Below, in pieces: positions 1 to 64,000 of a stretch of 64,000 nt of DNA; the stretch's first letter is position 1, and each line of letters opens with the position of its first letter. This DNA comes from Aminithiophilus ramosus (GTDB taxonomy: Bacteria; Synergistota; Synergistia; Synergistales; Aminithiophilaceae). Position numbers and translations under genes: made by a program. The stretch covers positions 2,797,668 to 2,861,667 of the forward strand of contig NZ_CP072943.1 of NCBI RefSeq assembly GCF_018069705.1. Reading direction: 5' to 3'. A model generated the notes under the pieces. The model did no database searches. It saw only the letters and a list, made by a program, of their open reading frames with translations, and was not told where the DNA came from.

Positions 1-63
1 GTCGGATTCGCCCCCTCCATGCTCCTCCTCGCCCTGCCCCTCCTCTATCTCGTCCACCGCTAA
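1..63 (+). CDS. 3' end of a membrane protein gene (partial)
   Basis: The first 20 codons in frame 1 read through hydrophobic Leu/Ala/Pro-rich residues ending LVHR and then TAA at 61-63. The composition and position just before a hairpin suggest the last transmembrane helix of an integral membrane protein such as a transporter. The rest lies outside the window, so the family cannot be named. Confidence 0.5.
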   Translation, partial: VGFAPSMLLLALPLLYLVHR

Positions 64-70
64 AGCCCTA

Positions 71-97
71 CGGTCCCGGCCTTCCCGGCCGGGACCG
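71..97 (+). terminator. GC-rich hairpin after the partial gene
   Basis: Perfect 11-bp inverted repeat (arms 71-81 and 87-97, loop TTCCC) eight bases after the stop codon. There is no U-tract, but its position between two transcription units supports a terminator. Confidence 0.6.
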
Positions 98-139
98 CCT
101 CATCGATTGGCCAAATACAATTAAAAGACTTAACATGAG

Positions 140-169
140 AGCGCATCCGCTTCTTATCGGCATTGAAAC
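140..169 (+). other. possible degenerate CRISPR-repeat-like element before cas10
   Basis: The eight bases ATTGAAAC at 162-169 equal the last eight bases of the CRISPR repeat (the expected crRNA 5' tag). They are preceded by CGCATCCG and CGG blocks that resemble CGCACCG and CGGG of the repeat. The element ends a few bases before the cas10 ribosome-binding site. An 8-mer match can occur by chance, so this is tentative. Confidence 0.2.
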
Positions 170-187
170 AGGAAAGGAGGAACGGCC

Positions 188-2560
188 TTGGAAAAGCAGC
201 TCTTACGGCGACTGATCGACGAAACGGCCATAGGCGGCCTTCTCCACGACGTGGGCAAGCCGGTGCAACGGGGAGGAAGGGAGAGACTCAACCACATGGA
301 GCAGGGCGGACGGTGGCTGGAGGCCCTGGGCGAGCCCTGGGCCTCCTTCGCCTGGGCCGCCCGCTTTCATCACAGCCATCCCAACTACGCCCTCAGGCTG
401 AGCGACTTCGACGATCCCCGCCACGCCCTCTCGGCGGCGGCCATCGCCGAGGCCGACAGCCTCTCCGCCGCGGAGCGGGAGGATCTGGAAGGAACGGGAT
501 GGGACAAAGACGCGCCGTTGCGCAACGTCTGCGACGAAATCCGCCTCGAAGGAAGGCCCCGGCAGGAAAGGCGGCCGACCTTTTTCGATCTGACCGATCT
601 GGACGGGACATTGCCCTTCCCCTCCCCCTCGGCGAAACGCTCCCTGGGAGCGGACTACGCGAAGATAACGTCGGCCCTGGCCGACCTCCTCGCCGACACG
701 AAGAAAGCCGAAACGTCCTTCCTCCTGCGCGCCCTCGAACGCTACACGGCCCTCATTCCCTCCGACACGGCCTGCGGCGGCGGTCGGTACCCGGACATCT
801 CCCTCTTCGATCACCTCCGCACGACGGCGATGCTGGCCGTCTGCCTCGTCGTTGCCGTCATCGCCGACAAGCCGGAGCTCCTCGGCGAAAGGCGTCCCGA
901 AAAGATCGCCGCGGCCCTCGGCCGCCTCTACAAAGAGGCGGCAGGAGAGAACGCCCCCTTTCTCCTCGTCGGAGGCGACCTCCGCGGCGTCCAGCGCTTC
1001 ATCTACGACATCTCCACCGCGCGGGCCCTGCGTCTTCTGCGGACGCGCTCCTTCTATCTGGAAATTCTCCAGGAACATATCCTTTCCACGCTTCTCGACG
1101 AGCTCGACCTCCCCCGAACGCAGGTCCTCTACGTCGGCGGCGGCCATTTCACGCTGCTCCTGCCCAACACCGCCGCCGTTCGGTCCCACCTGAGGACCTT
1201 CGATCGCGGCATCAACGAAGCCCTCCTCGATGAAGGCAGTCCCGCCCTCTCTCTCGGATGGACCCGCCTGACCTGGCGGGAGCTGAAAGAGGGCGACGTC
1301 CGCCAGGCCTACCGCCGCCTCTCTGCCGAGATGGAACTCGGCAAGGTCCGCCCTCTCAAAGGTCTCCTGAGCCGCGTCATCGGCGCGGACGACACGAGGG
1401 GACGAAAAAGCTGCCCCATCTGCGGCGGCCTGACCGACAGACTCGTCGACGACGACGGCCCCTGCTGTCCCCGCTGCGCCGACTTCGTCCGCCTCGGCGG
1501 CCGACTGGCCCGTCCCGAAAGCCGATACGCCTGCCCCGTGGAGGAAGGAGGCGATTTCCACGTCCTGGGACGACCCTATCGCCTCGTCAAAGAAGGTTCC
1601 GACATTCCGCCCGGAGCACCCTGGGCCTTCGTCCTCCGCGAGCCTCGGCGCCTGAGTCGGGACGAAGGAGGCAACGTCATCGCCCTGCCCTGGGAGATCT
1701 ACAGCTACGACAGCCGCATCGAAACCCTCCTCGACGAAGGGTGCGTCGGCGCGCGGCGGCTGGCCGCCCTGCGTCTCGACGTGGACAACCTGGGACGTCT
1801 CTTCCGGGAGGGCTTCCCCGACACGCAGGAGGAGACCCGACGCTACAGCCTCTCCCGGCTGGCCACCCTCTCGCGTCTCCTGTCCCTCTTCTTCCGCGAG
1901 GGAATCGCCCAGATCGCCTCGACGCCTCAGACCCGCCTCATCGGACCCCACGCCGGGAAACGGCGCCTCCTCGTCGTCTACGCCGGAGGGGACGACCTCT
2001 TCGTCGTCGGCGCCTGGAACGAGGCGGCCGAGTTCGCCATCGACACGGTCCGGGCCTTCCGGGCCTTCACCGGCGACAACGCCGACGTGACCCTCTCGGG
2101 CGGGCTGGTCCTTATCGACGACAAGACGCCCGTCTATCAGGCGGCCCGACTGGCCGGAGAAGCCGAAGACCACGCCAAGGACCACCGTTTCGGCGAAAGG
2201 ACCAAAGACAGCCTGACCTTCTTCCACGTCCCCCTCGTCCCCGGAAAGGCCGGAGAAGACCGGGCCTTCAACGTCAGGGAAGAGTTGCCCCGCCTGGAGG
2301 CGTGGATCGGCGGCCTGGCGGAACAGAGCCGCGCCGGAAAGGGGGACCGCGCCTTTCTCCGCCACCTGATGACCCTGCGGGAAAGGCAGATGGAAGGCGA
2401 CGCGCTCTGGAAAATCCATGGCGCCTATGCCGCAGGACGGAGCAACGACACAAGGGAAAAGGACTTGCTGGGGCAACTTCTGCAGAAAAGCGACGAACTC
2501 CGCATGGCCTGCACGGCCGCCCAGTGGGTCGACCTGGCCCTTCGCCGCACCGGCGACTGA
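188..2560 (+). CDS. cas10: Type III-A CRISPR effector large subunit Cas10/Csm1
   Basis: Large subunit of the Csm interference complex, 790 aa. An N-terminal HD nuclease motif is intact (LLHDVGK, H20-D21), expected to cut ssDNA when the complex binds target RNA. A zinc-ribbon follows (C409, C412, C427, C430 region). The palm domain carries GGDD at about residues 600-603, the cyclic-oligoadenylate synthase signature. Both catalytic centres therefore look functional. Translation starts at TTG, chosen because a strong AAAGGAGG lies just upstream. It is the first gene of a tight operon with csm2-csm5. No CARF-domain effector (Csm6/Csx1) that would answer cyclic oligoadenylate is found in the window. 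Confidence 0.95.
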   Translation: MEKQLLRRLIDETAIGGLLHDVGKPVQRGGRERLNHMEQGGRWLEALGEPWASFAWAARFHHSHPNYALRLSDFDDPRHALSAAAIAEADSLSAAEREDLEGTGWDKDAPLRNVCDEIRLEGRPRQERRPTFFDLTDLDGTLPFPSPSAKRSLGADYAKITSALADLLADTKKAETSFLLRALERYTALIPSDTACGGGRYPDISLFDHLRTTAMLAVCLVVAVIADKPELLGERRPEKIAAALGRLYKEAAGENAPFLLVGGDLRGVQRFIYDISTARALRLLRTRSFYLEILQEHILSTLLDELDLPRTQVLYVGGGHFTLLLPNTAAVRSHLRTFDRGINEALLDEGSPALSLGWTRLTWRELKEGDVRQAYRRLSAEMELGKVRPLKGLLSRVIGADDTRGRKSCPICGGLTDRLVDDDGPCCPRCADFVRLGGRLARPESRYACPVEEGGDFHVLGRPYRLVKEGSDIPPGAPWAFVLREPRRLSRDEGGNVIALPWEIYSYDSRIETLLDEGCVGARRLAALRLDVDNLGRLFREGFPDTQEETRRYSLSRLATLSRLLSLFFREGIAQIASTPQTRLIGPHAGKRRLLVVYAGGDDLFVVGAWNEAAEFAIDTVRAFRAFTGDNADVTLSGGLVLIDDKTPVYQAARLAGEAEDHAKDHRFGERTKDSLTFFHVPLVPGKAGEDRAFNVREELPRLEAWIGGLAEQSRAGKGDRAFLRHLMTLRERQMEGDALWKIHGAYAAGRSNDTREKDLLGQLLQKSDELRMACTAAQWVDLALRRTGD

Positions 2561-2583
2561 TCCTTGGGAAAGGAGGAATTACC

Positions 2584-3060
2584 ATGTCCGACGTCCACAA
2601 CGGCAACCGCTCAGGAAACGGAAGAGGAACCGTTCCGTCCCGCAACCGAACCCCGTCCGCCAACGACACCATGGAAGACCACATCCAGTTCATCAGGAGG
2701 CTCGAAAAGCTGGAGCAGCTCGGCGCCGATCGAATCATCCTCATCGGAGAGACCTTCGGTCAGGCGGCCGGTCACGTACTGCCCACCCGAAAGCTCCGCA
2801 AGATTCACGGCCAGATCGTCCTCCACGTCACCCGCAGCCGCTCGGGAAGGACGAAACCTTCCGAGATCCGGCTCATCAAATACCACCTGGCCTACGCCGA
2901 AGGCCGTGGGTCGAACCGGGAACGGCCGTTACTCAAACCGCTGAGCTCGCTCCTCGGCGCCGCCGCGGACAAGGTGACCGACATGGGCGACCTCGACCGT
3001 CTCCGTCAGCTTTCGGAATCGCTCATCGCCTTCCATCGCTATTACGGCGGCGGAGAATAG
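2584..3060 (+). CDS. csm2: CRISPR Csm complex small subunit Csm2
   Basis: 158-aa protein beginning with a low-complexity Asn/Ser/Arg-rich tail of about 28 residues. A helical body follows, with ILIGETFGQAAGHVL-type and SSLLGAAADKVTDM segments typical of the Csm2 family. Csm2 subunits line the inside of the Csm filament along the target RNA. The ATG is preceded by AAAGGAGG. The gene sits between cas10 and csm3, the normal type III-A order. The sequence is short and weakly conserved, so the call leans partly on context. Confidence 0.85.
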   Translation: MSDVHNGNRSGNGRGTVPSRNRTPSANDTMEDHIQFIRRLEKLEQLGADRIILIGETFGQAAGHVLPTRKLRKIHGQIVLHVTRSRSGRTKPSEIRLIKYHLAYAEGRGSNRERPLLKPLSSLLGAAADKVTDMGDLDRLRQLSESLIAFHRYYGGGE

Positions 3061-3086
3061 TCCCGAAGGGGGAAAGGAGAAAAGCC

Positions 3087-3854
3087 ATGACCCAGATCCG
3101 TCCTCTCATCGGCAAAGCCATCATCGAGGGAACCATCCTCTGCCGCTCGGGTCTCCACATCGGCGGCAGCGAATCGGCCCTGGCCATCGGAGGCGTCGAT
3201 TCCGCCGTCATCCGCGACCCTCTGACCAACAGGCCCTACATCCCCGGGAGCTCCCTCAAGGGGAAGCTCCGCAGCCTCCTGGAGAGAGCCCTCTCTCTGC
3301 CCCTCAACCGCAGCGGAGGAGGCGTGAGCCGCCATGAATGCAACGACGGCGCCTGTCCCGTCTGCCGCCTCTTCGGCGCCGCCGTCGACCCTCGGGCCGA
3401 AAAACGGCGCAACATCCCCTCGCGCCTCATCGTCGGCGACGCCTTTCTCAACGAGGCCAGCGCCGCCGAGCTCGAGGAGATCGACGGCAACCTCCCCTAC
3501 ACGGAAGAAAAGACCGAAAACGGCCTCGATCGCCTCACCTGCGCCGCCAACCCCCGACAGATCGAGCGCGTTCCCGCCGGAGCCCGCTTCGACTTCCGAA
3601 TCCTCTACACCGTCGAAAACGACGAAGAAGCCGCCGAAGACCTGGATCATCTGGAGGCCCTCCTCCGCCTTCTGGAAGACGACGCTCTCGGCGGCGGCGG
3701 CAGCCGCGGCAACGGCCGCGTCGCCATCTCCATCGAAAAGGTCCTCTACCGCAGCCTCGCGACCTATCTCGGCAGCGAAACCGAGAGGGAACTCGACGCG
3801 GCCTCGATCGGTGAAAGTCTGGCCGAAACTCTGGCCGCAAAAAAGGAGAACTGA
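3087..3854 (+). CDS. csm3: CRISPR Csm complex RAMP subunit Csm3 (target RNA nuclease)
   Basis: 255-aa RAMP protein and backbone subunit that cleaves target RNA at 6-nt intervals in type III-A complexes. The motif GGVDSAVIRDP places an Asp at residue 38, matching the catalytic Asp of characterised Csm3 proteins. PGSSLKGKLR (about 52-61) is the family hallmark. C85, C90 and C93 form a probable zinc site. A C-terminal GGGGSRGNGRV glycine-rich loop completes the RAMP fold. The start ATG has GGAAAGGAG upstream. It lies between csm2 and csm4 with short spacers, so it is in the same transcript. Confidence 0.95.
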   Translation: MTQIRPLIGKAIIEGTILCRSGLHIGGSESALAIGGVDSAVIRDPLTNRPYIPGSSLKGKLRSLLERALSLPLNRSGGGVSRHECNDGACPVCRLFGAAVDPRAEKRRNIPSRLIVGDAFLNEASAAELEEIDGNLPYTEEKTENGLDRLTCAANPRQIERVPAGARFDFRILYTVENDEEAAEDLDHLEALLRLLEDDALGGGGSRGNGRVAISIEKVLYRSLATYLGSETERELDAASIGESLAETLAAKKEN

Positions 3855-3859
3855 CCGAC

Positions 3860-4768
3860 ATGGAGACCCGAGCCTTCCGCCTCGCCTTCTCCGGCGGACT
3901 CCGGGCCGGAGTCAACTCCGGCGACGTCAACCGCATGAGCGACGCCGTGACCGCCTCCACTCTCTGGGGCGGTCTCGGCTGCTGCGCCGCCCGCCTCGCC
4001 GACGACGGACAGGTCGCCCGCCTCCTCACCGAGTGCCGACTCTCCTCTCTCCTCTGGATCGACGGGGAGCGCCCCCTCTTTCCCGCTCCTCATTTCGTAC
4101 CCCCTGCCGGAACGGATATCAAAGCGCTCAGGAAACACCGATGGCTCGAATTCGATGACCTCGCCCGCCTCGTCGTAGGGGAGGTTCCCCGAAAAGCCCC
4201 GATCCTCCCCTACGCGGAAGAACACCTCACCTCGGCCGCCATCGACCGATCGGACGAACGGGCCCTGCCCTACGCCAGGAAACGCCTCCGCCCCGCACCC
4301 GGCTGCGACGGGCTCCTGATCGCCCAACTTCCCCGAGATCTGGAGCCCCTCTTCCAGGCGGCCCTGGCCCTCCTCGGCGACAGCGGCATCGGCGGCGAAC
4401 GAAGCCACGGCTGGGGACTCTTTTCCCCCAGCCCCGTCAGCCTCGGCGACGGCGTCGCCGAGGCCCTCGACGCGTCGGGCCCCTGCTACCTCACGCTGGG
4501 AGCCCTCCTTCCCGACGTAAGGGAAACGTCCCTCATCGAATCGATGGCGGCGCCCTGCGGCTACGCCCTGTGGCGCCTGCGAGGCCACGTGGAAACCGGC
4601 GACATTCTCAAGCCGACCGTCACCTGCCTCGCCCACGGATCGCTCCTCCCCTTCCGCCCCCGCGGAAAAACTCTCGTCATCGGCCACGCCCAGGGACACC
4701 CCGTCTTCTTCAACGGAGCGCCTCCCGCTCTGGCCCTGGCCCGACCTCAGGAAAGGAGACCGACATGA
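3860..4768 (+). CDS. csm4: CRISPR Csm complex RAMP subunit Csm4
   Basis: 302-aa RAMP protein that binds the 5' tag end of the crRNA and contacts Cas10. The N-terminal pattern (SGGLRAGVNSGDVNRMSDAV followed by TLWGGL) and the glycine-rich GIGGERSHGWG loop near residue 180 match Csm4. It begins five bases after the csm3 stop. Its stop codon overlaps the csm5 start as ATGA, indicating translational coupling. Length is normal for the family. Confidence 0.9.
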   Translation: METRAFRLAFSGGLRAGVNSGDVNRMSDAVTASTLWGGLGCCAARLADDGQVARLLTECRLSSLLWIDGERPLFPAPHFVPPAGTDIKALRKHRWLEFDDLARLVVGEVPRKAPILPYAEEHLTSAAIDRSDERALPYARKRLRPAPGCDGLLIAQLPRDLEPLFQAALALLGDSGIGGERSHGWGLFSPSPVSLGDGVAEALDASGPCYLTLGALLPDVRETSLIESMAAPCGYALWRLRGHVETGDILKPTVTCLAHGSLLPFRPRGKTLVIGHAQGHPVFFNGAPPALALARPQERRPT

Positions 4769-5880
4769 AGGCCTTCGCCTCCCCCCTCAAACACTACCGC
4801 TGTACCGTCGAAGCCCTCTCCCCCCTTCACATCGGCGCCGCCGAGCCCCTCCCCGCCTGCCGCTACGCCCTCGGCGACGGAAAAGGCGCCGTCCTCAAGG
4901 CCGGCCACATCCTCCGGCGTCTTGATGACGGCTGCCGCCCCGATAGGATCCTGGAAAAACCGTCCGACCTGTCACGAGTCGACGACGACGCCATTCTCTA
5001 CCCCCTGAAACTCCCGCCTCTTTCACGACGCCTCAACAAAGAGGCTCACCCCTTCATCCGTGACGCTTTCGGGCATCCCTACCTCCCCGGATCGAGCCTC
5101 AAGGGAATGTTCAGGCAGGCCCTTCTCGTCTCCGCCGTCTGCGCAGACGAGGATTTCCGCCGCGAACTGGCCTGTCACGAAACGATCGGTGACACCCTGG
5201 ACCTCATGAACCGTGCCTCTCCCGAAAACATAGGAGCCATCCGCAGAAAAAACTGGAAACGGATCGACTTCATGGAGAGGGCTTTCCGCAGCCTCGACCA
5301 CCCCGCCCCGCAGAACGACCTCTTGCGCGGCCTCCGCGTCGGCGACGCCTTTCCCCTCGACGCGACGCCTCTCTCCCTTCAAGCCATCGACGTCTTCACC
5401 GCCAAGGGAGACGAAATGGTCCCCCTCAGCCCCGGCAACCCACCCATCTTCCGGGAGACGCTCCAGACCGGCCAGCGTTTCGCCTTCGACCTCGCCCTCG
5501 ACGAAGCCTTTCTCCACGGTTGCGAGAACGAAGTCCGAAGGAAGGGCCGGAGACTCACGCTGCGCAACGGTAACGACCTTCTTGCGGCCCTGCAGGATCA
5601 ATCCGCCCTCGTCGCCGCCCTCGAGAAGAGCTTCCTCCGCTCTCACGGCCTGGCCGAGCTGTGGCGGGAATCCTACGAGACCGACGACGGTCTGTGGGTC
5701 GTCGTGCGTCTGGGCTGGGGCTGCGGCTGGCTGGGGCACTCCCTCTTTCCCGCTCTTCGCTACGGTCCCGAGGCGGAGGAGACACCGGGAAGCCCCCGAT
5801 CGCGCCGCCTTGTCGTCGGCGAAGGGGGAAAGCCGCGCGATCTCCTTGGCTGGGCCAAAGTGAAAATCGACGAGAGGTGA
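4765..5880 (+). CDS. csm5: CRISPR Csm complex RAMP subunit Csm5
   Basis: 371-aa RAMP protein expected to cap the 3' end of the mature crRNA and help recruit trimming nucleases. EALSPLHIGAAEPL near the N-terminus and YLPGSSLKGMFRQAL (about 105-119) are typical of the Csm5/RAMP fold. The C-terminal part contains a GWGCGWLGHSL glycine-rich loop. The start is fixed by a GAAAGGAG site and the 4-bp overlap with csm4. Confidence 0.9.
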   Translation: MKAFASPLKHYRCTVEALSPLHIGAAEPLPACRYALGDGKGAVLKAGHILRRLDDGCRPDRILEKPSDLSRVDDDAILYPLKLPPLSRRLNKEAHPFIRDAFGHPYLPGSSLKGMFRQALLVSAVCADEDFRRELACHETIGDTLDLMNRASPENIGAIRRKNWKRIDFMERAFRSLDHPAPQNDLLRGLRVGDAFPLDATPLSLQAIDVFTAKGDEMVPLSPGNPPIFRETLQTGQRFAFDLALDEAFLHGCENEVRRKGRRLTLRNGNDLLAALQDQSALVAALEKSFLRSHGLAELWRESYETDDGLWVVVRLGWGCGWLGHSLFPALRYGPEAEETPGSPRSRRLVVGEGGKPRDLLGWAKVKIDER

Positions 5881-5884
5881 GATC

Positions 5885-6592
5885 GTGAAAGCCATCGGCA
5901 GCATCGCCCTCCACTTCACCCTCGAACAGGCCTGTCCTCTCGAAAGGCACGACGTCCGGTCCGCCCTGCTGGGTTGCCTGATAGAGGCGGCCTGCCCGGG
6001 AAGCGCCGCGGCCGACAGGGAGATCTCTCTTCGAGTCGGACCCGGCCTGGATGCCCGCGGCGGCTACGGAGGCCTCATCCTCTGCGCCTCGCGACCGGAG
6101 GCTTACGATCTTCTCCTCTACGCCGCGGCCCGAAGCCTCACGACCCCCACCGTCACGCCATGGGGGCTTTTAAGGACCGTCCACATCCTCTCCGAGCCGG
6201 GCAGACACCCTTTCCTGCGGCGGATCTTCCTCGGGAAGATCCGCCCTGCTCCTCTGAGAGAAACGGTCTCGCTGCGGAGTCACTCGCCCGTCGTCGCTCC
6301 CTTCGACCTGCTGGGCGACCTTCGGCAGGCGCAGGACGAGTTGGCCCGTCTGCTCGGGGAAACGGGGCTTCGGCCACAGGAAGAACTCTCTCCATGGGTC
6401 TTCCGGCGAATCACGCTTCGGCGGACCGGCAACGCCCCTGAAACATGTTCCGTCAAGGTAGAATTGATGTCGTCTCACCCCTATGCCGCTCCCATCCTCG
6501 ACTACGCCATCCTCCGAGGTTTCGGCGCCGACAGAAGCCTCGGACAGGGATGCCTCGATCTGGACAGGCCGCCAAGGAGGAATGACCCGTGA
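5885..6592 (+). CDS. diverged Cas6-family RAMP protein
   Basis: 235-aa protein with GTG start, in the csm operon and overlapping the next gene by 4 bp. RAMP-like features are an N-terminal beta-rich start, a central LRSHSPVVAP segment like the 'SPv' strand of Cas6, and a C-terminal GFGADRSLGQG glycine-rich loop. It lacks the YQHYLT-type N-terminal motif of the following Cas6, so it is probably a paralogue with altered or lost RNase activity. It may be a second pre-crRNA processing or repeat-binding factor. Identification as Cas6-like is by eye only. Confidence 0.55.
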   Translation: MKAIGSIALHFTLEQACPLERHDVRSALLGCLIEAACPGSAAADREISLRVGPGLDARGGYGGLILCASRPEAYDLLLYAAARSLTTPTVTPWGLLRTVHILSEPGRHPFLRRIFLGKIRPAPLRETVSLRSHSPVVAPFDLLGDLRQAQDELARLLGETGLRPQEELSPWVFRRITLRRTGNAPETCSVKVELMSSHPYAAPILDYAILRGFGADRSLGQGCLDLDRPPRRNDP

Positions 6593-7371
6593 GAATTGAA
6601 GTCTCCCTCTCCATCGCGCCCGAAAGCCGTCTTTCCGTCAATTACCAGCACTACCTGACCGCCCTCGTCTATGGCCTCATCAGCCGGGGAGCCCCGAAAT
6701 TCGCCGCCGCTCTCCACGACGGAAGTCCATGGCGGAAGGAGAGCCGTCCCTTCAAATACTTCACCTTCGGCCAGCTCTACGGAGGCCCGGGCACGACGGA
6801 ATTCAGCGACGGCGGGCTCACCTTCCACACCGACACGGTGACGTGGATTTTCGACGCCGCCCTTCCCGAAATCAGCACCCTCGTCGCCGACGGGCTCGGC
6901 GAAACGGGGAAAATCCGCATCGGCCCCATGGAGGCCAGCGTCCGGTCCGTTCGAAGCGAGGCCGAACCCGATTTCAGCGGCGGCCGCATCAAAGGCGTCT
7001 GCCTCTCTCCTCTCGTGGCCAGCCTCTACGACGACCGGCTGGGACACCGTTACCTGGGACCCCGGGATGAATCCTTCGGCGAGGTTCTGGCCAACAACGC
7101 CCTCCGCAAATGGCAGGCTCTCTTCGGCACGCCGCTGCCCGAGCCTCCCCTCTTTACCGCCGACGAGGACTACATGAGGCGACACAAGAGGACGAGCAAG
7201 CTCTACCGGTTCAAGGAGACGGAAGTCATCATCGGCCATCTCGTCCCCTTCACCCTGGAGGGATCGCCCCGCCTGCTCTCGTTGCTCTACCACGGCGGAC
7301 TCGGGAGTCGAAACGCCCTCGGCTTCGGCCTCATCGGAGAAGTGCGGCACGAAGGCTCTCGAAATTTGTAA
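6589..7371 (+). CDS. cas6: CRISPR repeat-processing endoribonuclease Cas6
   Basis: 260-aa Cas6, expected to cleave the precursor transcript within each repeat and leave the ATTGAAAC tag on the crRNA. Family signatures are SVNYQHYLTALVYGLIS (about 17-33), FKYFTFGQL, and the C-terminal glycine-rich loop LGSRNALGFGLIGEV. H22 in YQHY is a candidate catalytic residue. The GTG start overlaps the end of the previous gene. It is the last gene before the leader and array, so effector genes, processing enzyme and array read in one direction. Confidence 0.85.
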   Translation: MRIEVSLSIAPESRLSVNYQHYLTALVYGLISRGAPKFAAALHDGSPWRKESRPFKYFTFGQLYGGPGTTEFSDGGLTFHTDTVTWIFDAALPEISTLVADGLGETGKIRIGPMEASVRSVRSEAEPDFSGGRIKGVCLSPLVASLYDDRLGHRYLGPRDESFGEVLANNALRKWQALFGTPLPEPPLFTADEDYMRRHKRTSKLYRFKETEVIIGHLVPFTLEGSPRLLSLLYHGGLGSRNALGFGLIGEVRHEGSRNL

Positions 7372-7542
7372 CGACAATATCGGACCAAAACGCTCCAATC
7401 ACTCAATGCTTGACAGAATCGGCTTCTGGGCCTAGCCTTTCAGTGTGGTCAGATCGAAGTCCGCCAGAGAGCGGAAATTTCATAAAATACGGCTTTCGTT
7501 CACTTGCCCGGAACCCTCTTTCTCAGCGGCTTCCCAGGAACT
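7372..7542 (+). promoter_or_regulatory. CRISPR leader region
   Basis: 171-bp non-coding stretch between cas6 and the first perfect repeat, more AT-rich than its surroundings. A TTGACA at 7410-7415 could be the -35 box of an array promoter, but the -10 partner (TAGCCT, 7433-7438) is poor. A second AT-rich candidate, TAAAAT, lies at 7483-7488. Assigned as leader because all degenerate repeats lie at the opposite end and because the repeat ends in ATTGAAAC on this strand. Confidence 0.65.
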
Positions 7543-10500
7543 ATTCAAATCGCACCGTTGCGGGATTGAAACGGCACGGGACATGTGGTCGTCATAAAAC
7601 ATGTTAATTCAAATCGCACCGTTGCGGGATTGAAACACTGCTTCAACTGCCTCTGTCGTCTCAACTGCATTCAAATCGCACCGTTGCGGGATTGAAACCT
7701 CCAAGCTGTTTTGCAGTGTCGGCACGGGACATTCAAATCGCACCGTTGCGGGATTGAAACCCACCAACAACAAACACACGATTATCCCGTTTCAATTCAA
7801 ATCGCACCGTTGCGGGATTGAAACGTCCTCGTCCGTTCCCATTTCAGCAGAAATGTCATTCAAATCGCACCGTTGCGGGATTGAAACGTTATTTGCTCCC
7901 CTGTCACGGAATCGGTCACATTCAAATCGCACCGTTGCGGGATTGAAACGCTCTACGTCAACCACTGTCGCTACTTCCGCATTCAAATCGCACCGTTGCG
8001 GGATTGAAACCGAGTACTTCCGCAAGTCTCGACAAATCGTCCATTCAAATCGCACCGTTGCGGGATTGAAACTCAAGGGCCTGGGACAGGGAGAAACTGG
8101 CGTCATTCAAATCGCACCGTTGCGGGATTGAAACGAGGACCTTCGCAAGGGCCAGCCGCTCCAGGCATTCAAATCGCACCGTTGCGGGATTGAAACCTGC
8201 TGGATCAGCTCGCGCAGCACCTCGGACTGATTCAAATCGCACCGTTGCGGGATTGAAACTTCCTGGGCACCTCAACTCCGGCAACCATCACAATTCAAAT
8301 CGCACCGTTGCGGGATTGAAACATTTTTCTTCCTCCTCTATTTTTTGTCTCCCCCCCATTCAAATCGCACCGTTGCGGGATTGAAACCTCTTCTCCTTCT
8401 GAAAATTTCCATTCGGTCCAAATTCAAATCGCACCGTTGCGGGATTGAAACGTTAAATTAATTATCATTCTACGCAACTCCCCTTATTCAAATCGCACCG
8501 TTGCGGGATTGAAACGCTTCAGAGATGGCCTTCTCGGCCATCTCGAATTCAAATCGCACCGTTGCGGGATTGAAACGCTGGCCTTGCCGTCCATCAGCCT
8601 GTCGGCAGCATTCAAATCGCACCGTTGCGGGATTGAAACACAAACCAGGTCGTAGGCGTAGAGCCGGGCGAATTCAAATCGCACCGTTGCGGGATTGAAA
8701 CTCTCCCTGGTACTGCGAGGGAACCATCGAGCTATTCAAATCGCACCGTTGCGGGATTGAAACCAGGCCTCCTCCGGGATTTCCTCCCAGTCCAATTCAA
8801 ATCGCACCGTTGCGGGATTGAAACCTCCCGCAGGACCTCGGATTGCCTGCGCCCGGCAAAATTCAAATCGCACCGTTGCGGGATTGAAACTTGTGCGATG
8901 CGGCCCACGCCGCCGCATGCAGAAGATTCAAATCGCACCGTTGCGGGATTGAAACGCCCCTCATCGAACCAGTCGTAAATGTCTTTTCAATTCAAATCGC
9001 ACCGTTGCGGGATTGAAACGCACCCCCGGGCCCGTAGGCTTTGCTGCACCTGCTGGATTCAAATCGCACCGTTGCGGGATTGAAACGGGAGTTTCTTCAC
9101 GCTACTTCCCCCTTCCGTTTATTCAAATCGCACCGTTGCGGGATTGAAACTTCATTTTTCTTCCTCCTCTTTCTCCGTTGGATTCAAATCGCACCGTTGC
9201 GGGATTGAAACCGCATAAAAATCCGCGTTGGCCGCCTCGAAGCGCATTCAAATCGCACCGTTGCGGGATTGAAACTTAATCGAGCGTCATAGGATGACCT
9301 ACAACGATTCAAATCGCACCGTTGCGGGATTGAAACGAAAATTCCCGCCTCCATCAGGGCCCTCTCAAGATTCAAATCGCACCGTTGCGGGATTGAAACG
9401 TCCCGTAGGTCGACGACGGCCTCCCCGTCGTAATTCAAATCGCACCGTTGCGGGATTGAAACGGGGAGGATGTCACCTTATTTATCATACAGCTAATTCA
9501 AATCGCACCGTTGCGGGATTGAAACGGGTGCACCGAAATCTCCATCTCGTCCCAGGGTATCATTCAAATCGCACCGTTGCGGGATTGAAACTTCAGCAGT
9601 GCTCCCGTAAAGGAGTTCAGAATATATTCAAATCGCACCGTTGCGGGATTGAAACTTCGGCGGCGGCGGCAAGGGCTTTCTCCGGCCAATTCAAATCGCA
9701 CCGTTGCGGGATTGAAACAGCGCCGCGAGAGCCACCTGTTTCCAGGCGGCAAATTCAAATCGCACCGTTGCGGGATTGAAACAGCCAGCTCCAAAAAAAC
9801 CTCCTCCGCCGCGTAATTCAAATCGCACCGTTGCGGGATTGAAACGACAGCCGTCTTCCGGACAGTCCCGTCCGCGGTATTCAAATCGCACCGTTGCGGG
9901 ATTGAAACGGCGACCTCTGCTTCTACCCACCCTTGGTGCCATTCAAATCGCACCGTTGCGGGATTGAAACCGCGCTCTCGGAGCGGAGCGCGCGCTATTT
10001 TCAATTCAAATCGCACCGTTGCGGGATTGAAACCTAGGCTACGTGTATACTTCCAACAGGGTATACACATTCAAATCGCACCGTTGCGGGATTGAAACGG
10101 AATAATTCCCACCTCCGCCAGGGCTGTTTATTCAAATCGCACCGTTGCGGGATTGAAACCGGCGATGGTGTCATCGCCTCGGCGGCACAGGATTCAAATC
10201 GCACCGTTGCGGGATTGAAACCCCGCCTGCTCTCGGTAGTAGACGCGCAGGCCATTCAAATCGCACCGTTGCGGGATTGAAACGGGGATCAGAGGCAGAT
10301 AACGATCTTCCCCTTCCCCATTCAAATCGCACCGTTGCGGGATTGAAACCGATTCGATTTGCACCAACTCCATGTCCGTTATTCAAATCGCACCGTTGCG
10401 GGATTGAAACGCGGTAGACCTCCCTGAGGTCTACCACGCCCGCCAGATTCAAATCGCACCGTTGCGGGATTGAAACGGGACGTTCGACGAACGTCAGGAG

Positions 10501-13500
10501 CTCAGTGAGCTCATTCAAATCGCACCGTTGCGGGATTGAAACTATAGATACTAGCTCGTCAACATTGGTCGTACAGGATTCAAATCGCACCGTTGCGGGA
10601 TTGAAACCGGTAGACCTCAGGGAGGTCTACCACGCCCGCCAGATTCAAATCGCACCGTTGCGGGATTGAAACGCCGCAGGCGGCGTCGAGCTCGCAGGCG
10701 GCGACATTCAAATCGCACCGTTGCGGGATTGAAACTAGACCTCAGGGAGGTCTACCACGCCCGCCAGATTCAAATCGCACCGTTGCGGGATTGAAACAGG
10801 GCCTTCTCAAGGGAACCCATTAACCACAGGGCATTCAAATCGCACCGTTGCGGGATTGAAACCTCCGGAAAGCAGCCAGCATCCAGAGATCGCCGGTGAT
10901 TCAAATCGCACCGTTGCGGGATTGAAACCTGTTTTCCGGACACTTCCATCCGGGAGCGTCTCATTCAAATCGCACCGTTGCGGGATTGAAACAGGGCTCC
11001 CCCGATCATAGCAATCGGAGCTTCGATTCAAATCGCACCGTTGCGGGATTGAAACGATCAGGCTAAGTCAAACCTGATCATAGAGCTGATTCAAATCGCA
11101 CCGTTGCGGGATTGAAACTTTCCTGCTTTTTTTGTTTTCGTTGTCATTTTTTATTCAAATCGCACCGTTGCGGGATTGAAACTTAATATTACAGGCACAT
11201 CGACCTAGGCTATGTGATTCAAATCGCACCGTTGCGGGATTGAAACTCAAAATTCGGAGTCTGCTCAGGCGCCCAAACTAAAATTCAAATCGCACCGTTG
11301 CGGGATTGAAACAGGGCACGCGACGTTTCAATTTCGAATAAGCGCCGATTCAAATCGCACCGTTGCGGGATTGAAACGGAAACTCTCATCTTTTTTACCC
11401 TTCCTTCCTCATTCAAATCGCACCGTTGCGGGATTGAAACGAGCCCGGTTTTTCAGGATCGCAGCGCCGTTGATTCAAATCGCACCGTTGCGGGATTGAA
11501 ACCCCGTGGCGGGGTGTTGCGTGAGGTTCAAAATATTCAAATCGCACCGTTGCGGGATTGAAACCGGTAGACCTCAGGGAGGTCTACCACTCCCGCCAAT
11601 TCAAATCGCACCGTTGCGGGATTGAAACGGAGCCGCCTCCCTTAATTGTCAAGGTTCTTCATTCAAATCGCACCGTTGCGGGATTGAAACTTTTCCCACG
11701 CCGGCAAATGCCTGTAATATTAATTCAAATCGCACCGTTGCGGGATTGAAACCCGGCAAATGCCTGTAATATTAACATTACAGGCACAATTCAAATCGCA
11801 CCGTTGCGGGATTGAAACACCGCCTCCACTAAGGCCTTCTCAAGGGAGCAATTCAAATCGCACCGTTGCGGGATTGAAACGACAGCGAGCTCGGCGATCT
11901 GCCGAGCTCGTTGGAATTCAAATCGCACCGTTGCGGGATTGAAACTGACTCCACCCACCCTTGGTGCCGGAAAACAGATTCAAATCGCACCGTTGCGGGA
12001 TTGAAACTCTGCCGAGCTCGTTGGAGGACGGCCCCGTAGCGATTCAAATCGCACCGTTGCGGGATTGAAACTTATTTCCGTTTCTATTTTTCCCACGCCG
12101 GCATTCAAATCGCACCGTTGCGGGATTGAAACTTTGAGGTTAATCTACAAATATGGTATAATAGATTCAAATCGCACCGTTGCGGGATTGAAACTTGGAA
12201 ATTTAACTGTAGCTAGACATTATTTAATTCAAATCGCACCGTTGCGGGATTGAAACCTTCGCCAGAGCCAGTCGCTCCAGGCTGGCCCCATTCAAATCGC
12301 ACCGTTGCGGGATTGAAACCCAGAGGTCGCCGCCTGCGACCTCTGATTCGACCCAATTCAAATCGCACCGTTGCGGGATTGAAACTAATATTAGCATTAC
12401 AGGCACATCAACCTAGGCTATTCAAATCGCACCGTTGCGGGATTGAAACACCGAGCTCGCAGGCGGTGATGACCGCGAGCTCGGCATTCAAATCGCACCG
12501 TTGCGGGATTGAAACCTCTGAGTTCCCGCAATATCAAATGTTACAAACATTCAAATCGCACCGTTGCGGGATTGAAACCCCGTGTTATTAATGCGTCTTC
12601 TAGAGGGGCCATATTCAAATCGCACCGTTGCGGGATTGAAACTATTTCCCTCCTGCGTTCTCGGAGCGGAGCGAGATTCAAATCGCACCGTTGCGGGATT
12701 GAAACTGAGTTCCCGCAATATCAAATGTTACAAACTTAATATTCAAATCGCACCGTTGCGGGATTGAAACATTCCCGTCTCTACCAAGGCCTTTTCCAGG
12801 GGCCATTCAAATCGCACCGTTGCGGGATTGAAACCCGGCGACCTCTGACTCAACCCAACCCCGGTGCCATTCAAATCGCACCGTTGCGGGATTGAAACCT
12901 TTTCGAGGGAGCCCATTAACCACAGGCCCCCCCCGATTCAAATCGCACCGTTGCGGGATTGAAACGCCCCCCCCGATCATGGCAACCGGGGCCTCGACGA
13001 TTCAAATCGCACCGTTGCGGGATTGAAACCCGGCGACCTCTGATTCGACCCAACCCTGGTGCCATTCAAATCGCACCGTTGCGGGATTGAAACTGACCGC
13101 GAGCTCGGCGATCTGCCGAGCTCGCTGATTCAAATCGCACCGTTGCGGGATTGAAACAAGGCAAAGACGGGAACAATTCCCGTCTCCACCAGATTCAAAT
13201 CGCACCGTTGCGGGATTGAAACTTCCTCAGGGGGCCTTTTTTTGCAGCGGCCCCAATTCAAATCGCACCGTTGCGGGATTGAAACTACCATCAATATAGA
13301 TACTAATTCGTCGACGTTATTCAAATCGCACCGTTGCGGGATTGAAACATAAACAAGATTATTTTCTCTAGCTCTCAAAATTCAAATCGCACCGTTGCGG
13401 GATTGAAACTCGTCCAGTTTGGCTCGGAGCACATTCCCATTGACAATTCAAATCGCACCGTTGCGGGATTGAAACGCGCCAATGTCTCCAGAGTGCCCTG

Positions 13501-16500
13501 ACACACCGATTCAAATCGCACCGTTGCGGGATTGAAACTAATGGCGGTACCTAGTAGAAACCATTTCATTTTATTCAAATCGCACCGTTGCGGGATTGAA
13601 ACTCCTGTGTACTCGTTGATACGCTCCCTCTCGTATTCAAATCGCACCGTTGCGGGATTGAAACGCCCCTCCTGAGACATTTCTGCTCGTATCCTGATTC
13701 AAATCGCACCGTTGCGGGATTGAAACGGGCCAGCCGCTCCGGGCTGGCCTTGCCGTCATTCAAATCGCACCGTTGCGGGATTGAAACCGACAGGCGTTTT
13801 CATTTATTTAATTGAATAAAATTCAAATCGCACCGTTGCGGGATTGAAACGCTTCCGCGGCCCCGGTCTCGTCAGGCGCCGCAATTCAAATCGCACCGTT
13901 GCGGGATTGAAACCCAACCACATCAGCCGTCCGCGCAGCCGCTTCCATTCAAATCGCACCGTTGCGGGATTGAAACTGAAAATCGACTCGCTCGGCCTGA
14001 AACAACTATTCAAATCGCACCGTTGCGGGATTGAAACCTACCATCCCTCTATATTTCCGGCAGCGCGGAATTCAAATCGCACCGTTGCGGGATTGAAACT
14101 GGAGGCGCTGATGGCCTCCTCTAGGCTGCTGCATTCAAATCGCACCGTTGCGGGATTGAAACTCCAACACCTCACACACATCCTTGGCCGCGACCCACAT
14201 TCAAATCGCACCGTTGCGGGATTGAAACCCCCGACGGCGAGGCAGGAGACGGTATTCGGTTATTCAAATCGCACCGTTGCGGGATTGAAACCCATCCCCT
14301 CGGCCCCGATCTTCTCCACAAATGCATTCAAATCGCACCGTTGCGGGATTGAAACCGATGGCGAGCTCCGCAATTTCGCGAGCCCGCCGGATTCAAATCG
14401 CACCGTTGCGGGATTGAAACTCAACCACATGGCCCCTCCGATCATGGCGATGAATTCAAATCGCACCGTTGCGGGATTGAAACAAAACTCAGCTTCTTTT
14501 TCTGTTTTAGCTATTTATTCAAATCGCACCGTTGCGGGATTGAAACCTTAAGGCCATATGTATACCCTGTTGGGAGTATATTCAAATCGCACCGTTGCGG
14601 GATTGAAACTACGAGTGTCGGCGATGTCAGAGCGCAACGACGCATTCAAATCGCACCGTTGCGGGATTGAAACTGAATGAAAGAAAAAGAAATAATAAAA
14701 AAAGAAAATTCAAATCGCACCGTTGCGGGATTGAAACATCTACAGGCAATTGCAGTAAGTGGGCTACATCAATTCAAATCGCACCGTTGCGGGATTGAAA
14801 CCGCTCCGGAGAGGAGCGTCTCCGAGTGCCCTGTCAGCATTCAAATCGCACCGTTGCGGGATTGAAACTCTCTTAATTTGTGGGTCTGAGACGGGTGCGG
14901 ATTCAAATCGCACCGTTGCGGGATTGAAACTCCCGCTTTTGAGGTCTCAATTAGAGAGACTTCAAAATTCAAATCGCACCGTTGCGGGATTGAAACCCGG
15001 AGAGGAGCGTCTCCGAGTGCCCTGTCAGATTCAAATCGCACCGTTGCGGGATTGAAACCGCAAATACGAGCGGGATCGGCCACCCCATATATTCAAATCG
15101 CACCGTTGCGGGATTGAAACATTTCGACCAAGGAATAGACGCGGTCTTCCCGCCATTCAAATCGCACCGTTGCGGGATTGAAACTTTCGACCTTTTTAAT
15201 TCATTTATTCCGGAAAGATTCAAATCGCACCGTTGCGGGATTGAAACCTCAGGGGGCCTTTTTTTTGCAGCGGCCCGAAATTCAAATCGCACCGTTGCGG
15301 GATTGAAACGACGACAGTCCCTCATATTTACGGACCTCCGTATTCAAATCGCACCGTTGCGGGATTGAAACTTTTTCCCCGGAGCGGAGCGAGCGCTATT
15401 TTCAATTCAAATCGCACCGTTGCGGGATTGAAACGCAATTGGCGCTCCAACTCGACGAGCTCGCCGGCATTCAAATCGCACCGTTGCGGGATTGAAACGG
15501 AAACAAGGGCTTGCTCCAGAGGGGCCATCATTCAAATCGCACCGTTGCGGGATTGAAACCGCCATGCGCGACGGCGATGGCGAGCTCCGCAATTCAAATC
15601 GCACCGTTGCGGGATTGAAACGATGGCCTTCTCGGCCATCTCCCAGGCTATTTTCATTCAAATCGCACCGTTGCGGGATTGAAACCCGCCGGGCGACCTC
15701 CCCCTGATGGGGGAGATCATTCAAATCGCACCGTTGCGGGATTGAAACGTCGACCTCGTTGAGGTCGACGACCCCCGCCGCGATTCAAATCGCACCGTTG
15801 CGGGATTGAAACAGTCTTGCAGCCTCTCCATGGAACCACCACCAAAATTCAAATCGCACCGTTGCGGGATTGAAACCAAGCTGCGACTGCGTCATACCTA
15901 CTCTTTCCCGAATTCAAATCGCACCGTTGCGGGATTGAAACAAGAGTCCAAAATTATCCCTCCCTCCATGCGCAAATTCAAATCGCACCGTTGCGGGATT
16001 GAAACGAATAGCTGGTAAAACAATGAAAAACGGGAGATTCAAATCGCACCGTTGCGGGATTGAAACTACTCCCGCACCACTGTTTCCCAACGGTACCCTT
16101 CATTCAAATCGCACCGTTGCGGGATTGAAACTCTTCATCCAGCCCGCTCACGGCCTGACTCACGATTCAAATCGCACCGTTGCGGGATTGAAACGGGAGA
16201 GGCCGCACGGGCATTTATCCTCGTCGCCGATTCAAATCGCACCGTTGCGGGATTGAAACATCAGCCTGTCGGCAGCCTCCCCGTAGGGGAATTCAAATCG
16301 CACCGTTGCGGGATTGAAACCCTCCGGTACTCCCGCACCACGGTCTCCCAACGGATTCAAATCGCACCGTTGCGGGATTGAAACCCTAAGGCTTGCTCCA
16401 GAGGGGCCATCAACCACATATTCAAATCGCACCGTTGCGGGATTGAAACCGCCGAGTTGCACGAGAACCTCCGGTCGCCCTTATTCAAATCGCACCGTTG

Positions 16501-18509
16501 CGGGATTGAAACTTGATGATGTTGCCTCCAGCTGATTGCGCTCATCTATTCAAATCGCACCGTTGCGGGATTGAAACACACGGGGAGCAAGCCCTTGTTT
16601 CCTAAGGCTTGCATTCAAATCGCACCGTTGCGGGATTGAAACCCATCGCCAAACCGTGTTCTTGGTTGTTCCCAAAATTCAAATCGCACCGTTGCGGGAT
16701 TGAAACAGCCGAGGGTCTATGTTTTTTTCCCATCGAGTGTAATTCAAATCGCACCGTTGCGGGATTGAAACCGGCGGCGAGCAGGCAACAGGCGACCTCA
16801 ACAATATTCAAATCGCACCGTTGCGGGATTGAAACGACCTCAACAATCCGGTCTTCTTTGTTCTCCGATTCAAATCGCACCGTTGCGGGATTGAAACGAG
16901 CGCCACCTGAGCGTTCAGACGTGGATTGCGAATTCAAATCGCACCGTTGCGGGATTGAAACCCCGGGGCGGAAGTTATTACTGACGCGATTACCCCGATT
17001 CAAATCGCACCGTTGCGGGATTGAAACGATTCGATGATCTGGATGTTCGCCGTCGCCATGATTCAAATCGCACCGTTGCGGGATTGAAACTGCTCTCCCC
17101 GCCGGATTGCTGCGCCGCCTCGATTCAAATCGCACCGTTGCGGGATTGAAACCATTGGTTGTCGACAGGTTTCTTCTGGGAGTCATTCAAATCGCACCGT
17201 TGCGGGATTGAAACGAAACCGCCCTCTGACATACGTCGAGAACGAGGGCATTCAAATCGCACCGTTGCGGGATTGAAACGTCCAGGCCTGACGGGAGTGC
17301 ATATTGTAGTGATTCAAATCGCACCGTTGCGGGATTGAAACGACATATCTTGTGTCATGCACCTTGCTGGGCAATTCAAATCGCACCGTTGCGGGATTGA
17401 AACCTCTTGGGGTACACAGGCTTGACGGCGTACTTCACATTCAAATCGCACCGTTGCGGTATTGAAACAATCCGACCCCTTCATTCGGGTGAGGCTGACG
17501 GAAATTCAAATCGCACCGTTGCGGGATTGAAACGATCGGTCATTTCCATGTGCTCGCTCCCCTTTATTCAAATCGCACCGTTGCGGGATTGAAACAACTG
17601 TAGAAAAACCTCGATCGATGCGGATTTTCATTCAAATCGCACCGTTGCGGGATTGAAACCCCGCTTCAAGCGAGAATCGATCCTTCTCTATATTCAAATC
17701 GCACCGTTGCGGGATTGAAACAACCCCGCCTTTGCCTCATTTCCTTGAGATTAATTCAAATCGCACCGTTGCGGGATTGAAACGGCCGCTACCCGCAAAT
17801 ACCTAAGTCTATTCACCATTCAAATCGCACCGTTGCGGGATTGAAACCGACAGAAGGTCGTCGATCGCGTCCCGGGCCTCATTCAAATCGCACCGTTGCG
17901 GGATTGAAACCTCCATGCTCATCACCTCCCATCCAAGACCAATTCAAATCGCACCGTTGCGGGATTGAAACAAGGACGCTCCGTCCCGATCTCCACGGCC
18001 AATGATTCAAATCGCACCGTTGCGGGATTGAAACTTTTCCCAACGCCAGATCGTATTTTCCGAATAATTCAAATCGCACCGTTGCGGGATTGAAACGCTG
18101 GGCTTGGGTTAAGCCTCTTCTCCTTCTGAATTCAAATCGCACCGTTGCGGGATTGAAACTTAAGGCCGCGATTCGGGCGCCGATGTCCATTCATTCAAAT
18201 CGCACCGTTGCGGGATTGAAACGGGATGCGGACGACGCCACCGGGGACGCGGACGAATTCAAATCGCACCGTTGCGGGATTGAAACTTCAACTCTCTCCC
18301 GGAGCGAGAAGGCGTACAATTCAAATCGCACCGTTGCGGGATTGAAACAACAGCGTAAAGCCAAGACTTTCCTCGCTTTCGATTCAAATCGCACCGTTGC
18401 GGGATTGAAACCGTAGCCGAAAACCCGCATTGCGCTGTAGCTGTTATTCAAATCGCACCGTTGCGGGATTGAAACCCTCGCGCAGGCCCTCTCGTAGCCG
18501 GGAGAGGTA

Positions 18510-18958
18510 ATTCAAATCGCACCGTTGCGGGATTGAAACCTGCTCGGCGCGCAGGAGAGTCTCCATGGTCTCCCATTCAAATCGCACCGTTGCGGGATTG
18601 AAGCTCAAGGTGCGATTCGAATCAGGCGAGGGCCTCGGATTCAAATCGCACCGTTGCGGGATTGAAACCGCCGTGACCCGGCGAAATCCTCCGGAGAGGT
18701 CGGATTCAAATCGCACCGTTGCGGGATTGAAACGTCGTCCCCCGCGATTTCGACGGCGGACAGCAATTCAAATCGCACCGTTGCGGGATTAAAACTTGGC
18801 GGCGGCCTTTTCGTCTCGATAGCGCAGCGATTCAAATCGCACCGTTGCGGGATTGAAACCTGCTCGGCGCGCAGGAGAGTCTCCATGGTCTCCCATTCAA
18901 ATCGCACCGTTGCGGGATTGAAACTCAAGGTGCGATTCGAATCAGGCGAGGGCCTCGG
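18510..18958 (+). repeat. duplicated two-spacer block inside the array
   Basis: The spacer pair at 18540-18574 and 18605-18638 recurs identically at 18860-18894 and 18925-18958, 320 bp (five units) later. The repeat between the first pair ends GAAGC; that between the second pair ends GAAAC. This is the footprint of recombination between repeats, with later point mutation. Confidence 0.9.
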
Positions 18959-21026
18959 ATTCAAATCGCACCGTTGCGGGATTGAAACCAGCTCCGCAAC
19001 CGTTTGCTTCATCTCGTCCCGATTCAAATCGCACCGTTGCGGGATTGAAACATCCCCTGCGAGGCGATGTCTGGGCCACGGCATACATTCAAATCGCACC
19101 GTTGCGGGATTGAAACATATATTAATTACAGGCAAGACACATTAAGGCCATTCAAATCGCACCGTTGCGGGATTGAAACCTGTACGACGATGACCCCCTC
19201 TACGTCGCCGCATTCAAATCGCACCGTTGCGGGATTGAAACTGTCTTCTGAAGGCGCGCGATGAGCCCCCAGATGTCATTCAAATCGCACCGTTGCGGGA
19301 TTGAAACAGCACCGACAATCTTGTGTCGTATGCTGCCCTAATTCAAATCGCACCGTTGCGGGATTGAAACTGATCATGAAAATTAGAACAAAGACTAGAG
19401 TAAATTCAAATCGCACCGTTGCGGGATTGAAACTATGTAAAGTTTATGCTCCTGATCATCAATTGCAAATTCAAATCGCACCGTTGCGGGATTGAAACTT
19501 TTTCCGTTTGAGCTATCTCTACAGACCACCCAAATTCAAATCGCACCGTTGCGGGATTGAAACGAAACGGGAAATCCATCTCTTCCCCCGCGGGCGCATT
19601 CAAATCGCACCGTTGCGGGATTGAAACCTTCCGTTTCTGACGAACTATCTCTGCAATCTGCATTCAAATCGCACCGTTGCGGGATTGAAACTCGATCGAT
19701 GCGGATTTTCTTTAGCTCCTGATTCAAATCGCACCGTTGCGAGATTGAAACTATCTCTCTCAGCAGCGTTTGCGTCCGCTCCAATTCAAATCGCACCGTT
19801 GCGGGATTGAAACCCAGGGCCAGACAGGCCCGCAGGGCCAGCTGATTCAAATCGCACCGTTGCGGGATTGAAACCTCTGAAACGCTACGAGAGTTCGCAA
19901 CAGGGAATTCAAATCGCACCGTTGCGGGATTGAAACCTCGGGGTCAGTCTCATAGCGCCTCACCTCCGATTCAAATCGCACCGTTGCGGGATTGAAACCA
20001 CGTTGGCCAGGCTCAAAACCTCGAGCGCGGCCAGGATTCAAATCGCACCGTTGCGGGATTGAAACCCGCCCGTCGTCGTTGTGACGGGCGATCCTCTCGA
20101 ATTCAAATCGCACCGTTGCGGGATTGAAACTGCGATCGTCAAGGTGCTCGTGGGTGGCCCAGTAATTCAAATCGCACCGTTGCGGGATTGAAACGACATA
20201 GATGCTGCCGTTCGGGCCAGCGTACTGCATTCAAATCGCACCGTTGCGGGATTGAAACTTTTCTAAAGGCCCCATTACCCACGGAGCTCCCATTCAAATC
20301 GCACCGTTGCGGGATTGAAACGTTTCGACCGACTCCCGGAGCGAGAAGGCATACAATTCAAATCGCACCGTTGCGGGATTGAAACCCAAAATGGCCCCGC
20401 CTATTCGGCTAGTCCTTATTCAAATCGCACCGTTGCGGGATTGAAACGCGGAAGACTGCGGTCTTCCGCACCGTCCCGTCGATTCAAATCGCACCGTTGC
20501 GGGATTGAAACCGCATGGCGACGGCGAGGGCGAGCTCGGCGATCTGCATTCAAATCGCACCGTTGCGGGATTGAAACGCCGGGTGGCCCCAGCGAATGAA
20601 CATGGGGCACCATTCAAATCGCACCGTTGCGGGATTGAAACGCCGCGACCTGTTCAGCCGTGGCGGGGTGCTGATTCAAATCGCACCGTTGCGGGATTGA
20701 AACGTCACCTCGACGAGCCCAAGCCCTTCGCCCCCCATATTCAAATCGCACCGTTGCGGGATTGAAACTCGTCGCGTACCCGGTTTGGCCTGCGCCTCCC
20801 CAGATTCAAATCGCACCGTTGCGGGATTGAAACCCCCGGATGGGGCTGCCATGCAGTAGCTCCATCCATTCAAATCGCACCGTTGCGGGATTGAAACCGG
20901 AGTCGGTCGTTTCGACCGACTCCCGGACGGAATTCAAATCGCACCGTTGCGGGATTGAAACTGGACGTCAGCGGCAGAAAACACCGTGGCGTGACTATTC
21001 AAATCGCACCGTTGCGGGATTGAAAC

Positions 21027-21124
21027 GCGAGGGGAGATCGGAGAACGTGAGAAGGGCCTGATTCAAATCGCACCGTTGCGGGATTGAAACGCGAGGGGAG
21101 ATCGGAGAACGTGAGAAGGGCCTG
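21027..21124 (+). repeat. tandemly duplicated spacer
   Basis: Two consecutive spacers (21027-21060 and 21091-21124) are identical 34-mers separated by one perfect repeat. A single repeat-spacer unit has been duplicated. Confidence 0.9.
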
Positions 21125-23453
21125 ATTCAAATCGCACCGTTGCGGGATTGAAACGCGCCCGTCGGGGCCAAACCGCGCCCAGATGGCATTCAAATCGCAC
21201 CGTTGCGGGATTGAAACACCGGGGCCGGCCCCTAAATTGTCAAGTTCCCCATTCAAATCGCACCGTTGCGGGATTGAAACCCGCACGGAAGGCGGCCAAC
21301 ATCCAGAGGTCGCATTCAAATCGCACCGTTGCGGGATTGAAACCCGTGTTCGTCGTATTTCTGCCCGGCCATCTCATTCAAATCGCACCGTTGCGGGATT
21401 GAAACCTCTACTAGGGCCTTTTCCAGAGACCCCATTAGATTCAAATCGCACCGTTGCGGGATTGAAACTTCGACCTCAGAGAGGTCGACGACCCCGGCGG
21501 CATTCAAATCGCACCGTTGCGGGATTGAAACGCCAACACGCCTCGTTACGCCCGCCGCGAGGATTCAAATCGCACCGTTGCGGGATTGAAACCCGGCGTA
21601 CACGGGGCGGATGCCCCATGCCATCAAATTCAAATCGCACCGTTGCGGGATTGAAACTCCTGTCGAACGTGAGCAGCTCAGCCAGCTCCTGATTCAAATC
21701 GCACCGTTGCGGGATTGAAACAGTGGCGATACGGACACTATCGTTGGGCATTGTGATTCAAATCGCACCGTTGCGGGATTGAAACGGGCCTGTACGAGGC
21801 CCTTCTCGGTCGGTTCGGATTCAAATCGCACCGTTGCGGGATTGAAACTTCGGTGGCCGGAAGATCGACGACCCCGGCGGATTCAAATCGCACCGTTGCG
21901 GGATTGAACCTCCTGACGTTCGACCTCTCTGAGGTCGACCGATTCAAATCGCACCGTTGCGGGATTGAAACGCGATTTGCCGCGCCCTCTGCCGAACGGC
22001 CCCATTCAAATCGCACCGTTGCGGGATTGAAACTCGGTGATCTCGATTACGATCACCGGGATTCGGTCATTCAAATCGCACCGTTGCGGGATTGAAACTG
22101 GTATTCGGTTACCACCTCCGCAGTCGGGGCGAATTCAAATCGCACCGTTGCGGGATTGAAACAGGCGTCTGGAGTGGGAATTCTCCCACGCCAACATTCA
22201 AATCGCACCGTTGCGGGATTGAAACTGCCGTGCGCGTAGTAAACCCCGTCAACCGGGGATTCAAATCGCACCGTTGCGGGATTGAAACCGCAGCCCTGAG
22301 CAAGGGCTGCGAGAGCGACCATTCAAATCGCACCGTTGCGGGATTGAAACGGTCGTCCCACGCTCCCACCGAGAAAGGGCGGTAATTCAAATCGCACCGT
22401 TGCGGGATTGAAACGCTGAAGTTCCCGGTTGTACAGGTTACCGGTCGCATTCAAATCGCACCGTTGCGGGATTGAAACATTGAGGGCAAGTCACGTTGTA
22501 CCATGCCATCTCAAATTCAAATCGCACCGTTGCGGGATTGAAACGGTCTGTATCAGGAGGTCTATCATCGCTCTACATTCAAATCGCACCGTTGCGGGAT
22601 TGAAACGACGCAATGCCCTTGTTTCCAAGGGCCTTTTCCAATTCAAATCGCACCGTTGCGGGATTGAAACATGGGGCTGCCATGCAGTAGCTCCATCCGG
22701 GGCCATTCAAATCGCACCGTTGCGGGATTGAAACGAGCCTGCTAAGCTCCTGACGGTCGACCTCATTCAAATCGCACCGTTGCGGGATTGAAACCATGGC
22801 CCCCCCGATCATGGCGACGGGCTGCTATTCAAATCGCACCGTTGCGGGATTGAAACCTACTCCCTCCTCCGTATTAGGCCTAAAATCATTCAAATCGCAC
22901 CGTTGCGGGATTGAAACTCCAGAGTCGCGGGGGTCGATCTCGTGATGATTCAAATCGCACCGTTGCGGGATTGAAACCGGCTCCCGCTGCCGCACCTCCC
23001 GTGTCGCCTCATTCAAATCGCACCGTTGCGGGATTGAAACCACCGTCGTAGCTCCAAAACGCCCACTCGCCATTCAAATCGCACCGTTGCGGGATTGAAA
23101 CGCGCCCGGATCGCGGAGAATCACCGCGACGACGGATTCAAATCGCACCGTTGCGGGATTGAAACAACAGAGTGGTAAATCATTTTACTTACCCCTTCCA
23201 TTCAAATCGCACCGTTGCGGGATTGAAACTATTTTTGATCTTCTTTACTGCTTCCCTGAAGTTATTCAAATCGCACCGTTGCGGGATTGAAACTCGACGA
23301 CCCCAGCCACGAGCTGCTCGCTCGTGATTCAAATCGCACCGTTGCGGGATTGAAACGCCGAACCTGTATTTTTTCTCTCCTTCGACGGGATTCAAATCGC
23401 ACCGTTGCGGGATTGAAACGCTCCACTCTTCCCGGGTATTTCCGGTCACGTGG

Positions 23454-23766
23454 ATTCAAATCGCACCGTTGCGGGATTGAAACTCGAGGTCAGTGATAAC
23501 AACGTTAATTCTTCGAGATTCAAATCGCACCGTTGCGGGATTGAAACTCGCCTCCGAAAGCCTCCGCCATCTGTTCCAATTCAAATCGCACCGTTGCGGG
23601 ATTGAAACTTTTTCCGGCGAGCCATCCAAATCTGCAAGCATATTCAAATCGCACCGTTGCGGGATTGAAACTCGAGGTCAGTGATAACAACGTTAATTCT
23701 TCGAGATTCAAATCGCACCGTTGCGGGATTGAAACTCGCCTCCGAAAGCCTCCGCCATCTGTTCCA
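23454..23766 (+). repeat. duplicated spacer block near the old end of the array
   Basis: Spacers 23484-23517 and 23548-23578 recur exactly at 23672-23705 and 23736-23766, 188 bp (three units) away, with one unrelated spacer between the copies. Confidence 0.9.
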
Positions 23767-23892
23767 ATTCAAATCGCACCGTTGCGGGATTGAAACTGGC
23801 GCTGCTTTTCCCTCTCCGCCGCACGCTCATTCAAATCGCACCGTTGCGGGATTGAAACTCCCCCATCGGGGGGAGATCGACGAACGTCAAGA

Positions 23893-23917
23893 ATTCAAAT
23901 CGTACCGTTGCGGGATA
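23893..23917 (+). repeat. truncated, mutated internal CRISPR repeat
   Basis: A repeat copy with CGTACC instead of CGCACC that stops at GCGGGATA and abuts the next perfect repeat at 23918 without a spacer. The tag sequence is missing. This looks like a deletion between adjacent units, and the upstream spacer would lose normal 3' processing. Confidence 0.85.
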
Positions 23918-24556
23918 ATTCAAATCGCACCGTTGCGGGATTGAAACGAAACGGGGAGACGCAGATCAGGGTGCCGATCAGGATTCAAATCGCACCGTTG
24001 CGGGATTGAAACCGTTCATTTTTTCTTCCTCCTCTTTCCCTGTTATTCAAATCGCACCGTTGCGGGATTGAAACAGTGGGCCTCAAGGGCCTTCTTCGCC
24101 ACGTCCTAATTCAAATCGCACCGTTGCGGGATTGAAACCGCCTGCCGACGATGATTCTCTGCCCCTTTCGGGATTCAAATCGCACCGTTGCGGGATTGAA
24201 ACCTGCTCTGCCGCTTCCTCGCTAGCTTCCGCGAGATTCAAATCGCACCGTTGCGGGATTGAAACCTCCTCCGTGTCGCGGGGAGGCGTGGACACATCGT
24301 ATTCAAATCGCACCGTTGCGGGATTGAAACGGGCTCGGTCCGCAGGCGCTTGGCGCGCAGGTTAATTCAAATCGCACCGTTGCGGGATTGAAACGGACAC
24401 ACAACCTTGTACCATGCCATCTCAACCACATTCAAATCGCACCGTTGCGGGATTGAAACCGCCCTATCGTCTTGCCGTCATCAGAAGTACCCATTCAAAT
24501 CGCACCGTTGCGGGATTGAAACTGTGGGACCGGACACCTTTCGGCCTTGCCATGTT

Positions 24557-24577
24557 ATTCAAATCGCACCGTTGCGG
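24557..24577 (+). repeat. terminal CRISPR repeat truncated after 21 bp
   Basis: The last repeat matches the first 21 bases and then runs directly into the GGTCCC unit of the adjacent tandem repeat, sharing its final GG. The junction marks the distal end of the array. Confidence 0.85.
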
Positions 24578-25321
24578 TCCCAGGAGGGTTGAAGCGCTTC
24601 CGTCGCCACTCGCGAGGAGATTCCGGCTGAAACCCTGTGAGACGATGACCCCGTCCCGCCCGCGGCCAGGATGGCCACGGTCCCAGGAGAGGCAAAGCAC
24701 TTCCGTCGCCGCGCGCGAGGAGATTCCGGCTGAAACCCCGCGGGACGATGACCCTGTCCCGCCCGCGGCCAGGATGGCCACGGTCCCAGGAGAGGCGAAG
24801 CGCTTCCGTCGCCACTCGCGAGGAGATTCCGGCTGAAACCCTGCGGGACGATGGCCCTGTCCCGCCCGCGGCCAGGATGGCCACGGTCCCAGGAGAGGCG
24901 AAGCGCTTCCGTCGCCGCGCGCGAGGAGATTCCGGCCGAAACCCTGCGGGACGATGGCCCTGTCCCGCCCGCGGCCAGGATGGCCACGGTCCCAGGAGGG
25001 GCGAAGCGCTTCCGTCGCCGCGCGCGAGGAGATTCCGGCTGAAACCCTGCGGGACGATGGCCACGGTCCCAGGAGAGGCGAAGCGCTTCCGCCTCCACTC
25101 GCGAGGAGCTTCCGACTGAGACCCTGCGGGACGATGGCCACGGTCCCAGGAGAGGCGAAGCGCTTCCGCCTCCACTCGCGAGGAGCTTCCGACTGAGACC
25201 CTGCGGGACGATGGCCACGGTCCCAGGAGGGGCGAAGCGCTTCCGTCGCCGCGCACGAGGAGATTCCGGCTGAAACCCTGCGGGACGATGGCCCTGTCCC
25301 GCCCGCGGCCAGGATGGCCAC
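24576..25321. repeat. 103/77-bp tandem repeat block at the distal end of the array
   Basis: Eight units start at GGTCCC at 24576, 24679, 24782, 24885, 24988, 25065, 25142 and 25219. Five are 103 bp and three (24988, 25065, 25142) are 77 bp, missing the same 26-bp segment. Each unit can form GC-rich hairpins such as GCGGGAC paired with GTCCCGC. Open frames through it are repetitive artefacts. The reverse complement shares a core of about 35 bp (about 83% identity by eye, with ATCGTCCCG and AGGGTTTC in common) with the repeat block at 48810-49670. This is therefore probably an interspersed non-coding repeat family of the genome. Confidence 0.85.
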
Positions 25322-25343
25322 GGGCGGGAGGGGCGAATTTCGC

Positions 25344-25401
25344 GACAAGAAACGGAGAAGGCCCCGACTCTCGAGAGTCGGGGCCTTCTCCGTTTCTTGT
25401 C
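25344..25401. terminator. perfect 58-bp palindrome, probable bidirectional terminator
   Basis: Both 29-base arms match exactly around a centre at 25372/25373 (TC|GA). The arms run from a GACAAGAAACGG end through a GC-rich middle. Other intergenic terminators here (30587-30618, 53817-53866) are also long near-perfect palindromes, so this probably insulates the array and tandem repeats from the adaptation operon. It is longer than the others. Confidence 0.6.
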
Positions 25402-25643
25402 ATGAGCTTCCGGGGAAAAACTTCACCCAAAGAATCGATATATACGATAAGGAACGACACGAGGTGCCGCGGCACCGCACCTCCGCTGTCCCTTTTTCCC
25501 CTTTCCGAAGAGTCCATGTGGCATCTCGGGTTTCGAGCGCCCGCTCGCCCCGAAGGGAGGTCTTTCACCCGGAACCCGACTTGGTTCGTGCGCGAGTCAC
25601 GGCACCTGTCGGGACCCTGTCGATTCCAAGAGGAGGAATACCG
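25402..25643 (+). promoter_or_regulatory. upstream region of the adaptation operon
   Basis: 242 bp without a credible gene. It holds an AT-rich patch (GATATATACGATAAGG near 25436-25451) that may contain the -10 region, a perfect 14-bp palindrome at 25463-25476 (GGTGCC facing GGCACC), and an AGGAGG ribosome-binding site at 25631-25636. No convincing -35/-10 pair can be fixed. Confidence 0.4.
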
Positions 25644-25907
25644 ATGCACACGTTCTTTTTCTACGACGTGGGACAGTGTCGCGTCTCGAAGGTTCATCGC
25701 TATCTGTCGCGGCGTCTTTTCTGGATCCAGAGGAGCGTTTTCGAGGGGGAGCTTTCTCCGTTCCAACGGCGTCTGATCGTCGAGGACTTGAGTCGCTTTC
25801 TCGATCCCCGGAAGGATGCCCTGCTCATGATCAGCACGGAAGCGCCTTATGCGTGGAAACGAACCGTCCTGGGCCAGGATCTGGCCCCCCGGTCTCTCGT
25901 CGAATGA
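25644..25907 (+). CDS. cas2: CRISPR adaptation protein Cas2 (conventional copy)
   Basis: 87-aa Cas2. The first strand ends in the conserved Asp (FFFYDVG, D8). The motif WIQRSVFEGELSPFQ (about 27-41) is the standard Cas2 signature, and DALLMIST is the expected fourth strand. Cas2 dimers bridge two Cas1 dimers in the spacer-integration complex. It has a strong AGGAGG site and is the first gene of the rightward adaptation operon. A second, more diverged cas2 begins 13 bp after its stop. Confidence 0.9.
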   Translation: MHTFFFYDVGQCRVSKVHRYLSRRLFWIQRSVFEGELSPFQRRLIVEDLSRFLDPRKDALLMISTEAPYAWKRTVLGQDLAPRSLVE

Positions 25908-25920
25908 GGAGGAGGATACG

Positions 25921-26190
25921 ATGAAAATCGAGAGGTGCAATTTAATCTTGACCTACGATACGGCCGCCGACCGCATTCCTCCCATCTACCGTTATCTCCA
26001 GAAAAATTTCTTCTGGCTACAGAGGAGCATTTTCTGCGGGCAAATAGGCAAGAACGGGACGGACAGGCTCGAACGTCAATTGAGGCCGCTGATAGACCCC
26101 AGTTACGACAGCGTTTATCTGTTTCAACTCAGGTATCCCTTCACCATGGAGGTCGAGACCTGGGGAAAGACGGAGGGCGCCGTTTACTGA
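25921..26190 (+). CDS. second, diverged Cas2 paralogue
   Basis: 89-aa protein with the Cas2 pattern: LILTYDT with the conserved Asp at position 13, then FFWLQRSIFCGQIG where the conventional copy reads WIQRSVFEGEL, then DSVYLFQLRY. The acidic EGE of the usual signature is replaced by CGQ, and the C-terminus differs from the first Cas2. It follows cas2 directly with its own GAGGAGGA site. The two may form a heterodimer bridging the two different Cas1 proteins downstream; that is inference. Confidence 0.8.
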   Translation: MKIERCNLILTYDTAADRIPPIYRYLQKNFFWLQRSIFCGQIGKNGTDRLERQLRPLIDPSYDSVYLFQLRYPFTMEVETWGKTEGAVY

Positions 26191-26249
26191 GCGAAAATCG
26201 CCGCCGTGATTTTTGATGCCTGTTGAAACGACGTGAGGAGGGGTTTGCG

Positions 26250-26729
26250 ATGACGGTATTCGAGGCGACGAAGAGAGACGAAGCCACATCGTCGAGGGAG
26301 ATTCCGCGTTCCTTCGGTTGCGCCGGAAGAACCTTCCCCTGTATTCGGAAGGAAGAACCGTCTATTCCCCCGAAGGAGATGACGCTTCGGGATTTCAAGG
26401 TTTTCTGCATCCGCCGCATCCCCCATCTGATGGCCCAGGAGCTGAGGCGGAGGCACCTTTGGCGCCCTCGCAGCGGCCTCGACAGGTACGTTCACGAGCA
26501 GGTCGGGCGTTTTCTCGACGGCTGGCCCCACGGCCTCTGGGAGGGGCGCTTCCGCAAGCTGCTCGATTCGCCGGAACCGTCCGCGGCACGGGAGGCGATC
26601 GCCCGCGATACCGCCCTCTGGCTGCTGGAACATCTCGATCTGGCCGACCGGGATGACGCCTCGGCCGTTTTCGGTTCCTATCGGCGCTTCACGGAGAGGC
26701 TCCGCGCGAAGCGAGAGGGAGGTCGCTGA
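26250..26729 (+). CDS. small protein resembling the N-terminal part of Cas4
   Basis: 159 aa, start ATG chosen for its GAGGAGG site. After a non-conserved N-terminus of about 43 residues, the segment FKVFCIRRIPHL (C53) followed by LDRYVHEQV (H82) resembles the Cas4 start, where one cluster Cys and an active-site His lie about 30 residues apart. No C-terminal cysteine triplet and no clear D...ExK nuclease motif is present. The gene sits between cas2 and cas1. It may be half of a split Cas4 together with the 27600 gene, or a degenerate Cas4 paralogue. I do not recognise it with certainty. Confidence 0.4.
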   Translation: MTVFEATKRDEATSSREIPRSFGCAGRTFPCIRKEEPSIPPKEMTLRDFKVFCIRRIPHLMAQELRRRHLWRPRSGLDRYVHEQVGRFLDGWPHGLWEGRFRKLLDSPEPSAAREAIARDTALWLLEHLDLADRDDASAVFGSYRRFTERLRAKREGGR

Positions 26730-26731
26730 CG

Positions 26732-27613
26732 ATGGCCCAGATTCTCTGTTTCGAGCGGCCCGTGACGCTTTCCCGCAAGAACGGCACGCTGGGGATCACC
26801 GGTATCGACGGGACGGTGAGGACCCTTCCGCTGCTTCAGATTTCGGAGCTTTTCGCCCTTGCGGGTGCCACCGTCGAACCTTCTCTGGCGAGCCTTCTCG
26901 CCGAGACGCGGACGCCCCTCCATTCCTTCGGGCCCGACGGCTACGAGGGTTCCTGGATGCCCTTCCACGGCCTTCTGGCCGGAAGGACGGCCTTCGCGCA
27001 GTACCGGGCTCTCTGCGACGGGGATCGCCGCAGAGAGCTGGGGCTGCGCCTTCTCAAGGCGGCCATGCTGTTTCGGCTGGCCTGGGTGAGGCAGCTTCGC
27101 CCGGGGGAGGAGGAACATTGGGAAGAGCGGTATCTCGCCATCTACCGGGAGGCTCGGGTTTACCCGCAGCGCCCCCTGCGGCTCGCCCTCGAAGCCGTCG
27201 AGGTCGTCGACGCGGCGCGCCGTCAGGCCTGGGGGCTTTCTCTGCGAAGCTGCCGCATCGCCGCCGATCTCTGGCTGGCCCTGACGATCGGCACCTTCCG
27301 CGATCTTTCCCTCGACCCCTGGTGTTCGCTGGTGACGGAGAAGCGGTCTTTTCCCCTGGCGAGGGATCTAGCCTTTCTGCTCGAGCCTTCGTTCGTGGAA
27401 GCCTTCGGCGACGGGCTGCCCGGCAGGTCCGATTTATGGGCTCCCCTCCTGGAAGACCATCTTCGCCGCCCCTTCGCCCGAGACGGCGGACGGGTATGGA
27501 GCCTGAGGAGTCTGGCCCTGCGGGAAGGGTATCTCCTTCTGGGAGCCATCCAGTCCGGCGGGATCTACCGTCCCGCCAAGAATGTGGAGGTGACGATCCG
27601 TGAGTCTGCTTGA
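26732..27613 (+). CDS. diverged Cas1 with full N-terminal domain, probably inactive
   Basis: 293 aa. The N-terminal half follows the Cas1 beta-domain plan (LLQISELFALAGATVEPSL; LAETRTPLHSFGPDG; then a Gln-Tyr and an RLLKAAMLFRL helix). In the catalytic half, LEAVEVVDAARRQAW aligns with the metal-binding Glu region (E154/E157) and ARDLAFLLEP with the Asp strand (D212). The stretch expected to hold the catalytic His reads LDPWCSLVTEK, with Val near 201 where His should be, and the Asn-rich loop before it is missing. It is probably a structural paralogue that pairs with the active Cas1 at 28085. It starts two bases after the upstream gene and overlaps the next by 14 bp. Confidence 0.75.
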   Translation: MAQILCFERPVTLSRKNGTLGITGIDGTVRTLPLLQISELFALAGATVEPSLASLLAETRTPLHSFGPDGYEGSWMPFHGLLAGRTAFAQYRALCDGDRRRELGLRLLKAAMLFRLAWVRQLRPGEEEHWEERYLAIYREARVYPQRPLRLALEAVEVVDAARRQAWGLSLRSCRIAADLWLALTIGTFRDLSLDPWCSLVTEKRSFPLARDLAFLLEPSFVEAFGDGLPGRSDLWAPLLEDHLRRPFARDGGRVWSLRSLALREGYLLLGAIQSGGIYRPAKNVEVTIRESA

Positions 27614-28046
27614 CGCCCTCGACGAGGGGTGGAATCTGTTCTGCCGACGGGCCGCCGATTTCTGGGAGTGCGGCGATCATCTGACGCCCAATCTCTCTCT
27701 GATGGGGCTGCTCCAGTGGCGCGGCGACGATGAGGAATCTCCCGAGGAGACTCTGGAGCGCCTCTGCGTCGCCTGGGAGAGGGGGGATCTCGTCGTGCGG
27801 GCCCTCGATTTTCCTCCTCTGCCCGTCTGGGTCGGAGCGACGCTCCATCTGATGAGGGCCTTCGATCTGCCCATGGCCCTTCTCCGCCGCGAAGAGGGGG
27901 ACACGCTGCTTCTTCTGCGGACGGCCGAGGGCGACCGGCGGCTGGCCGATCCGGGGCCGGGAGTCAGCCATCCCTGGACGCGACGCTGCGCCTTCTGTCC
28001 CTACGGCGACATCTGTTCCGTCGTCTATCCCCCCTTCATCGATTGA
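27600..28046 (+). CDS. small Cas4-like iron-sulfur protein
   Basis: 148 aa, GTG start within the end of the diverged cas1. The C-terminus has C130, C133 and C139 (CAFCPYGDIC), exactly the CxxCx5C spacing of the Cas4 4Fe-4S cluster. A further Cys near the N-terminus (FCRRAADF, C15) could be the fourth ligand, or C53 of the 26250 product could supply it in trans. No RecB-type Asp/ExK nuclease residues are evident, and it is much shorter than usual Cas4 (about 170-200 aa). A likely role is PAM or end selection for prespacers, perhaps without cutting. Confidence 0.55.
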   Translation: MSLLDALDEGWNLFCRRAADFWECGDHLTPNLSLMGLLQWRGDDEESPEETLERLCVAWERGDLVVRALDFPPLPVWVGATLHLMRAFDLPMALLRREEGDTLLLLRTAEGDRRLADPGPGVSHPWTRRCAFCPYGDICSVVYPPFID

Positions 28047-28084
28047 CGCATCGGAACCGACGACCCGAAAAAGGAGGTTTCCCC

Positions 28085-28966
28085 GTGGATAAGAAAGGGC
28101 TGGAGGTGCTTCACGGCTACCGCGGTCCCCATCTTTCTCTCTTCTGCGGCGCCGACGAGGATCAGAATCCCTTTTTCCTGCTCCGGTCGGCTCAGATGAG
28201 GGTCCTGAACGACGCCGGGCAGAGGCTGGCCGCGGCCCGATGGCTGCTGCGCGGCGTCCTGGCCGTCTACCGCATCTGGCAGTGCTGGACGAAGGCTCCC
28301 GTCGAGGCGATCCTGAAACGGACGGCCCCGGCCATCGAGGAGGCCCCGGATATCGAGTCCCTCCGCGGCGTCGAAGGGGCCTTCCATCGCGACCTGTTCG
28401 ACCTCTGGCAGGAGGCCTTCGGGGCCCCCTGGCATTTCGAGGAGCGCAACCGCCGCCCGCCCCGCGACCCGATCAACGCCTTTCTTTCCTACGGCAACAG
28501 CATCGTCTACTCCCTCTGCGTTCCTCCCATCCAGAGGAAGTATCTCCATTCGGCCCTGTCGATCCTCCACGAGCCGGGAGCCCGAAGGCACAGTCTGGCT
28601 CTCGATATGGCCGAGCTGTACAAACCGCTGCTCGTGGAGGCCCCCCTCTGGACGCTGTTGAAGCGCAAAGGCCTGTTGCCGGACATGACCGTCACCGATA
28701 TCGACGGATGCCGCCTTTCCGCCGAGAGCCGCCAGATCTTCCGCCGGGCCATGAGAGACGTCCTCTTCCCCCTCTACGTCGAGGAATCCCGCGACCGCTG
28801 GGGATGGCCCCTTTTTTTCTGGGAGAACCTGGAGACGACGGCGGCCGAACTCGGCCGTCGCTGCCTCCGGGGCGATTTCAGCGGCCACTGGTTTCCCTCG
28901 GGGCTTGTCTGGCCGCGGTCGAAACTTCTCGAAGACTGTATGCCCTATCTCTGCAGGACGCTTTAG
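28085..28966 (+). CDS. cas1: Cas1 integrase with complete active site but shortened N-terminus
   Basis: 293 aa, GTG start with a strong AAGGAGG site. All Cas1 active-site elements are present: RGVEG (E97), DPINAFLSYGNSIVY (N131), LSILHEP (H162) and LALDMAELYKPLLVE (D174). The protein opens at the strand that is normally around residue 60 of Cas1 (GLEVLHGYRG), so the first half of the N-terminal dimerisation domain is absent. This is not a start-choice artefact: the frame upstream extends only about 14 codons. The missing part is present in the otherwise inactive Cas1 at 26732, which suggests a heteromeric integrase. It is part of the rightward adaptation operon. Confidence 0.9.
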   Translation: MDKKGLEVLHGYRGPHLSLFCGADEDQNPFFLLRSAQMRVLNDAGQRLAAARWLLRGVLAVYRIWQCWTKAPVEAILKRTAPAIEEAPDIESLRGVEGAFHRDLFDLWQEAFGAPWHFEERNRRPPRDPINAFLSYGNSIVYSLCVPPIQRKYLHSALSILHEPGARRHSLALDMAELYKPLLVEAPLWTLLKRKGLLPDMTVTDIDGCRLSAESRQIFRRAMRDVLFPLYVEESRDRWGWPLFFWENLETTAAELGRRCLRGDFSGHWFPSGLVWPRSKLLEDCMPYLCRTL

Positions 28967-28983
28967 CGGGAGGCGAGAGAACG

Positions 28984-29253
28984 ATGGGAAAATCCGTCTG
29001 GCAGGTGGCGCTCATCGACGGGAGGCGTCAGAACCTTCTCGAAGAGCTTTGCGGCATCGCCGTCGCCCTCGGCAGCAATCCCCTCACCGAAACGCTTCTG
29101 GACGGTCTGGCCTACAGCGCCGACGACGGCAGCGACGATTTCGACGAGAATCTCGAGTTCGTCGAGGCGATGCTCCGGCGTCTCATCCGAATCGGCGAGT
29201 CTCTCGGAAGAGGGACGGACGAAGAGATCGACCTCGACGGCGTCCCCTTCTAG
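28984..29253 (+). CDS. small acidic protein at the end of the adaptation operon
   Basis: 89 aa, ATG start 17 bp after cas1 with a GGGAGGCGAG site. Rich in Asp and Glu, with a central SADDGSDDFDENLEF acidic patch and a leucine-rich helical N-terminus (RRQNLLEELCGIAVAL). No family recognised. Position at the end of the cas2-cas1 operon suggests an accessory adaptation factor, perhaps a DNA-mimic-like or chaperone protein; this is a guess from charge and context. Confidence 0.6.
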   Translation: MGKSVWQVALIDGRRQNLLEELCGIAVALGSNPLTETLLDGLAYSADDGSDDFDENLEFVEAMLRRLIRIGESLGRGTDEEIDLDGVPF

Positions 29254-29276
29254 CCCGGCCATCCGGCCTTTCACCC

Positions 29277-30524
29277 TCAGCCTTCCACCAGCAGCAGAGC
29301 CAGGTCGTTGACGTTGGTGCCCGTGGGCCCCGTCCGCAGAAGATCGCCTGCGGCCTCCAGGGCCCGGTAGGCGTCGTTGTCGTCCAGGAGGGCCCGGCCG
29401 TCCAGTCCGGCCGCGGCGAGGCGCCGCCAGGTGCCGCCGTCGACGAGGCCCCCCGCGGCGTCGGTGGGGCCGTCGGTGCCGTCCGAGCCCAAAGCCAGGA
29501 AGGCGACGCCCTCCATCCCGTCGAGGGAGCGGGCCGCGGCGAGGGCGCACTCCTGGTTGCGCCCCCCTCGCCCTCCTCCCCGGACGTGGACGACCGATTC
29601 GCCGCCGACGAGGACGGCGCAGGGAGGGGCGACCGGGTGGCCCGACCGGACGATTTCGCGGGCCACGGAGCCGAAGAGGCGTCCCAGCTCGCGGGCCTCG
29701 CCGTCGTAGGAGGTCGTCAGGAGCAGGGGGGAAAATCCGCGCCGCCGGGCCTCGTCGGCGGCGGCCCGGCAGAGGTGGGAGACGCCGCCGATCACGTGCC
29801 CCTCGACGTTGGGCAGAGCCTTGGCCGTCTCCTCCTTCAGGCGCTCCTCCATGACCGGGGAGAGCTCCAGGCCGTAGCGCCGGGCGACGGCGAGGGCCTC
29901 CTCCGACGTCGTCCCGTCGGGCCAGGCCGGGCCCGAGGCGATGCTGTCGAGGCGGTCGCCGAGGACGTCGGAGAGGGCCAGGGTGAGGACCTGGGCCGGA
30001 AAGGCGGCCCGGGCCAGGCGGCCGGCCTTGACGGCCGAGAGGCGCTTGCGGAGGCTGTTGATTTCGACGATGTCGGCCCCCCGCCTCAGAAGCCGATCCG
30101 TCAGGGAGGCCAGGTCGTCGAGGGAGAGGCCGGGCAGGGGCTTTTCCATGAGGGCCGATCCGCCTCCCGAGAGGAGCAGGAGGACCACGTCGTCTTCGCC
30201 CAGGCCGGAGACTCCGTCGAGGGCGCGAGCGGCGGCCTCCTCGGAGCGGCGGTCCGGCAGGGGATGACCGGCCTCGACGATCGTCCAGGGCCCCAGCTCG
30301 CCCCCGCCGTGGCCCTCTTTGGTGACGACGAGGCCCGCCGTGACCCGATCGCCCAGGATCTTCCGGGCCACGGCGGCCATGGGCCAGGCGGCCTTGCCGA
30401 CGGCGATGACGACGACCCGCCCCGGGAAGAGCCTCCCTTCGAGAAAACGTTCCAGGGCCGGACCGGGCCGGACGGCCTCGAGGGCCGCCTCGGCGACGGC
30501 CCGCGCCTCGTGTCGCAGCTTCAT
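29277..30524 (-). CDS. glycerate 2-kinase (MOFRL family)
   Basis: 415-aa enzyme predicted to phosphorylate D-glycerate to 2-phosphoglycerate, linking serine or glyoxylate breakdown to glycolysis. Motifs of the family are visible: VIAVGKAAWPMA near the N-terminus, GHPLPD, LSGGGSAL (nucleotide site), LSDVLGD, and the C-terminal MOFRL part with LGSDGTDGPTDAAGG and GPTGTNVNDL. Length matches the family. The gene is separated from the abgT-like gene upstream of it by a palindromic terminator, so it is probably its own unit. It converges on the adaptation operon with about 23 bp between. Confidence 0.9.
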   Translation of the reverse strand: MKLRHEARAVAEAALEAVRPGPALERFLEGRLFPGRVVVIAVGKAAWPMAAVARKILGDRVTAGLVVTKEGHGGGELGPWTIVEAGHPLPDRRSEEAAARALDGVSGLGEDDVVLLLLSGGGSALMEKPLPGLSLDDLASLTDRLLRRGADIVEINSLRKRLSAVKAGRLARAAFPAQVLTLALSDVLGDRLDSIASGPAWPDGTTSEEALAVARRYGLELSPVMEERLKEETAKALPNVEGHVIGGVSHLCRAAADEARRRGFSPLLLTTSYDGEARELGRLFGSVAREIVRSGHPVAPPCAVLVGGESVVHVRGGGRGGRNQECALAAARSLDGMEGVAFLALGSDGTDGPTDAAGGLVDGGTWRRLAAAGLDGRALLDDNDAYRALEAAGDLLRTGPTGTNVNDLALLLVEG

Positions 30525-30586
30525 CGTGTTCCCTCCTCCGACAAAGGGTCTTTTCCGGTCATTCTACCCGAAAGCCCCCGGAACGG

Positions 30587-30618
30587 GACGGGCCTTCCCC
30601 CCGGGGGGAAGGCCCGTC
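30587..30618 (-). terminator. 32-bp perfect palindrome after the abgT-like gene
   Basis: Arms of 16 bp (30587-30602 and 30603-30618) form a GC-rich hairpin 11 bases downstream of the leftward abgT-like stop and before the glycerate kinase start. Confidence 0.75.
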
Positions 30619-30629
30619 TCGTCGAAGCC

Positions 30630-32210
30630 TTACATGAACAGCCCCGTTCCCGGGCCGAGAGGCAGGTTGAGGAGGTACCAGACGATGACCTGGAGGGAGA
30701 AGCAGACGAGGAAGGCCAGCGAGTAGGGGATTTCCAGCGAGATGATGGTGCCGATGCCGACGGGCTCGTCCCCTTCCTTCCGGTACTGTTCGAGAAGGCC
30801 GATGATGACGGGGATGTAGTAGGAAAGGGGCGAGACGATGTTCGTCGTCGTGTCGCCGATGCGGTAGGCGATCTGCGTCAAGGCGGGGGAGAAGCCGACC
30901 ATGGAGAACATGGGGACGAAGATGGGGGCCAGGATGAGCCATTTGGCCGACCCGCTGATCATGAAGAGGTTCAGGAAGGAACAGAGGACGATGAACATGA
31001 GCAGGAGCGGGATGCCGCCCAGGTTGAGGGCCTTCAGAGCCGCGGCGCCCTTGACGGCCAGAACCGTCGTGAGGTTGCTGGCGTTGAAGAGCTGGATGAA
31101 CATGGCCGCCGGGAGGGCGACGACGAGGAAGCTCAGGCTCCCCTGGAGGCCGTCCTGCATCAGCTTGGGGACGTCGGAGGCCTTTCTGAGCGTTCCGGCG
31201 CCGAAGCCGTAGGCCATGCCGACGAAGAAGAAGAGGAAGAAGAGGATGGCCACGACGCTGGAAAGAAGGGGCGACCGGGGAAGGATCGATCCGTCGGCGG
31301 CGCGGAAGAAGGAGCTCTGGGGAAGGGTGAGCAGAAAGAGGAGGGCCAGGGAGAGGAGCGTCGTCCAGAGGGCCCAGCGCAGGCCGCGGTTCTCCTCGGC
31401 CTTGACGGCGTGTTCGGCCAGGTAGGAGGCGTCTTTGGGACCGCCGTCGCCCAGCATGGGGACGGTGAATTTCTCGGTGATGACCGTCGTGACGACGGTG
31501 ACGGTGATCGTGGCGGCGATCATGAAGTACCAGTTGATGAGGGGATGGGTGGGAGCGACGATGCCCATGCCCTTGGCGGCCGATTCGGTGATGCCCGCCA
31601 GCAGGGCGTCGGTGCCGGCGATGAAGAAGTTGGCGCTGAAGCCGCCGCAGGCGGCGGCGAACCCGGCGATGATGCCCACGGCCGGGTTGCGGCCCAGGGC
31701 CTTGAAGACGGCGCCGCCGATGGCGGGGGTGAAGATGATTCCGGCGTCGGAGGCCAGGTTGGCGTTGATGCCGACGACGGCCAGGACGGCCGTGACCATG
31801 TAGGAAGGGGCGCCGAGGATGGTCTTGCGCATGAGGGCCGAGATGAAACCGGTCTGCTCGACGAGTCCGATGCCGAGCATCATGACCATGATGAGCCCCA
31901 GGGGGGCGAAGTTGATGTAGGTTTTAACGAAGTCGGCGAAGAAGGGGCGGAGCGCCTCGTAGCTCATGAGGTTCCTGACGGCCACCGTCGTCTCCGACGG
32001 CAGCTCTCCCGCCTTGGACGAGGCGGCCAGATAGGTGACGGAGACGCCCGACCGGGCCAGGACCCAGGAGAGAAGGATGGACGTGAGGGCGAGGATGACG
32101 AATAGCCAGAAGGGGTGGGGCAGCCTGTTGCCGACGACTTCGACGCCTTTGATGAATCCCTCGAACCTGCCTTTTTTCGCGCTGGTGCGGCTCTTGTCGT
32201 TTGCGGACAC
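30630..32210 (-). CDS. abgT: AbgT-family aminobenzoyl-glutamate/peptide transporter
   Basis: About 526-aa inner-membrane protein with roughly a dozen hydrophobic helices. Family features include NRLPHPFWLFVILAL at the start, LGIGLVEQTGFISALMRK, VVGINANLASDAGIIF, GGFSANFFIAGTDALLAGI and the late GSAKWLILAPIFVP segment. GTG at 32210 was chosen because AAGGAGG lies just upstream; a longer frame upstream has no site. It lies directly after two M20 amidohydrolases on the same strand, matching the abgA/B/T arrangement in which acyl-amino acids are imported and hydrolysed. The actual substrate is unknown. Confidence 0.88.
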   Translation of the reverse strand: MSANDKSRTSAKKGRFEGFIKGVEVVGNRLPHPFWLFVILALTSILLSWVLARSGVSVTYLAASSKAGELPSETTVAVRNLMSYEALRPFFADFVKTYINFAPLGLIMVMMLGIGLVEQTGFISALMRKTILGAPSYMVTAVLAVVGINANLASDAGIIFTPAIGGAVFKALGRNPAVGIIAGFAAACGGFSANFFIAGTDALLAGITESAAKGMGIVAPTHPLINWYFMIAATITVTVVTTVITEKFTVPMLGDGGPKDASYLAEHAVKAEENRGLRWALWTTLLSLALLFLLTLPQSSFFRAADGSILPRSPLLSSVVAILFFLFFFVGMAYGFGAGTLRKASDVPKLMQDGLQGSLSFLVVALPAAMFIQLFNASNLTTVLAVKGAAALKALNLGGIPLLLMFIVLCSFLNLFMISGSAKWLILAPIFVPMFSMVGFSPALTQIAYRIGDTTTNIVSPLSYYIPVIIGLLEQYRKEGDEPVGIGTIISLEIPYSLAFLVCFSLQVIVWYLLNLPLGPGTGLFM

Positions 32211-32294
32211 GGTGATCCTCCTTAACGAAAGGGGCTCGGACGATCTGTTTCCTCCCGGTGTTTCTCCCGTCGACGGCACAAGTCGGTGGCCCTT

Positions 32295-33587
32295 CTATCG
32301 TCGAAGGTCATCCCCCCTCCCGGCGCGGTCCCGCAGGAGGGCCTCGAAGAGGTCGACGGCCCGGGGCAGGACGGATTCGTCGAAATCGAAGCGGCCGTTG
32401 TGGTGGCCCGCCGTCCTGTCGGCACCGACGATGAAGTGGCAGGCCCGGCCGCCCCTCTCGTCGACGCGCCTCATCATCCACGAGAAGTCCTCGCTGCCGC
32501 CGATCCGCCCTTCGAGGGAGACGTCGGTGAAGCCGACGGCCCGGGCCTTCTCGGCGACGAGGGCGACCAGATCGGGATGGCTCGTCCCGTCGACGGCCCC
32601 TCCGGCCAGGCGCGTCTCGACGGAGACGCCCTGGGAGCGGGCCGCCCCGTCGAGGACCTCCAGGGCCCGCTCGTAGACGTAGCGGTCGATGGCCGCCGTC
32701 TGCCCCCGCGTCTCGAAGAGGAGTTCGGCCCTGTCGGGGACGACGTTGCGCCCCGTCCCGGCCCGGAGGACGCCGACGTTGACGCGGCTGGCGCCGTCGC
32801 GGTGGGGGGCGATGGCATGGAGGCCCAGGACGGCCGTCGCCGCCGCCAGCAGGGCGTTTTTCCCCTCGTTCGGGGCCATCCCGGCGTGGGCCGCCACCCC
32901 CCGGAAGGCGACATCGACCTTGGTCGTGCAGAGGAAGTCGCTGCATCCGGCGCCGACGGCGCCGCTGGCGAACTGGCCGGCCAGGTGGAAACCGAAGAGG
33001 ACGTCGACGTCATCGAGATGGCCCTTTTCCGTCATGGCCCGTCCGCCGCGGACCCCCTCCTCGGCGGGCTGGAAAAGCAGCTTGATCCGCCCCGTCAGGT
33101 CCGGGGCGAGGGCGGCGATCCGTCCGGCCAGGGCGAGACCGACGGCCATGTGCCCGTCGTGGCCGCAGGCGTGGGCCGTCGTTTCGTCGAGAGAGGCGAA
33201 GCCCTCGTCGAAGGGGCGGTGTCCGGCCTGGCGACACTCGGCCGTCTCGACGGCGTCGAGGTCGAAGCGGAAGGCCGTCACGGGACCGGGACGGCCCGTG
33301 TCGAAGAGGGCCACCAGGCCCGTCCAGTCGCCGAGACGCTCGATCAGGGCACGGTCGGCCCCCCAGGAAAGGGCCCTCTCACGGGCTCGGGCCAGGGCCT
33401 TCCCGTCGGGCCGCCCCATGGCCGAGGCCGCCTCGACGGCGTCGGCGCCGAGGCGAAGGGAAAAACCCAGCCTTTCCAGAGAGGCGGCGACGAAGGCCGT
33501 CGTCCAGAACTCCTCCCAGCCCCGCTCGGCGTGGCGGTGAAGCAGGCGGCGCAGGGCCGTGAGATCTTCTTTTCCGCGATCGGTCAC
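32295..33587 (-). CDS. M20 amidohydrolase, AbgA-like
   Basis: 430-aa zinc hydrolase. RLLHRHAERGWEEFWT near the N-terminus matches AbgA-type aminobenzoyl-glutamate hydrolases. Metal-binding motifs are TAHACGHDGHMA, FQPAEEGVRGG (catalytic and ligand Glu) and the late GSEDFSWM. The dimerisation domain (AFRGVAAHAGMAPNEG) is present. The GTG start overlaps the stop of the upstream M20 gene as GTGA and has an AGGAGG site. It probably removes an acyl group from substrate brought in by the AbgT-like transporter encoded downstream. Confidence 0.88.
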   Translation of the reverse strand: MTDRGKEDLTALRRLLHRHAERGWEEFWTTAFVAASLERLGFSLRLGADAVEAASAMGRPDGKALARARERALSWGADRALIERLGDWTGLVALFDTGRPGPVTAFRFDLDAVETAECRQAGHRPFDEGFASLDETTAHACGHDGHMAVGLALAGRIAALAPDLTGRIKLLFQPAEEGVRGGRAMTEKGHLDDVDVLFGFHLAGQFASGAVGAGCSDFLCTTKVDVAFRGVAAHAGMAPNEGKNALLAAATAVLGLHAIAPHRDGASRVNVGVLRAGTGRNVVPDRAELLFETRGQTAAIDRYVYERALEVLDGAARSQGVSVETRLAGGAVDGTSHPDLVALVAEKARAVGFTDVSLEGRIGGSEDFSWMMRRVDERGGRACHFIVGADRTAGHHNGRFDFDESVLPRAVDLFEALLRDRAGRGDDLRR

Positions 33588-34795
33588 AGCGATCCCTCCT
33601 CGTTCAGTCTGTCCAGAAGTTTCAGGGCCGTCCCCGCGAGAAGGGCCGTCCCCAGGGGGAAGGCCGCCTCGTCGGGGGCGAAACGGGCGTTGTGCAGGGG
33701 GGGGAAGGTCGCCCCGTCGGCCGAGGCGGGACGGCAGCCCAGCCAGAAGAAGACGGAGGGCACCTTTTCGGCGAAGAAGGAGAAATCCTCGCCGCCGAGC
33801 GTCGGCCTGGCGATCTCCTCCAGGGCCGCGGGGCCGAGAAGATCGGCGGCGACCCGGCGGAAGAGGGCGACGACGGCGCCGTCGTTGACCGTCGGCGGAT
33901 AGCCCCTCTCGTAGAGGACCTCGCAGTCGCCCCCCATGGCCGTCGCCACGCCCCGGGCCACGGCGCCGATCTTCTCGGGCAGGAAGGCCCGGACGCGGGC
34001 GTCGAGGGAGCGCAGCGTCCCCTCGAGGCGGACCTCGTCGGCGATGACGTTGTAGCGGCAGCCTCCCCGGACGGTGCCCAGGGAGAAGACGGCGGCGTCG
34101 GAGGCGCTCACCGATCGGGAGACGACGCTCTGGAGGGCCGAGACGACCTGGGCGGCGATGACGATGGCGTCGACGCCCTCCTCGGGCATGGAGCCGTGGG
34201 CGCTTCTTCCCCTCACGACGAGGTCGAGGCGGTCCGAGGCGGCCATGATGGCCCCCTCGCGGACGCCCACCCGGCCCGTCTCCAGCCCGGGCCAGACGTG
34301 GAGGGCCGCCATGGCGCCGACGTCGGGGTCCTCGAGGACGCCGTCGGCGATCATGGCCGGGGCGCCTCCCGTCGGAGCGCACTCCTCGGCGGGCTGGAAG
34401 ACGAACTTGATCCGCCCCCGCCCCTCCCACCCCTCGGAGAGGACGGCGGCGGCCCCGAGCAGCATGGCCGTGTGGGCGTCGTGGCCGCAGGCATGCATCC
34501 GCCCCTCGATCTCGGAGGCGAAGGGAAGGCCCGTCTCCTCGCGCATGGACAGGGCATCCATGTCGGCCCGGAGGGCCACCGTCGGCCCCGACGATCCCAG
34601 AAGGGCGACGACGCCCGTCCCGCCTATGCCGGTGCGGACGTCGAGGCCCATCGATTCCAGCGCGGCGGCGACGAGGGAGGCCGTCTCCTCCACGTTCATT
34701 CCCAGGCCGGGCCGTCGGTGAATGGCCCGGCGCCAGGCACGGATCTCCTCTTCCCTTTTTCGGGACAACAGAACAACAGTCTCGCTGACGGACAT
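33584..34795 (-). CDS. M20D amidohydrolase (N-acyl amino acid/hippurate type)
   Basis: 403-aa cytosolic hydrolase. It begins with RAIHRRPGLGMNVEETA and carries LRADMDALSM, MHACGHDAHTAMLLGAA, FQPAEECAPTGGA and the C-terminal LGGEDFSFFAEKVP. These residues bind two metals and hold the catalytic Glu. It cleaves N-acyl or N-aroyl amino acids. First gene of the leftward amidohydrolase-amidohydrolase-transporter operon, coupled by overlap to the next gene. An IclR regulator lies immediately upstream on the same strand. Confidence 0.88.
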   Translation of the reverse strand: MSVSETVVLLSRKREEEIRAWRRAIHRRPGLGMNVEETASLVAAALESMGLDVRTGIGGTGVVALLGSSGPTVALRADMDALSMREETGLPFASEIEGRMHACGHDAHTAMLLGAAAVLSEGWEGRGRIKFVFQPAEECAPTGGAPAMIADGVLEDPDVGAMAALHVWPGLETGRVGVREGAIMAASDRLDLVVRGRSAHGSMPEEGVDAIVIAAQVVSALQSVVSRSVSASDAAVFSLGTVRGGCRYNVIADEVRLEGTLRSLDARVRAFLPEKIGAVARGVATAMGGDCEVLYERGYPPTVNDGAVVALFRRVAADLLGPAALEEIARPTLGGEDFSFFAEKVPSVFFWLGCRPASADGATFPPLHNARFAPDEAAFPLGTALLAGTALKLLDRLNEEGSL

Positions 34796-34839
34796 GTCGG
34801 CGACCTCCTAGGACAGACAGATGGGCGAAGCGGGAAGGA

Positions 34840-35589
34840 TCAGCTCAGACGGGCCGTGATGTCCTCGGCGCCGCTGCGCAGGACGGGCAGGAAGGCCAGG
34901 GCCTTCTCCAGGGGAAGACGCTCCCGGGGACCGGCGATGCACAGGCAGGCCCAGACGCGCCCCATCCGGTCCGGCACGGGGACGGAGAGGCCCAGCGTGT
35001 CGGCGACGCTCTCGTTGAGACTGAGGGCGTAGCCCTGGCGGCGGATGGCGGCGTACTCCTCCAGGAGGGCATCGACGTCGAGGAAGGGGGCGGGGCAGCC
35101 CCGCCCCTCGCGGGCCAGGTCGAGGGAGCGCAGGAAGGCCTCCATCCTCTGAGGGTCGTGGTAGGCGGCCAGGAGCTTGCCGATGGCCCCGGCGTTGGGG
35201 GGCATCGTCACGCCGAGACGGCGCTTGAGGCGGATCAGGTGAGGACTTTCGACGCTGAGGGCCAGGAAGGCCCGGTCACCGTCGCGGATTCCCACGGAGA
35301 CGGTCTCCTTCGTCAGCTTGCCGATGAGCTCCATGACGGGAAGGGCCGCCTCGTTGAGCCCCTTCTCGTTGGCGTAGACGACGCCCATGCGGTAGAGGGC
35401 CGGACCGAGGCGGTACAGTTTGGAATCGCCATCCTGGGCGACGAAGGCCTCGTCGACGAGCATGGAGAGGACCTTGTGGACGCCGCCCTTCGTCATGTCC
35501 ACCGCCGAGGCCAGAGAGGCCAGGCTGTGGGAGAAGGGCGGCTCGCTGAGCTGGCGGAGAATCTGAAGTCCCTTGTCGAGCCGACTCAA
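34840..35589 (-). CDS. IclR-family transcription regulator
   Basis: 249 aa. The N-terminal winged helix reads LDKGLQILRQLSE...SLASLASAVDMTKGGVHKVLSML. The C-terminal effector domain has VGIRDGDRAFLALSVES, GAIGKLLAAY and SVADTLGLSVPVPDR, all family hallmarks. The TTG start at 35589 was preferred because AAAAAGGAGG lies at the right spacing; the nearest upstream in-frame alternative has none. A near-consensus IclR operator is found about 20 bp upstream, so autoregulation and control of the downstream amidohydrolase/transporter genes are likely. Effector unknown. Confidence 0.9.
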   Translation of the reverse strand: MSRLDKGLQILRQLSEPPFSHSLASLASAVDMTKGGVHKVLSMLVDEAFVAQDGDSKLYRLGPALYRMGVVYANEKGLNEAALPVMELIGKLTKETVSVGIRDGDRAFLALSVESPHLIRLKRRLGVTMPPNAGAIGKLLAAYHDPQRMEAFLRSLDLAREGRGCPAPFLDVDALLEEYAAIRRQGYALSLNESVADTLGLSVPVPDRMGRVWACLCIAGPRERLPLEKALAFLPVLRSGAEDITARLS

Positions 35590-35610
35590 GGCGCTCCTCC
35601 TTTTCCATTT

Positions 35611-35627
35611 TGGAAATATAATTTCCA
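35611..35627. promoter_or_regulatory. probable IclR operator
   Basis: TGGAAAT-ATA-ATTTCCA, a perfect inverted repeat of 7-bp arms. The well-known IclR consensus is TGGAAATNATTTCCA; here the central spacer is 3 bp instead of 1. It lies 22 bp upstream of the iclR start codon, where the promoter is expected. Confidence 0.65.
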
Positions 35628-35829
35628 CTACGGAGACTATGGCCTGAGAATAAAGTCATCGGCCCCTTTTGTCAACGGATTTTCGAGGGCTCCGATGGGC
35701 CGATCCGCCGCCGGCGGACCCAGCCGGGGCCTATACAGAACCCGTTTTGGGCCGCCGCTCCGATCGCCGCCGCGCGGGACAAGACGAAGCCGCGGCGTCT
35801 TCCGTCCCGCCGTCGGGGAGAAAGGGGCC

Positions 35830-35861
35830 TTGCCGGAGGGAAGGCAATGCTATAGTATTAT
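35830..35861 (+). promoter_or_regulatory. promoter and operator of the arsR-ABC operon
   Basis: TTGCCG (35830-35835) and an extended TGCTATAGT -10 box (TATAGT at 35851-35856) are 15 bp apart. An imperfect palindrome AATGCTATAGTATT (35846-35859) covers the -10 and is a plausible site for the ArsR-type regulator encoded 24 bp downstream. Confidence 0.5.
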
Positions 35862-35884
35862 CGAAAATTCTAAAATAGGAGGGG

Positions 35885-36196
35885 ATGGCGTTGAGAGAGA
35901 TTCTTTCCTTCTGCCGCGTCCTGGCCTCGCCCGTCCGCCTGAAGATCCTGGCCCTGCTGGCCCGGCGGCCTCTCTGCGTCAACGCCCTGGCCCGGCGGCT
36001 GGATCTTTCGGCCGGAGCGGTGTCGCAGCACCTCCGTCTGCTCCGGGAGGAGGGGCTGGTGATCGACGACAAGCGGGGCCTTTTCGTCCACTACCGCCGC
36101 GACGACGAGGCTTTTCGGCAGGGGCTGGAGGCCCTGAGGCGCTTCTGGGAGAAGAGGGAGGAAGACGATGGAGGAGAGGAACGCGATGGGAACTGA
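35885..36196 (+). CDS. ArsR-family winged-helix regulator
   Basis: 103 aa. The ArsR helix-turn-helix is clear (ASPVRLKILALLARRPLCVNALARRLDLSAGAVSQHLRLL), followed by a wing (REEGLVIDDKRGLFVHY). No metal-binding CxC motif is seen, so it probably senses something other than arsenic-type metals. The ATG has AGGAGGGG upstream. Its end overlaps the ABC ATPase gene by 29 bp, so it probably represses an exporter operon that includes itself. Confidence 0.88.
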   Translation: MALREILSFCRVLASPVRLKILALLARRPLCVNALARRLDLSAGAVSQHLRLLREEGLVIDDKRGLFVHYRRDDEAFRQGLEALRRFWEKREEDDGGEERDGN

Positions 36197-37154
36197 CGGG
36201 GCCGCCTTCGAGGTCCGGGAACTGACGAAGGATTTCGGCCCTCTCCGGGCCGTCGACGGTCTTTCCTTCGCCGTCGCTCCCGGCGAGATCTTCGGCTTTC
36301 TGGGGCCGAACGGGGCGGGGAAGACGACGACGATCCGCATGCTGACGGGGCTGGCCCGCCCCACGGCGGGACGGATCTTCTTTTTCGGCCGGGAGCGGAC
36401 CGGCGACATCAAGGGAGCCCAGCATCTCATGGGCATCGTCGCCGACGACGACAATCTCTATCCCGAGATGACGGGCCGGGCCAATCTGGAGTTCTGCGGC
36501 GCCCTCTACGGCATGGAACGCGGCGAGCGCCGCGAACGGGCCGGAGAGCTTCTGGAGCGTTTCGGCCTCGCTCCGGCGGCGGAAAGGCGCTTCGGGGCCT
36601 ATTCGAAGGGGATGCGGCGCCGCCTCGTCCTGGCGGCGGCCCTCATCCACCGGCCGCCGATCCTCTTTCTCGACGAGCCGACGACGGGCATCGACGTGGC
36701 CAGCGCCCGTTCCATCCGCTCCCTCCTCGACGCGATGCGCCGCGAGGGGACGACGATCTTCCTCACGACGCACTACATCGAGGAGGCCCAGCGCCTCTGC
36801 GACCGCATCGCCTTCATCGCCGAGGGGCGCCTGGCCGCCCTGGGGACGACGGAAGACCTCCTGGCCTCGGCGCGTGAGGACAACGCCGTCGATTTCGTCC
36901 TGGCCGGACCGGCCGCTCCCCTGAAGGAGGCGCTGGAAGAGGCCTTCCCCGGCGTGACCTGCCGGGCCGAGGGGGGAACGCTCTTCGTCCGCTCCGCCCG
37001 CTCCCTCGGCCTGGAGCCTTTCATGGACTTTTTCCGCTCCCGCGCCGTCGAGGTCCGCGAGGCCCGCCGCGAGGGTCCCTCGCTGGAGGAGGTCTTTCTC
37101 GGCGTCACCGGCTCGGTCCCGCGGAAGAGGAAGAAAGGAGATCGCAGGCCATGA
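36168..37154 (+). CDS. ABC-2 exporter ATPase
   Basis: 328-aa ATP-binding subunit. Walker A is GPNGAGKTTT, the signature YSKGMRRRL stands in place of LSGGQ, Walker B is ILFLDEPTTGID, and the switch His is in LTTHYIEEA. The C-terminal extension after residue 230 is typical of drug or antibiotic exporters of the CcmA/NatA class. The start overlaps the regulator gene; GGGAGGAAG precedes it. It pairs with the permease that starts in its last codons (ATGA overlap). Confidence 0.88.
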   Translation: MEERNAMGTDGAAFEVRELTKDFGPLRAVDGLSFAVAPGEIFGFLGPNGAGKTTTIRMLTGLARPTAGRIFFFGRERTGDIKGAQHLMGIVADDDNLYPEMTGRANLEFCGALYGMERGERRERAGELLERFGLAPAAERRFGAYSKGMRRRLVLAAALIHRPPILFLDEPTTGIDVASARSIRSLLDAMRREGTTIFLTTHYIEEAQRLCDRIAFIAEGRLAALGTTEDLLASAREDNAVDFVLAGPAAPLKEALEEAFPGVTCRAEGGTLFVRSARSLGLEPFMDFFRSRAVEVREARREGPSLEEVFLGVTGSVPRKRKKGDRRP

Positions 37155-37885
37155 AGAACCTCATCGCCTTCCGGGCCATCCTGGCCAAGGACATGAGGAC
37201 CTACTACCTCAAGCCGCCCAACCTGAGCTGGGGCCTCATCTTCCCCCTGGCCTGGACCCTCATGTTCTTCCTCCGCTCCCAGGGCCCCGTCGATATCCGG
37301 GCCCTGCTGCCCGGCGTCATGACTCTCTCCATCCTCTTCGGCACCACGTCCATGCTGGCCGTGACGGTCACCTTCGAGCGCAAGGGGAAGAGCTTCGAGA
37401 GGCTCCTCCAGGCGCCTCTCCCCCTGGGGCTCCTCGTCCTGGCCAAGACGTCGGGGGCCATCGTCTTCGGCGTCGCCAACGCCCTCGTCCCTCTCGTCCT
37501 GGCCGCCCTCTACGCCCCTCTCGGGCGGGTCGACGTCGCCCTCCTGCTGACCGCCGCCTTCCTGCTCGCCTTCGCGTCGGCCTTCATGGGGCTTTTCGTC
37601 GCCGTCTCCGTCCAGGAGGTCTTCGAGGCCCAGACCCTTTCCAACTTCTTCCGCTTCCCCATGGTCTTCCTCTGCGGCCTCTTTCTGCCCCTGGATCGGA
37701 TTCCCTTTCCCCTTCGGGGGCTGGCCTACGTCCTGCCGCCGACGTACGGCGCCGATCTCCTGCGGAGGGCCCTGGGAGAGGGGAGCCTCTTCCCGGCGGC
37801 AACGGCCCTGGCGGCCCTGGCGGGGCTCTGCCTGGCCCTGACCTTCGCCTGCCTGAGAGCCATCGGGCGGCGCTGGATCGACTAG
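37151..37885 (+). CDS. ABC-2 type permease
   Basis: 244-aa membrane protein with about six hydrophobic segments (for example IFPLAWTLMFFL, ALVPLVLAALYAPLG and FLLAFASAFMGLFVAV). The conserved FPMVFLCGLFLPLDRIPFPLRGLAYVLPPTY motif of ABC-2 permeases is present near residues 175-205. It is coupled to the ATPase gene by a 4-bp overlap. Substrate unknown. It ends tail-to-tail, overlapping the opposite-strand DUF1847 gene by 4 bp. Confidence 0.87.
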   Translation: MKNLIAFRAILAKDMRTYYLKPPNLSWGLIFPLAWTLMFFLRSQGPVDIRALLPGVMTLSILFGTTSMLAVTVTFERKGKSFERLLQAPLPLGLLVLAKTSGAIVFGVANALVPLVLAALYAPLGRVDVALLLTAAFLLAFASAFMGLFVAVSVQEVFEAQTLSNFFRFPMVFLCGLFLPLDRIPFPLRGLAYVLPPTYGADLLRRALGEGSLFPAATALAALAGLCLALTFACLRAIGRRWID

Positions 37886-38466
37886 GCCCGGCGCTCGGGG
37901 ACCTCCTCGCCGAGACGTTTTCGGATGTAGGGGCAGGTGACGGCGGCGACGGGGTTGTGGCCCAGACGGCGGTCCTTGGTGACGAGAGTCGTCACGGGGG
38001 CCTTGGCGTGACGGTAGAAGAGGGTGTCGTGGCCGACGCAGAGGCCGACGACGACGAGGAGGCCGCAGCCCTCGTCGTCGAGGATCCGCGCCTGTTCGGC
38101 GGGGTTGCAGGAGACGGTCCCGACCCAGGGACGGCGCGGCATGGAGAGTTCCTCCTTGGTGAGGCCCCCCACCTTGCAGCAGACGGAGCGGACGTCGAAC
38201 CCGAAGGCCTCGAAGGCCTCGCCGATGAGCCGGGCCTCGTCGGCGAGGCCGACGCAGAAGGCCATTCCCAGCCGTTTCACGCCGAGGCGGCGGGCGAATT
38301 CCCGGATCTCCTGGAGGCGGTTCAGCTCGCCGTAGTAGAGGGCCTCCACTTCGGCGGCGGCGATCATGATCTTCCGCTCCTCGTCGCTGTAGAGGGGCAG
38401 GCTGTCGGTGGGACGGCAGGGGTGCTCCCGGGAGCACCCCTTTGCGTCGCAGCTGTGGCAGCGCAT
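37882..38466 (-). CDS. DUF1847 cysteine-rich protein
   Basis: 194 aa. Opens with a cysteine-rich segment (MRCHSCDAKGCSREHPC) that looks metal- or cluster-binding. Further Cys/Gly motifs follow: MAFCVGLADEA, SVCCKVGGLTKEE, SCNPAEQA and LVVVGLCVGHDTLFYRHAKAPVTTLVTKDR, which is the DUF1847 pattern of anaerobes. Function unknown. The start codon overlaps the stop of the upstream YhcH-type gene (TGATG), so the two are translated together. Confidence 0.85.
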   Translation of the reverse strand: MRCHSCDAKGCSREHPCRPTDSLPLYSDEERKIMIAAAEVEALYYGELNRLQEIREFARRLGVKRLGMAFCVGLADEARLIGEAFEAFGFDVRSVCCKVGGLTKEELSMPRRPWVGTVSCNPAEQARILDDEGCGLLVVVGLCVGHDTLFYRHAKAPVTTLVTKDRRLGHNPVAAVTCPYIRKRLGEEVPERRA

Positions 38467-38942
38467 CAGTCTTCCCCCCGGAAAAGGCTAAGGGCGATCT
38501 TGACGACGATTTTCCGGATCGGCGACGGCGTCGAGGCCGTCCGCAGAGGGCAGTGGAGGTCGTCGGGGAAGAAGACGGCGTAGCGCCCCGGCAGGAGGCG
38601 GATCCACGTCGGCGAGGGAGGGACGTCGTAGTAGAGGCAGTCCTCCTCGTCGAGGGCGTCGCGGCGGGGAGAGAGGCCGTCGTCGGGAGCCCAGCCGATC
38701 CACTCCTCCCCTTCGAGAAGGCACTGGACGTCGACGTAGCGCCGGTGGGACTCCCATTCCCCTCCGCCGAAGGGGCCCGTCTCGGCCTCGGCGACGACGG
38801 CGTAGAGGGCCTCGTCCTCCAGGGCGTGCCGTCCGGCAGGCAGGGCGGAGAGGTCTCCGTCGAGAAAGGCAAGGGCCCGGGCCAGGGGCTCGGGCAGGAA
38901 AAGGCCGTCGTCGCGGCGACGGCCGAGCGTTCCGCAGATCAT
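38466..38942 (-). CDS. YhcH/YjgK/YiaL family beta-barrel protein
   Basis: 158-aa single-domain cupin-like protein. Characteristic sequences are MICGTL at the start, WESHRRYVDVQCLLEGEEWIG in the middle, and PGRYAVFFPDDLHCP with the His of the proposed metal site. Members include NanQ (sialic-acid anomerase) and biofilm-related YhcH; the substrate here cannot be told. It is coupled to the DUF1847 gene downstream. Confidence 0.85.
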   Translation of the reverse strand: MICGTLGRRRDDGLFLPEPLARALAFLDGDLSALPAGRHALEDEALYAVVAEAETGPFGGGEWESHRRYVDVQCLLEGEEWIGWAPDDGLSPRRDALDEEDCLYYDVPPSPTWIRLLPGRYAVFFPDDLHCPLRTASTPSPIRKIVVKIALSLFRGED

Positions 38943-39035
38943 CGAAAGACCTCCTTTTTTCGGGCGAAGCCGAGGGGCCCGCCTCCCCTAGCCTTATCAC
39001 TCCCGGGCCGCTCCGTCAACAGGGCCAGGCCCCTC

Positions 39036-39064
39036 TTGAAAAGCCCTTCGGCCTGTCCTACATT
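39036..39064 (+). promoter_or_regulatory. promoter of the yitT-like gene
   Basis: TTGAAA (39036-39041) and TACATT (39059-39064) with a 17-bp spacer, about 50 bp before the start codon. Sigma-70-type by eye. Confidence 0.5.
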
Positions 39065-39112
39065 GGAGCGACCTCGCAGGGAAAAACGTCGAGGACCATG
39101 GAGGTTTTATCG

Positions 39113-39985
39113 ATGAACGTGAGAAAGCTTTTCGCCCTTCTGCGCCGCGAGGGGAAGACCTTCGCCCTCGTCACGGCGGGAACGGTCGTCATGTGCGCCG
39201 GGATCGTCGCCTTCACCCTGCCCTACCGCTTCCCCGACGTGGGCGTCACGGGCCTGGCCGTGCTGAGCAATTACCTCTGGGGCATCTCCCCCTCGTGGAT
39301 CATCGGTGCCGCCAACGGCCTGCTCTTCCTCTGGGCCTGGCGGGGTCTTTCGCCGCGCTTCGTCGGCTGGTCGGCCTACTCGGTGGCCCTCACCACGGCG
39401 GCCCTGGAACTCCTCAAGCTCTTCCCCTACCCCCACCTGAGCGAACCCCTTCTGGCGGCCGTCCTGGGCGGCGTCGTGAAGGGCCTCGGCATCGGCCTCG
39501 TCTTCCTCGCCGGAGCCTCGACGGGAGGAACCGACATCATCGTCGTCACCCTCCGCAAGCGCTTCGGCATCGACGTGGGGCTCTATTCCTTCTACATCAA
39601 CGCCGTCATCCTCTTCCTCTCGGCCTTCGTCATCGGCCTCGAAAACGCCCTCTACGGCCTTCTTTCCATGTACGCCGTCGGCGTCGTCATGGACGGCGTC
39701 CTCAAGTCCTTCGACCGGCGCAAGCAGGTCTTCGTCATCACCGCCGAGATGGAGGAGGTGCGCCGCTTCGTCACCGAAGACCTCCACAAGGGGGTCACCC
39801 TCCTTCACGGCACGGGCGGCTACACGGGGCAGGAGCGGACGGTGCTCATGTCCTTCATGACCCAGCGCCAGACGGTGGAGCTCAAACGGTTTCTGGCCTC
39901 TCTCGACCCGCGGGCCTTCATGGCCGTCGGCGACGCCTCGGAAGTGGTGGGCCAGGGCTTCAAGCCCTGGAAGAAGGACGACTGA
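39113..39985 (+). CDS. YitT-family membrane protein with C-terminal DUF2179 domain
   Basis: 290 aa. Five or so transmembrane helices in the first 180 residues include a conserved FLAGASTGGTDIIVV segment. A soluble DUF2179 domain follows (HKGVTLLHGTGGYTGQERTVLM). The start at 39113 is preferred to 39098 because the upstream ATGGAGG then serves as the ribosome-binding site. Function of the family is unsettled. It ends three bases before the opposite-strand kinase gene. Confidence 0.88.
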   Translation: MNVRKLFALLRREGKTFALVTAGTVVMCAGIVAFTLPYRFPDVGVTGLAVLSNYLWGISPSWIIGAANGLLFLWAWRGLSPRFVGWSAYSVALTTAALELLKLFPYPHLSEPLLAAVLGGVVKGLGIGLVFLAGASTGGTDIIVVTLRKRFGIDVGLYSFYINAVILFLSAFVIGLENALYGLLSMYAVGVVMDGVLKSFDRRKQVFVITAEMEEVRRFVTEDLHKGVTLLHGTGGYTGQERTVLMSFMTQRQTVELKRFLASLDPRAFMAVGDASEVVGQGFKPWKKDD

Positions 39986-39988
39986 CGC

Positions 39989-42259
39989 TCAGGGGAGGAA
40001 GAGGCCCGGCAGCCACCTCCCGACGACCTGGGCCAGGACCTCGGGAGAGATGGGTTTGGAGATGTAGTCGTCCATCCCCGCGGCGAAGCAGACGTCCCGG
40101 TCGCCGGCCATGGCGTGGGCCGTCACGGCGACGACGGGAACGGAGCGATTCGTCGTCCCCGCCTGGCCGGAACGGATGCGCCGTACCGCCTCCAGGCCGT
40201 CCATGACGGGCATCTGGACATCCATGAGGACGAGGTCGTAGATCTTGCCGGCCATCGTCTCCAGGGCCTGGCGGCCGTCGCCGGCGACGTCGGCCTCCAG
40301 GCCCAGCCCCTTGAGGAGGTTGAGAAGGACCTTCCTGTTGATGACGTTGTCCTCGACGACCAGGACGGCCTTCCCGGCCGGGAAGGGGCTCCCCGGGGCG
40401 ATCGCCCCCCTGCCCGGCGGCAGAGGCAGGGAGAAGCGGAAGGTCGAGCCCTCTCCCTCGCGGCTTTCGACGCCGATCCGGCCGCCCATGAGCTCGACGA
40501 GCTGCTTGGCGATGGCCAGGCCGAGCCCCGTCCCGCCGAAGCGGCGGGACACCGACGAGTCGACCTGGAAGAAGCGGTCGAAAAGCCCTCCCGCCTTGTC
40601 GGCGGGGATGCCGATGCCCGTGTCGCTGACGGAGAACTGGAGCCACAGCCCTTCGGGGCCCTCCCCGAGGGGGACGACGCGAAGGGTCACTTCGCCTTTG
40701 GGGGTGAACTTGAGGGCGTTGCCGACGAGGTTGGTCAGGATCTGGCGGATCCTCAGGGGATCGCCCCGCAGGGAGGGCGGCAGGACTCCCTCGACGCGCC
40801 CCGAGAGGCCGATCCCCTTGGTCCGGGCCCGGACGGCGAAGGCCGAGAGGACGTCGTCGACGAGGCGGCGGACGTCGAAATCGACCCGATCGAGGAGGAG
40901 GCGCCCCGCCTCCATCTTGGAGAAGTCGAGGATGTCGTTGACGAGGGCCAGGAGGGTCTCCCCGCTGAGCCGTATCGTCTCGACGCACTCTTTCTGGTCG
41001 GCGCTCAGCTTCGTCGCCGCCAGGAGTCCCGCCATGCCGAGGATGCCGTTGAGAGGCGTCCTGATCTCGTGGCTCATGTTGGCCAGGAACTCGCCCTTGG
41101 CCCGGCTGGCCGCCTCGGCCCTCTCGGCCGCCTCGCGCCAGGCCCTGTCGGAGCGGCGGCGGAGGTCGATGTTGACGAGCATGCCGCCGAAAAGGGAGAG
41201 AAGGTCGCGCTCCGCCGCCGAGCAGGCGTGGCGGCCGGCGACGAAGTCGAAGCCGACGAAGCCGATGGGCTCCTCCCCCTTCATCACGGGCAGGGCCAGA
41301 AGGCTCCTGATCCCCTGGGGCTCCAGCGTCTTCCTCAGCCCTCCCGGCGGAAGGGCCTGGACGTCGACGATGTAGACGGCCTCGCCGCGGCGGTGGGCGG
41401 CCACCCATTCGGGAACGAGGGCCAGAGGGACGGCCTGGAGGTTGTCGATCTGGGGCTCCACGGCGGGAGCGCACCACTCGTAGCTGTTGGAGCAGAAGCC
41501 GCCTTCGAAGTCGTAATCGAAGACGTAGGCCCTGTCGGCGCCGACGAAGGTCCCCATCTCGGCGAGGGCCCCTCCGATGGCCCCTTCGACGGAGTCGAGG
41601 GGGACGTTGACGAAGGACGAGGCGAGCGTCATCAGGAGCCGCTGGAGGCGCCCCTCCCGGAGGAGGGCCTCCTTTTCCTCGTGCCTTTCCGTCACGTCCA
41701 GGAGAAGCCTGTCGAGACAGGAGAGGCCCTCTCCGTCGAAGGGACGCCCCCGCTCCAGCACCCAGCGGATCGCCCCGCCGGGGCCGACGATGGGGTATTC
41801 GACCTCCCAGCCTTCTCCCCGGCGGAGGGCGCCGTCGATGGCCTCGGCCACGGCCTTTCTGTCGTCGCCCCCGATGAGGTCGTCGTAGCGCACCGCCCCG
41901 TCGAGGAAGGCCTCGGCGCCGTGGCCCGTCAGGTCGGCGACGGAGGCCGTCACGAAAAGGACCCTTCCGGCCCCGTCGGTCCTGAAGAGAACGGCCGGAA
42001 GGTTGGAGATCAGGGAAGAAAAAGGCTGGGGAAGAAGGATCGCCGTCGCCTCCTCTCTGGGGCGGTAACTGCGGAAGGACCGAGAAAGACCGCCGCGGCC
42101 GCGGGACGACGTCGAGGCGAGGTTTTGCGCCCCGAAGCCGCGCCTTACCGAGGCGCCTTGACGGGCCCGCCACCGGACGGAAGGCCGATCGGCAGGCGAA
42201 AAAGGACGCGCCGCCGGCCCGGCGGGGATGAGGCCGGAGGGTCGAAGAAGGGACCTCAA
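39989..42259 (-). CDS. hybrid sensor histidine kinase (PAS-GAF-HisKA-HATPase-REC)
   Basis: Up to 756 aa. PAS domain about 80-190, GAF about 215-375, dimerisation domain with [10 protein letters not shown] (phospho-His near 397), ATPase domain with N, G1 (DTGIGIP) and G2 (GGTGLGLAI) boxes, then a receiver domain (VVEDNVINRK; phospho-Asp near 682 in LMDVQMPVMDG). No membrane segment is evident, so it is probably cytoplasmic. The start is uncertain: the TTG at 42259 has no ribosome-binding site and the first 75 residues look non-conserved. A GAGGAGG lies before residue 77, but no standard start codon follows it. It is divergent from an HD-GYP response-regulator operon. Confidence 0.85.
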   Translation of the reverse strand: MRSLLRPSGLIPAGPAARPFSPADRPSVRWRARQGASVRRGFGAQNLASTSSRGRGGLSRSFRSYRPREEATAILLPQPFSSLISNLPAVLFRTDGAGRVLFVTASVADLTGHGAEAFLDGAVRYDDLIGGDDRKAVAEAIDGALRRGEGWEVEYPIVGPGGAIRWVLERGRPFDGEGLSCLDRLLLDVTERHEEKEALLREGRLQRLLMTLASSFVNVPLDSVEGAIGGALAEMGTFVGADRAYVFDYDFEGGFCSNSYEWCAPAVEPQIDNLQAVPLALVPEWVAAHRRGEAVYIVDVQALPPGGLRKTLEPQGIRSLLALPVMKGEEPIGFVGFDFVAGRHACSAAERDLLSLFGGMLVNIDLRRRSDRAWREAAERAEAASRAKGEFLANMSHEIRTPLNGILGMAGLLAATKLSADQKECVETIRLSGETLLALVNDILDFSKMEAGRLLLDRVDFDVRRLVDDVLSAFAVRARTKGIGLSGRVEGVLPPSLRGDPLRIRQILTNLVGNALKFTPKGEVTLRVVPLGEGPEGLWLQFSVSDTGIGIPADKAGGLFDRFFQVDSSVSRRFGGTGLGLAIAKQLVELMGGRIGVESREGEGSTFRFSLPLPPGRGAIAPGSPFPAGKAVLVVEDNVINRKVLLNLLKGLGLEADVAGDGRQALETMAGKIYDLVLMDVQMPVMDGLEAVRRIRSGQAGTTNRSVPVVAVTAHAMAGDRDVCFAAGMDDYISKPISPEVLAQVVGRWLPGLFLP

Positions 42260-42331
42260 AGCCGCGCCGACGAGGGGGTTCGGACGGTCCCGGCCCCGAC
42301 GGGCCCGCCGACTGAGGACAGTGGCGTCAAC

Positions 42332-42361
42332 TTGAATTCTTTATCTTATTGCACCTATAAT
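42332..42361 (+). promoter_or_regulatory. promoter of the HD-GYP/binding protein/kinase operon
   Basis: TTGAAT (42332-42337) and a perfect TATAAT (42356-42361) with an 18-bp spacer. It stands out in an otherwise very GC-rich region, 65 bp before the start codon. Confidence 0.7.
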
Positions 42362-42425
42362 AGCAAAAAAGCGTCTGTTCCGCCGCCGGGAACCCCCTTC
42401 CGGCCCCGAGAGGGGAGGTTCTGCC

Positions 42426-43493
42426 ATGCCGAAACGTTCCGACCGCGCCGCGGCGAGACCGAAGATCCTCCTCGCCGACGACGACCCCGTCAACTGCCGT
42501 CTTCTGGCCCGCCTCCTCGGCGAGGGAGCCGACGTGACCTTCGTCCACGACGGAGGGGCGGCTCTGGAGCGGGCCGTCGCCGACCGTCCCGACCTCATCC
42601 TCCTGGACGTGAACATGCCCGTCCTCGACGGCTACGAGACCTGCCGCCGCCTCAAGGCTCTGCCCGAGCCGGACGCCCTTCCGGTCATCTTCATCACGGG
42701 GCTGAACGACAGCGACGCCGAGACGGCGGCCTTTTCCGCCGGCGCCGTCGATTTCGTCACCAAGCCCTTCCATCCCGACGTGGTCCGGGCCCGCGTGAAT
42801 ACCCATCTGGAGCTGAAGTTTCTCCACGACGACCTGGAGTCGCAGGTCCGCGAGAGGACCCGCCAGCTCGAGGAGACGCAGCGCGAGATTCTCCAGCGCC
42901 TGGCCATGGCCGCCGAGTACCGCGACCCCGACACGGGGATGCACATCAACCGCATCGGCGCCTTCGTCCATCTCCTCTGTTCCTCGCTGGGGATGGAACG
43001 AGGCGTCTGCGACGAGATCGCCCTGGCCAGCACCCTTCACGACGTGGGGAAGATCGCCATCCCCGACGGCATCCTCCTCAAGCCGGGCCGCCTCACCTGC
43101 GAGGAGTTCGAGATCATGAAGCGTCACCCCTCCATCGGAGTCCAGCTCCTCGAAGGTCTCGAACCCTCCCTCTTCGAGGTGGCCCGCCAGATCGCCCTGA
43201 CGCACCACGAGAAGTGGGACGGATCGGGCTATCCGGCGGGACTCTCGGGAGAGGCCATCCCCCTCGTGGGGCGGATGGTGGCACTCTGCGACGTCTACGA
43301 CGCCCTCACGTCGGAGCGTCCCTACAAGGGCGCCTGGACGCCCGAGGAGGCCTTCGAGGAGATCGCCCGGGGACGGGGACGTCACTTCGACCCGGCCCTG
43401 ACGGACCTCTTCCTCTCCCTGAAGGAGGAGATCCTCCGCATCCAGGCCGACCTCGACGGCCCGGACCGTCACGAGGAGAGGGGAGAGAGGTGA
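42426..43493 (+). CDS. response regulator with HD-GYP c-di-GMP phosphodiesterase domain
   Basis: 355 aa. N-terminal receiver ([10 protein letters not shown]; phospho-Asp near 61 in [17 protein letters not shown]) joined by a coiled-coil linker ([14 protein letters not shown]) to an HD-GYP domain with [20 protein letters not shown] and [13 protein letters not shown]. RpfG-type proteins of this plan hydrolyse cyclic di-GMP when phosphorylated. First gene of a three-gene operon with a binding protein and a hybrid kinase, each overlapping the next by 4 bases. The hybrid kinase is the probable phosphodonor. Confidence 0.93.
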
Positions 43494-44512
43494 GGTTCCG
43501 CCTCGTCGCCGCCGCGGCGCTTCTCCTGCTTGCCTCCTTCCGCCCCGCAGGGGCGACGGAGGTTTTCGTCGTGTCGAGCTACCACGCGGGGGACCTCTGC
43601 GACCGGCCCCAGCACGAGGCCGCCGTCGAGGCCCTCCGCCAGAGCCACATCGAGGGGCTCCGCTTCCGAAGCTACCATCTCGATTCGAGGCGTCGCCCCC
43701 CCGAGGAGGTGCACGCCTCGGTGAGGCTCATCGTCGACGACCTGCGCCGCCACCGCCCCGATCTGGTCCTGACCGTCGACGATCCCGCCTTCGCCCTCCT
43801 CTACCGGGAGGTTCTCTCCCTGCCTTCGGTCCGCCTCGTCTTCACGGGCCTGAACCGTCCTGCCGAGGCCTACAGCCGGGAGACGCCCTTCCTCGACGAC
43901 CGGGGCCGTCCCGACCGCAACATCACCGGCGTTTTCGAGCACCTTTTCATGAAGGAACAGCTGGAGCTGCTGGAGACGGTCCTGGGACGCCCCTTGCGGA
44001 AGGTGGCCCTGCTCCACTCGACGGACCCCGTCGGCCTGATCCTGAAGGAGCAGATCGTCGCCGAACTGGCCGACACGCCCTATGCGGACTCCCTCGTCGT
44101 CACGGCCGTCGACGATCTGGAGGGGGTCCGCTCGGCAGCCCTGGCCGTCGGAGCCGACGAGAGCGTCGACGCCTACATCGCGGCGACCCTTTCCGTCGCC
44201 TCCCCCGGCGGACGGCTCACCCTCGACGACGTGGCCCCCCTCCTGACAAAAGGGACGGGCAAGATCGATCTGGCCCTCAACAGCGCCTTCGCCGAGCTGG
44301 GCTTTTTCGGCGGCGTCAGCGTCGATTTCCACCAGATGGGCTTCCAGGCGGGGCTGATGGCGGCCAAGCTCCTCAAGGGGCAGGAGGTCGCCCGCCTTCC
44401 CGTCGAGAGGGCCCGACGCTCCCTCGTCGTCGTCAACCGCCGCCGCGTCGGCGAGCTGGGGCTCCGTCTTTCCGCTCCCTTCCTGGCCGTCGTCGACCGA
44501 TTCATCCAATGA
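43490..44512 (+). CDS. exported ABC-type substrate-binding protein acting as a sensor subunit
   Basis: 340 aa. A signal peptide ([19 protein letters not shown]) precedes [20 protein letters not shown]. The fold pattern ([61 protein letters not shown]) resembles the ABC_sub_bind family. No permease or ATPase is nearby, whereas a membrane hybrid kinase follows by ATGA overlap. It therefore probably presents a ligand to that kinase. The GTG start overlaps the end of the HD-GYP gene. Confidence 0.82.
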
Positions 44513-47500
44513 CCGAGCCCTACTGGGCCATGGCCCGCCTTGTGACGGCCGGCTACAGCCTCCTTCTGGCCGCTCTTGCCGTCCTTCCCGGCCCCGAGGA
44601 GGAAGGGGGGCCTTTCCGTGCCGCCTCCGCCCTGTTCGGGCTGGGCTGGGCCTTCGCCCTGTCGGATCCGATCATGACCACCCTGGCCGAGCCCCTCTCC
44701 CTCCTTCACCCCTTCGGCCTGGCCCTGGCGCTGGGAGGCGCCTTTTCCCTCCTCGGAGCCCCTTCCGGGGCGGCAGGTCTCCTTTTCCTGATTCCGGCCG
44801 TCTCTCCCCTGCTGTTGCTTGTTCCGGGCCACGCGGCGCAGGCGGGTCTGCTTTTGGCCGTTGGGGCCCCGGCGGCCTCCATCGGCGCCTTCCTCAGGGG
44901 AACGGCCCCCTCACGGCCCCTCGCCGCCGTCACGGCGCTGCTCTTTTGCGCCGAAGGCCTCCGTCTGGCCGCGGCCGAACCCTCCCCCTTCTCCAAGGTC
45001 CTCTCCCTCGCCCTGGCCGTCTCGGCCTTCTTCTTCCTGGCCATGGAGCTGCTGCGCATGAAGGGGCTCTCCGCCCGAAGCCGCCGCATCCTCGGCGGCG
45101 GCATCGTCCTTTACGGCGCCGTGGCCGCCCTGGGAGGAGCGGCGAGCCTCCGGATGGAACGGTCCTTCCGCGAGACGCTTTCCCGCAACGGCTTCGACCG
45201 CCTCGAAGTCGCCGCCAACAAGTTCGCCTTCTTCGAGATGACCGGCCACGCCCTGGCCCGGAACGCCGCCGCCGACGACGCCGTGACCGCAAGCCTGGCG
45301 GAGGGGGGATTCGCCGCCGATCTCTCCTTACGCCTCCTCAACCGCCGCCTCGGCGGCGATCTGCTCTTCCTCCTCGACGTCGACGGCGACGTGCTGGCCA
45401 CGTCGGACCCGGTTCTTTCGGGCAGGAACCTGGCCTTCCGCTCCTACTTCAGGGAGGCCCTGGGGGGACGAAGCACCCTCTTCTACGGCCGGGGCAGGAT
45501 CACCGGGCGGGAGGGGGCCTATTTCGCCCGTCCCATCGTCGACGACGGAGGATCGGTCTCGGCCGTCGTCGTCGTCAAGCTCGACCTGGCGCCCAACCTG
45601 GGCGACTCGCTGCGCAGCGAGGGGATCATCATGCACCACGACGGAGCCATCCTCATGGGGCCTCCCGGCTGGGATTCGGGGCTTCTCTTCGACCTGTCCC
45701 CCGCCCGCAGGGAAGAGCTTATCGCCATGGATCTCTGGGACGGAGCGAAGCTGATCCCTCTGGGGCTGGAGCGGCTCCGCGACGGCTGGGTCCGGACGGC
45801 CTCGGGAGCCCGGGCGGGCCTCGTCTCCCTTCCCCTTCCCGGAGGGTTCTGGGAGCTGACGAAAATCGTCGACATGGAGCCCCTCTTCCGCTACAGGCGC
45901 CTTCTTTTCTCCCTCTACACGCTTCTGTCGGCCCTGGCCATCCTCCTCCTCCAGCGTCACGCCCAGAAGGATCTCCTCATCGGGCGCCTCCGGCGCGAGG
46001 TGGAGGAGCGTCTTTCGGCCGAACGATCGGAGAGGGAGGCCCGGGCCCGGGCTCAGGATCTGGCGGCCAGGGCCGAGGAGGCCAGCGTGGCCAAAAGCCG
46101 CTTCCTGGCCAACATGAGCCATGAGATCCGGACGCCCCTCAACGCCGTCCTGGGGATGACGGAGCTTCTTCTCGACACCGATCTGGACGAGCGGCAGAGG
46201 CGCTTCGCCGAGATCGTCCGCACCGGAGGCGACAGCCTGCTGGCCCTCATCGACGATGTCCTCGATTTCTCCAAGATCGAGGCCGGCCGTCTCGAAGTGG
46301 AGTCCATCCCCTTCCACCTTCCCTCCCTCGTGGAGGAGACGGCGGAGATGCTGGCCTTCAAGGCGTCCGAGAAGGGGCTGGCCTTCTCGGCCCGTCTCGA
46401 CGGGGACGTCCCCGAGCGGGTCCGGGGCGATCCCAACCGCCTTCGCCAGGTCCTCGTCAATCTGCTGAACAACGCCGTCAAGTTCACGCCCTCCGGGGAG
46501 ATCGGCCTTCACGCCTCTCCCGAAGGCCGATCGGGCGAGACGGTGACGATCCGCTTCGCCGTCCGCGACAGCGGCATCGGCATCTCTCCGGGCCGAGTCG
46601 CCTCCCTTTTCGACGCCTTCGAGCAGGCCGACGCCTCGACGACGCGCCTCTACGGCGGAACGGGACTGGGACTGGCCATCTGCAAACTCCTCGTCGAGCG
46701 GATGGGAGGGCGCATCGGCGTGGAGAGCAGCCCCGGCCGAGGGTCGCTTTTCTGGTTCACGCTCCCCTTCCGGATCGAAGGGGGAACGAAGGGGGAAGGG
46801 GACGGAACGGTCGCCCCCGATCTGGCGGGGAAGAGGATCCTCGTCGTCGACGGCGATCTGACCGATCTCCTCTCCCTCTCCCAACAGCTCGACCGGCGGG
46901 GCTTTGCGGCCACCCGGGCCACGGACGGCGCCACGGCCCTGGCGATGCTCCGCGAAGGCTTCGACGGGGGAGCACCCTTCGATGTCGTCGTCACGGCTCC
47001 CTCCATGACCGACAGGGAGGGGCGCGACCTGCCCCGGCTTCTCGGGGACGACCCCGATCTGGCACCCACGCCGATTGTCTTTCTCGCTCCGGCCGGGGCG
47101 ACGGTCGACGCCGACGCCCTCGAAGGGGCGGGGTTCTCGGCCTGCCTTTCCAAGCCCGTCAAGAGCTCGGCCCTGCTTCAGACTCTGACCTCCCTCCTCC
47201 GCGACGAGGGGCTTCCCCCCGGCGGAGAGCGGCCCCAAAGGGACGAGGGGAGCGTCTCGATCCGTGGCGGGAGGACCCTCCTTCTCGTCGAGGACAACGA
47301 CGTCAACGCCCAGGTCGCCCTGGCCATGCTGGCCCGGCTGGGGCTGACGGCCCGGCGCGTCGCCGACGGAAGCCGCGCCGTCGACGCCGCCCGGGAGGAG
47401 GCCTACGATATGATCTTCATGGACATTCAGATGCCCGTCATGGACGGCTTCGAGGCCACGGCCCGCATCCGTGAGGAGGAGAGACGCTCGGCGGGGACGA

Positions 47501-48045
47501 AGAGGGCCGTCATCGTGGCCATGACGGCCCACGCTCTGGCCGGCTACCGCCGCCAATGCCTCGACGCGGGCATGGACGACTACGTGACCAAGCCCATCGC
47601 CTTTAAGGAGCTGAAAGAGATCGTGATCCGTCACCTCAGTGACGCACCGCCTCCGGAGGAGAGACCGGAGAGGGCCCTTCCCCCGGCCGAGACGGAGACG
47701 CCCCTCTTCGACAGGTCCGACGCCCTGTTCCGCGTCGGCGGCGACGAGGCCTTCCTGGCCGAGATGCTCCACCTCTTCGTCGCCACCCACGGCGACGACG
47801 TGGCCGCGCTGAGAGGAGCCGACGCGGCGGCCGACGCCGTCGCCGCCGCCGATCGGGCCCACGGCGTGAAAGGCGCGTCGGGCAATCTGGGGCTGCGGCG
47901 CCTCATGGAGGAGGCGCGGCGCGTGGAGCGGGCCTTCAAGGAGGGCCGAGGCGAGGCCTCCGATCTGGAAAGCCTGGCGACCCTCCTCGAAGAGACGCTG
48001 GCCGTCGCCGAGAAAGCCGCCGAGTCGATCGAAAGCGGCCTCTGA
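44509..48045 (+). CDS. large membrane hybrid histidine kinase with two receivers and Hpt
   Basis: 1178 aa. Several hydrophobic helices fill the first 220 residues, followed by an extracytoplasmic Cache-like sensor (about 230-470) and another helix. Then HisKA ([10 protein letters not shown], phospho-His near 538), ATPase ([17 protein letters not shown]), a first receiver in which the expected phospho-Asp strand reads VVVTAPSM and so appears inactive, a second normal receiver ([11 protein letters not shown], Asp near 971), and a C-terminal Hpt domain ([13 protein letters not shown], His near 1117). It is coupled by ATGA to the binding protein gene. Likely relay: kinase, REC2, Hpt, then the HD-GYP regulator. 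Confidence 0.9.
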
Positions 48046-48087
48046 GCGCCGTAAAGGCGACAGAGGAAGAAAGGAGACGAGGGGAAA

Positions 48088-48807
48088 ATGCTCGTTCTGG
48101 GACACAGGGGAGCCTCGGGCTACGCCCCGGAGAACACGGCATCGGCCTTCAGGAAGGCCTTGGCCTTAGGCGGTGACGGCTTCGAGCTCGACGTCCAGAG
48201 GACCAGGGACGGCGTCGTCGTCGTCCATCACGACTGGTCCCTTCTTCGGACGACGGGAACGCCGTCCTTCATCGCCGATCGGACCTACGGCGAGATCGCC
48301 GGCCTCGACGCCGGTTCCTGGTTTTCCGAGGCCTTCAGGGGAGAACCCGTTCCCCGCCTCGACGACGTGCTGGACCTGACGCCGCCGGACCGCATCGTCA
48401 ACGTGGAGATCAAAAGCCGTGCCGGCGACGCCCCCGGGCTGGAGGAATCCGTCGTCGCCCTTCTGGAGGCCCGGGGACGGCTGGAAGAGACGATCGTCTC
48501 CTCCTTCAACCACGCCAGCCTGAGACGGCTGGGAGAGATCGCCCCCTCCCTTAGGCTGGGCCTGCTCTACGACGGAGTCCTCCTCAATCCCTGGGACTAT
48601 GCCCGCAGGGAAGGGCTCCGGCTCTACAGCCTCCACCCGGCGGAGGAGTACCTGTCGGCCGACCAGGTCCGTCGGGCCCACGAAGAGGGGCTCCGCGTCG
48701 CCTGCTGGACGGTCAACGACGGCGACCGGGCCCGGGAGCTGGAATCCTTCGGCGTCGACATGGTCATCACCAACTACCCCGACCGCTGCCGGCCCTCCCG
48801 CCCCTGA
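48088..48807 (+). CDS. ugpQ: glycerophosphodiester phosphodiesterase
   Basis: 239-aa cytosolic enzyme that releases glycerol-3-phosphate from deacylated phospholipids. The motif GHRGASGYAPENTASAF at the start, FELDVQRTRDGVVVVHHD (metal and catalytic residues), VNVEIKS, and the C-terminal VACWTVNDGDRARELESFGVDMVITNYP are all diagnostic. The start has AAGGAGACGAGG upstream. It lies 42 bp after the kinase gene, perhaps its own unit. Confidence 0.92.
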   Translation: MLVLGHRGASGYAPENTASAFRKALALGGDGFELDVQRTRDGVVVVHHDWSLLRTTGTPSFIADRTYGEIAGLDAGSWFSEAFRGEPVPRLDDVLDLTPPDRIVNVEIKSRAGDAPGLEESVVALLEARGRLEETIVSSFNHASLRRLGEIAPSLRLGLLYDGVLLNPWDYARREGLRLYSLHPAEEYLSADQVRRAHEEGLRVACWTVNDGDRARELESFGVDMVITNYPDRCRPSRP

Positions 48808-48809
48808 AA

Positions 48810-49670
48810 GCGGGCGCGGGCAAAGTCCTGCGCTCCCGGGAAAGGCCACGGCTCAACCCTTCGATCCGGCAGGCGAGGAGACGGCTAGGCTCCGAACCTC
48901 CGCCGCGGCGCGGGGTTGCCCTTGCTGGGAGCGCGGCCCGATGCGGCGGCGCGCGGGACGGGTTTATCGTCCCGGAGGGTTTCCGCCCCGAAGGCCGCCG
49001 CTGCCGCGACAGCGACGACAGGCGAAAACCCTCCGCCCCTTCGGGGCGGGCGCGGGCAAGGATGCCCACGCTCCCAGCAAAGGCCACGACACAACCCTTC
49101 CGATCCGGCGAAGCGCGGGACGGGTTTATCGTCCCGGAGGGTTTCCGCCCCGAAGGCCGTCACTGCCGCGACAGCGACGACAGGCGAAAACCCTCCGCCC
49201 CTTCGGGGCGGGCGCGGGCAGAGTCCTGAGCTCCCAGCAAAAACCACGGAACCCAACCCTCCGATCCGGCGGCGCGGAGACGACTACGCTCCGAAACCCA
49301 GCCGCGGCGCGGGGTTGCCCTTGCTGGGAGCGCGGCCCGATGCGGCGGCGCGCGGGACGGGTTTATCGTCCCGGAGGGTTTCCGCCCCGAAGGCCGTCAC
49401 TGCCGCGACAGCGACGACAGGCGAAAACCCTCCGCCCCTTCGGGGCGGGCGCGGGCAAAGTCCTGAGCTCCCAGCAAAAACCACGGAACCCAACCCTCCG
49501 ATCCGGCGGCGCGGAGGTGGTTACGCTCCGAAACCCAGCCGCGGCGCGGGGTTGCCCTTGCTGGGAGCGCGGCCCGATCCGGCGGGCGCGGGCAAGGTTC
49601 TGCGCTCCCGGCAAAGGTTCCGGCGCAACCCTTCGAGCCGGGGAGGGTTTTTCGTTACGAAACTGTTACT
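48810..49670. repeat. intergenic block of interspersed hairpin repeats
   Basis: About 860 bp without a real gene. A core beginning GCGGGACGGG, containing ATCGTCCCG and AGGGTTTC, recurs at 48953, 49115 and 49352. It is separated by other shared pieces (CTGCCGCGACAGCG, CCCTTCGGGGCGGGCGCGGG, CTCCCAGCAAAAACCACGG). The cores form hairpins of GGGACG with CGTCCC. The reverse complement of the 24576-25321 tandem unit carries the same core. Long open frames across the block are artefacts of its composition. Confidence 0.8.
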
Positions 49671-49861
49671 CGGAGACAACTATTAAGTTACGCCTTTTCC
49701 ATATACTTTCACCCACCCCTTCGATATACTTTTTTCCGGAGAGTTGGGCGAAAAGAGCCAAACTCCAGTGAGCCCGTCGTGATCTGAAGTCTGTCGCGTG
49801 GGACGGAATGCCGTCGGACAGTCCGGAACCAGGGGGAATTCAGAACAGGAGGAATCGGGTC
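49671..49861 (+). promoter_or_regulatory. upstream region of the polyamine-type transporter operon
   Basis: AT-rich compared with the neighbourhood. Two direct copies of ATATACTTT (49701-49709 and 49724-49732) lie 23 bp apart and may be part of a promoter or regulator site. An imperfect hairpin follows near 49742-49767. ACAGGAGGA precedes the start codon. No known riboswitch motif recognised. Confidence 0.4.
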
Positions 49862-50944
49862 ATGAAGAGAGTTTCGCTTTTGCCGTTGCTTCTCGTCACG
49901 CTGCTTTTCCCGTTTTTCACCGCAGAGGCCTCGGCGGCCCCGAAGAAGGCGGTGGTGCGGGTCATCACCTGGTCGGGCTACGCCCCCCAGGAGCTCCTCG
50001 ACGCGTTCACGACCGAGACGGGATATCCCGTGGAGGTGACGCTGAGCAACAACGAGGAGATGATCAGCAAGCTCCGGGCCACGCGGGGCGGCGGCTTCGA
50101 TCTGGCCCAGCCCTCGCAGGACCGCATCTCCTCCGTCGTGGAGCAGTACGGCCTCTATCAGGCCATCGACTTCTCCCGCATCGACGAGGGGCAGATCGAT
50201 CCCTCTCTCCTCAAGGCCGTCAAGGAGAACACCCTGGTCAAGGGCCAGTCCTACGCCGTGCCTCACGTCTACGGGACGGAGGGACTCGTCGTCAACCGGG
50301 CCAAGGCGCCTGACATCAAAGATTTCAAGGATCTTCTCGATCCCAAGTACGCCGGCCGCGTCTCCTACCGCCTCAAGCGCCCGACCCTGATCGGCATGGG
50401 CTTCTCCCTGGGGCACAACCCCTTCGCCCTCTACGGCGACAAGGGGGCCTACCAGAAGTTCCTCGACGCGATGGAGACGACCCTCATCGGCGCCAAGCCT
50501 TCGGTGAAGACCTACTGGGACAACGGCGACCAGCTCCTCCAGCTCCTCCGCTCCGGCGAGGTCTGGGCCGCCTCGGCCTGGGAGCAGGCCGGATGGAAGC
50601 TCCACGGCGAGAACCCGGACATCGACTACATCGCCCCCGAGAGCGGCGCCCTGGGCTGGGTCGACACCTTCGCCATCCCCGCCCGCGCCGAGAACCTCGA
50701 CGGCGCCTACGCCTACATCAACTTCATGCTCCGCCCCGAGAACGCCGCCTTCTTCACCAACCGCGAGACCTACGGGACGGCCTCGAAAGAGGCGGTGAAC
50801 TTCCTCGATCCCGAGATCAAGGCCAATTTCACCCGGGGCCTTCCACCCGAGGTCCTGGCCAAGGTCAACTGGTACCCTCCCGTCCCCTCGGGCATCGAGG
50901 AGCTTGAGGGACGGACGCTCGACAAGATCAAGGCAGCCCGGTAA
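49862..50944 (+). CDS. potD: spermidine/putrescine-type ABC substrate-binding protein
   Basis: 360 aa. Signal peptide of about 26 residues (LLPLLLVTLLFPFFTAEASA), then VRVITWSGYAPQELLDAF, the usual opening of PotD/PotF-like proteins. YAVPHVYGTEGLVVN and GALGWVDTFAIPARAENLDGAYAYINFML are also typical. It is the first gene of a potD-A-B-C-like operon, an order different from the E. coli potABCD. Substrate could be a polyamine or a related cation; the sequence alone does not settle it. Confidence 0.87.
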   Translation: MKRVSLLPLLLVTLLFPFFTAEASAAPKKAVVRVITWSGYAPQELLDAFTTETGYPVEVTLSNNEEMISKLRATRGGGFDLAQPSQDRISSVVEQYGLYQAIDFSRIDEGQIDPSLLKAVKENTLVKGQSYAVPHVYGTEGLVVNRAKAPDIKDFKDLLDPKYAGRVSYRLKRPTLIGMGFSLGHNPFALYGDKGAYQKFLDAMETTLIGAKPSVKTYWDNGDQLLQLLRSGEVWAASAWEQAGWKLHGENPDIDYIAPESGALGWVDTFAIPARAENLDGAYAYINFMLRPENAAFFTNRETYGTASKEAVNFLDPEIKANFTRGLPPEVLAKVNWYPPVPSGIEELEGRTLDKIKAAR

Positions 50945-51010
50945 GGGCCACCCATCCCACAGCCACCGGCGGCCTCCGGGCCACCGGTGGCGCCGTCGAG
51001 GAGGCCCGCC

Positions 51011-52090
51011 ATGGCCATGGCCCTTTCCGTTCGCGATCTCGTCAAGACCTTCGGCTCCTTCACCGCCGTCGATCACGTCTCCTTCGACGTCGAAGAGGGA
51101 AAGTTCTTCTCCATCCTGGGACCGTCGGGCTGCGGCAAGACGACGCTGCTCCGGATGATCGCCGGGTTTCTCCGGCAGGACAGGGGAACGATCCTTTTCG
51201 ACGGGGAGGACATGAGCGACAGGGCGCCCAACAGGCGCCCCGTCAATCTGGTGTTCCAGAATCTGGCCCTCTTTCCCATGATGAACGTCTTCGAGAACGT
51301 CGCCTTCGGACTGCGCCGACGGGGGGAGAGGGGACCGGCCCTGGAGGGCAAGGTCCGTGACATGCTCGAACGGGTCGGCCTGCCCGAGGCGGGGGGGAAG
51401 CGGATCGACCAGCTCTCGGGCGGCCAGAGGCAGCGCATCGCCATCGCCCGCTGTCTCGTCCTGGACCCCACGGTGCTCCTTCTCGACGAGCCCCTGGGCG
51501 CCCTCGACGCCAAGCTGCGCGAACACATGAAGATCGAGCTCAAGGCCCTCCAGGCCCAGGTGGGGACGACGTTCGTCTACATCACCCACGATCAGTCGGA
51601 GGCCCTGGTCATGAGCGACGCCGTGGCCGTGATGAACGGCGGGCGCTTCGAGCAGATCGGGACGCCCCAGGAGCTCTACCGCCATCCGAAATCGTCCTTC
51701 GTGGCCCAGTTCGTCGGCAGCAACAACCGGCTTTCCGTCCGGCTCGTCCACGACGGCTCGGGGAGGCCGGCGGCCCGCTACGGCGATTTCGATCTGCGCC
51801 TTTCCGGGGCGGAGCCCCTCGACGGGACGGAGGCCGATCTGTTCATCCGCCCCGAGGCCGTGGAGATCGAGCCGGAGGGGACCGATTTCGACGTTCTGAG
51901 GGGCACCGTCAGGGCCCTTCTTTTCGACGGAGGCAACAGCCGCCTTCTCGTCCGCCCCGAGGGGACCGACGACGAGCTTCTCGTGGCTCTGCCCCAGACG
52001 GGGCGCCACGACACCGTCAAAGTCGGCGATTCCCTCCGCATCGGCTGGATCCCCTCGTCGTCGCGCTGCTTCGAGAAAAGGGGGCGATGA
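51011..52090 (+). CDS. potA: spermidine/putrescine-type ABC transporter ATPase
   Basis: 359 aa. Walker A GPSGCGKTT, signature LSGGQRQRIAIARCL, Walker B VLLLDEPLGALD, switch His in ITHDQSEA. A C-terminal TOBE domain follows residue 240. The start at 51011 follows GAGGAGG at the right distance; an ATG six bases further is possible. A hairpin (arms 50962-50969 and 50984-50991) lies between potD and potA and could allow higher expression of the binding protein. Confidence 0.9.
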   Translation: MAMALSVRDLVKTFGSFTAVDHVSFDVEEGKFFSILGPSGCGKTTLLRMIAGFLRQDRGTILFDGEDMSDRAPNRRPVNLVFQNLALFPMMNVFENVAFGLRRRGERGPALEGKVRDMLERVGLPEAGGKRIDQLSGGQRQRIAIARCLVLDPTVLLLDEPLGALDAKLREHMKIELKALQAQVGTTFVYITHDQSEALVMSDAVAVMNGGRFEQIGTPQELYRHPKSSFVAQFVGSNNRLSVRLVHDGSGRPAARYGDFDLRLSGAEPLDGTEADLFIRPEAVEIEPEGTDFDVLRGTVRALLFDGGNSRLLVRPEGTDDELLVALPQTGRHDTVKVGDSLRIGWIPSSSRCFEKRGR

Positions 52091-52096
52091 GGGACC

Positions 52097-52948
52097 GTGA
52101 AGACAGGCCGCGCCCTCAACTGGGGTTTCCTCTTCTTTTTCCTGCCCGTGGCTCTCTGGCTGGCCCTTCTCATCGCGCTGCCCCACCTGGAGCTGCTCCG
52201 CCTCTCCTTCACCTCCGGAACGGGGGCACCGACGCTGGCCAACTACAGGGCCTTTTTCGCCGAGCCCATCTACTGGCTCACCTTCGTCAGGACGGCCCTT
52301 TACGCGATCCTGGTGACGGCCATCGTCACGGCCGTCGCCCTGCCCATCGCCTTCTACGTCACCAAGGTCGCCGACGTCCGCGTCGGCGGCTTTCTCACCG
52401 TGCTCCTTCTCGTCCCCTTCTGGGTCAGCGAGCTGGTCCGCGTCTACGGCTGGATCATCCTCCTCCGCGAGAGCGGCGTCCTCAACCGCCTCCTGACGGC
52501 CCTGGGCCTGCTCGCCGAGCCCGTCGAGATGCTCTACAACGACGTCACCATGGTCATGGGTCTCGTCTACACGAGCATGCTCTTCATGATCGTCCCCCTC
52601 GTCGGCGTCATGGACGATCTCGACGACGCCCTCATCGAGGCGGCCTACGACCTCGGCGCCTCGAAGGGGGCCATCTGGCGCACCATCATCATCCCCCACT
52701 GCGCGCCGGGCCTCGTCTCGGGAGGCATCATCGTCTTCATGCTCGTTCTGGGCAGCTATCTGACGCCGAATCTCATGGGAGGCAAGAACTCCCTCTGGTT
52801 CACGGAGCAGATCTACAACCAGATCATCCTCTACTTCAACTGGAACCAGGGGGCGGCCTTCGGCTTCCTCCTCCTGGCTCTTTCGTCGCTCATCGTCTGG
52901 GCGGCCCTGAAGGTGACGGGCCAGAAATTCCGGGAGGTCATCCGATGA
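52097..52948 (+). CDS. potB: spermidine/putrescine-type ABC permease, PotB-like
   Basis: 283 aa, GTG start 7 bp after potA. Six hydrophobic helices. The EAA loop (ALIEAAYDLGASKGAIWRTIIIPHCAPG, which contacts the ATPase) lies at about residues 177-204. LVPFWVSELVRVYGWI is typical of PotB-type permeases. It overlaps the next gene by ATGA. Confidence 0.9.
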   Translation: MKTGRALNWGFLFFFLPVALWLALLIALPHLELLRLSFTSGTGAPTLANYRAFFAEPIYWLTFVRTALYAILVTAIVTAVALPIAFYVTKVADVRVGGFLTVLLLVPFWVSELVRVYGWIILLRESGVLNRLLTALGLLAEPVEMLYNDVTMVMGLVYTSMLFMIVPLVGVMDDLDDALIEAAYDLGASKGAIWRTIIIPHCAPGLVSGGIIVFMLVLGSYLTPNLMGGKNSLWFTEQIYNQIILYFNWNQGAAFGFLLLALSSLIVWAALKVTGQKFREVIR

Positions 52949-53802
52949 TCCGGACCCTCCCCTCCTCGCGACGGTACCGCCTGACTTTCCGCCTTTTCGT
53001 GGCCCTCTACTTCCTCCTCCTCTTCGCCCCTCTCGTCGTGACGATGGTGCTGGCCTTCAACGATTCTCTCTTCCCCTCCCTGCCCTGGGAGGGCTTCACC
53101 CTCGACTGGTTTTTCGGCGAGGGGCCGCGGAAGTACGGCATCTTCCACGACAGGACCAACCTGCGCAGCCTGGCCGTCTCCTTCCGCCTGGCCCTGATCG
53201 TGACGGCCCTCTCCACCTTTCTCGGGACCTGCGCGGCCTTCCTCTTCGAGCAGGAGGAGTTCCCCTTCAAGGGAGCCCTCTACTTCCTCATGCTCGCCCC
53301 CCTCGTCATCCCCGGCGTCATCTTGGGCATCTCCATCCTCATGTTCGCCAACTCCCTGGGACTGGCCGTGGAAAACCGTTTCGACCTCTACGTCTCCTCC
53401 CTCGGCCCCGGCTTTCCCCTCATGGCGCTGGGCCAGGCCTCGTTCATCTCCACCATCGTGGCCCTCGTCGTCGCGGCGAGGCTGAAGAAGTTCGACCGCT
53501 CCCTGGAGGAGGCCGCCTACAACCTGGGAGCCAACAGGGCCCAGGTCCTCCGCTTCGTCACCCTCCCCTACCTGCGTCCCTCCATCCTGGGGGGGGCGGC
53601 CATGGCCTTCCTCCTCTCCTTCGAGAACTTCAACACCACCCTTTTCCTGGCCGGGTCGCAGGCGACGCTGCCCATCAACATGTACATGCAGGTCCGTGAC
53701 GGCTCGACGCCGGTGATCAACGCCATCTCCCTTCTGCTGATCCTGGGGGCGTCCCTTTTCGCCGTGGCGAACCTCTACGGCCGCAGGAAGACCGAGCCCT
53801 GA
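52945..53802 (+). CDS. potC: spermidine/putrescine-type ABC permease, PotC-like
   Basis: 285 aa, six membrane helices. N-terminal helix RLFVALYFLLLFAPLVV, then FNDSLFPSLPWEGFTLDWF, and the EAA loop SLEEAAYNLGANRAQVLRFVTLPYLRP. Second permease half of the importer; start fixed by overlap with potB. Last gene of the operon, followed by a palindromic terminator. Confidence 0.9.
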   Translation: MIRTLPSSRRYRLTFRLFVALYFLLLFAPLVVTMVLAFNDSLFPSLPWEGFTLDWFFGEGPRKYGIFHDRTNLRSLAVSFRLALIVTALSTFLGTCAAFLFEQEEFPFKGALYFLMLAPLVIPGVILGISILMFANSLGLAVENRFDLYVSSLGPGFPLMALGQASFISTIVALVVAARLKKFDRSLEEAAYNLGANRAQVLRFVTLPYLRPSILGGAAMAFLLSFENFNTTLFLAGSQATLPINMYMQVRDGSTPVINAISLLLILGASLFAVANLYGRRKTEP

Positions 53803-53816
53803 CGGACCGACGAAAA

Positions 53817-53866
53817 GAGAAGGAGAAGCGGCCGGTCCCTGAAGGGACCGGCCGCTTCTCCTTCTC
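53817..53866. terminator. bidirectional terminator between potC and the chemoreceptor gene
   Basis: A 50-bp inverted repeat with 24-bp perfect arms and a GA loop, centred at 53841/53842. The outer parts are AGAAGG-rich on one side and CCTTCT-rich on the other, so it can serve both converging genes. Confidence 0.85.
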
Positions 53867-53922
53867 AGGCAGGACGGGAGGAAGCCGACGGCCTCCCCCG
53901 GCCCGCCGCGGCGACGAGGACC

Positions 53923-55980
53923 TCAGGAACGGCGGCCGACGGGGAGCAGACCGGCCCCGTCGTCGATGCGGAAACGGCGGAGAAGGTCGCGCATCCGCTC
54001 GGCCCCCTCGGCCATGGACTGAGACTCGCGTCCCACGCCCGAACCGGCATGGGCCAGCTCCTCCGTGCTGTGGCGGATCGTCTGGGAGCTTTCGGCCATC
54101 TCGACGGTGCTCTTCGAGACCTGGTCGACGGCGCTGGCCATCTCCTCGCTGGAGGCCGCCTGTTCCTGGGCGGCGGCGGCGATGGTCTGCATGAGGTCGT
54201 TGATGCGCTCCACGTCGGCCAGGGCCCGGTTGAGTTTGTCGCGGGCCTGCTGGGCCTTTTCGGCCGTCTCCGTCATCCGCTCCCCCGTCTGGCGCGCTCC
54301 CGCCGTCGAGGCGTCGGCGCTGACCTTGAGGGAATCGATGAGCCCTCCGATCTCGCGGGCCGCCTGGTTGGACTCCTCGGCCAGCTTGCGGACCTCTTCG
54401 GCGACGACGGCGAAGCCCCGTCCCGCCTCTCCGGCCCGGGCCGCCTCGATGGCGGCGTTGAGGGCCAGAAGGTTCGTCTGGTCGGCGATGGCCGAGATGG
54501 TCGTCACGAATCCGGCGATGGCCGAGACGGATCGGACGAGGGCCTCCATGTCCTTCAGAGAGGCGGCGCTGATCTGGCCGACCTTGACGACGTCGGTGAT
54601 GACCGAATCGACGACGGAGACGGCCTCCTCCGTCGCCGCCCGCGTCACGTGCGAGGCCTCGGCCCCCTCCGTCGAGGACTGAGCGGCACTCGTGGCCGAC
54701 GAGGCCACCTCCTCGATGGAGGCATTGGCCTCCTCCAGGGCGGCGGCGTTCGACTGGGCCAGGTCGGCCACCTGACCGACGACATGCTTGATCTCCGAGA
54801 CGGAGGCGTTGGCCTCCTCGGCCAGAGCCGCCAGGGACTGGGCCGTCTGGCCGTTCCTGTCGGCCTCGCCCAGGACGGCGGCGATCGTCTCCCTCTGGGC
54901 CGCGACCATGCGGGCCAGGGCGTCGGCCATCTGGCCCAGCTCGTCCCGGGACGAGGCGGCGAAATCCTCCCGCTTCAACGTCAGGTCCCCCTCGCCCAGC
55001 TTCTCCGTCGCCGCCTTCATGGAGGCGATCCCCCTCGACAGCCCCCGGACGACGACGGCGACGATGGAAGCCGTCACGACGAGGGCCAGAGCGGCGACGA
55101 GCAGCAGGATCGTCGTGAGGCCGTGGACCATGGCCGTGATCTCCGAGACGGGAAAGAGGATGCCCAGCGAGTAGCCCCTCCGCGTCGGCACGTAGAACAT
55201 CTGGCGCTCCTCGCCCTCGTACGTGTAGGTGTCGAAGCCGCTGGCCCCGGCCGTCATCCTCTCGCCGATCTTCCGAAGCGGCTCGGGGAAGGAGGGATCC
55301 TTGAGGATGTTGGCCTTCAGGACCTTCTCCCTGTCGTGATAGGCGACGAGGACGCCGCTGGGAAGAACGAGAAGGCCGCTCCCCTTGCCGAAGACCTTCA
55401 GGCCCGCTATGGCCTCGCTCATGGCGCCGACGTTCATGTCGGCCACGACGACGGCCAGGGGCTTCCCTCCGTCGTCGTAGACGGCCGTCGAGACGGAGAT
55501 GTTCATGGTGTGGTTGATCTGCTCCTCGAAGGGCTCGGAGAAGACGACGACGCCCCTGCCGGCGGCCAGAGCCGACGCGTACCAGGGGCGGGTGCGGGCG
55601 TCGTAGCCCTCGGGGGCCTTCCATCGGGCGCCGTCGGCCAGCTCGCCCGTCCCGGCCAGGCCGACGCGGAAGCTGCCGATGCCCTTCTCCCTGGCCCCTT
55701 CGGTGAGGGCCACGACGAGGTCTTCCACCGCCGCGCGGTCGGAGAGGTCGAGACGGGTCATGGCGTGGCGCACCGATTCGGCGGCCACGAGGACCATCGC
55801 CTCGATCCTGTCGAACTGGCCGTCGATGTTCTCGGCCGAAGTGCGGACGACTTCCGACCCCGCCGTGTTGACGAGTCCCCTGACGATGGTCCCGCCGCGA
55901 TAGTAGGTCGTCGCGGCCATGACGGCGATCACCGCCAGGACGACGACCGCCATGCCGATCAGCTTGCCTCGAATGGTCAT
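53923..55980 (-). CDS. methyl-accepting chemotaxis protein
   Basis: 685 aa. Membrane helix at about 8-24, periplasmic dCache-type sensor (with [18 protein letters not shown], the usual ligand-binding helix-strand) to about 280, second helix about 285-307, HAMP domain, then the long coiled-coil signalling domain with the conserved tip ([35 protein letters not shown]). dCache receptors often bind amino acids, which would fit this organism, but the ligand is not known. No CheA/CheW genes are in the window. Confidence 0.93.
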
Positions 55981-56267
55981 GATCTATCCCTCCGTTCTTC
56001 CGTCGCCGTGTCCCTGAGGTCGGCGAGTCTCCTTTCCTCGGGTCCGAAAGCCGGGGAAGCGACGGGTGCCCTGGGGAAATCGTCCGGATGCCGCCGTCCC
56101 GCAGGCGGGCGGCGGGCTCCGGTGAGGCGCTTCGGTCATTCCCCCCGATCGCCGGAAAAACGGCTCCGGTCCCGTCGGGAGGCGGGCACCTTGATGGATG
56201 ATACGATTGTCTTTCGAGAGAACGGGAAAGGCGTCCCTTCGCCCACGACGGGGAGCCCCTCGGACGG
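55981..56267. other. intergenic region between two leftward genes
   Basis: 287 bp. No convincing ORF, RNA or palindrome seen. It should contain the promoter of the chemoreceptor gene, but no clear boxes could be assigned. Confidence 0.4.
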
Positions 56268-57341
56268 TCAGAGAGAGCGGGAGATTTCCCCGAACCGGTC
56301 GGCGCAGCTCAGGAAGAGGGCGACGACGGCCGGATCGAAATGGCTGCCGCCCCCTCCGACGATGACGGAGAGGGCCTCGTCGTGGCCCATGGGCTCGTGG
56401 TAGGGGCGCTCCGTGACGAGGGCGTCGTAGACATCGGCCACGGCCATGAGACGGGCCGAAAAGGGGATGGCCTCGCCCTTCAGGCCCTGGGGATAGCCCG
56501 TGCCGTCCCATCGCTCGTGGTGGTATTCGACGATCTCCCGGGCATAGGGGATGAAGGAGGCCTTTCCCAGAATGGCCTCGACCCTCTCGAGGATGCGGGC
56601 GCCGATGAGAGGGTGCTGCTTGATGACGTCGAACTCCTCCTTCGTCAGCCTTCCCGGCTTGAGGAGGATGGCGTCGGGGACGCCCACCTTGCCCACGTCG
56701 TGCAGCGCCGCCGACTGCCAGACCAGGTCGACGTGTTCCGGAGGATAGAGCGTCGCCGCTCCCGAGGTCTCCAGAAGAAGCCTCACGTAGGCCTTGGTCC
56801 TCTCGATATGGGCGCCCGTCCCTCCGTCGCGCGACTCGGCCAGGATGGCCATGCTGCCGATGATGGCCTCCTGATGACGCTCCAGCTCGGCGGCCCGACA
56901 GGCCAGGCGGGACTCGGCCTCTCTCTCGCCCGTCACGTCGCGGATGAGGGCGACGCAGCTTCCGTCCTCGACGGGAGAGAAACGGGTCCGGTAGCTTCGG
57001 TGACGCCCCTCGACGGAAAAGGTGCCGCTGAAACTCTTGACCTCTCCCGACGAAAGGCAACGTCGGTAGGTCCGATAGTGGCGCTCCAGCTCCTCCGCCT
57101 CGAGGAACTCCTCCACCCGGTGGCCGACGACTCCCTCGCCGAGAGGGAAGGACGCTTCTTCCGGAACGTGGCCGTAACGGATGAATCCGTCGCCGTCGAC
57201 GACGAAAAGGGGATCGGTCAGGGCCTCGACGATGGCGGCGCTGCGGCTTCGCTCCCGGCGCAGCTCCTCTTCGAGATCGAGGCAGCGCCGCCGGAGCCGA
57301 GAAAGACCGAGGGCCCTTCCGGCGGCCCTGGACGAGGTCAT
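56268..57341 (-). CDS. PAS/HD-GYP c-di-GMP phosphodiesterase
   Basis: About 357 aa. Coiled-coil start (RRRCLDLEEELRRERSRS), a PAS domain (IVEALTDPLFVVDGDGFIRYG to LIRDVTGEREAE), then HD-GYP with ALHDVGKVGVPDAILLKPG, IKQHPLIGARIL, YHHERWDGTGYPQGLKG. Probably cytoplasmic and ligand-sensing through PAS. The ATG at 57341 was chosen over an upstream frame start because the extra residues look unrelated; its ribosome-binding site (AGGGAAGGGG) is weak. Confidence 0.87.
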   Translation of the reverse strand: MTSSRAAGRALGLSRLRRRCLDLEEELRRERSRSAAIVEALTDPLFVVDGDGFIRYGHVPEEASFPLGEGVVGHRVEEFLEAEELERHYRTYRRCLSSGEVKSFSGTFSVEGRHRSYRTRFSPVEDGSCVALIRDVTGEREAESRLACRAAELERHQEAIIGSMAILAESRDGGTGAHIERTKAYVRLLLETSGAATLYPPEHVDLVWQSAALHDVGKVGVPDAILLKPGRLTKEEFDVIKQHPLIGARILERVEAILGKASFIPYAREIVEYHHERWDGTGYPQGLKGEAIPFSARLMAVADVYDALVTERPYHEPMGHDEALSVIVGGGGSHFDPAVVALFLSCADRFGEISRSL

Positions 57342-57919
57342 CGGAAAGGCCCCTTCCCTGGGACCATGACAGACTGTGAAAAAACCGGAAGGCACCCCGC
57401 CTCACGACGGGAGAGGAGGGATCGGATCCGCCTCCCCGGCTTTCTTCCTCCCGGGCCGCGAAAGGCCCGGCCGGGAAGAGAGCCGCCGCAAGGCGCCTCC
57501 CCCGTCGCGGAGCCGAAAGACGAGACCGGAGCCTCCGGCCCCTCCCCCCGGCCGCGGCGGAGCCTCTCGGCCGCCACGCCGACACCGCAGAGGACGTCGT
57601 CTTCTGCCGGCCCGCCGGCCCTCTTTTCACGCTCTCTCCGTCGATCCATGGGCGCCTCCCGTGTCTCCACAAAGAGGGCCCCTCTTCCCCGCGCCGGACA
57701 CCGCGCAGAAGAAATCACCGTCCGGCCGAAGAAAGGCCCCTTCCGGAATCGAATCTGCCGACACCTCATGGATTATATCCATTCTGGACGCAATAACGCA
57801 AGCCGATATGGCGTTTAATGACACTTCGGATGACATCCCACTCCCGAAGCGTCTCTTTGGGATGTCTTCCGCTCTGGTAGCCTCTTAGTTGAATCTCTAT
57901 GAATGGGAGAGTGACATCC
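57342..57919. promoter_or_regulatory. long divergent intergenic region with repeated GACATCC sites
   Basis: 578 bp with no credible gene; short frames are Arg/Pro-rich shadows. Near its right end an inverted pair GACATCCC (57832-57839) and GGGATGTC (57859-57866) is followed by a third half-site GACATCC (57913-57919) touching the start codon of the XRE regulator. These are good candidates for autoregulatory operators. Confidence 0.5.
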
Positions 57920-58585
57920 ATGAATTTCGGCAACCGCATCAAGGCCTGTCGCACTCGGTTGGGGCTTTCCCGGACGGCCCTCGCCTCCCGGCTCGGCGTG
58001 ATCGGAAACACCGTCTACCGTTGGGAGAAGGGCGAGCGATCTCCCGACCAGGCCATGATCGTCCGCCTCGCTCAGGCTCTCGATACCTCCGTCGCCTACC
58101 TCATGGAGGAGACGGACGACAGCCGTTCCGTCGGCACCCGACAGAAAGAGCCGGTCTCCGCAGAGACCGGCCCCTGTTTCGAGAACAGTTTCCCCGACGG
58201 AGGAGGCGAAACGCCTCCTCTCACGTTGCCATCGGGACGGGTCCTGGCCGTCACGGCCCGCCAGAGCGAGGCCTACCGCCGCTGGGAGGGAAACCGCAGC
58301 CTCGACGCGACCCTCGCCGTCGCCGCGACCCTCGCCGTCCCCCTCATCGACCTCGTCCCCTCGCCTCCCTCCGTCGGGGACGACCGGACCAAGACCCAAC
58401 GCGACCTCGCGCTGCTTTTGAGGACCCTGGCCGCCATCGAGGCCGATCGTCTGGCGCTGGGAAGGCTGGCCCGACGTCAGGACATCGACGGGCTTTCGGA
58501 GAATGACGCCCGGCACATTCTGGACGTCATTCTCGATTCGGCCCGATGGGTCCTCCACCAGACCCTTCAGTATCCCGTCAGGTAG
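57920..58585 (+). CDS. XRE-family regulator with C-terminal extension
   Basis: 221 aa. N-terminal Cro/C1-type helix-turn-helix (FGNRIKACRTRLGLSRTALASRLGVIGNTVYRWEKGERSPD, about 3-43). The second half is unrecognised and helical (TKTQRDLALLLRTLAAIEADRLALGRLA). It could be an oligomerisation or effector domain. ATG at 57920 has GGGAGAG at suitable distance; an ATG seven codons upstream has no site. Between the two parts the DNA contains three consecutive hairpins (58150-58171, about 58175-58189, 58200-58220). Its 3' end overlaps the opposite-strand amidohydrolase by 19 bp. Confidence 0.8.
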   Translation: MNFGNRIKACRTRLGLSRTALASRLGVIGNTVYRWEKGERSPDQAMIVRLAQALDTSVAYLMEETDDSRSVGTRQKEPVSAETGPCFENSFPDGGGETPPLTLPSGRVLAVTARQSEAYRRWEGNRSLDATLAVAATLAVPLIDLVPSPPSVGDDRTKTQRDLALLLRTLAAIEADRLALGRLARRQDIDGLSENDARHILDVILDSARWVLHQTLQYPVR

Positions 58586-59608
58586 GAGGAGGACGCACGG
58601 AGCCCCGAGGCCTCTCCTCGGGGCCCTTCCAGGAAGTCGCCGACGTCCCGATGGACGAGGGTCCGCCACTCGTCTTCGGTGAAGGGGAGGCGGCGCCGGG
58701 CCTCGTCGAGGGCCTCCCCCGTCGTCTCGACCCACCAGTCGCTGCCGAAGGCGACGCGGTCCAGCCCCCAGCGCCGGGCCATCGCGACGGCCCGGGCCAG
58801 CCCCGCCCCGTCGGCGACGGAAAGGCCCGGGATGGGCCTTTCGCAGGCCACCCCCGCCAGGTCGAGCCAGAGGCGGTGACGGCCCAGGGAGGGATCGGCC
58901 TCGAAGCGGCTAAGGATCGTCTCCAGCAGGGCCTCCGTGGCCTCGTCCCAGCCCCCCCCCGCCGCCGAGATGGGCCAACTGGACGCGCAGCTCGCCGTGC
59001 TCGGCCAGAAGGTCGACGAAAAGCTCCCCGTCTCGGGCACCGAAACGGGGGTTGCGGTTGCGGAAGTGGAGAAGGACGGGAATTCCTCTGGCCTCGGCCC
59101 GCTCGAGAACGGCATCGAGGGCCTTCCGGTCCCCGTCGCGCCTCAGATCGACGTCGGAGTTGGCCAGGTGCAGCTTGAGCCCCCTGAGGCCGAAGCGGTC
59201 GACGGCTTCGTCGACGGCCTCGGGAGCCCCCTCGATAAGAGGGTTGACGGAGGCGAATCCCACCAGGCGGGGGTGGATCAGGACCTGGAGGGCCGCGTAG
59301 GCGTTGCTCCTCCGCGTGTCGAACCGGGGATCGGAGGAGCCCATCTCGGCCATCGTCACGAGGTAGGCGTCGGAGAGGGCGAAGGCGCCGTCGAAACCGG
59401 CCTCGTCGAGGAGGGAGACGAGGGTCGCGCCCGACGACGTTTCGATGGTCCAGCCGTAGAGCTCGGGGCCGACAAGCCGCCTCAGGCGGTGGGCCGCCAT
59501 GGGACTGAGCAGATGCATGTGGCGGTCGACGGCCTCTCGGGCCTCGGAGGGGAAGGGAACGGAAAGAAGAACGAGGGCTGCGAAAAGGGACCGGACCTTC
59601 AGGGACAC
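58567..59608 (-). pseudogene. exported amidohydrolase, frameshifted at a run of nine G
   Basis: A TIM-barrel amidohydrolase (Amidohydro_2 type) split into two frames. The upstream part has a signal peptide (VRSLFAALVLLSVPFPSEA), DRHMHLLSP with the metal-binding HxH, and VLLHFRNRNP and LRVQLAHLGGG. The downstream part has GWDEATEALLETIL, LWLDLAGVACERP and VAFGSDWW (the Asp metal ligand). The break is at 58952-58960, nine C on this strand; eight would restore one frame of about 346 codons. It is either a pseudogene, a phase-variable gene or a base-calling error. The GTG at 59608 (AGGAGG 9 bp upstream) is preferred over the ATG at 59626. Confidence 0.8.
58602..58624 (+). terminator. hairpin after the XRE regulator gene
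   Basis: GCCCCGAGG and CCTCGGGGC arms around CCTCT, 17 bases after the regulator's stop, inside the 3' coding end of the opposite-strand amidohydrolase. Confidence 0.5.
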
Positions 59609-59713
59609 TCCGAAACGCCTCCTCATGGGGAAAGTTTATCCTCCTTTATTGTAGCGCTTCTATCGTGGCGCTTCGCCTGCCCGTGGCGTCGGGCCCCTCG
59701 GGCCCCGTTCCGT

Positions 59714-60427
59714 TCATCCCCGCTGAAACTCCTCGAGCCGGCCCAGACGGCGATGCTCGGCCAGGGCCCTCTCGATGTGATCCCTCGCGACCCGGGAGGC
59801 CCTCTCCCCGTCGCCGTCGCAGACGCTCTCGACGAGGGCCTCGTGCTGGGCCAGAACGATGTCGGGCCACTCGAGGCGGGAGAAGAGCCACCGTCGGCTC
59901 TGACCGATATAGCGCTCCATGACCTCGGCCAATCCCTCGTGGATGCGCTGAAGGAGGTCGTTGTGGGCCGCCTCGACGACGGTGCGGTGAAGGAGGGAAT
60001 CCCAGTGGGCCCCCTCGCCGTCCCAGGTCTCCCCCTCGACATGGACCGTCCGGAGGTGGCTCAGGCAGAGCCGGAGACGCTGGACCTCCTCGTCGCTCCG
60101 CCTTCGGGCCGCCAGGGCGGCCGTCGGGGCCTCGATGACGGTCCGGACCTCCATGAGCTGCTCCATGGCCATCGAGGGCCAGAGGGAGGCCGGACGAAGG
60201 CTGGCCGCGACGTCGGGCAGGCGGCGGACGAAGATGCCCTCGCGCCCCCGCAGTTCGAGATAGCCCTGACACTCGAGGGTGATCAGCGCCTCCCTGAGGA
60301 GGTTGCGGCTCACCTTCAGTTCGGCGGCCAGCTCCCGCTCCGGCGGCAGGCGGTCGCCCTTTCCGTAACGGCCCTCGTCGACGGCGGCCGCCAGCCGGTC
60401 GATGAGGGCTTTGCGCTTCGTCTCCAC
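59714..60427 (-). CDS. GntR-family (FadR subfamily) regulator
   Basis: 237 aa. Winged helix: ALIDRLAAAVDEGRYGKGDRLPPERELAAELKVSRNLLREALITLECQGYLELRGREGIFV. The FCD effector domain follows (MEVRTVIEAPTAALAARR; WDSLLHRTVVEAAHNDLL; QHEALVESVCDGD with His residues that usually hold a metal and a carboxylate ligand). The GTG at 60427 with GGGAGAAG is preferred over a longer frame. It is divergent from a TRAP transporter operon whose promoter carries a palindrome, so it is the likely regulator of organic-acid uptake. Confidence 0.9.
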   Translation of the reverse strand: METKRKALIDRLAAAVDEGRYGKGDRLPPERELAAELKVSRNLLREALITLECQGYLELRGREGIFVRRLPDVAASLRPASLWPSMAMEQLMEVRTVIEAPTAALAARRRSDEEVQRLRLCLSHLRTVHVEGETWDGEGAHWDSLLHRTVVEAAHNDLLQRIHEGLAEVMERYIGQSRRWLFSRLEWPDIVLAQHEALVESVCDGDGERASRVARDHIERALAEHRRLGRLEEFQRG

Positions 60428-60585
60428 GGCATCTTCTCCCTCGAAAGTCTTTTCCGGCTCCGCAGACGGAAAGCCCGTCGGCAGCCGTTGAAGCGCCGTC
60501 AGGGCCCCCGCCCCGGAGGGCATCGAAGGGCCGGGCAGCCAGGCCCTTCGCTCTTCCCGGGCCTGTCAAGCCGCGCGCTTTATCC

Positions 60586-60614
60586 TTGCAGCCCATCGAG
60601 GAGCATACTATAAT
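60586..60614 (+). promoter_or_regulatory. promoter of the TRAP transporter operon
   Basis: TTGCAG (60586-60591) and TATAAT (60609-60614), 17 bp apart; transcription should start near 60621. Confidence 0.75.
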
Positions 60615-60635
60615 ATTTTAGCCTGTGGTAGAACC

Positions 60636-60648
60636 TTGGTTGAACCAA
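60636..60648. promoter_or_regulatory. probable GntR/FadR operator
   Basis: TTGGTT-G-AACCAA, a perfect 13-bp palindrome just downstream of the predicted transcription start and within AT-rich flanks. Short odd-length palindromes of this kind are typical FadR-subfamily sites. Confidence 0.6.
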
Positions 60649-60679
60649 ATTTTGACCCATTCGGGGAGGTCGAAGATTC

Positions 60680-61654
60680 ATGAAACGAATCGCCGCAGTC
60701 GCACTGACCTTGGCCGCACTTCTGGCCACGACGGCAGGAGCCCTTGCCGCCACGGAGATCAAGCTGGCCCATGTCGTCAACGAGAAGGACGCCTTCCACG
60801 CCTGCGCCCTCAAGTTCAAGGAGATCGTCGAGGAGAAGACGGGCGGCGAGATCGTCGTCCAGCTCTTCCCCAACGCCACCCTCGGCGACGAGAGGAACCT
60901 CCTCGAGGGGCTCAAGATGGGCGTCATCGATTCGGCCATCATCACCGGCGGCCCCATCATCAACTTCATGCCCCAGTTCGGCGTCTTCGACCTGCCCTTC
61001 CTCTTCTCCTCGCCCGAACATGCCTACAAGGTCCTCGACGGCGAGATCGGCCGGAAGATGCTGGCCGACATGGAGAAGAACGGCTGGAAGGGGCTGGCCT
61101 ACGGCGAGCGGGGCTTCCGCAACCTGACCAACAGCAAGCGTCCCGTCGTGACGCCCGAGGACATGAAGGGCCTCAAGATCCGCCTCATGCAGAATCCCGT
61201 CTTCGTCGATTCCTTCAAGGCCCTGGGCGCCAACGCCGTCCCCATGGCCTGGACGGAGGCCCTGACGGCGCTTCAGCAGGGCGCCATCGACGGCCAGGAG
61301 AACCCCCTCAACGTCATCGTCGCCTTCAACCTCAACGAATCTCAGAAGTACCTCTCCATGACCCGCCACGCCTATTCGCCCAACGTCATCCTCTTCAGCC
61401 TCGTCCAGTGGAAGAAGTTCTCTCCCGAGCAGCAGGCCATCATGGAGGAGGCCGCCCAGGCCGCGGCGAAGTACAACCGCGAGCTGGACAACGCCAACGA
61501 GGCCCAGTGGCTCCAGGAGCTGAAGGACAAGGGGATGGAGGTCGTCGAGACGCCCGACCTGGCCGCCTTCCGCGCCGCCGTTCAGCCCATCTACGAGAAG
61601 TATCAGGACAAGTTCGGCAAGGACCTCATCGAGGCCATCCAGAACGTCCAGTAG
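60680..61654 (+). CDS. dctP: TRAP transporter solute-binding protein DctP
   Basis: 324 aa. Signal peptide of about 23 residues ending AGALA. Then IKLAHVVNEKDAFHACALKFKEIVEEKTGGEI, LGDERNLLEGLKMGVID and the Arg of GLKIRLMQNPVFVDSFKALGANAVPM, which usually binds the substrate carboxylate. WTEALTALQQGAIDGQENPL is the family signature. First gene of a dctPQM operon followed by an IlvD-family gene, suggesting uptake of a sugar acid or hydroxy acid. Confidence 0.93.
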   Translation: MKRIAAVALTLAALLATTAGALAATEIKLAHVVNEKDAFHACALKFKEIVEEKTGGEIVVQLFPNATLGDERNLLEGLKMGVIDSAIITGGPIINFMPQFGVFDLPFLFSSPEHAYKVLDGEIGRKMLADMEKNGWKGLAYGERGFRNLTNSKRPVVTPEDMKGLKIRLMQNPVFVDSFKALGANAVPMAWTEALTALQQGAIDGQENPLNVIVAFNLNESQKYLSMTRHAYSPNVILFSLVQWKKFSPEQQAIMEEAAQAAAKYNRELDNANEAQWLQELKDKGMEVVETPDLAAFRAAVQPIYEKYQDKFGKDLIEAIQNVQ

Positions 61655-61663
61655 GCTTCGACG

Positions 61664-62164
61664 ATGACAACGGACAGGGCCCGAGGCGGGGAGCGTCGCT
61701 CCCCGTTTCTCCGCCTCAGCGACGGGCTCAACGGAATCAGCGAGCGCCTTCTTTTCCTCCTCATGGCGGCCATGATTCTCCTCACCATCCTCCAGATCGT
61801 CTTCCGCCTTCTGGGTGACGCCCTCATCTGGTCCGAGGAGGTCATCTGCTTCGCCCTCGTGGCGGCGACGATGGTCGGCGCCTCGGTGGCCTTCAAGCGG
61901 GGCAGCCACATCGCCGTCACCTCTCTCATCGACCGGCTGAGCCCGGAAAGACGCAAGATCATGGCCTGCCTCGTCCACGGCGTGGGAATGGCCTTTTTCG
62001 TCGTCGTCGCCTGGTACGGCGTCGTCCTCATGAGGGGCGAGGCCTTCCAGACGACGCCCGCCCTGGGGATTCCCATGAGCTGGATCTACCTGCTCTACCC
62101 CCTGACGGGAGCGGTGACCCTCGTCCACCTCGTCTCGGCCCTCGTCGAGACGCTGAGGAGCTGA
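61664..62164 (+). CDS. dctQ: TRAP transporter small membrane subunit DctQ
   Basis: 166 aa with four hydrophobic helices. FLLMAAMILLTILQIVFRLLGDALIWSEEV and the central AFKRGSHIAVTSLIDRLSP pattern are characteristic of DctQ. It begins 9 bp after dctP and ends 4 bp before dctM. Confidence 0.9.
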   Translation: MTTDRARGGERRSPFLRLSDGLNGISERLLFLLMAAMILLTILQIVFRLLGDALIWSEEVICFALVAATMVGASVAFKRGSHIAVTSLIDRLSPERRKIMACLVHGVGMAFFVVVAWYGVVLMRGEAFQTTPALGIPMSWIYLLYPLTGAVTLVHLVSALVETLRS

Positions 62165-62168
62165 AACC

Positions 62169-63440
62169 ATGGGACTTCTGCTGACCGGCTCCTTTCTCCT
62201 GTTCATGATTCTCGGCGTTCCCATAGGCCTGGCCATCGGCGCCTCGTCGCTCCTCGTTCTCGTCGTCAGCGGCCTCCCCCTGGAGATGGTCCCCCAGACG
62301 ATGTTCGCCGGGACGAGCTCCTTCGCCCTCGTGGCCGTCCCCTTCTTCATCCTCGCCGGCGACATCCTCTCCCGGGGCGGCATATCGGAACGGATCGTGG
62401 CCTTCGCCGAGGCCTCGCTGGGCCGCATCCGGGGGGGGCTTTCCATCGTCTCCACCGTGGCCTCCATGTTCATCGCCGCCATATCCGGGTCAGGGGCGGC
62501 GACGACGGCCGCCGTCGGTACGGCCCTCCTCCCTCAGCTCAAGGAGAAGGGCTACGACGTCGATTTCTCGGCGGCCCTCATCGCCGCCGCCGGGACCATC
62601 GGCGTCGTCATTCCCCCCAGCGTCCCCATGGTGCTTTACGCCGTCATCTCGGGCATCTCGGTGGCCAAGCTCTTCCTGGCCGGATTCATCCCCGGCGCCC
62701 TCATGGGACTGGGACTCATCGTCTACGCCCTCTACGTGGCCCGCAGGCGCGGCTACCCGGCCAGCCCGCCCGTCTGTCGGGCCGAGAAATGGCGCCGCTT
62801 CCGCCAGGCCCTCTGGGGGCTGATGACGCCCCTCATCATCCTTGGCGGCATCTTCACGGGCTTCTTCACCCCCTCCGAGGCGGCGGCCGTGGCCGTCGTC
62901 TACTCCCTGGCGGTGGCCTTCTGCATCTACCGCACCCTGGACCTGAAGGGGATCTACAGCCTCGTCGTCAACGCCGGCGTCACGTCGGCCCTGATCATGT
63001 TCATCATCGCCACGGCCAAGCTCTTCGGCTGGGGGCTGGCCTTCTACCAGATCCCCGAGACGGTGGCCCGCACCGTCCTCGCCCTGGCCGGCAATCAGTC
63101 GGTGCTGATCTACCTCGTCATCGCCGTCATCATCCTCGTGGCGGGCATGTTCATGGAAACGGCCTCGGCCCTGATCATCCTGACGCCCCTCTTCCTGCCC
63201 ACGATCCAGCAGCTCGGCGGCGACCTGATCCACTTCGGCCTCATCATCACCGTGGGGCTCGCCATCGGCATGGCCACGCCGCCCGTGGCCATCGACATCT
63301 ACGTGGCCAGCGCCATCACGGGCCTCACCGTCGAGGAGATCAGCCGCCCCATCGTTCCCATGGTGGCCATCCTCATCGCCGTCCTGCTGCTGATCACCTA
63401 CGTGCCTCAGCTCGTCCTCTTCCTGCCGGGACTCTTCTGA
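62169..63440 (+). CDS. dctM: TRAP transporter large membrane subunit DctM
   Basis: 423 aa, about 12 helices. [71 protein letters not shown] and [19 protein letters not shown] are standard DctM sequences forming the sodium-coupled transport channel. Same operon as dctP and dctQ. Confidence 0.93.
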
Positions 63441-63478
63441 TCCCGCCCCACTCGAAAATCAATGAAGGAGTGATCCTT

Positions 63479-64000
63479 ATGAAAAGCAGTCTGGCCAAAG
63501 AGGGACTCGCCAGGGCCCCCCACCGCTCCCTCCTCAAGGCCTCGGGCTTCACCGACTGGGAGATCGCCCGCCCCTGGATCGGCGTCGTCAACGCCTACAA
63601 CTCCATCATCCCCGGCCACACCCATCTGAACCGCCTCGCCGAGGGGATCAAGAATTCCGTCTACGGCCACGGAGGCCTGCCCCTGGAATTCCCCACCATC
63701 GGCATCTGCGACGGCATCGCCATGAACCACGAGGGGATGAAGTTCTCCCTCCCCAGCCGCGAGCTGATCCGCGACTCCGTCGAGGTCATGGCCCGAGCCC
63801 ACGCCCTCGACGCCCTGGTGCTGCTCACCAACTGCGACAAGATCATCCCCGCCATGGCCATGGCCGCCGCCGAGCTGAACATCCCCGCCATCGTCATCAG
63901 CGGAGGGCCCATGCTGGCCGGCCGCCACAAGGGCAAGGACATCGACCTGAGCAACATCTTCGAGGCCGTCGGGAAGAGGACGGCGGGACTCATCGACGAC
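63479..64000 (+). CDS. IlvD/Edd-family dehydratase, partial
   Basis: First 174 residues; the window ends inside the gene. [41 protein letters not shown] and [30 protein letters not shown] match dihydroxy-acid dehydratases, with conserved iron-sulfur Cys in the ICDG and NCDK motifs. Being in the TRAP transporter operon rather than next to ilv genes, it may act on an imported sugar acid or hydroxy acid instead of in branched-chain amino acid synthesis. Confidence 0.88.

Follow-up and report, generated by a model that had tools for sequence, protein, structure and literature searches.

The operon at positions 25644-29253 of the window (the whole 64,000-nucleotide stretch of DNA that was analysed) probably encodes a heteromeric Cas1-Cas2 spacer integrase with divided labour, which serves the adjacent type III-A CRISPR array. 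The Pfam matches of the two Cas1 homologues of the operon, D and F, complement each other along the Cas1 profile: D covers only profile positions 5-123 (4.5e-8), and F covers positions 78-281 of 283 (9.7e-42). We infer that the products of the operon form one complex and that this operon is the writer of the array.

The adaptation operon and the adjacent type III-A locus

All seven frames of the operon, A to G, are open on the + strand (Table 1), and direct inspection of the sequence revealed a Shine-Dalgarno-like GGAGG or GGGAGG stretch upstream of every start, as had been described in an earlier note on this DNA. The last 14 nt of D also belong to E. The neighbouring effector genes were assigned to type III-A on the basis of PADLOC matches to Csm1/Cas10, Csm3, Csm4 and Csm5. 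For the putative leader, the orientation of the array was presumed from the repeat end ATTGAAAC, following the usual convention.

Table 1. Features of the type III-A locus and of the adaptation operon (window positions)
Feature	Position	Strand	Basis
cas10/csm1 (type III-A), start putative	188..2560	+	PADLOC Cas10a 4.5e-102
ORF, csm3 being its C-terminal part (from about residue 230)	2418..3854	+	PADLOC Csm3 8.2e-73, residues 230-455
csm4	3860..4768	+	PADLOC Csm4 1e-23
ORF containing csm5, which probably starts downstream of 4570	4570..5880	+	PADLOC Csm5 1.1e-23, residues 78-397
cas6	6589..7371	+	PADLOC Cas6b 1.8e-43
Putative leader, between cas6 and first repeat	7372..7542	+	identical in sister strain
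CRISPR array, 268 repeats of 30 nt, spacers mostly 31-36 nt	7543..24522	+	
A, Cas2 paralogue (Cas2a), 87 aa	25644..25907	+	Pfam CRISPR_Cas2 3.1e-13; own tree group
B, Cas2 paralogue (Cas2b), 89 aa	25921..26190	+	Pfam CRISPR_Cas2 1e-10; own tree group
C, accessory protein, 159 aa	26250..26729	+	
D, predicted catalytically dead Cas1 with N-terminal beta domain, 293 aa	26732..27613	+	Pfam, PDB profile, fold, alignment
E, putative mini-Cas4, 148 aa, with four invariant cysteines and loss of nuclease motifs	27600..28046	+	
F, Cas1 with predicted full active site, N-terminal beta domain mostly lost, 293 aa	28085..28966	+	
G, small accessory protein, 89 aa	28984..29253	+	

Diverged Cas1, Cas2 and Cas4-like proteins

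Six D and six F sequences were aligned jointly with 30 canonical Cas1 proteins, which were collected from part of the fetched loci as frames of 300-420 aa that match the profiles of D and F alike, after removal of copies identical over the last 150 residues. The catalytic Glu, His and Asp/Glu are all present in the 30 canonical proteins and in six of six F sequences. In every D sequence the segment with the catalytic Glu is missing and one catalytic acid is replaced by Phe, one Asp being retained, and the position of the catalytic His is occupied by T, T, P, C, C and S in the six members. Of residues 1-60 of canonical Cas1, F aligns to only 8-14 and D to 50-60. Judged from these alignments, D is a Cas1 homologue and not a Cas1 integrase by itself, and F is a truncated Cas1 with a predicted full active site. 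The earlier note had described the Cas1 pair as one conventional and one altered copy; D is indeed altered, but F is no ordinary Cas1 either, because most of its N-terminal beta domain is lost, and the two members are complementary.

In the modelled structure, D adopts the whole Cas1 fold with N-terminal beta domain and helical C-terminal domain, with VIA-align Z scores of 24.0 against 4xtk_D (256 aligned residues) and 24.1 against 2yzs_A (265 aligned residues); this model was built from 6 sequences, and the five models differ widely, with mean pLDDT from 76 to 48. Profile searches of the PDB matched D to 2yzs (2.6e-25) and 4xtk (5.4e-21).

Both A and B exceed the Pfam Cas2 gathering score of 23.8 bits (50.1 and 42.1 bits, respectively), and with NCBIfam TIGR01573, for which the cut-off is 24.5, A scores above (28.4) and B below (15.4). 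The two proteins represent separate Cas2 clades in the tree.

Pfam searches returned no family for C, E or G, and the Pfam Cas4 profile did not detect E in G000. Nevertheless, four cysteines of E, one N-terminal and three C-terminal (C-x2-C-x5-C) as at the Fe-S site of Cas4, are invariant in seven of seven sequences, with a spacing that is likewise invariant in 11 of 11 canonical Cas4 proteins. D66, E79 and K81 are invariant in these 11 proteins, whereas in the seven E sequences no Asp, Glu, Lys or His is invariant, i.e. the RecB-type residues (D, E-x-K) are gone. With the model of E, the ten best VIA matches all belong to the Cas4/Exo5 family, the best neighbours being the Cas4 subunits of 8d3l and 7mi5; the likeness is modest (VIA Z 6.9, best Foldseek E 0.08), and hhalign against Cas4 gave a probability of 76% for the C-terminal part only. 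E thus looks like a whole mini-Cas4, Cas4-like and predicted to be nuclease-dead, and not like a Cas4 nuclease. For the earlier note, a lack of the Cas1 or Cas4 fold in the diverged copies would have counted against its reading; the models point to a Cas1 fold in D and to Cas4 as the closest resemblance of E.

The same note had labelled C and E as cas4N-like and cas4C-like. A Cas4 split over these two genes was rejected, since E alone carries the cysteines of both Cas4 ends and C has no similarity to Cas4: in a profile comparison with only 3 sequences of C the hhalign probability was 0.1%, and in two aligned relatives the Cys was retained in one and the His in neither. Among eight related loci searched, C is present only in those of the genus of the window, and G only in G021 and G022.

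Conservation, array turnover and alternative explanations

The set of D, E, F, A and B is shared by four families of Synergistota, in three of them directly after cas6, and the order D-E-F-A-B is found in G018, G027, G180 and G179. In trees with 6 members per protein, each of A, B, D and F falls into a single group of its own, both the A/B and the D/F trees carrying warnings of long branches meeting; the near-identical G021 was omitted from all trees, G177 and G023 from those of A, B and F, and G023 and G179 from that of D. A search of 389 genomes with the D profile, in which up to six first-pass candidates per genome were scored, found members only in the phylum of the window. None were found in 103 and 25 genomes of two other phyla: scores there reached no more than 79.4 and 66.4 bits, respectively, as against at least 433 bits for each of the six intact D members. 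No relative was found in phages or, by pattern scan, in viral contigs. Plasmid matches comprised the N-terminal part of Cas1 only and are annotated as Cas1b in five of six records. A scan of genome contigs with one protein, which reaches close relatives only, yielded a single locus, in strain L-13.

The operon of the sister strain differs at 1 position in 3610, and none of about 260 III-A spacers is common to the window and this strain. Furthermore, 31 pairs of III-A spacers between the strains share an 18-mer, 28 of them in an offset manner, where 50 shuffles produced 0 such pairs. Taken together, the near-identical operons, the absence of common spacers and the offset overlaps point to active acquisition, although the difference between the arrays may also have arisen from array replacement by recombination. 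The type I-E arrays of the two strains (102 and 12 spacers) share no spacers either, so this turnover is not special to the module. The overlap, shuffle and hairpin analyses used spacers of 25-44 nt (266 of 267 and 259 of 261), and the comparison of shared spacers used all. Enrichment of hairpins in spacers proved too weak as a mark of the module: z was below -2 in 15% and 18% of III-A spacers as compared to 15% of I-E spacers, with mean z of -0.49 and -0.61 versus -0.21 (Mann-Whitney p 0.08 and 0.02). At megablast sensitivity no protospacer match was obtained in phage records, and therefore no PAM could be derived.

D and E might be leftovers of a decaying duplication beside an ordinary homomeric integrase composed of F with A or B. 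The loss of catalytic residues from both proteins fits this explanation, as does the state of D in two of the nine genomes carrying it: D has an in-frame internal deletion in G023, where F was not found, and is interrupted by an insertion in G179, where E, F, A and B are still open. Thus, cells may do without D, at least temporarily. However, G022, G177, G018, G027 and G180 have a full-length D with 31-61% identity, dN/dS between the window and G022 is 0.29 for D and 0.24 for E (0.26 for F and 0.12 for A), and F, itself no ordinary Cas1, was never found without D in a profile search of 185 genomes of the phylum. We therefore consider this explanation quite unlikely. The concern of the earlier note that the extra genes might be decaying or absent in relatives is borne out by these two genomes and by the restriction of C and G to the genus, but not by D elsewhere; for the Cas1 and Cas2 pairs and one Cas4-like gene, its view that the genes are kept by selection agrees with their recurrence in other families, the separate paralogue groups and the low dN/dS values.

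Alternatively, D and E could be under selection but act outside the integrase, by binding the leader, by feeding DNA from Cas6/Csm or by restraining F through competition. In all five distant loci D follows cas6 directly, and it retains the fold but no active site, which fits such a role. Yet the N-terminal domain absent from F is the one that D has retained, which suggests direct complementation, and a function outside the integrase appears unlikely. That the array is filled in trans by another adaptation machine, with the present operon inactive, is very improbable: the genome does contain a type I-E Cas1, but this is the only other Cas1 detected in a Pfam Cas1 search of the genome, no third locus being found, and the repeat of the fetched I-E locus is unrelated, the III-A repeat being absent from it.

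Proposed integrase and comparison with known systems

In the divided-labour integrase that we favour, F would carry out the chemistry, as the catalytic subunit, because its Cas1 active site is complete. D would supply the beta-sandwich half missing from F and stand in for the non-catalytic Cas1 protomer, which is found in ordinary complexes as well. The Cas2 pair in the centre would consist of A and B, probably joined in a heterodimer. E may have kept the ability to bind one end of the prespacer by way of its Fe-S-type fold, and would then hold or gate this end and not trim it. More tentatively, and with considerable doubt, we suggest a D2F2 assembly around an A:B Cas2 heterodimer, in which dead and active Cas1 positions as well as the two halves of the complex would each be provided by different proteins; the Cas2 heterodimer and the single dead Cas4 might then break the two-fold symmetry and fix the prespacer end that joins the leader, without PAM cutting.

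To our knowledge, known Cas1-Cas2 complexes other than that of type I-F are two-fold symmetric. According to PMC12259127, the type I-F Cas1-Cas2/3 integrase is two-fold symmetric as well, yet must insert spacers one way. If our proposal is true, a usually symmetric integrase can evolve to be asymmetric, and dead and active Cas1 as well as the two Cas2 positions, residing in distinct genes, can each be mutated alone. This would open to test the job of the inactive protomer, the setting of direction in type III systems and roles of Cas4 beyond cutting, and a directional DNA-recording tool is a possible use. In the excerpts of open-licence PMC literature that were searched, no dead/active Cas1 pair was seen; an apparent 'inactivated Cas1' in the excerpt of PMC3150331 reads 'inactivated Cas10'.

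Several known systems share single aspects with the operon. The Cas4-Cas1-Cas2 complexes of types I-C and I-G have, as far as is known, a single kind each of Cas1 and Cas2, and their Cas4 subunits (8d3l, 7mi5) resemble the model of E but cut DNA, whereas E is without nuclease residues. In PMC10504553, Cas4 is described as guarding the PAM end and setting direction. PMC5704561 describes an inactivated and reused Cas4-like nuclease in the virus TTV1. That protein is part of the nucleocapsid and not an adaptation protein. The same paper describes paired Cas4/Csa1 paralogues, both essential, in type I-A of Sulfolobus, i.e. an adaptation protein present as two diverged paralogues; there Cas4 is the paired protein, whereas the present operon has pairs of Cas1 and Cas2 and only one Cas4-like protein, predicted to be nuclease-dead. 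Finally, Cas1 of type I-B (TIGR03641, Cas1b) is the best NCBIfam match of both D and F, below its cut-off, and is like D in its predicted fold. In type I-B one protein does both jobs, whereas in the operon described here the beta domain and the predicted active site lie in different genes.

The Cas1 proteins D and F

Seven genes had been read at 25644-29253 in the earlier note, with paired conventional and diverged copies of Cas1, Cas2 and possibly Cas4. The reading frames of the window bear out all seven on the plus strand, and Pfam identifies both A and B as Cas2. The Pfam Cas1 match is limited to positions 5-123 of 283 in D and to positions 78-281 of 283 in F. Among solved structures, the D profile matched the Aquifex protein 2yzs over residues 5-230 (2.6e-25) and 4xtk, which is named Cas1 (5.4e-21). 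The structure matched by the F profile, 4wj0 (1.7e-36), is also named Cas1, and the match starts at chain residue 74. Superposition of a structure model of D, built from 6 sequences (pLDDT 76, pTM 0.77), gave Z 24.1 and rmsd 3.0 over 265 residues with 2yzs_A, and Z 24.0 and rmsd 2.6 over 256 residues with 4xtk_D.

Furthermore, six D and six F sequences were aligned with 30 canonical Cas1 taken from the fetched loci, and the Glu, the His and the acids discussed here are the positions which we take to be catalytic. All six D sequences lack the Glu segment, in a gap that depends on the alignment, and the His, whose loss sits in a well-aligned block; in all six, Phe replaces one acid and one Asp is retained. 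F retains all four active-site residues in each of its six sequences, and just 8-14 of the first 60 canonical Cas1 residues are aligned with it. A dead/active Cas1 pair was not found described in the accessible portions of the open-licence PMC literature, nor is one shown in the available part of the 2025 classification (PMC12669027).

Conservation of the operon in the phylum

D was matched in 21 of 185 genomes of the phylum, nine of which hold members of the D family (G000, the genome of the window, its sister strain G021, and G022, G023, G177, G018, G027, G180 and G179). The other 12 matches are N-terminal, no stronger than E 2.4e-6, and lie in frames 332-439 aa long. In 7 genomes F scored at least 422 bits, and matches outside these and G177 reached at most 141 bits. 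F is truncated by the contig end in G177, and the profile search of the phylum did not find it in G023, where the contig ends inside D. Among the related loci and our own, E is present in eight and both Cas2 in seven; the G177 contig stops ahead of the Cas2 genes. The gene order is D-E-F-A-B in G018, G027, G180 and G179, and in these and G177 cas6 directly precedes D; G022 has C-D-E-F-A-B-G as compared to A-B-C-D-E-F-G in the window. We count as negative evidence an internal deletion of D in G023 and an insertion that breaks it in G179.

In the tree, the D and F families each form one group (support 100/100), and D joins via a very long branch, flagged by a warning. A and B form two groups of 6 genomes each (B clade support 94/87), also with a long-branch warning. 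Between the window and G022, our own Nei-Gojobori script gave dN/dS values of 0.12 for A and, with saturation, less than about 0.13 for B; 0.29 for D and 0.26 for F; 0.24 for E; and 0.37 and 0.54 for C and G, respectively. C and G matched no family in the profile searches, and among eight related loci their relatives were confined to the same genus. The earlier reading of C as a Cas4 part is not supported, most of the supposed Cas4 residues not being conserved in its relatives.

Four cysteines are invariant in 7/7 sequences of E, three of them in a C-terminal C-x2-C-x5-C motif, and none of its Asp, Glu, Lys or His residues is shared by all seven; canonical Cas4 has four cysteines of identical spacing plus D and E-x-K in 11/11. 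Profile comparison matched the C-terminal part of E to Cas4 (76%, E-value 2.3e-5). Foldseek was weak (E-value 0.08), its best match being 4ic1, which we take to be a Cas4. The ten best VIA rows all belong to the family of Cas4 and Exo5, presumably a relative of Cas4 (top 8d3l_I, Z 6.9, 128 aligned). The Pfam Cas4 profile missed E, its single match in G000 being a 906-aa frame elsewhere.

The III-A locus and its array

G000 is a single contig of 3.1 Mb. From 5' to 3', the genes for Cas10a, Csm3, Csm4 and Csm5 (typed as III-A) are followed by cas6, a putative leader, an array of 268 repeats and the adaptation operon. Five spacers of this array are present twice. Cas10a was matched in seven of the nine D-family genomes; the remaining two, G027 and G180, comprise about 490 and 90 contigs. 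Six of 7 related loci have repeat arrays, with repeats similar, as judged by eye, to those of the window.

Additional features of the III-A locus and its relatives (L, locus handles)
Feature	Position	Strand	Remarks
GC-rich tandem repeats	24567-25293		spacing 103 then 77 nt; between array end and adaptation operon
Exact duplicated array stretch	23454-23609 and 23642-23797		188 bases apart
Conserved protein of ~230 aa, csm5-cas6 interval	5885-6592	+	relatives L033:3945-4655, L036:7564-8241, L031:2377-3066
Second frame, weak Cas10a match (37.6 bits)	G000:C1:2792588-2793004		about 5 kb before window
Insertion in D of G179	L036:9610-11063		~1.4 kb

The second Cas10a-matching frame was also found in G021, G022 and G023. 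The csm5-cas6 interval protein, to which its relatives are 31-34% identical, has a glycine-rich C-terminal motif; two copies scanned matched no PADLOC family, and with Pfam one of three scanned gave a weak match (E 0.052) to the Cas6 C-terminal domain. It may be a diverged partner of Cas6, in parallel with the Cas1 and Cas2 pairs.

Across the 7541 bases that comprise the csm genes and the leader, G021 is identical to the window, and its operon has one mismatch in 3610 bases (at 27370 in D, protein unchanged). Yet the two arrays, with 262 and 261 distinct spacers, have none in common. In all, 31 spacer pairs have a common exact 18-mer, offset in 28 of them, as compared to none in 50 shuffles, a pattern expected from separate captures from related targets. 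Whole-array replacement by recombination could add to the array difference, and the I-E arrays of the two strains likewise have no common spacers (102 v. 12 spacers), which tempers a reading of array turnover as activity. A 1758-nt interval between two repeats of the G021 array is probably an insertion. The other Cas1 of G000 lies in a locus with an unrelated repeat, presumably type I-E from its repeat and gene layout, and the III-A repeat was not found there. The Cas1 of the adaptation operon is a candidate author of the III-A array.

A possible division of labour in spacer acquisition

We infer that D, F, A, B and E assemble into one complex, in which F would act as the active Cas1 and D as an inactive Cas1 carrying the beta domain, the division of subunit roles appearing to be encoded in the genes. 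Ordinary complexes, as described in the available part of PMC9048733, have four Cas1 around two Cas2. Two different Cas2 could break the two-fold symmetry. PMC10504553 describes Cas4 as the usual guard of the PAM end, the joining of which it delays. A nuclease-dead E could hold an end without cutting. Such holding may suit type III, in which interference works without a strict PAM. In the type I-F complex, as far as the available part of PMC12259127 describes it, joining is performed by active subunits and the channel walls are formed by inactive ones; the two roles are there distributed among subunits, whereas here they are apparently split between the genes F and D.
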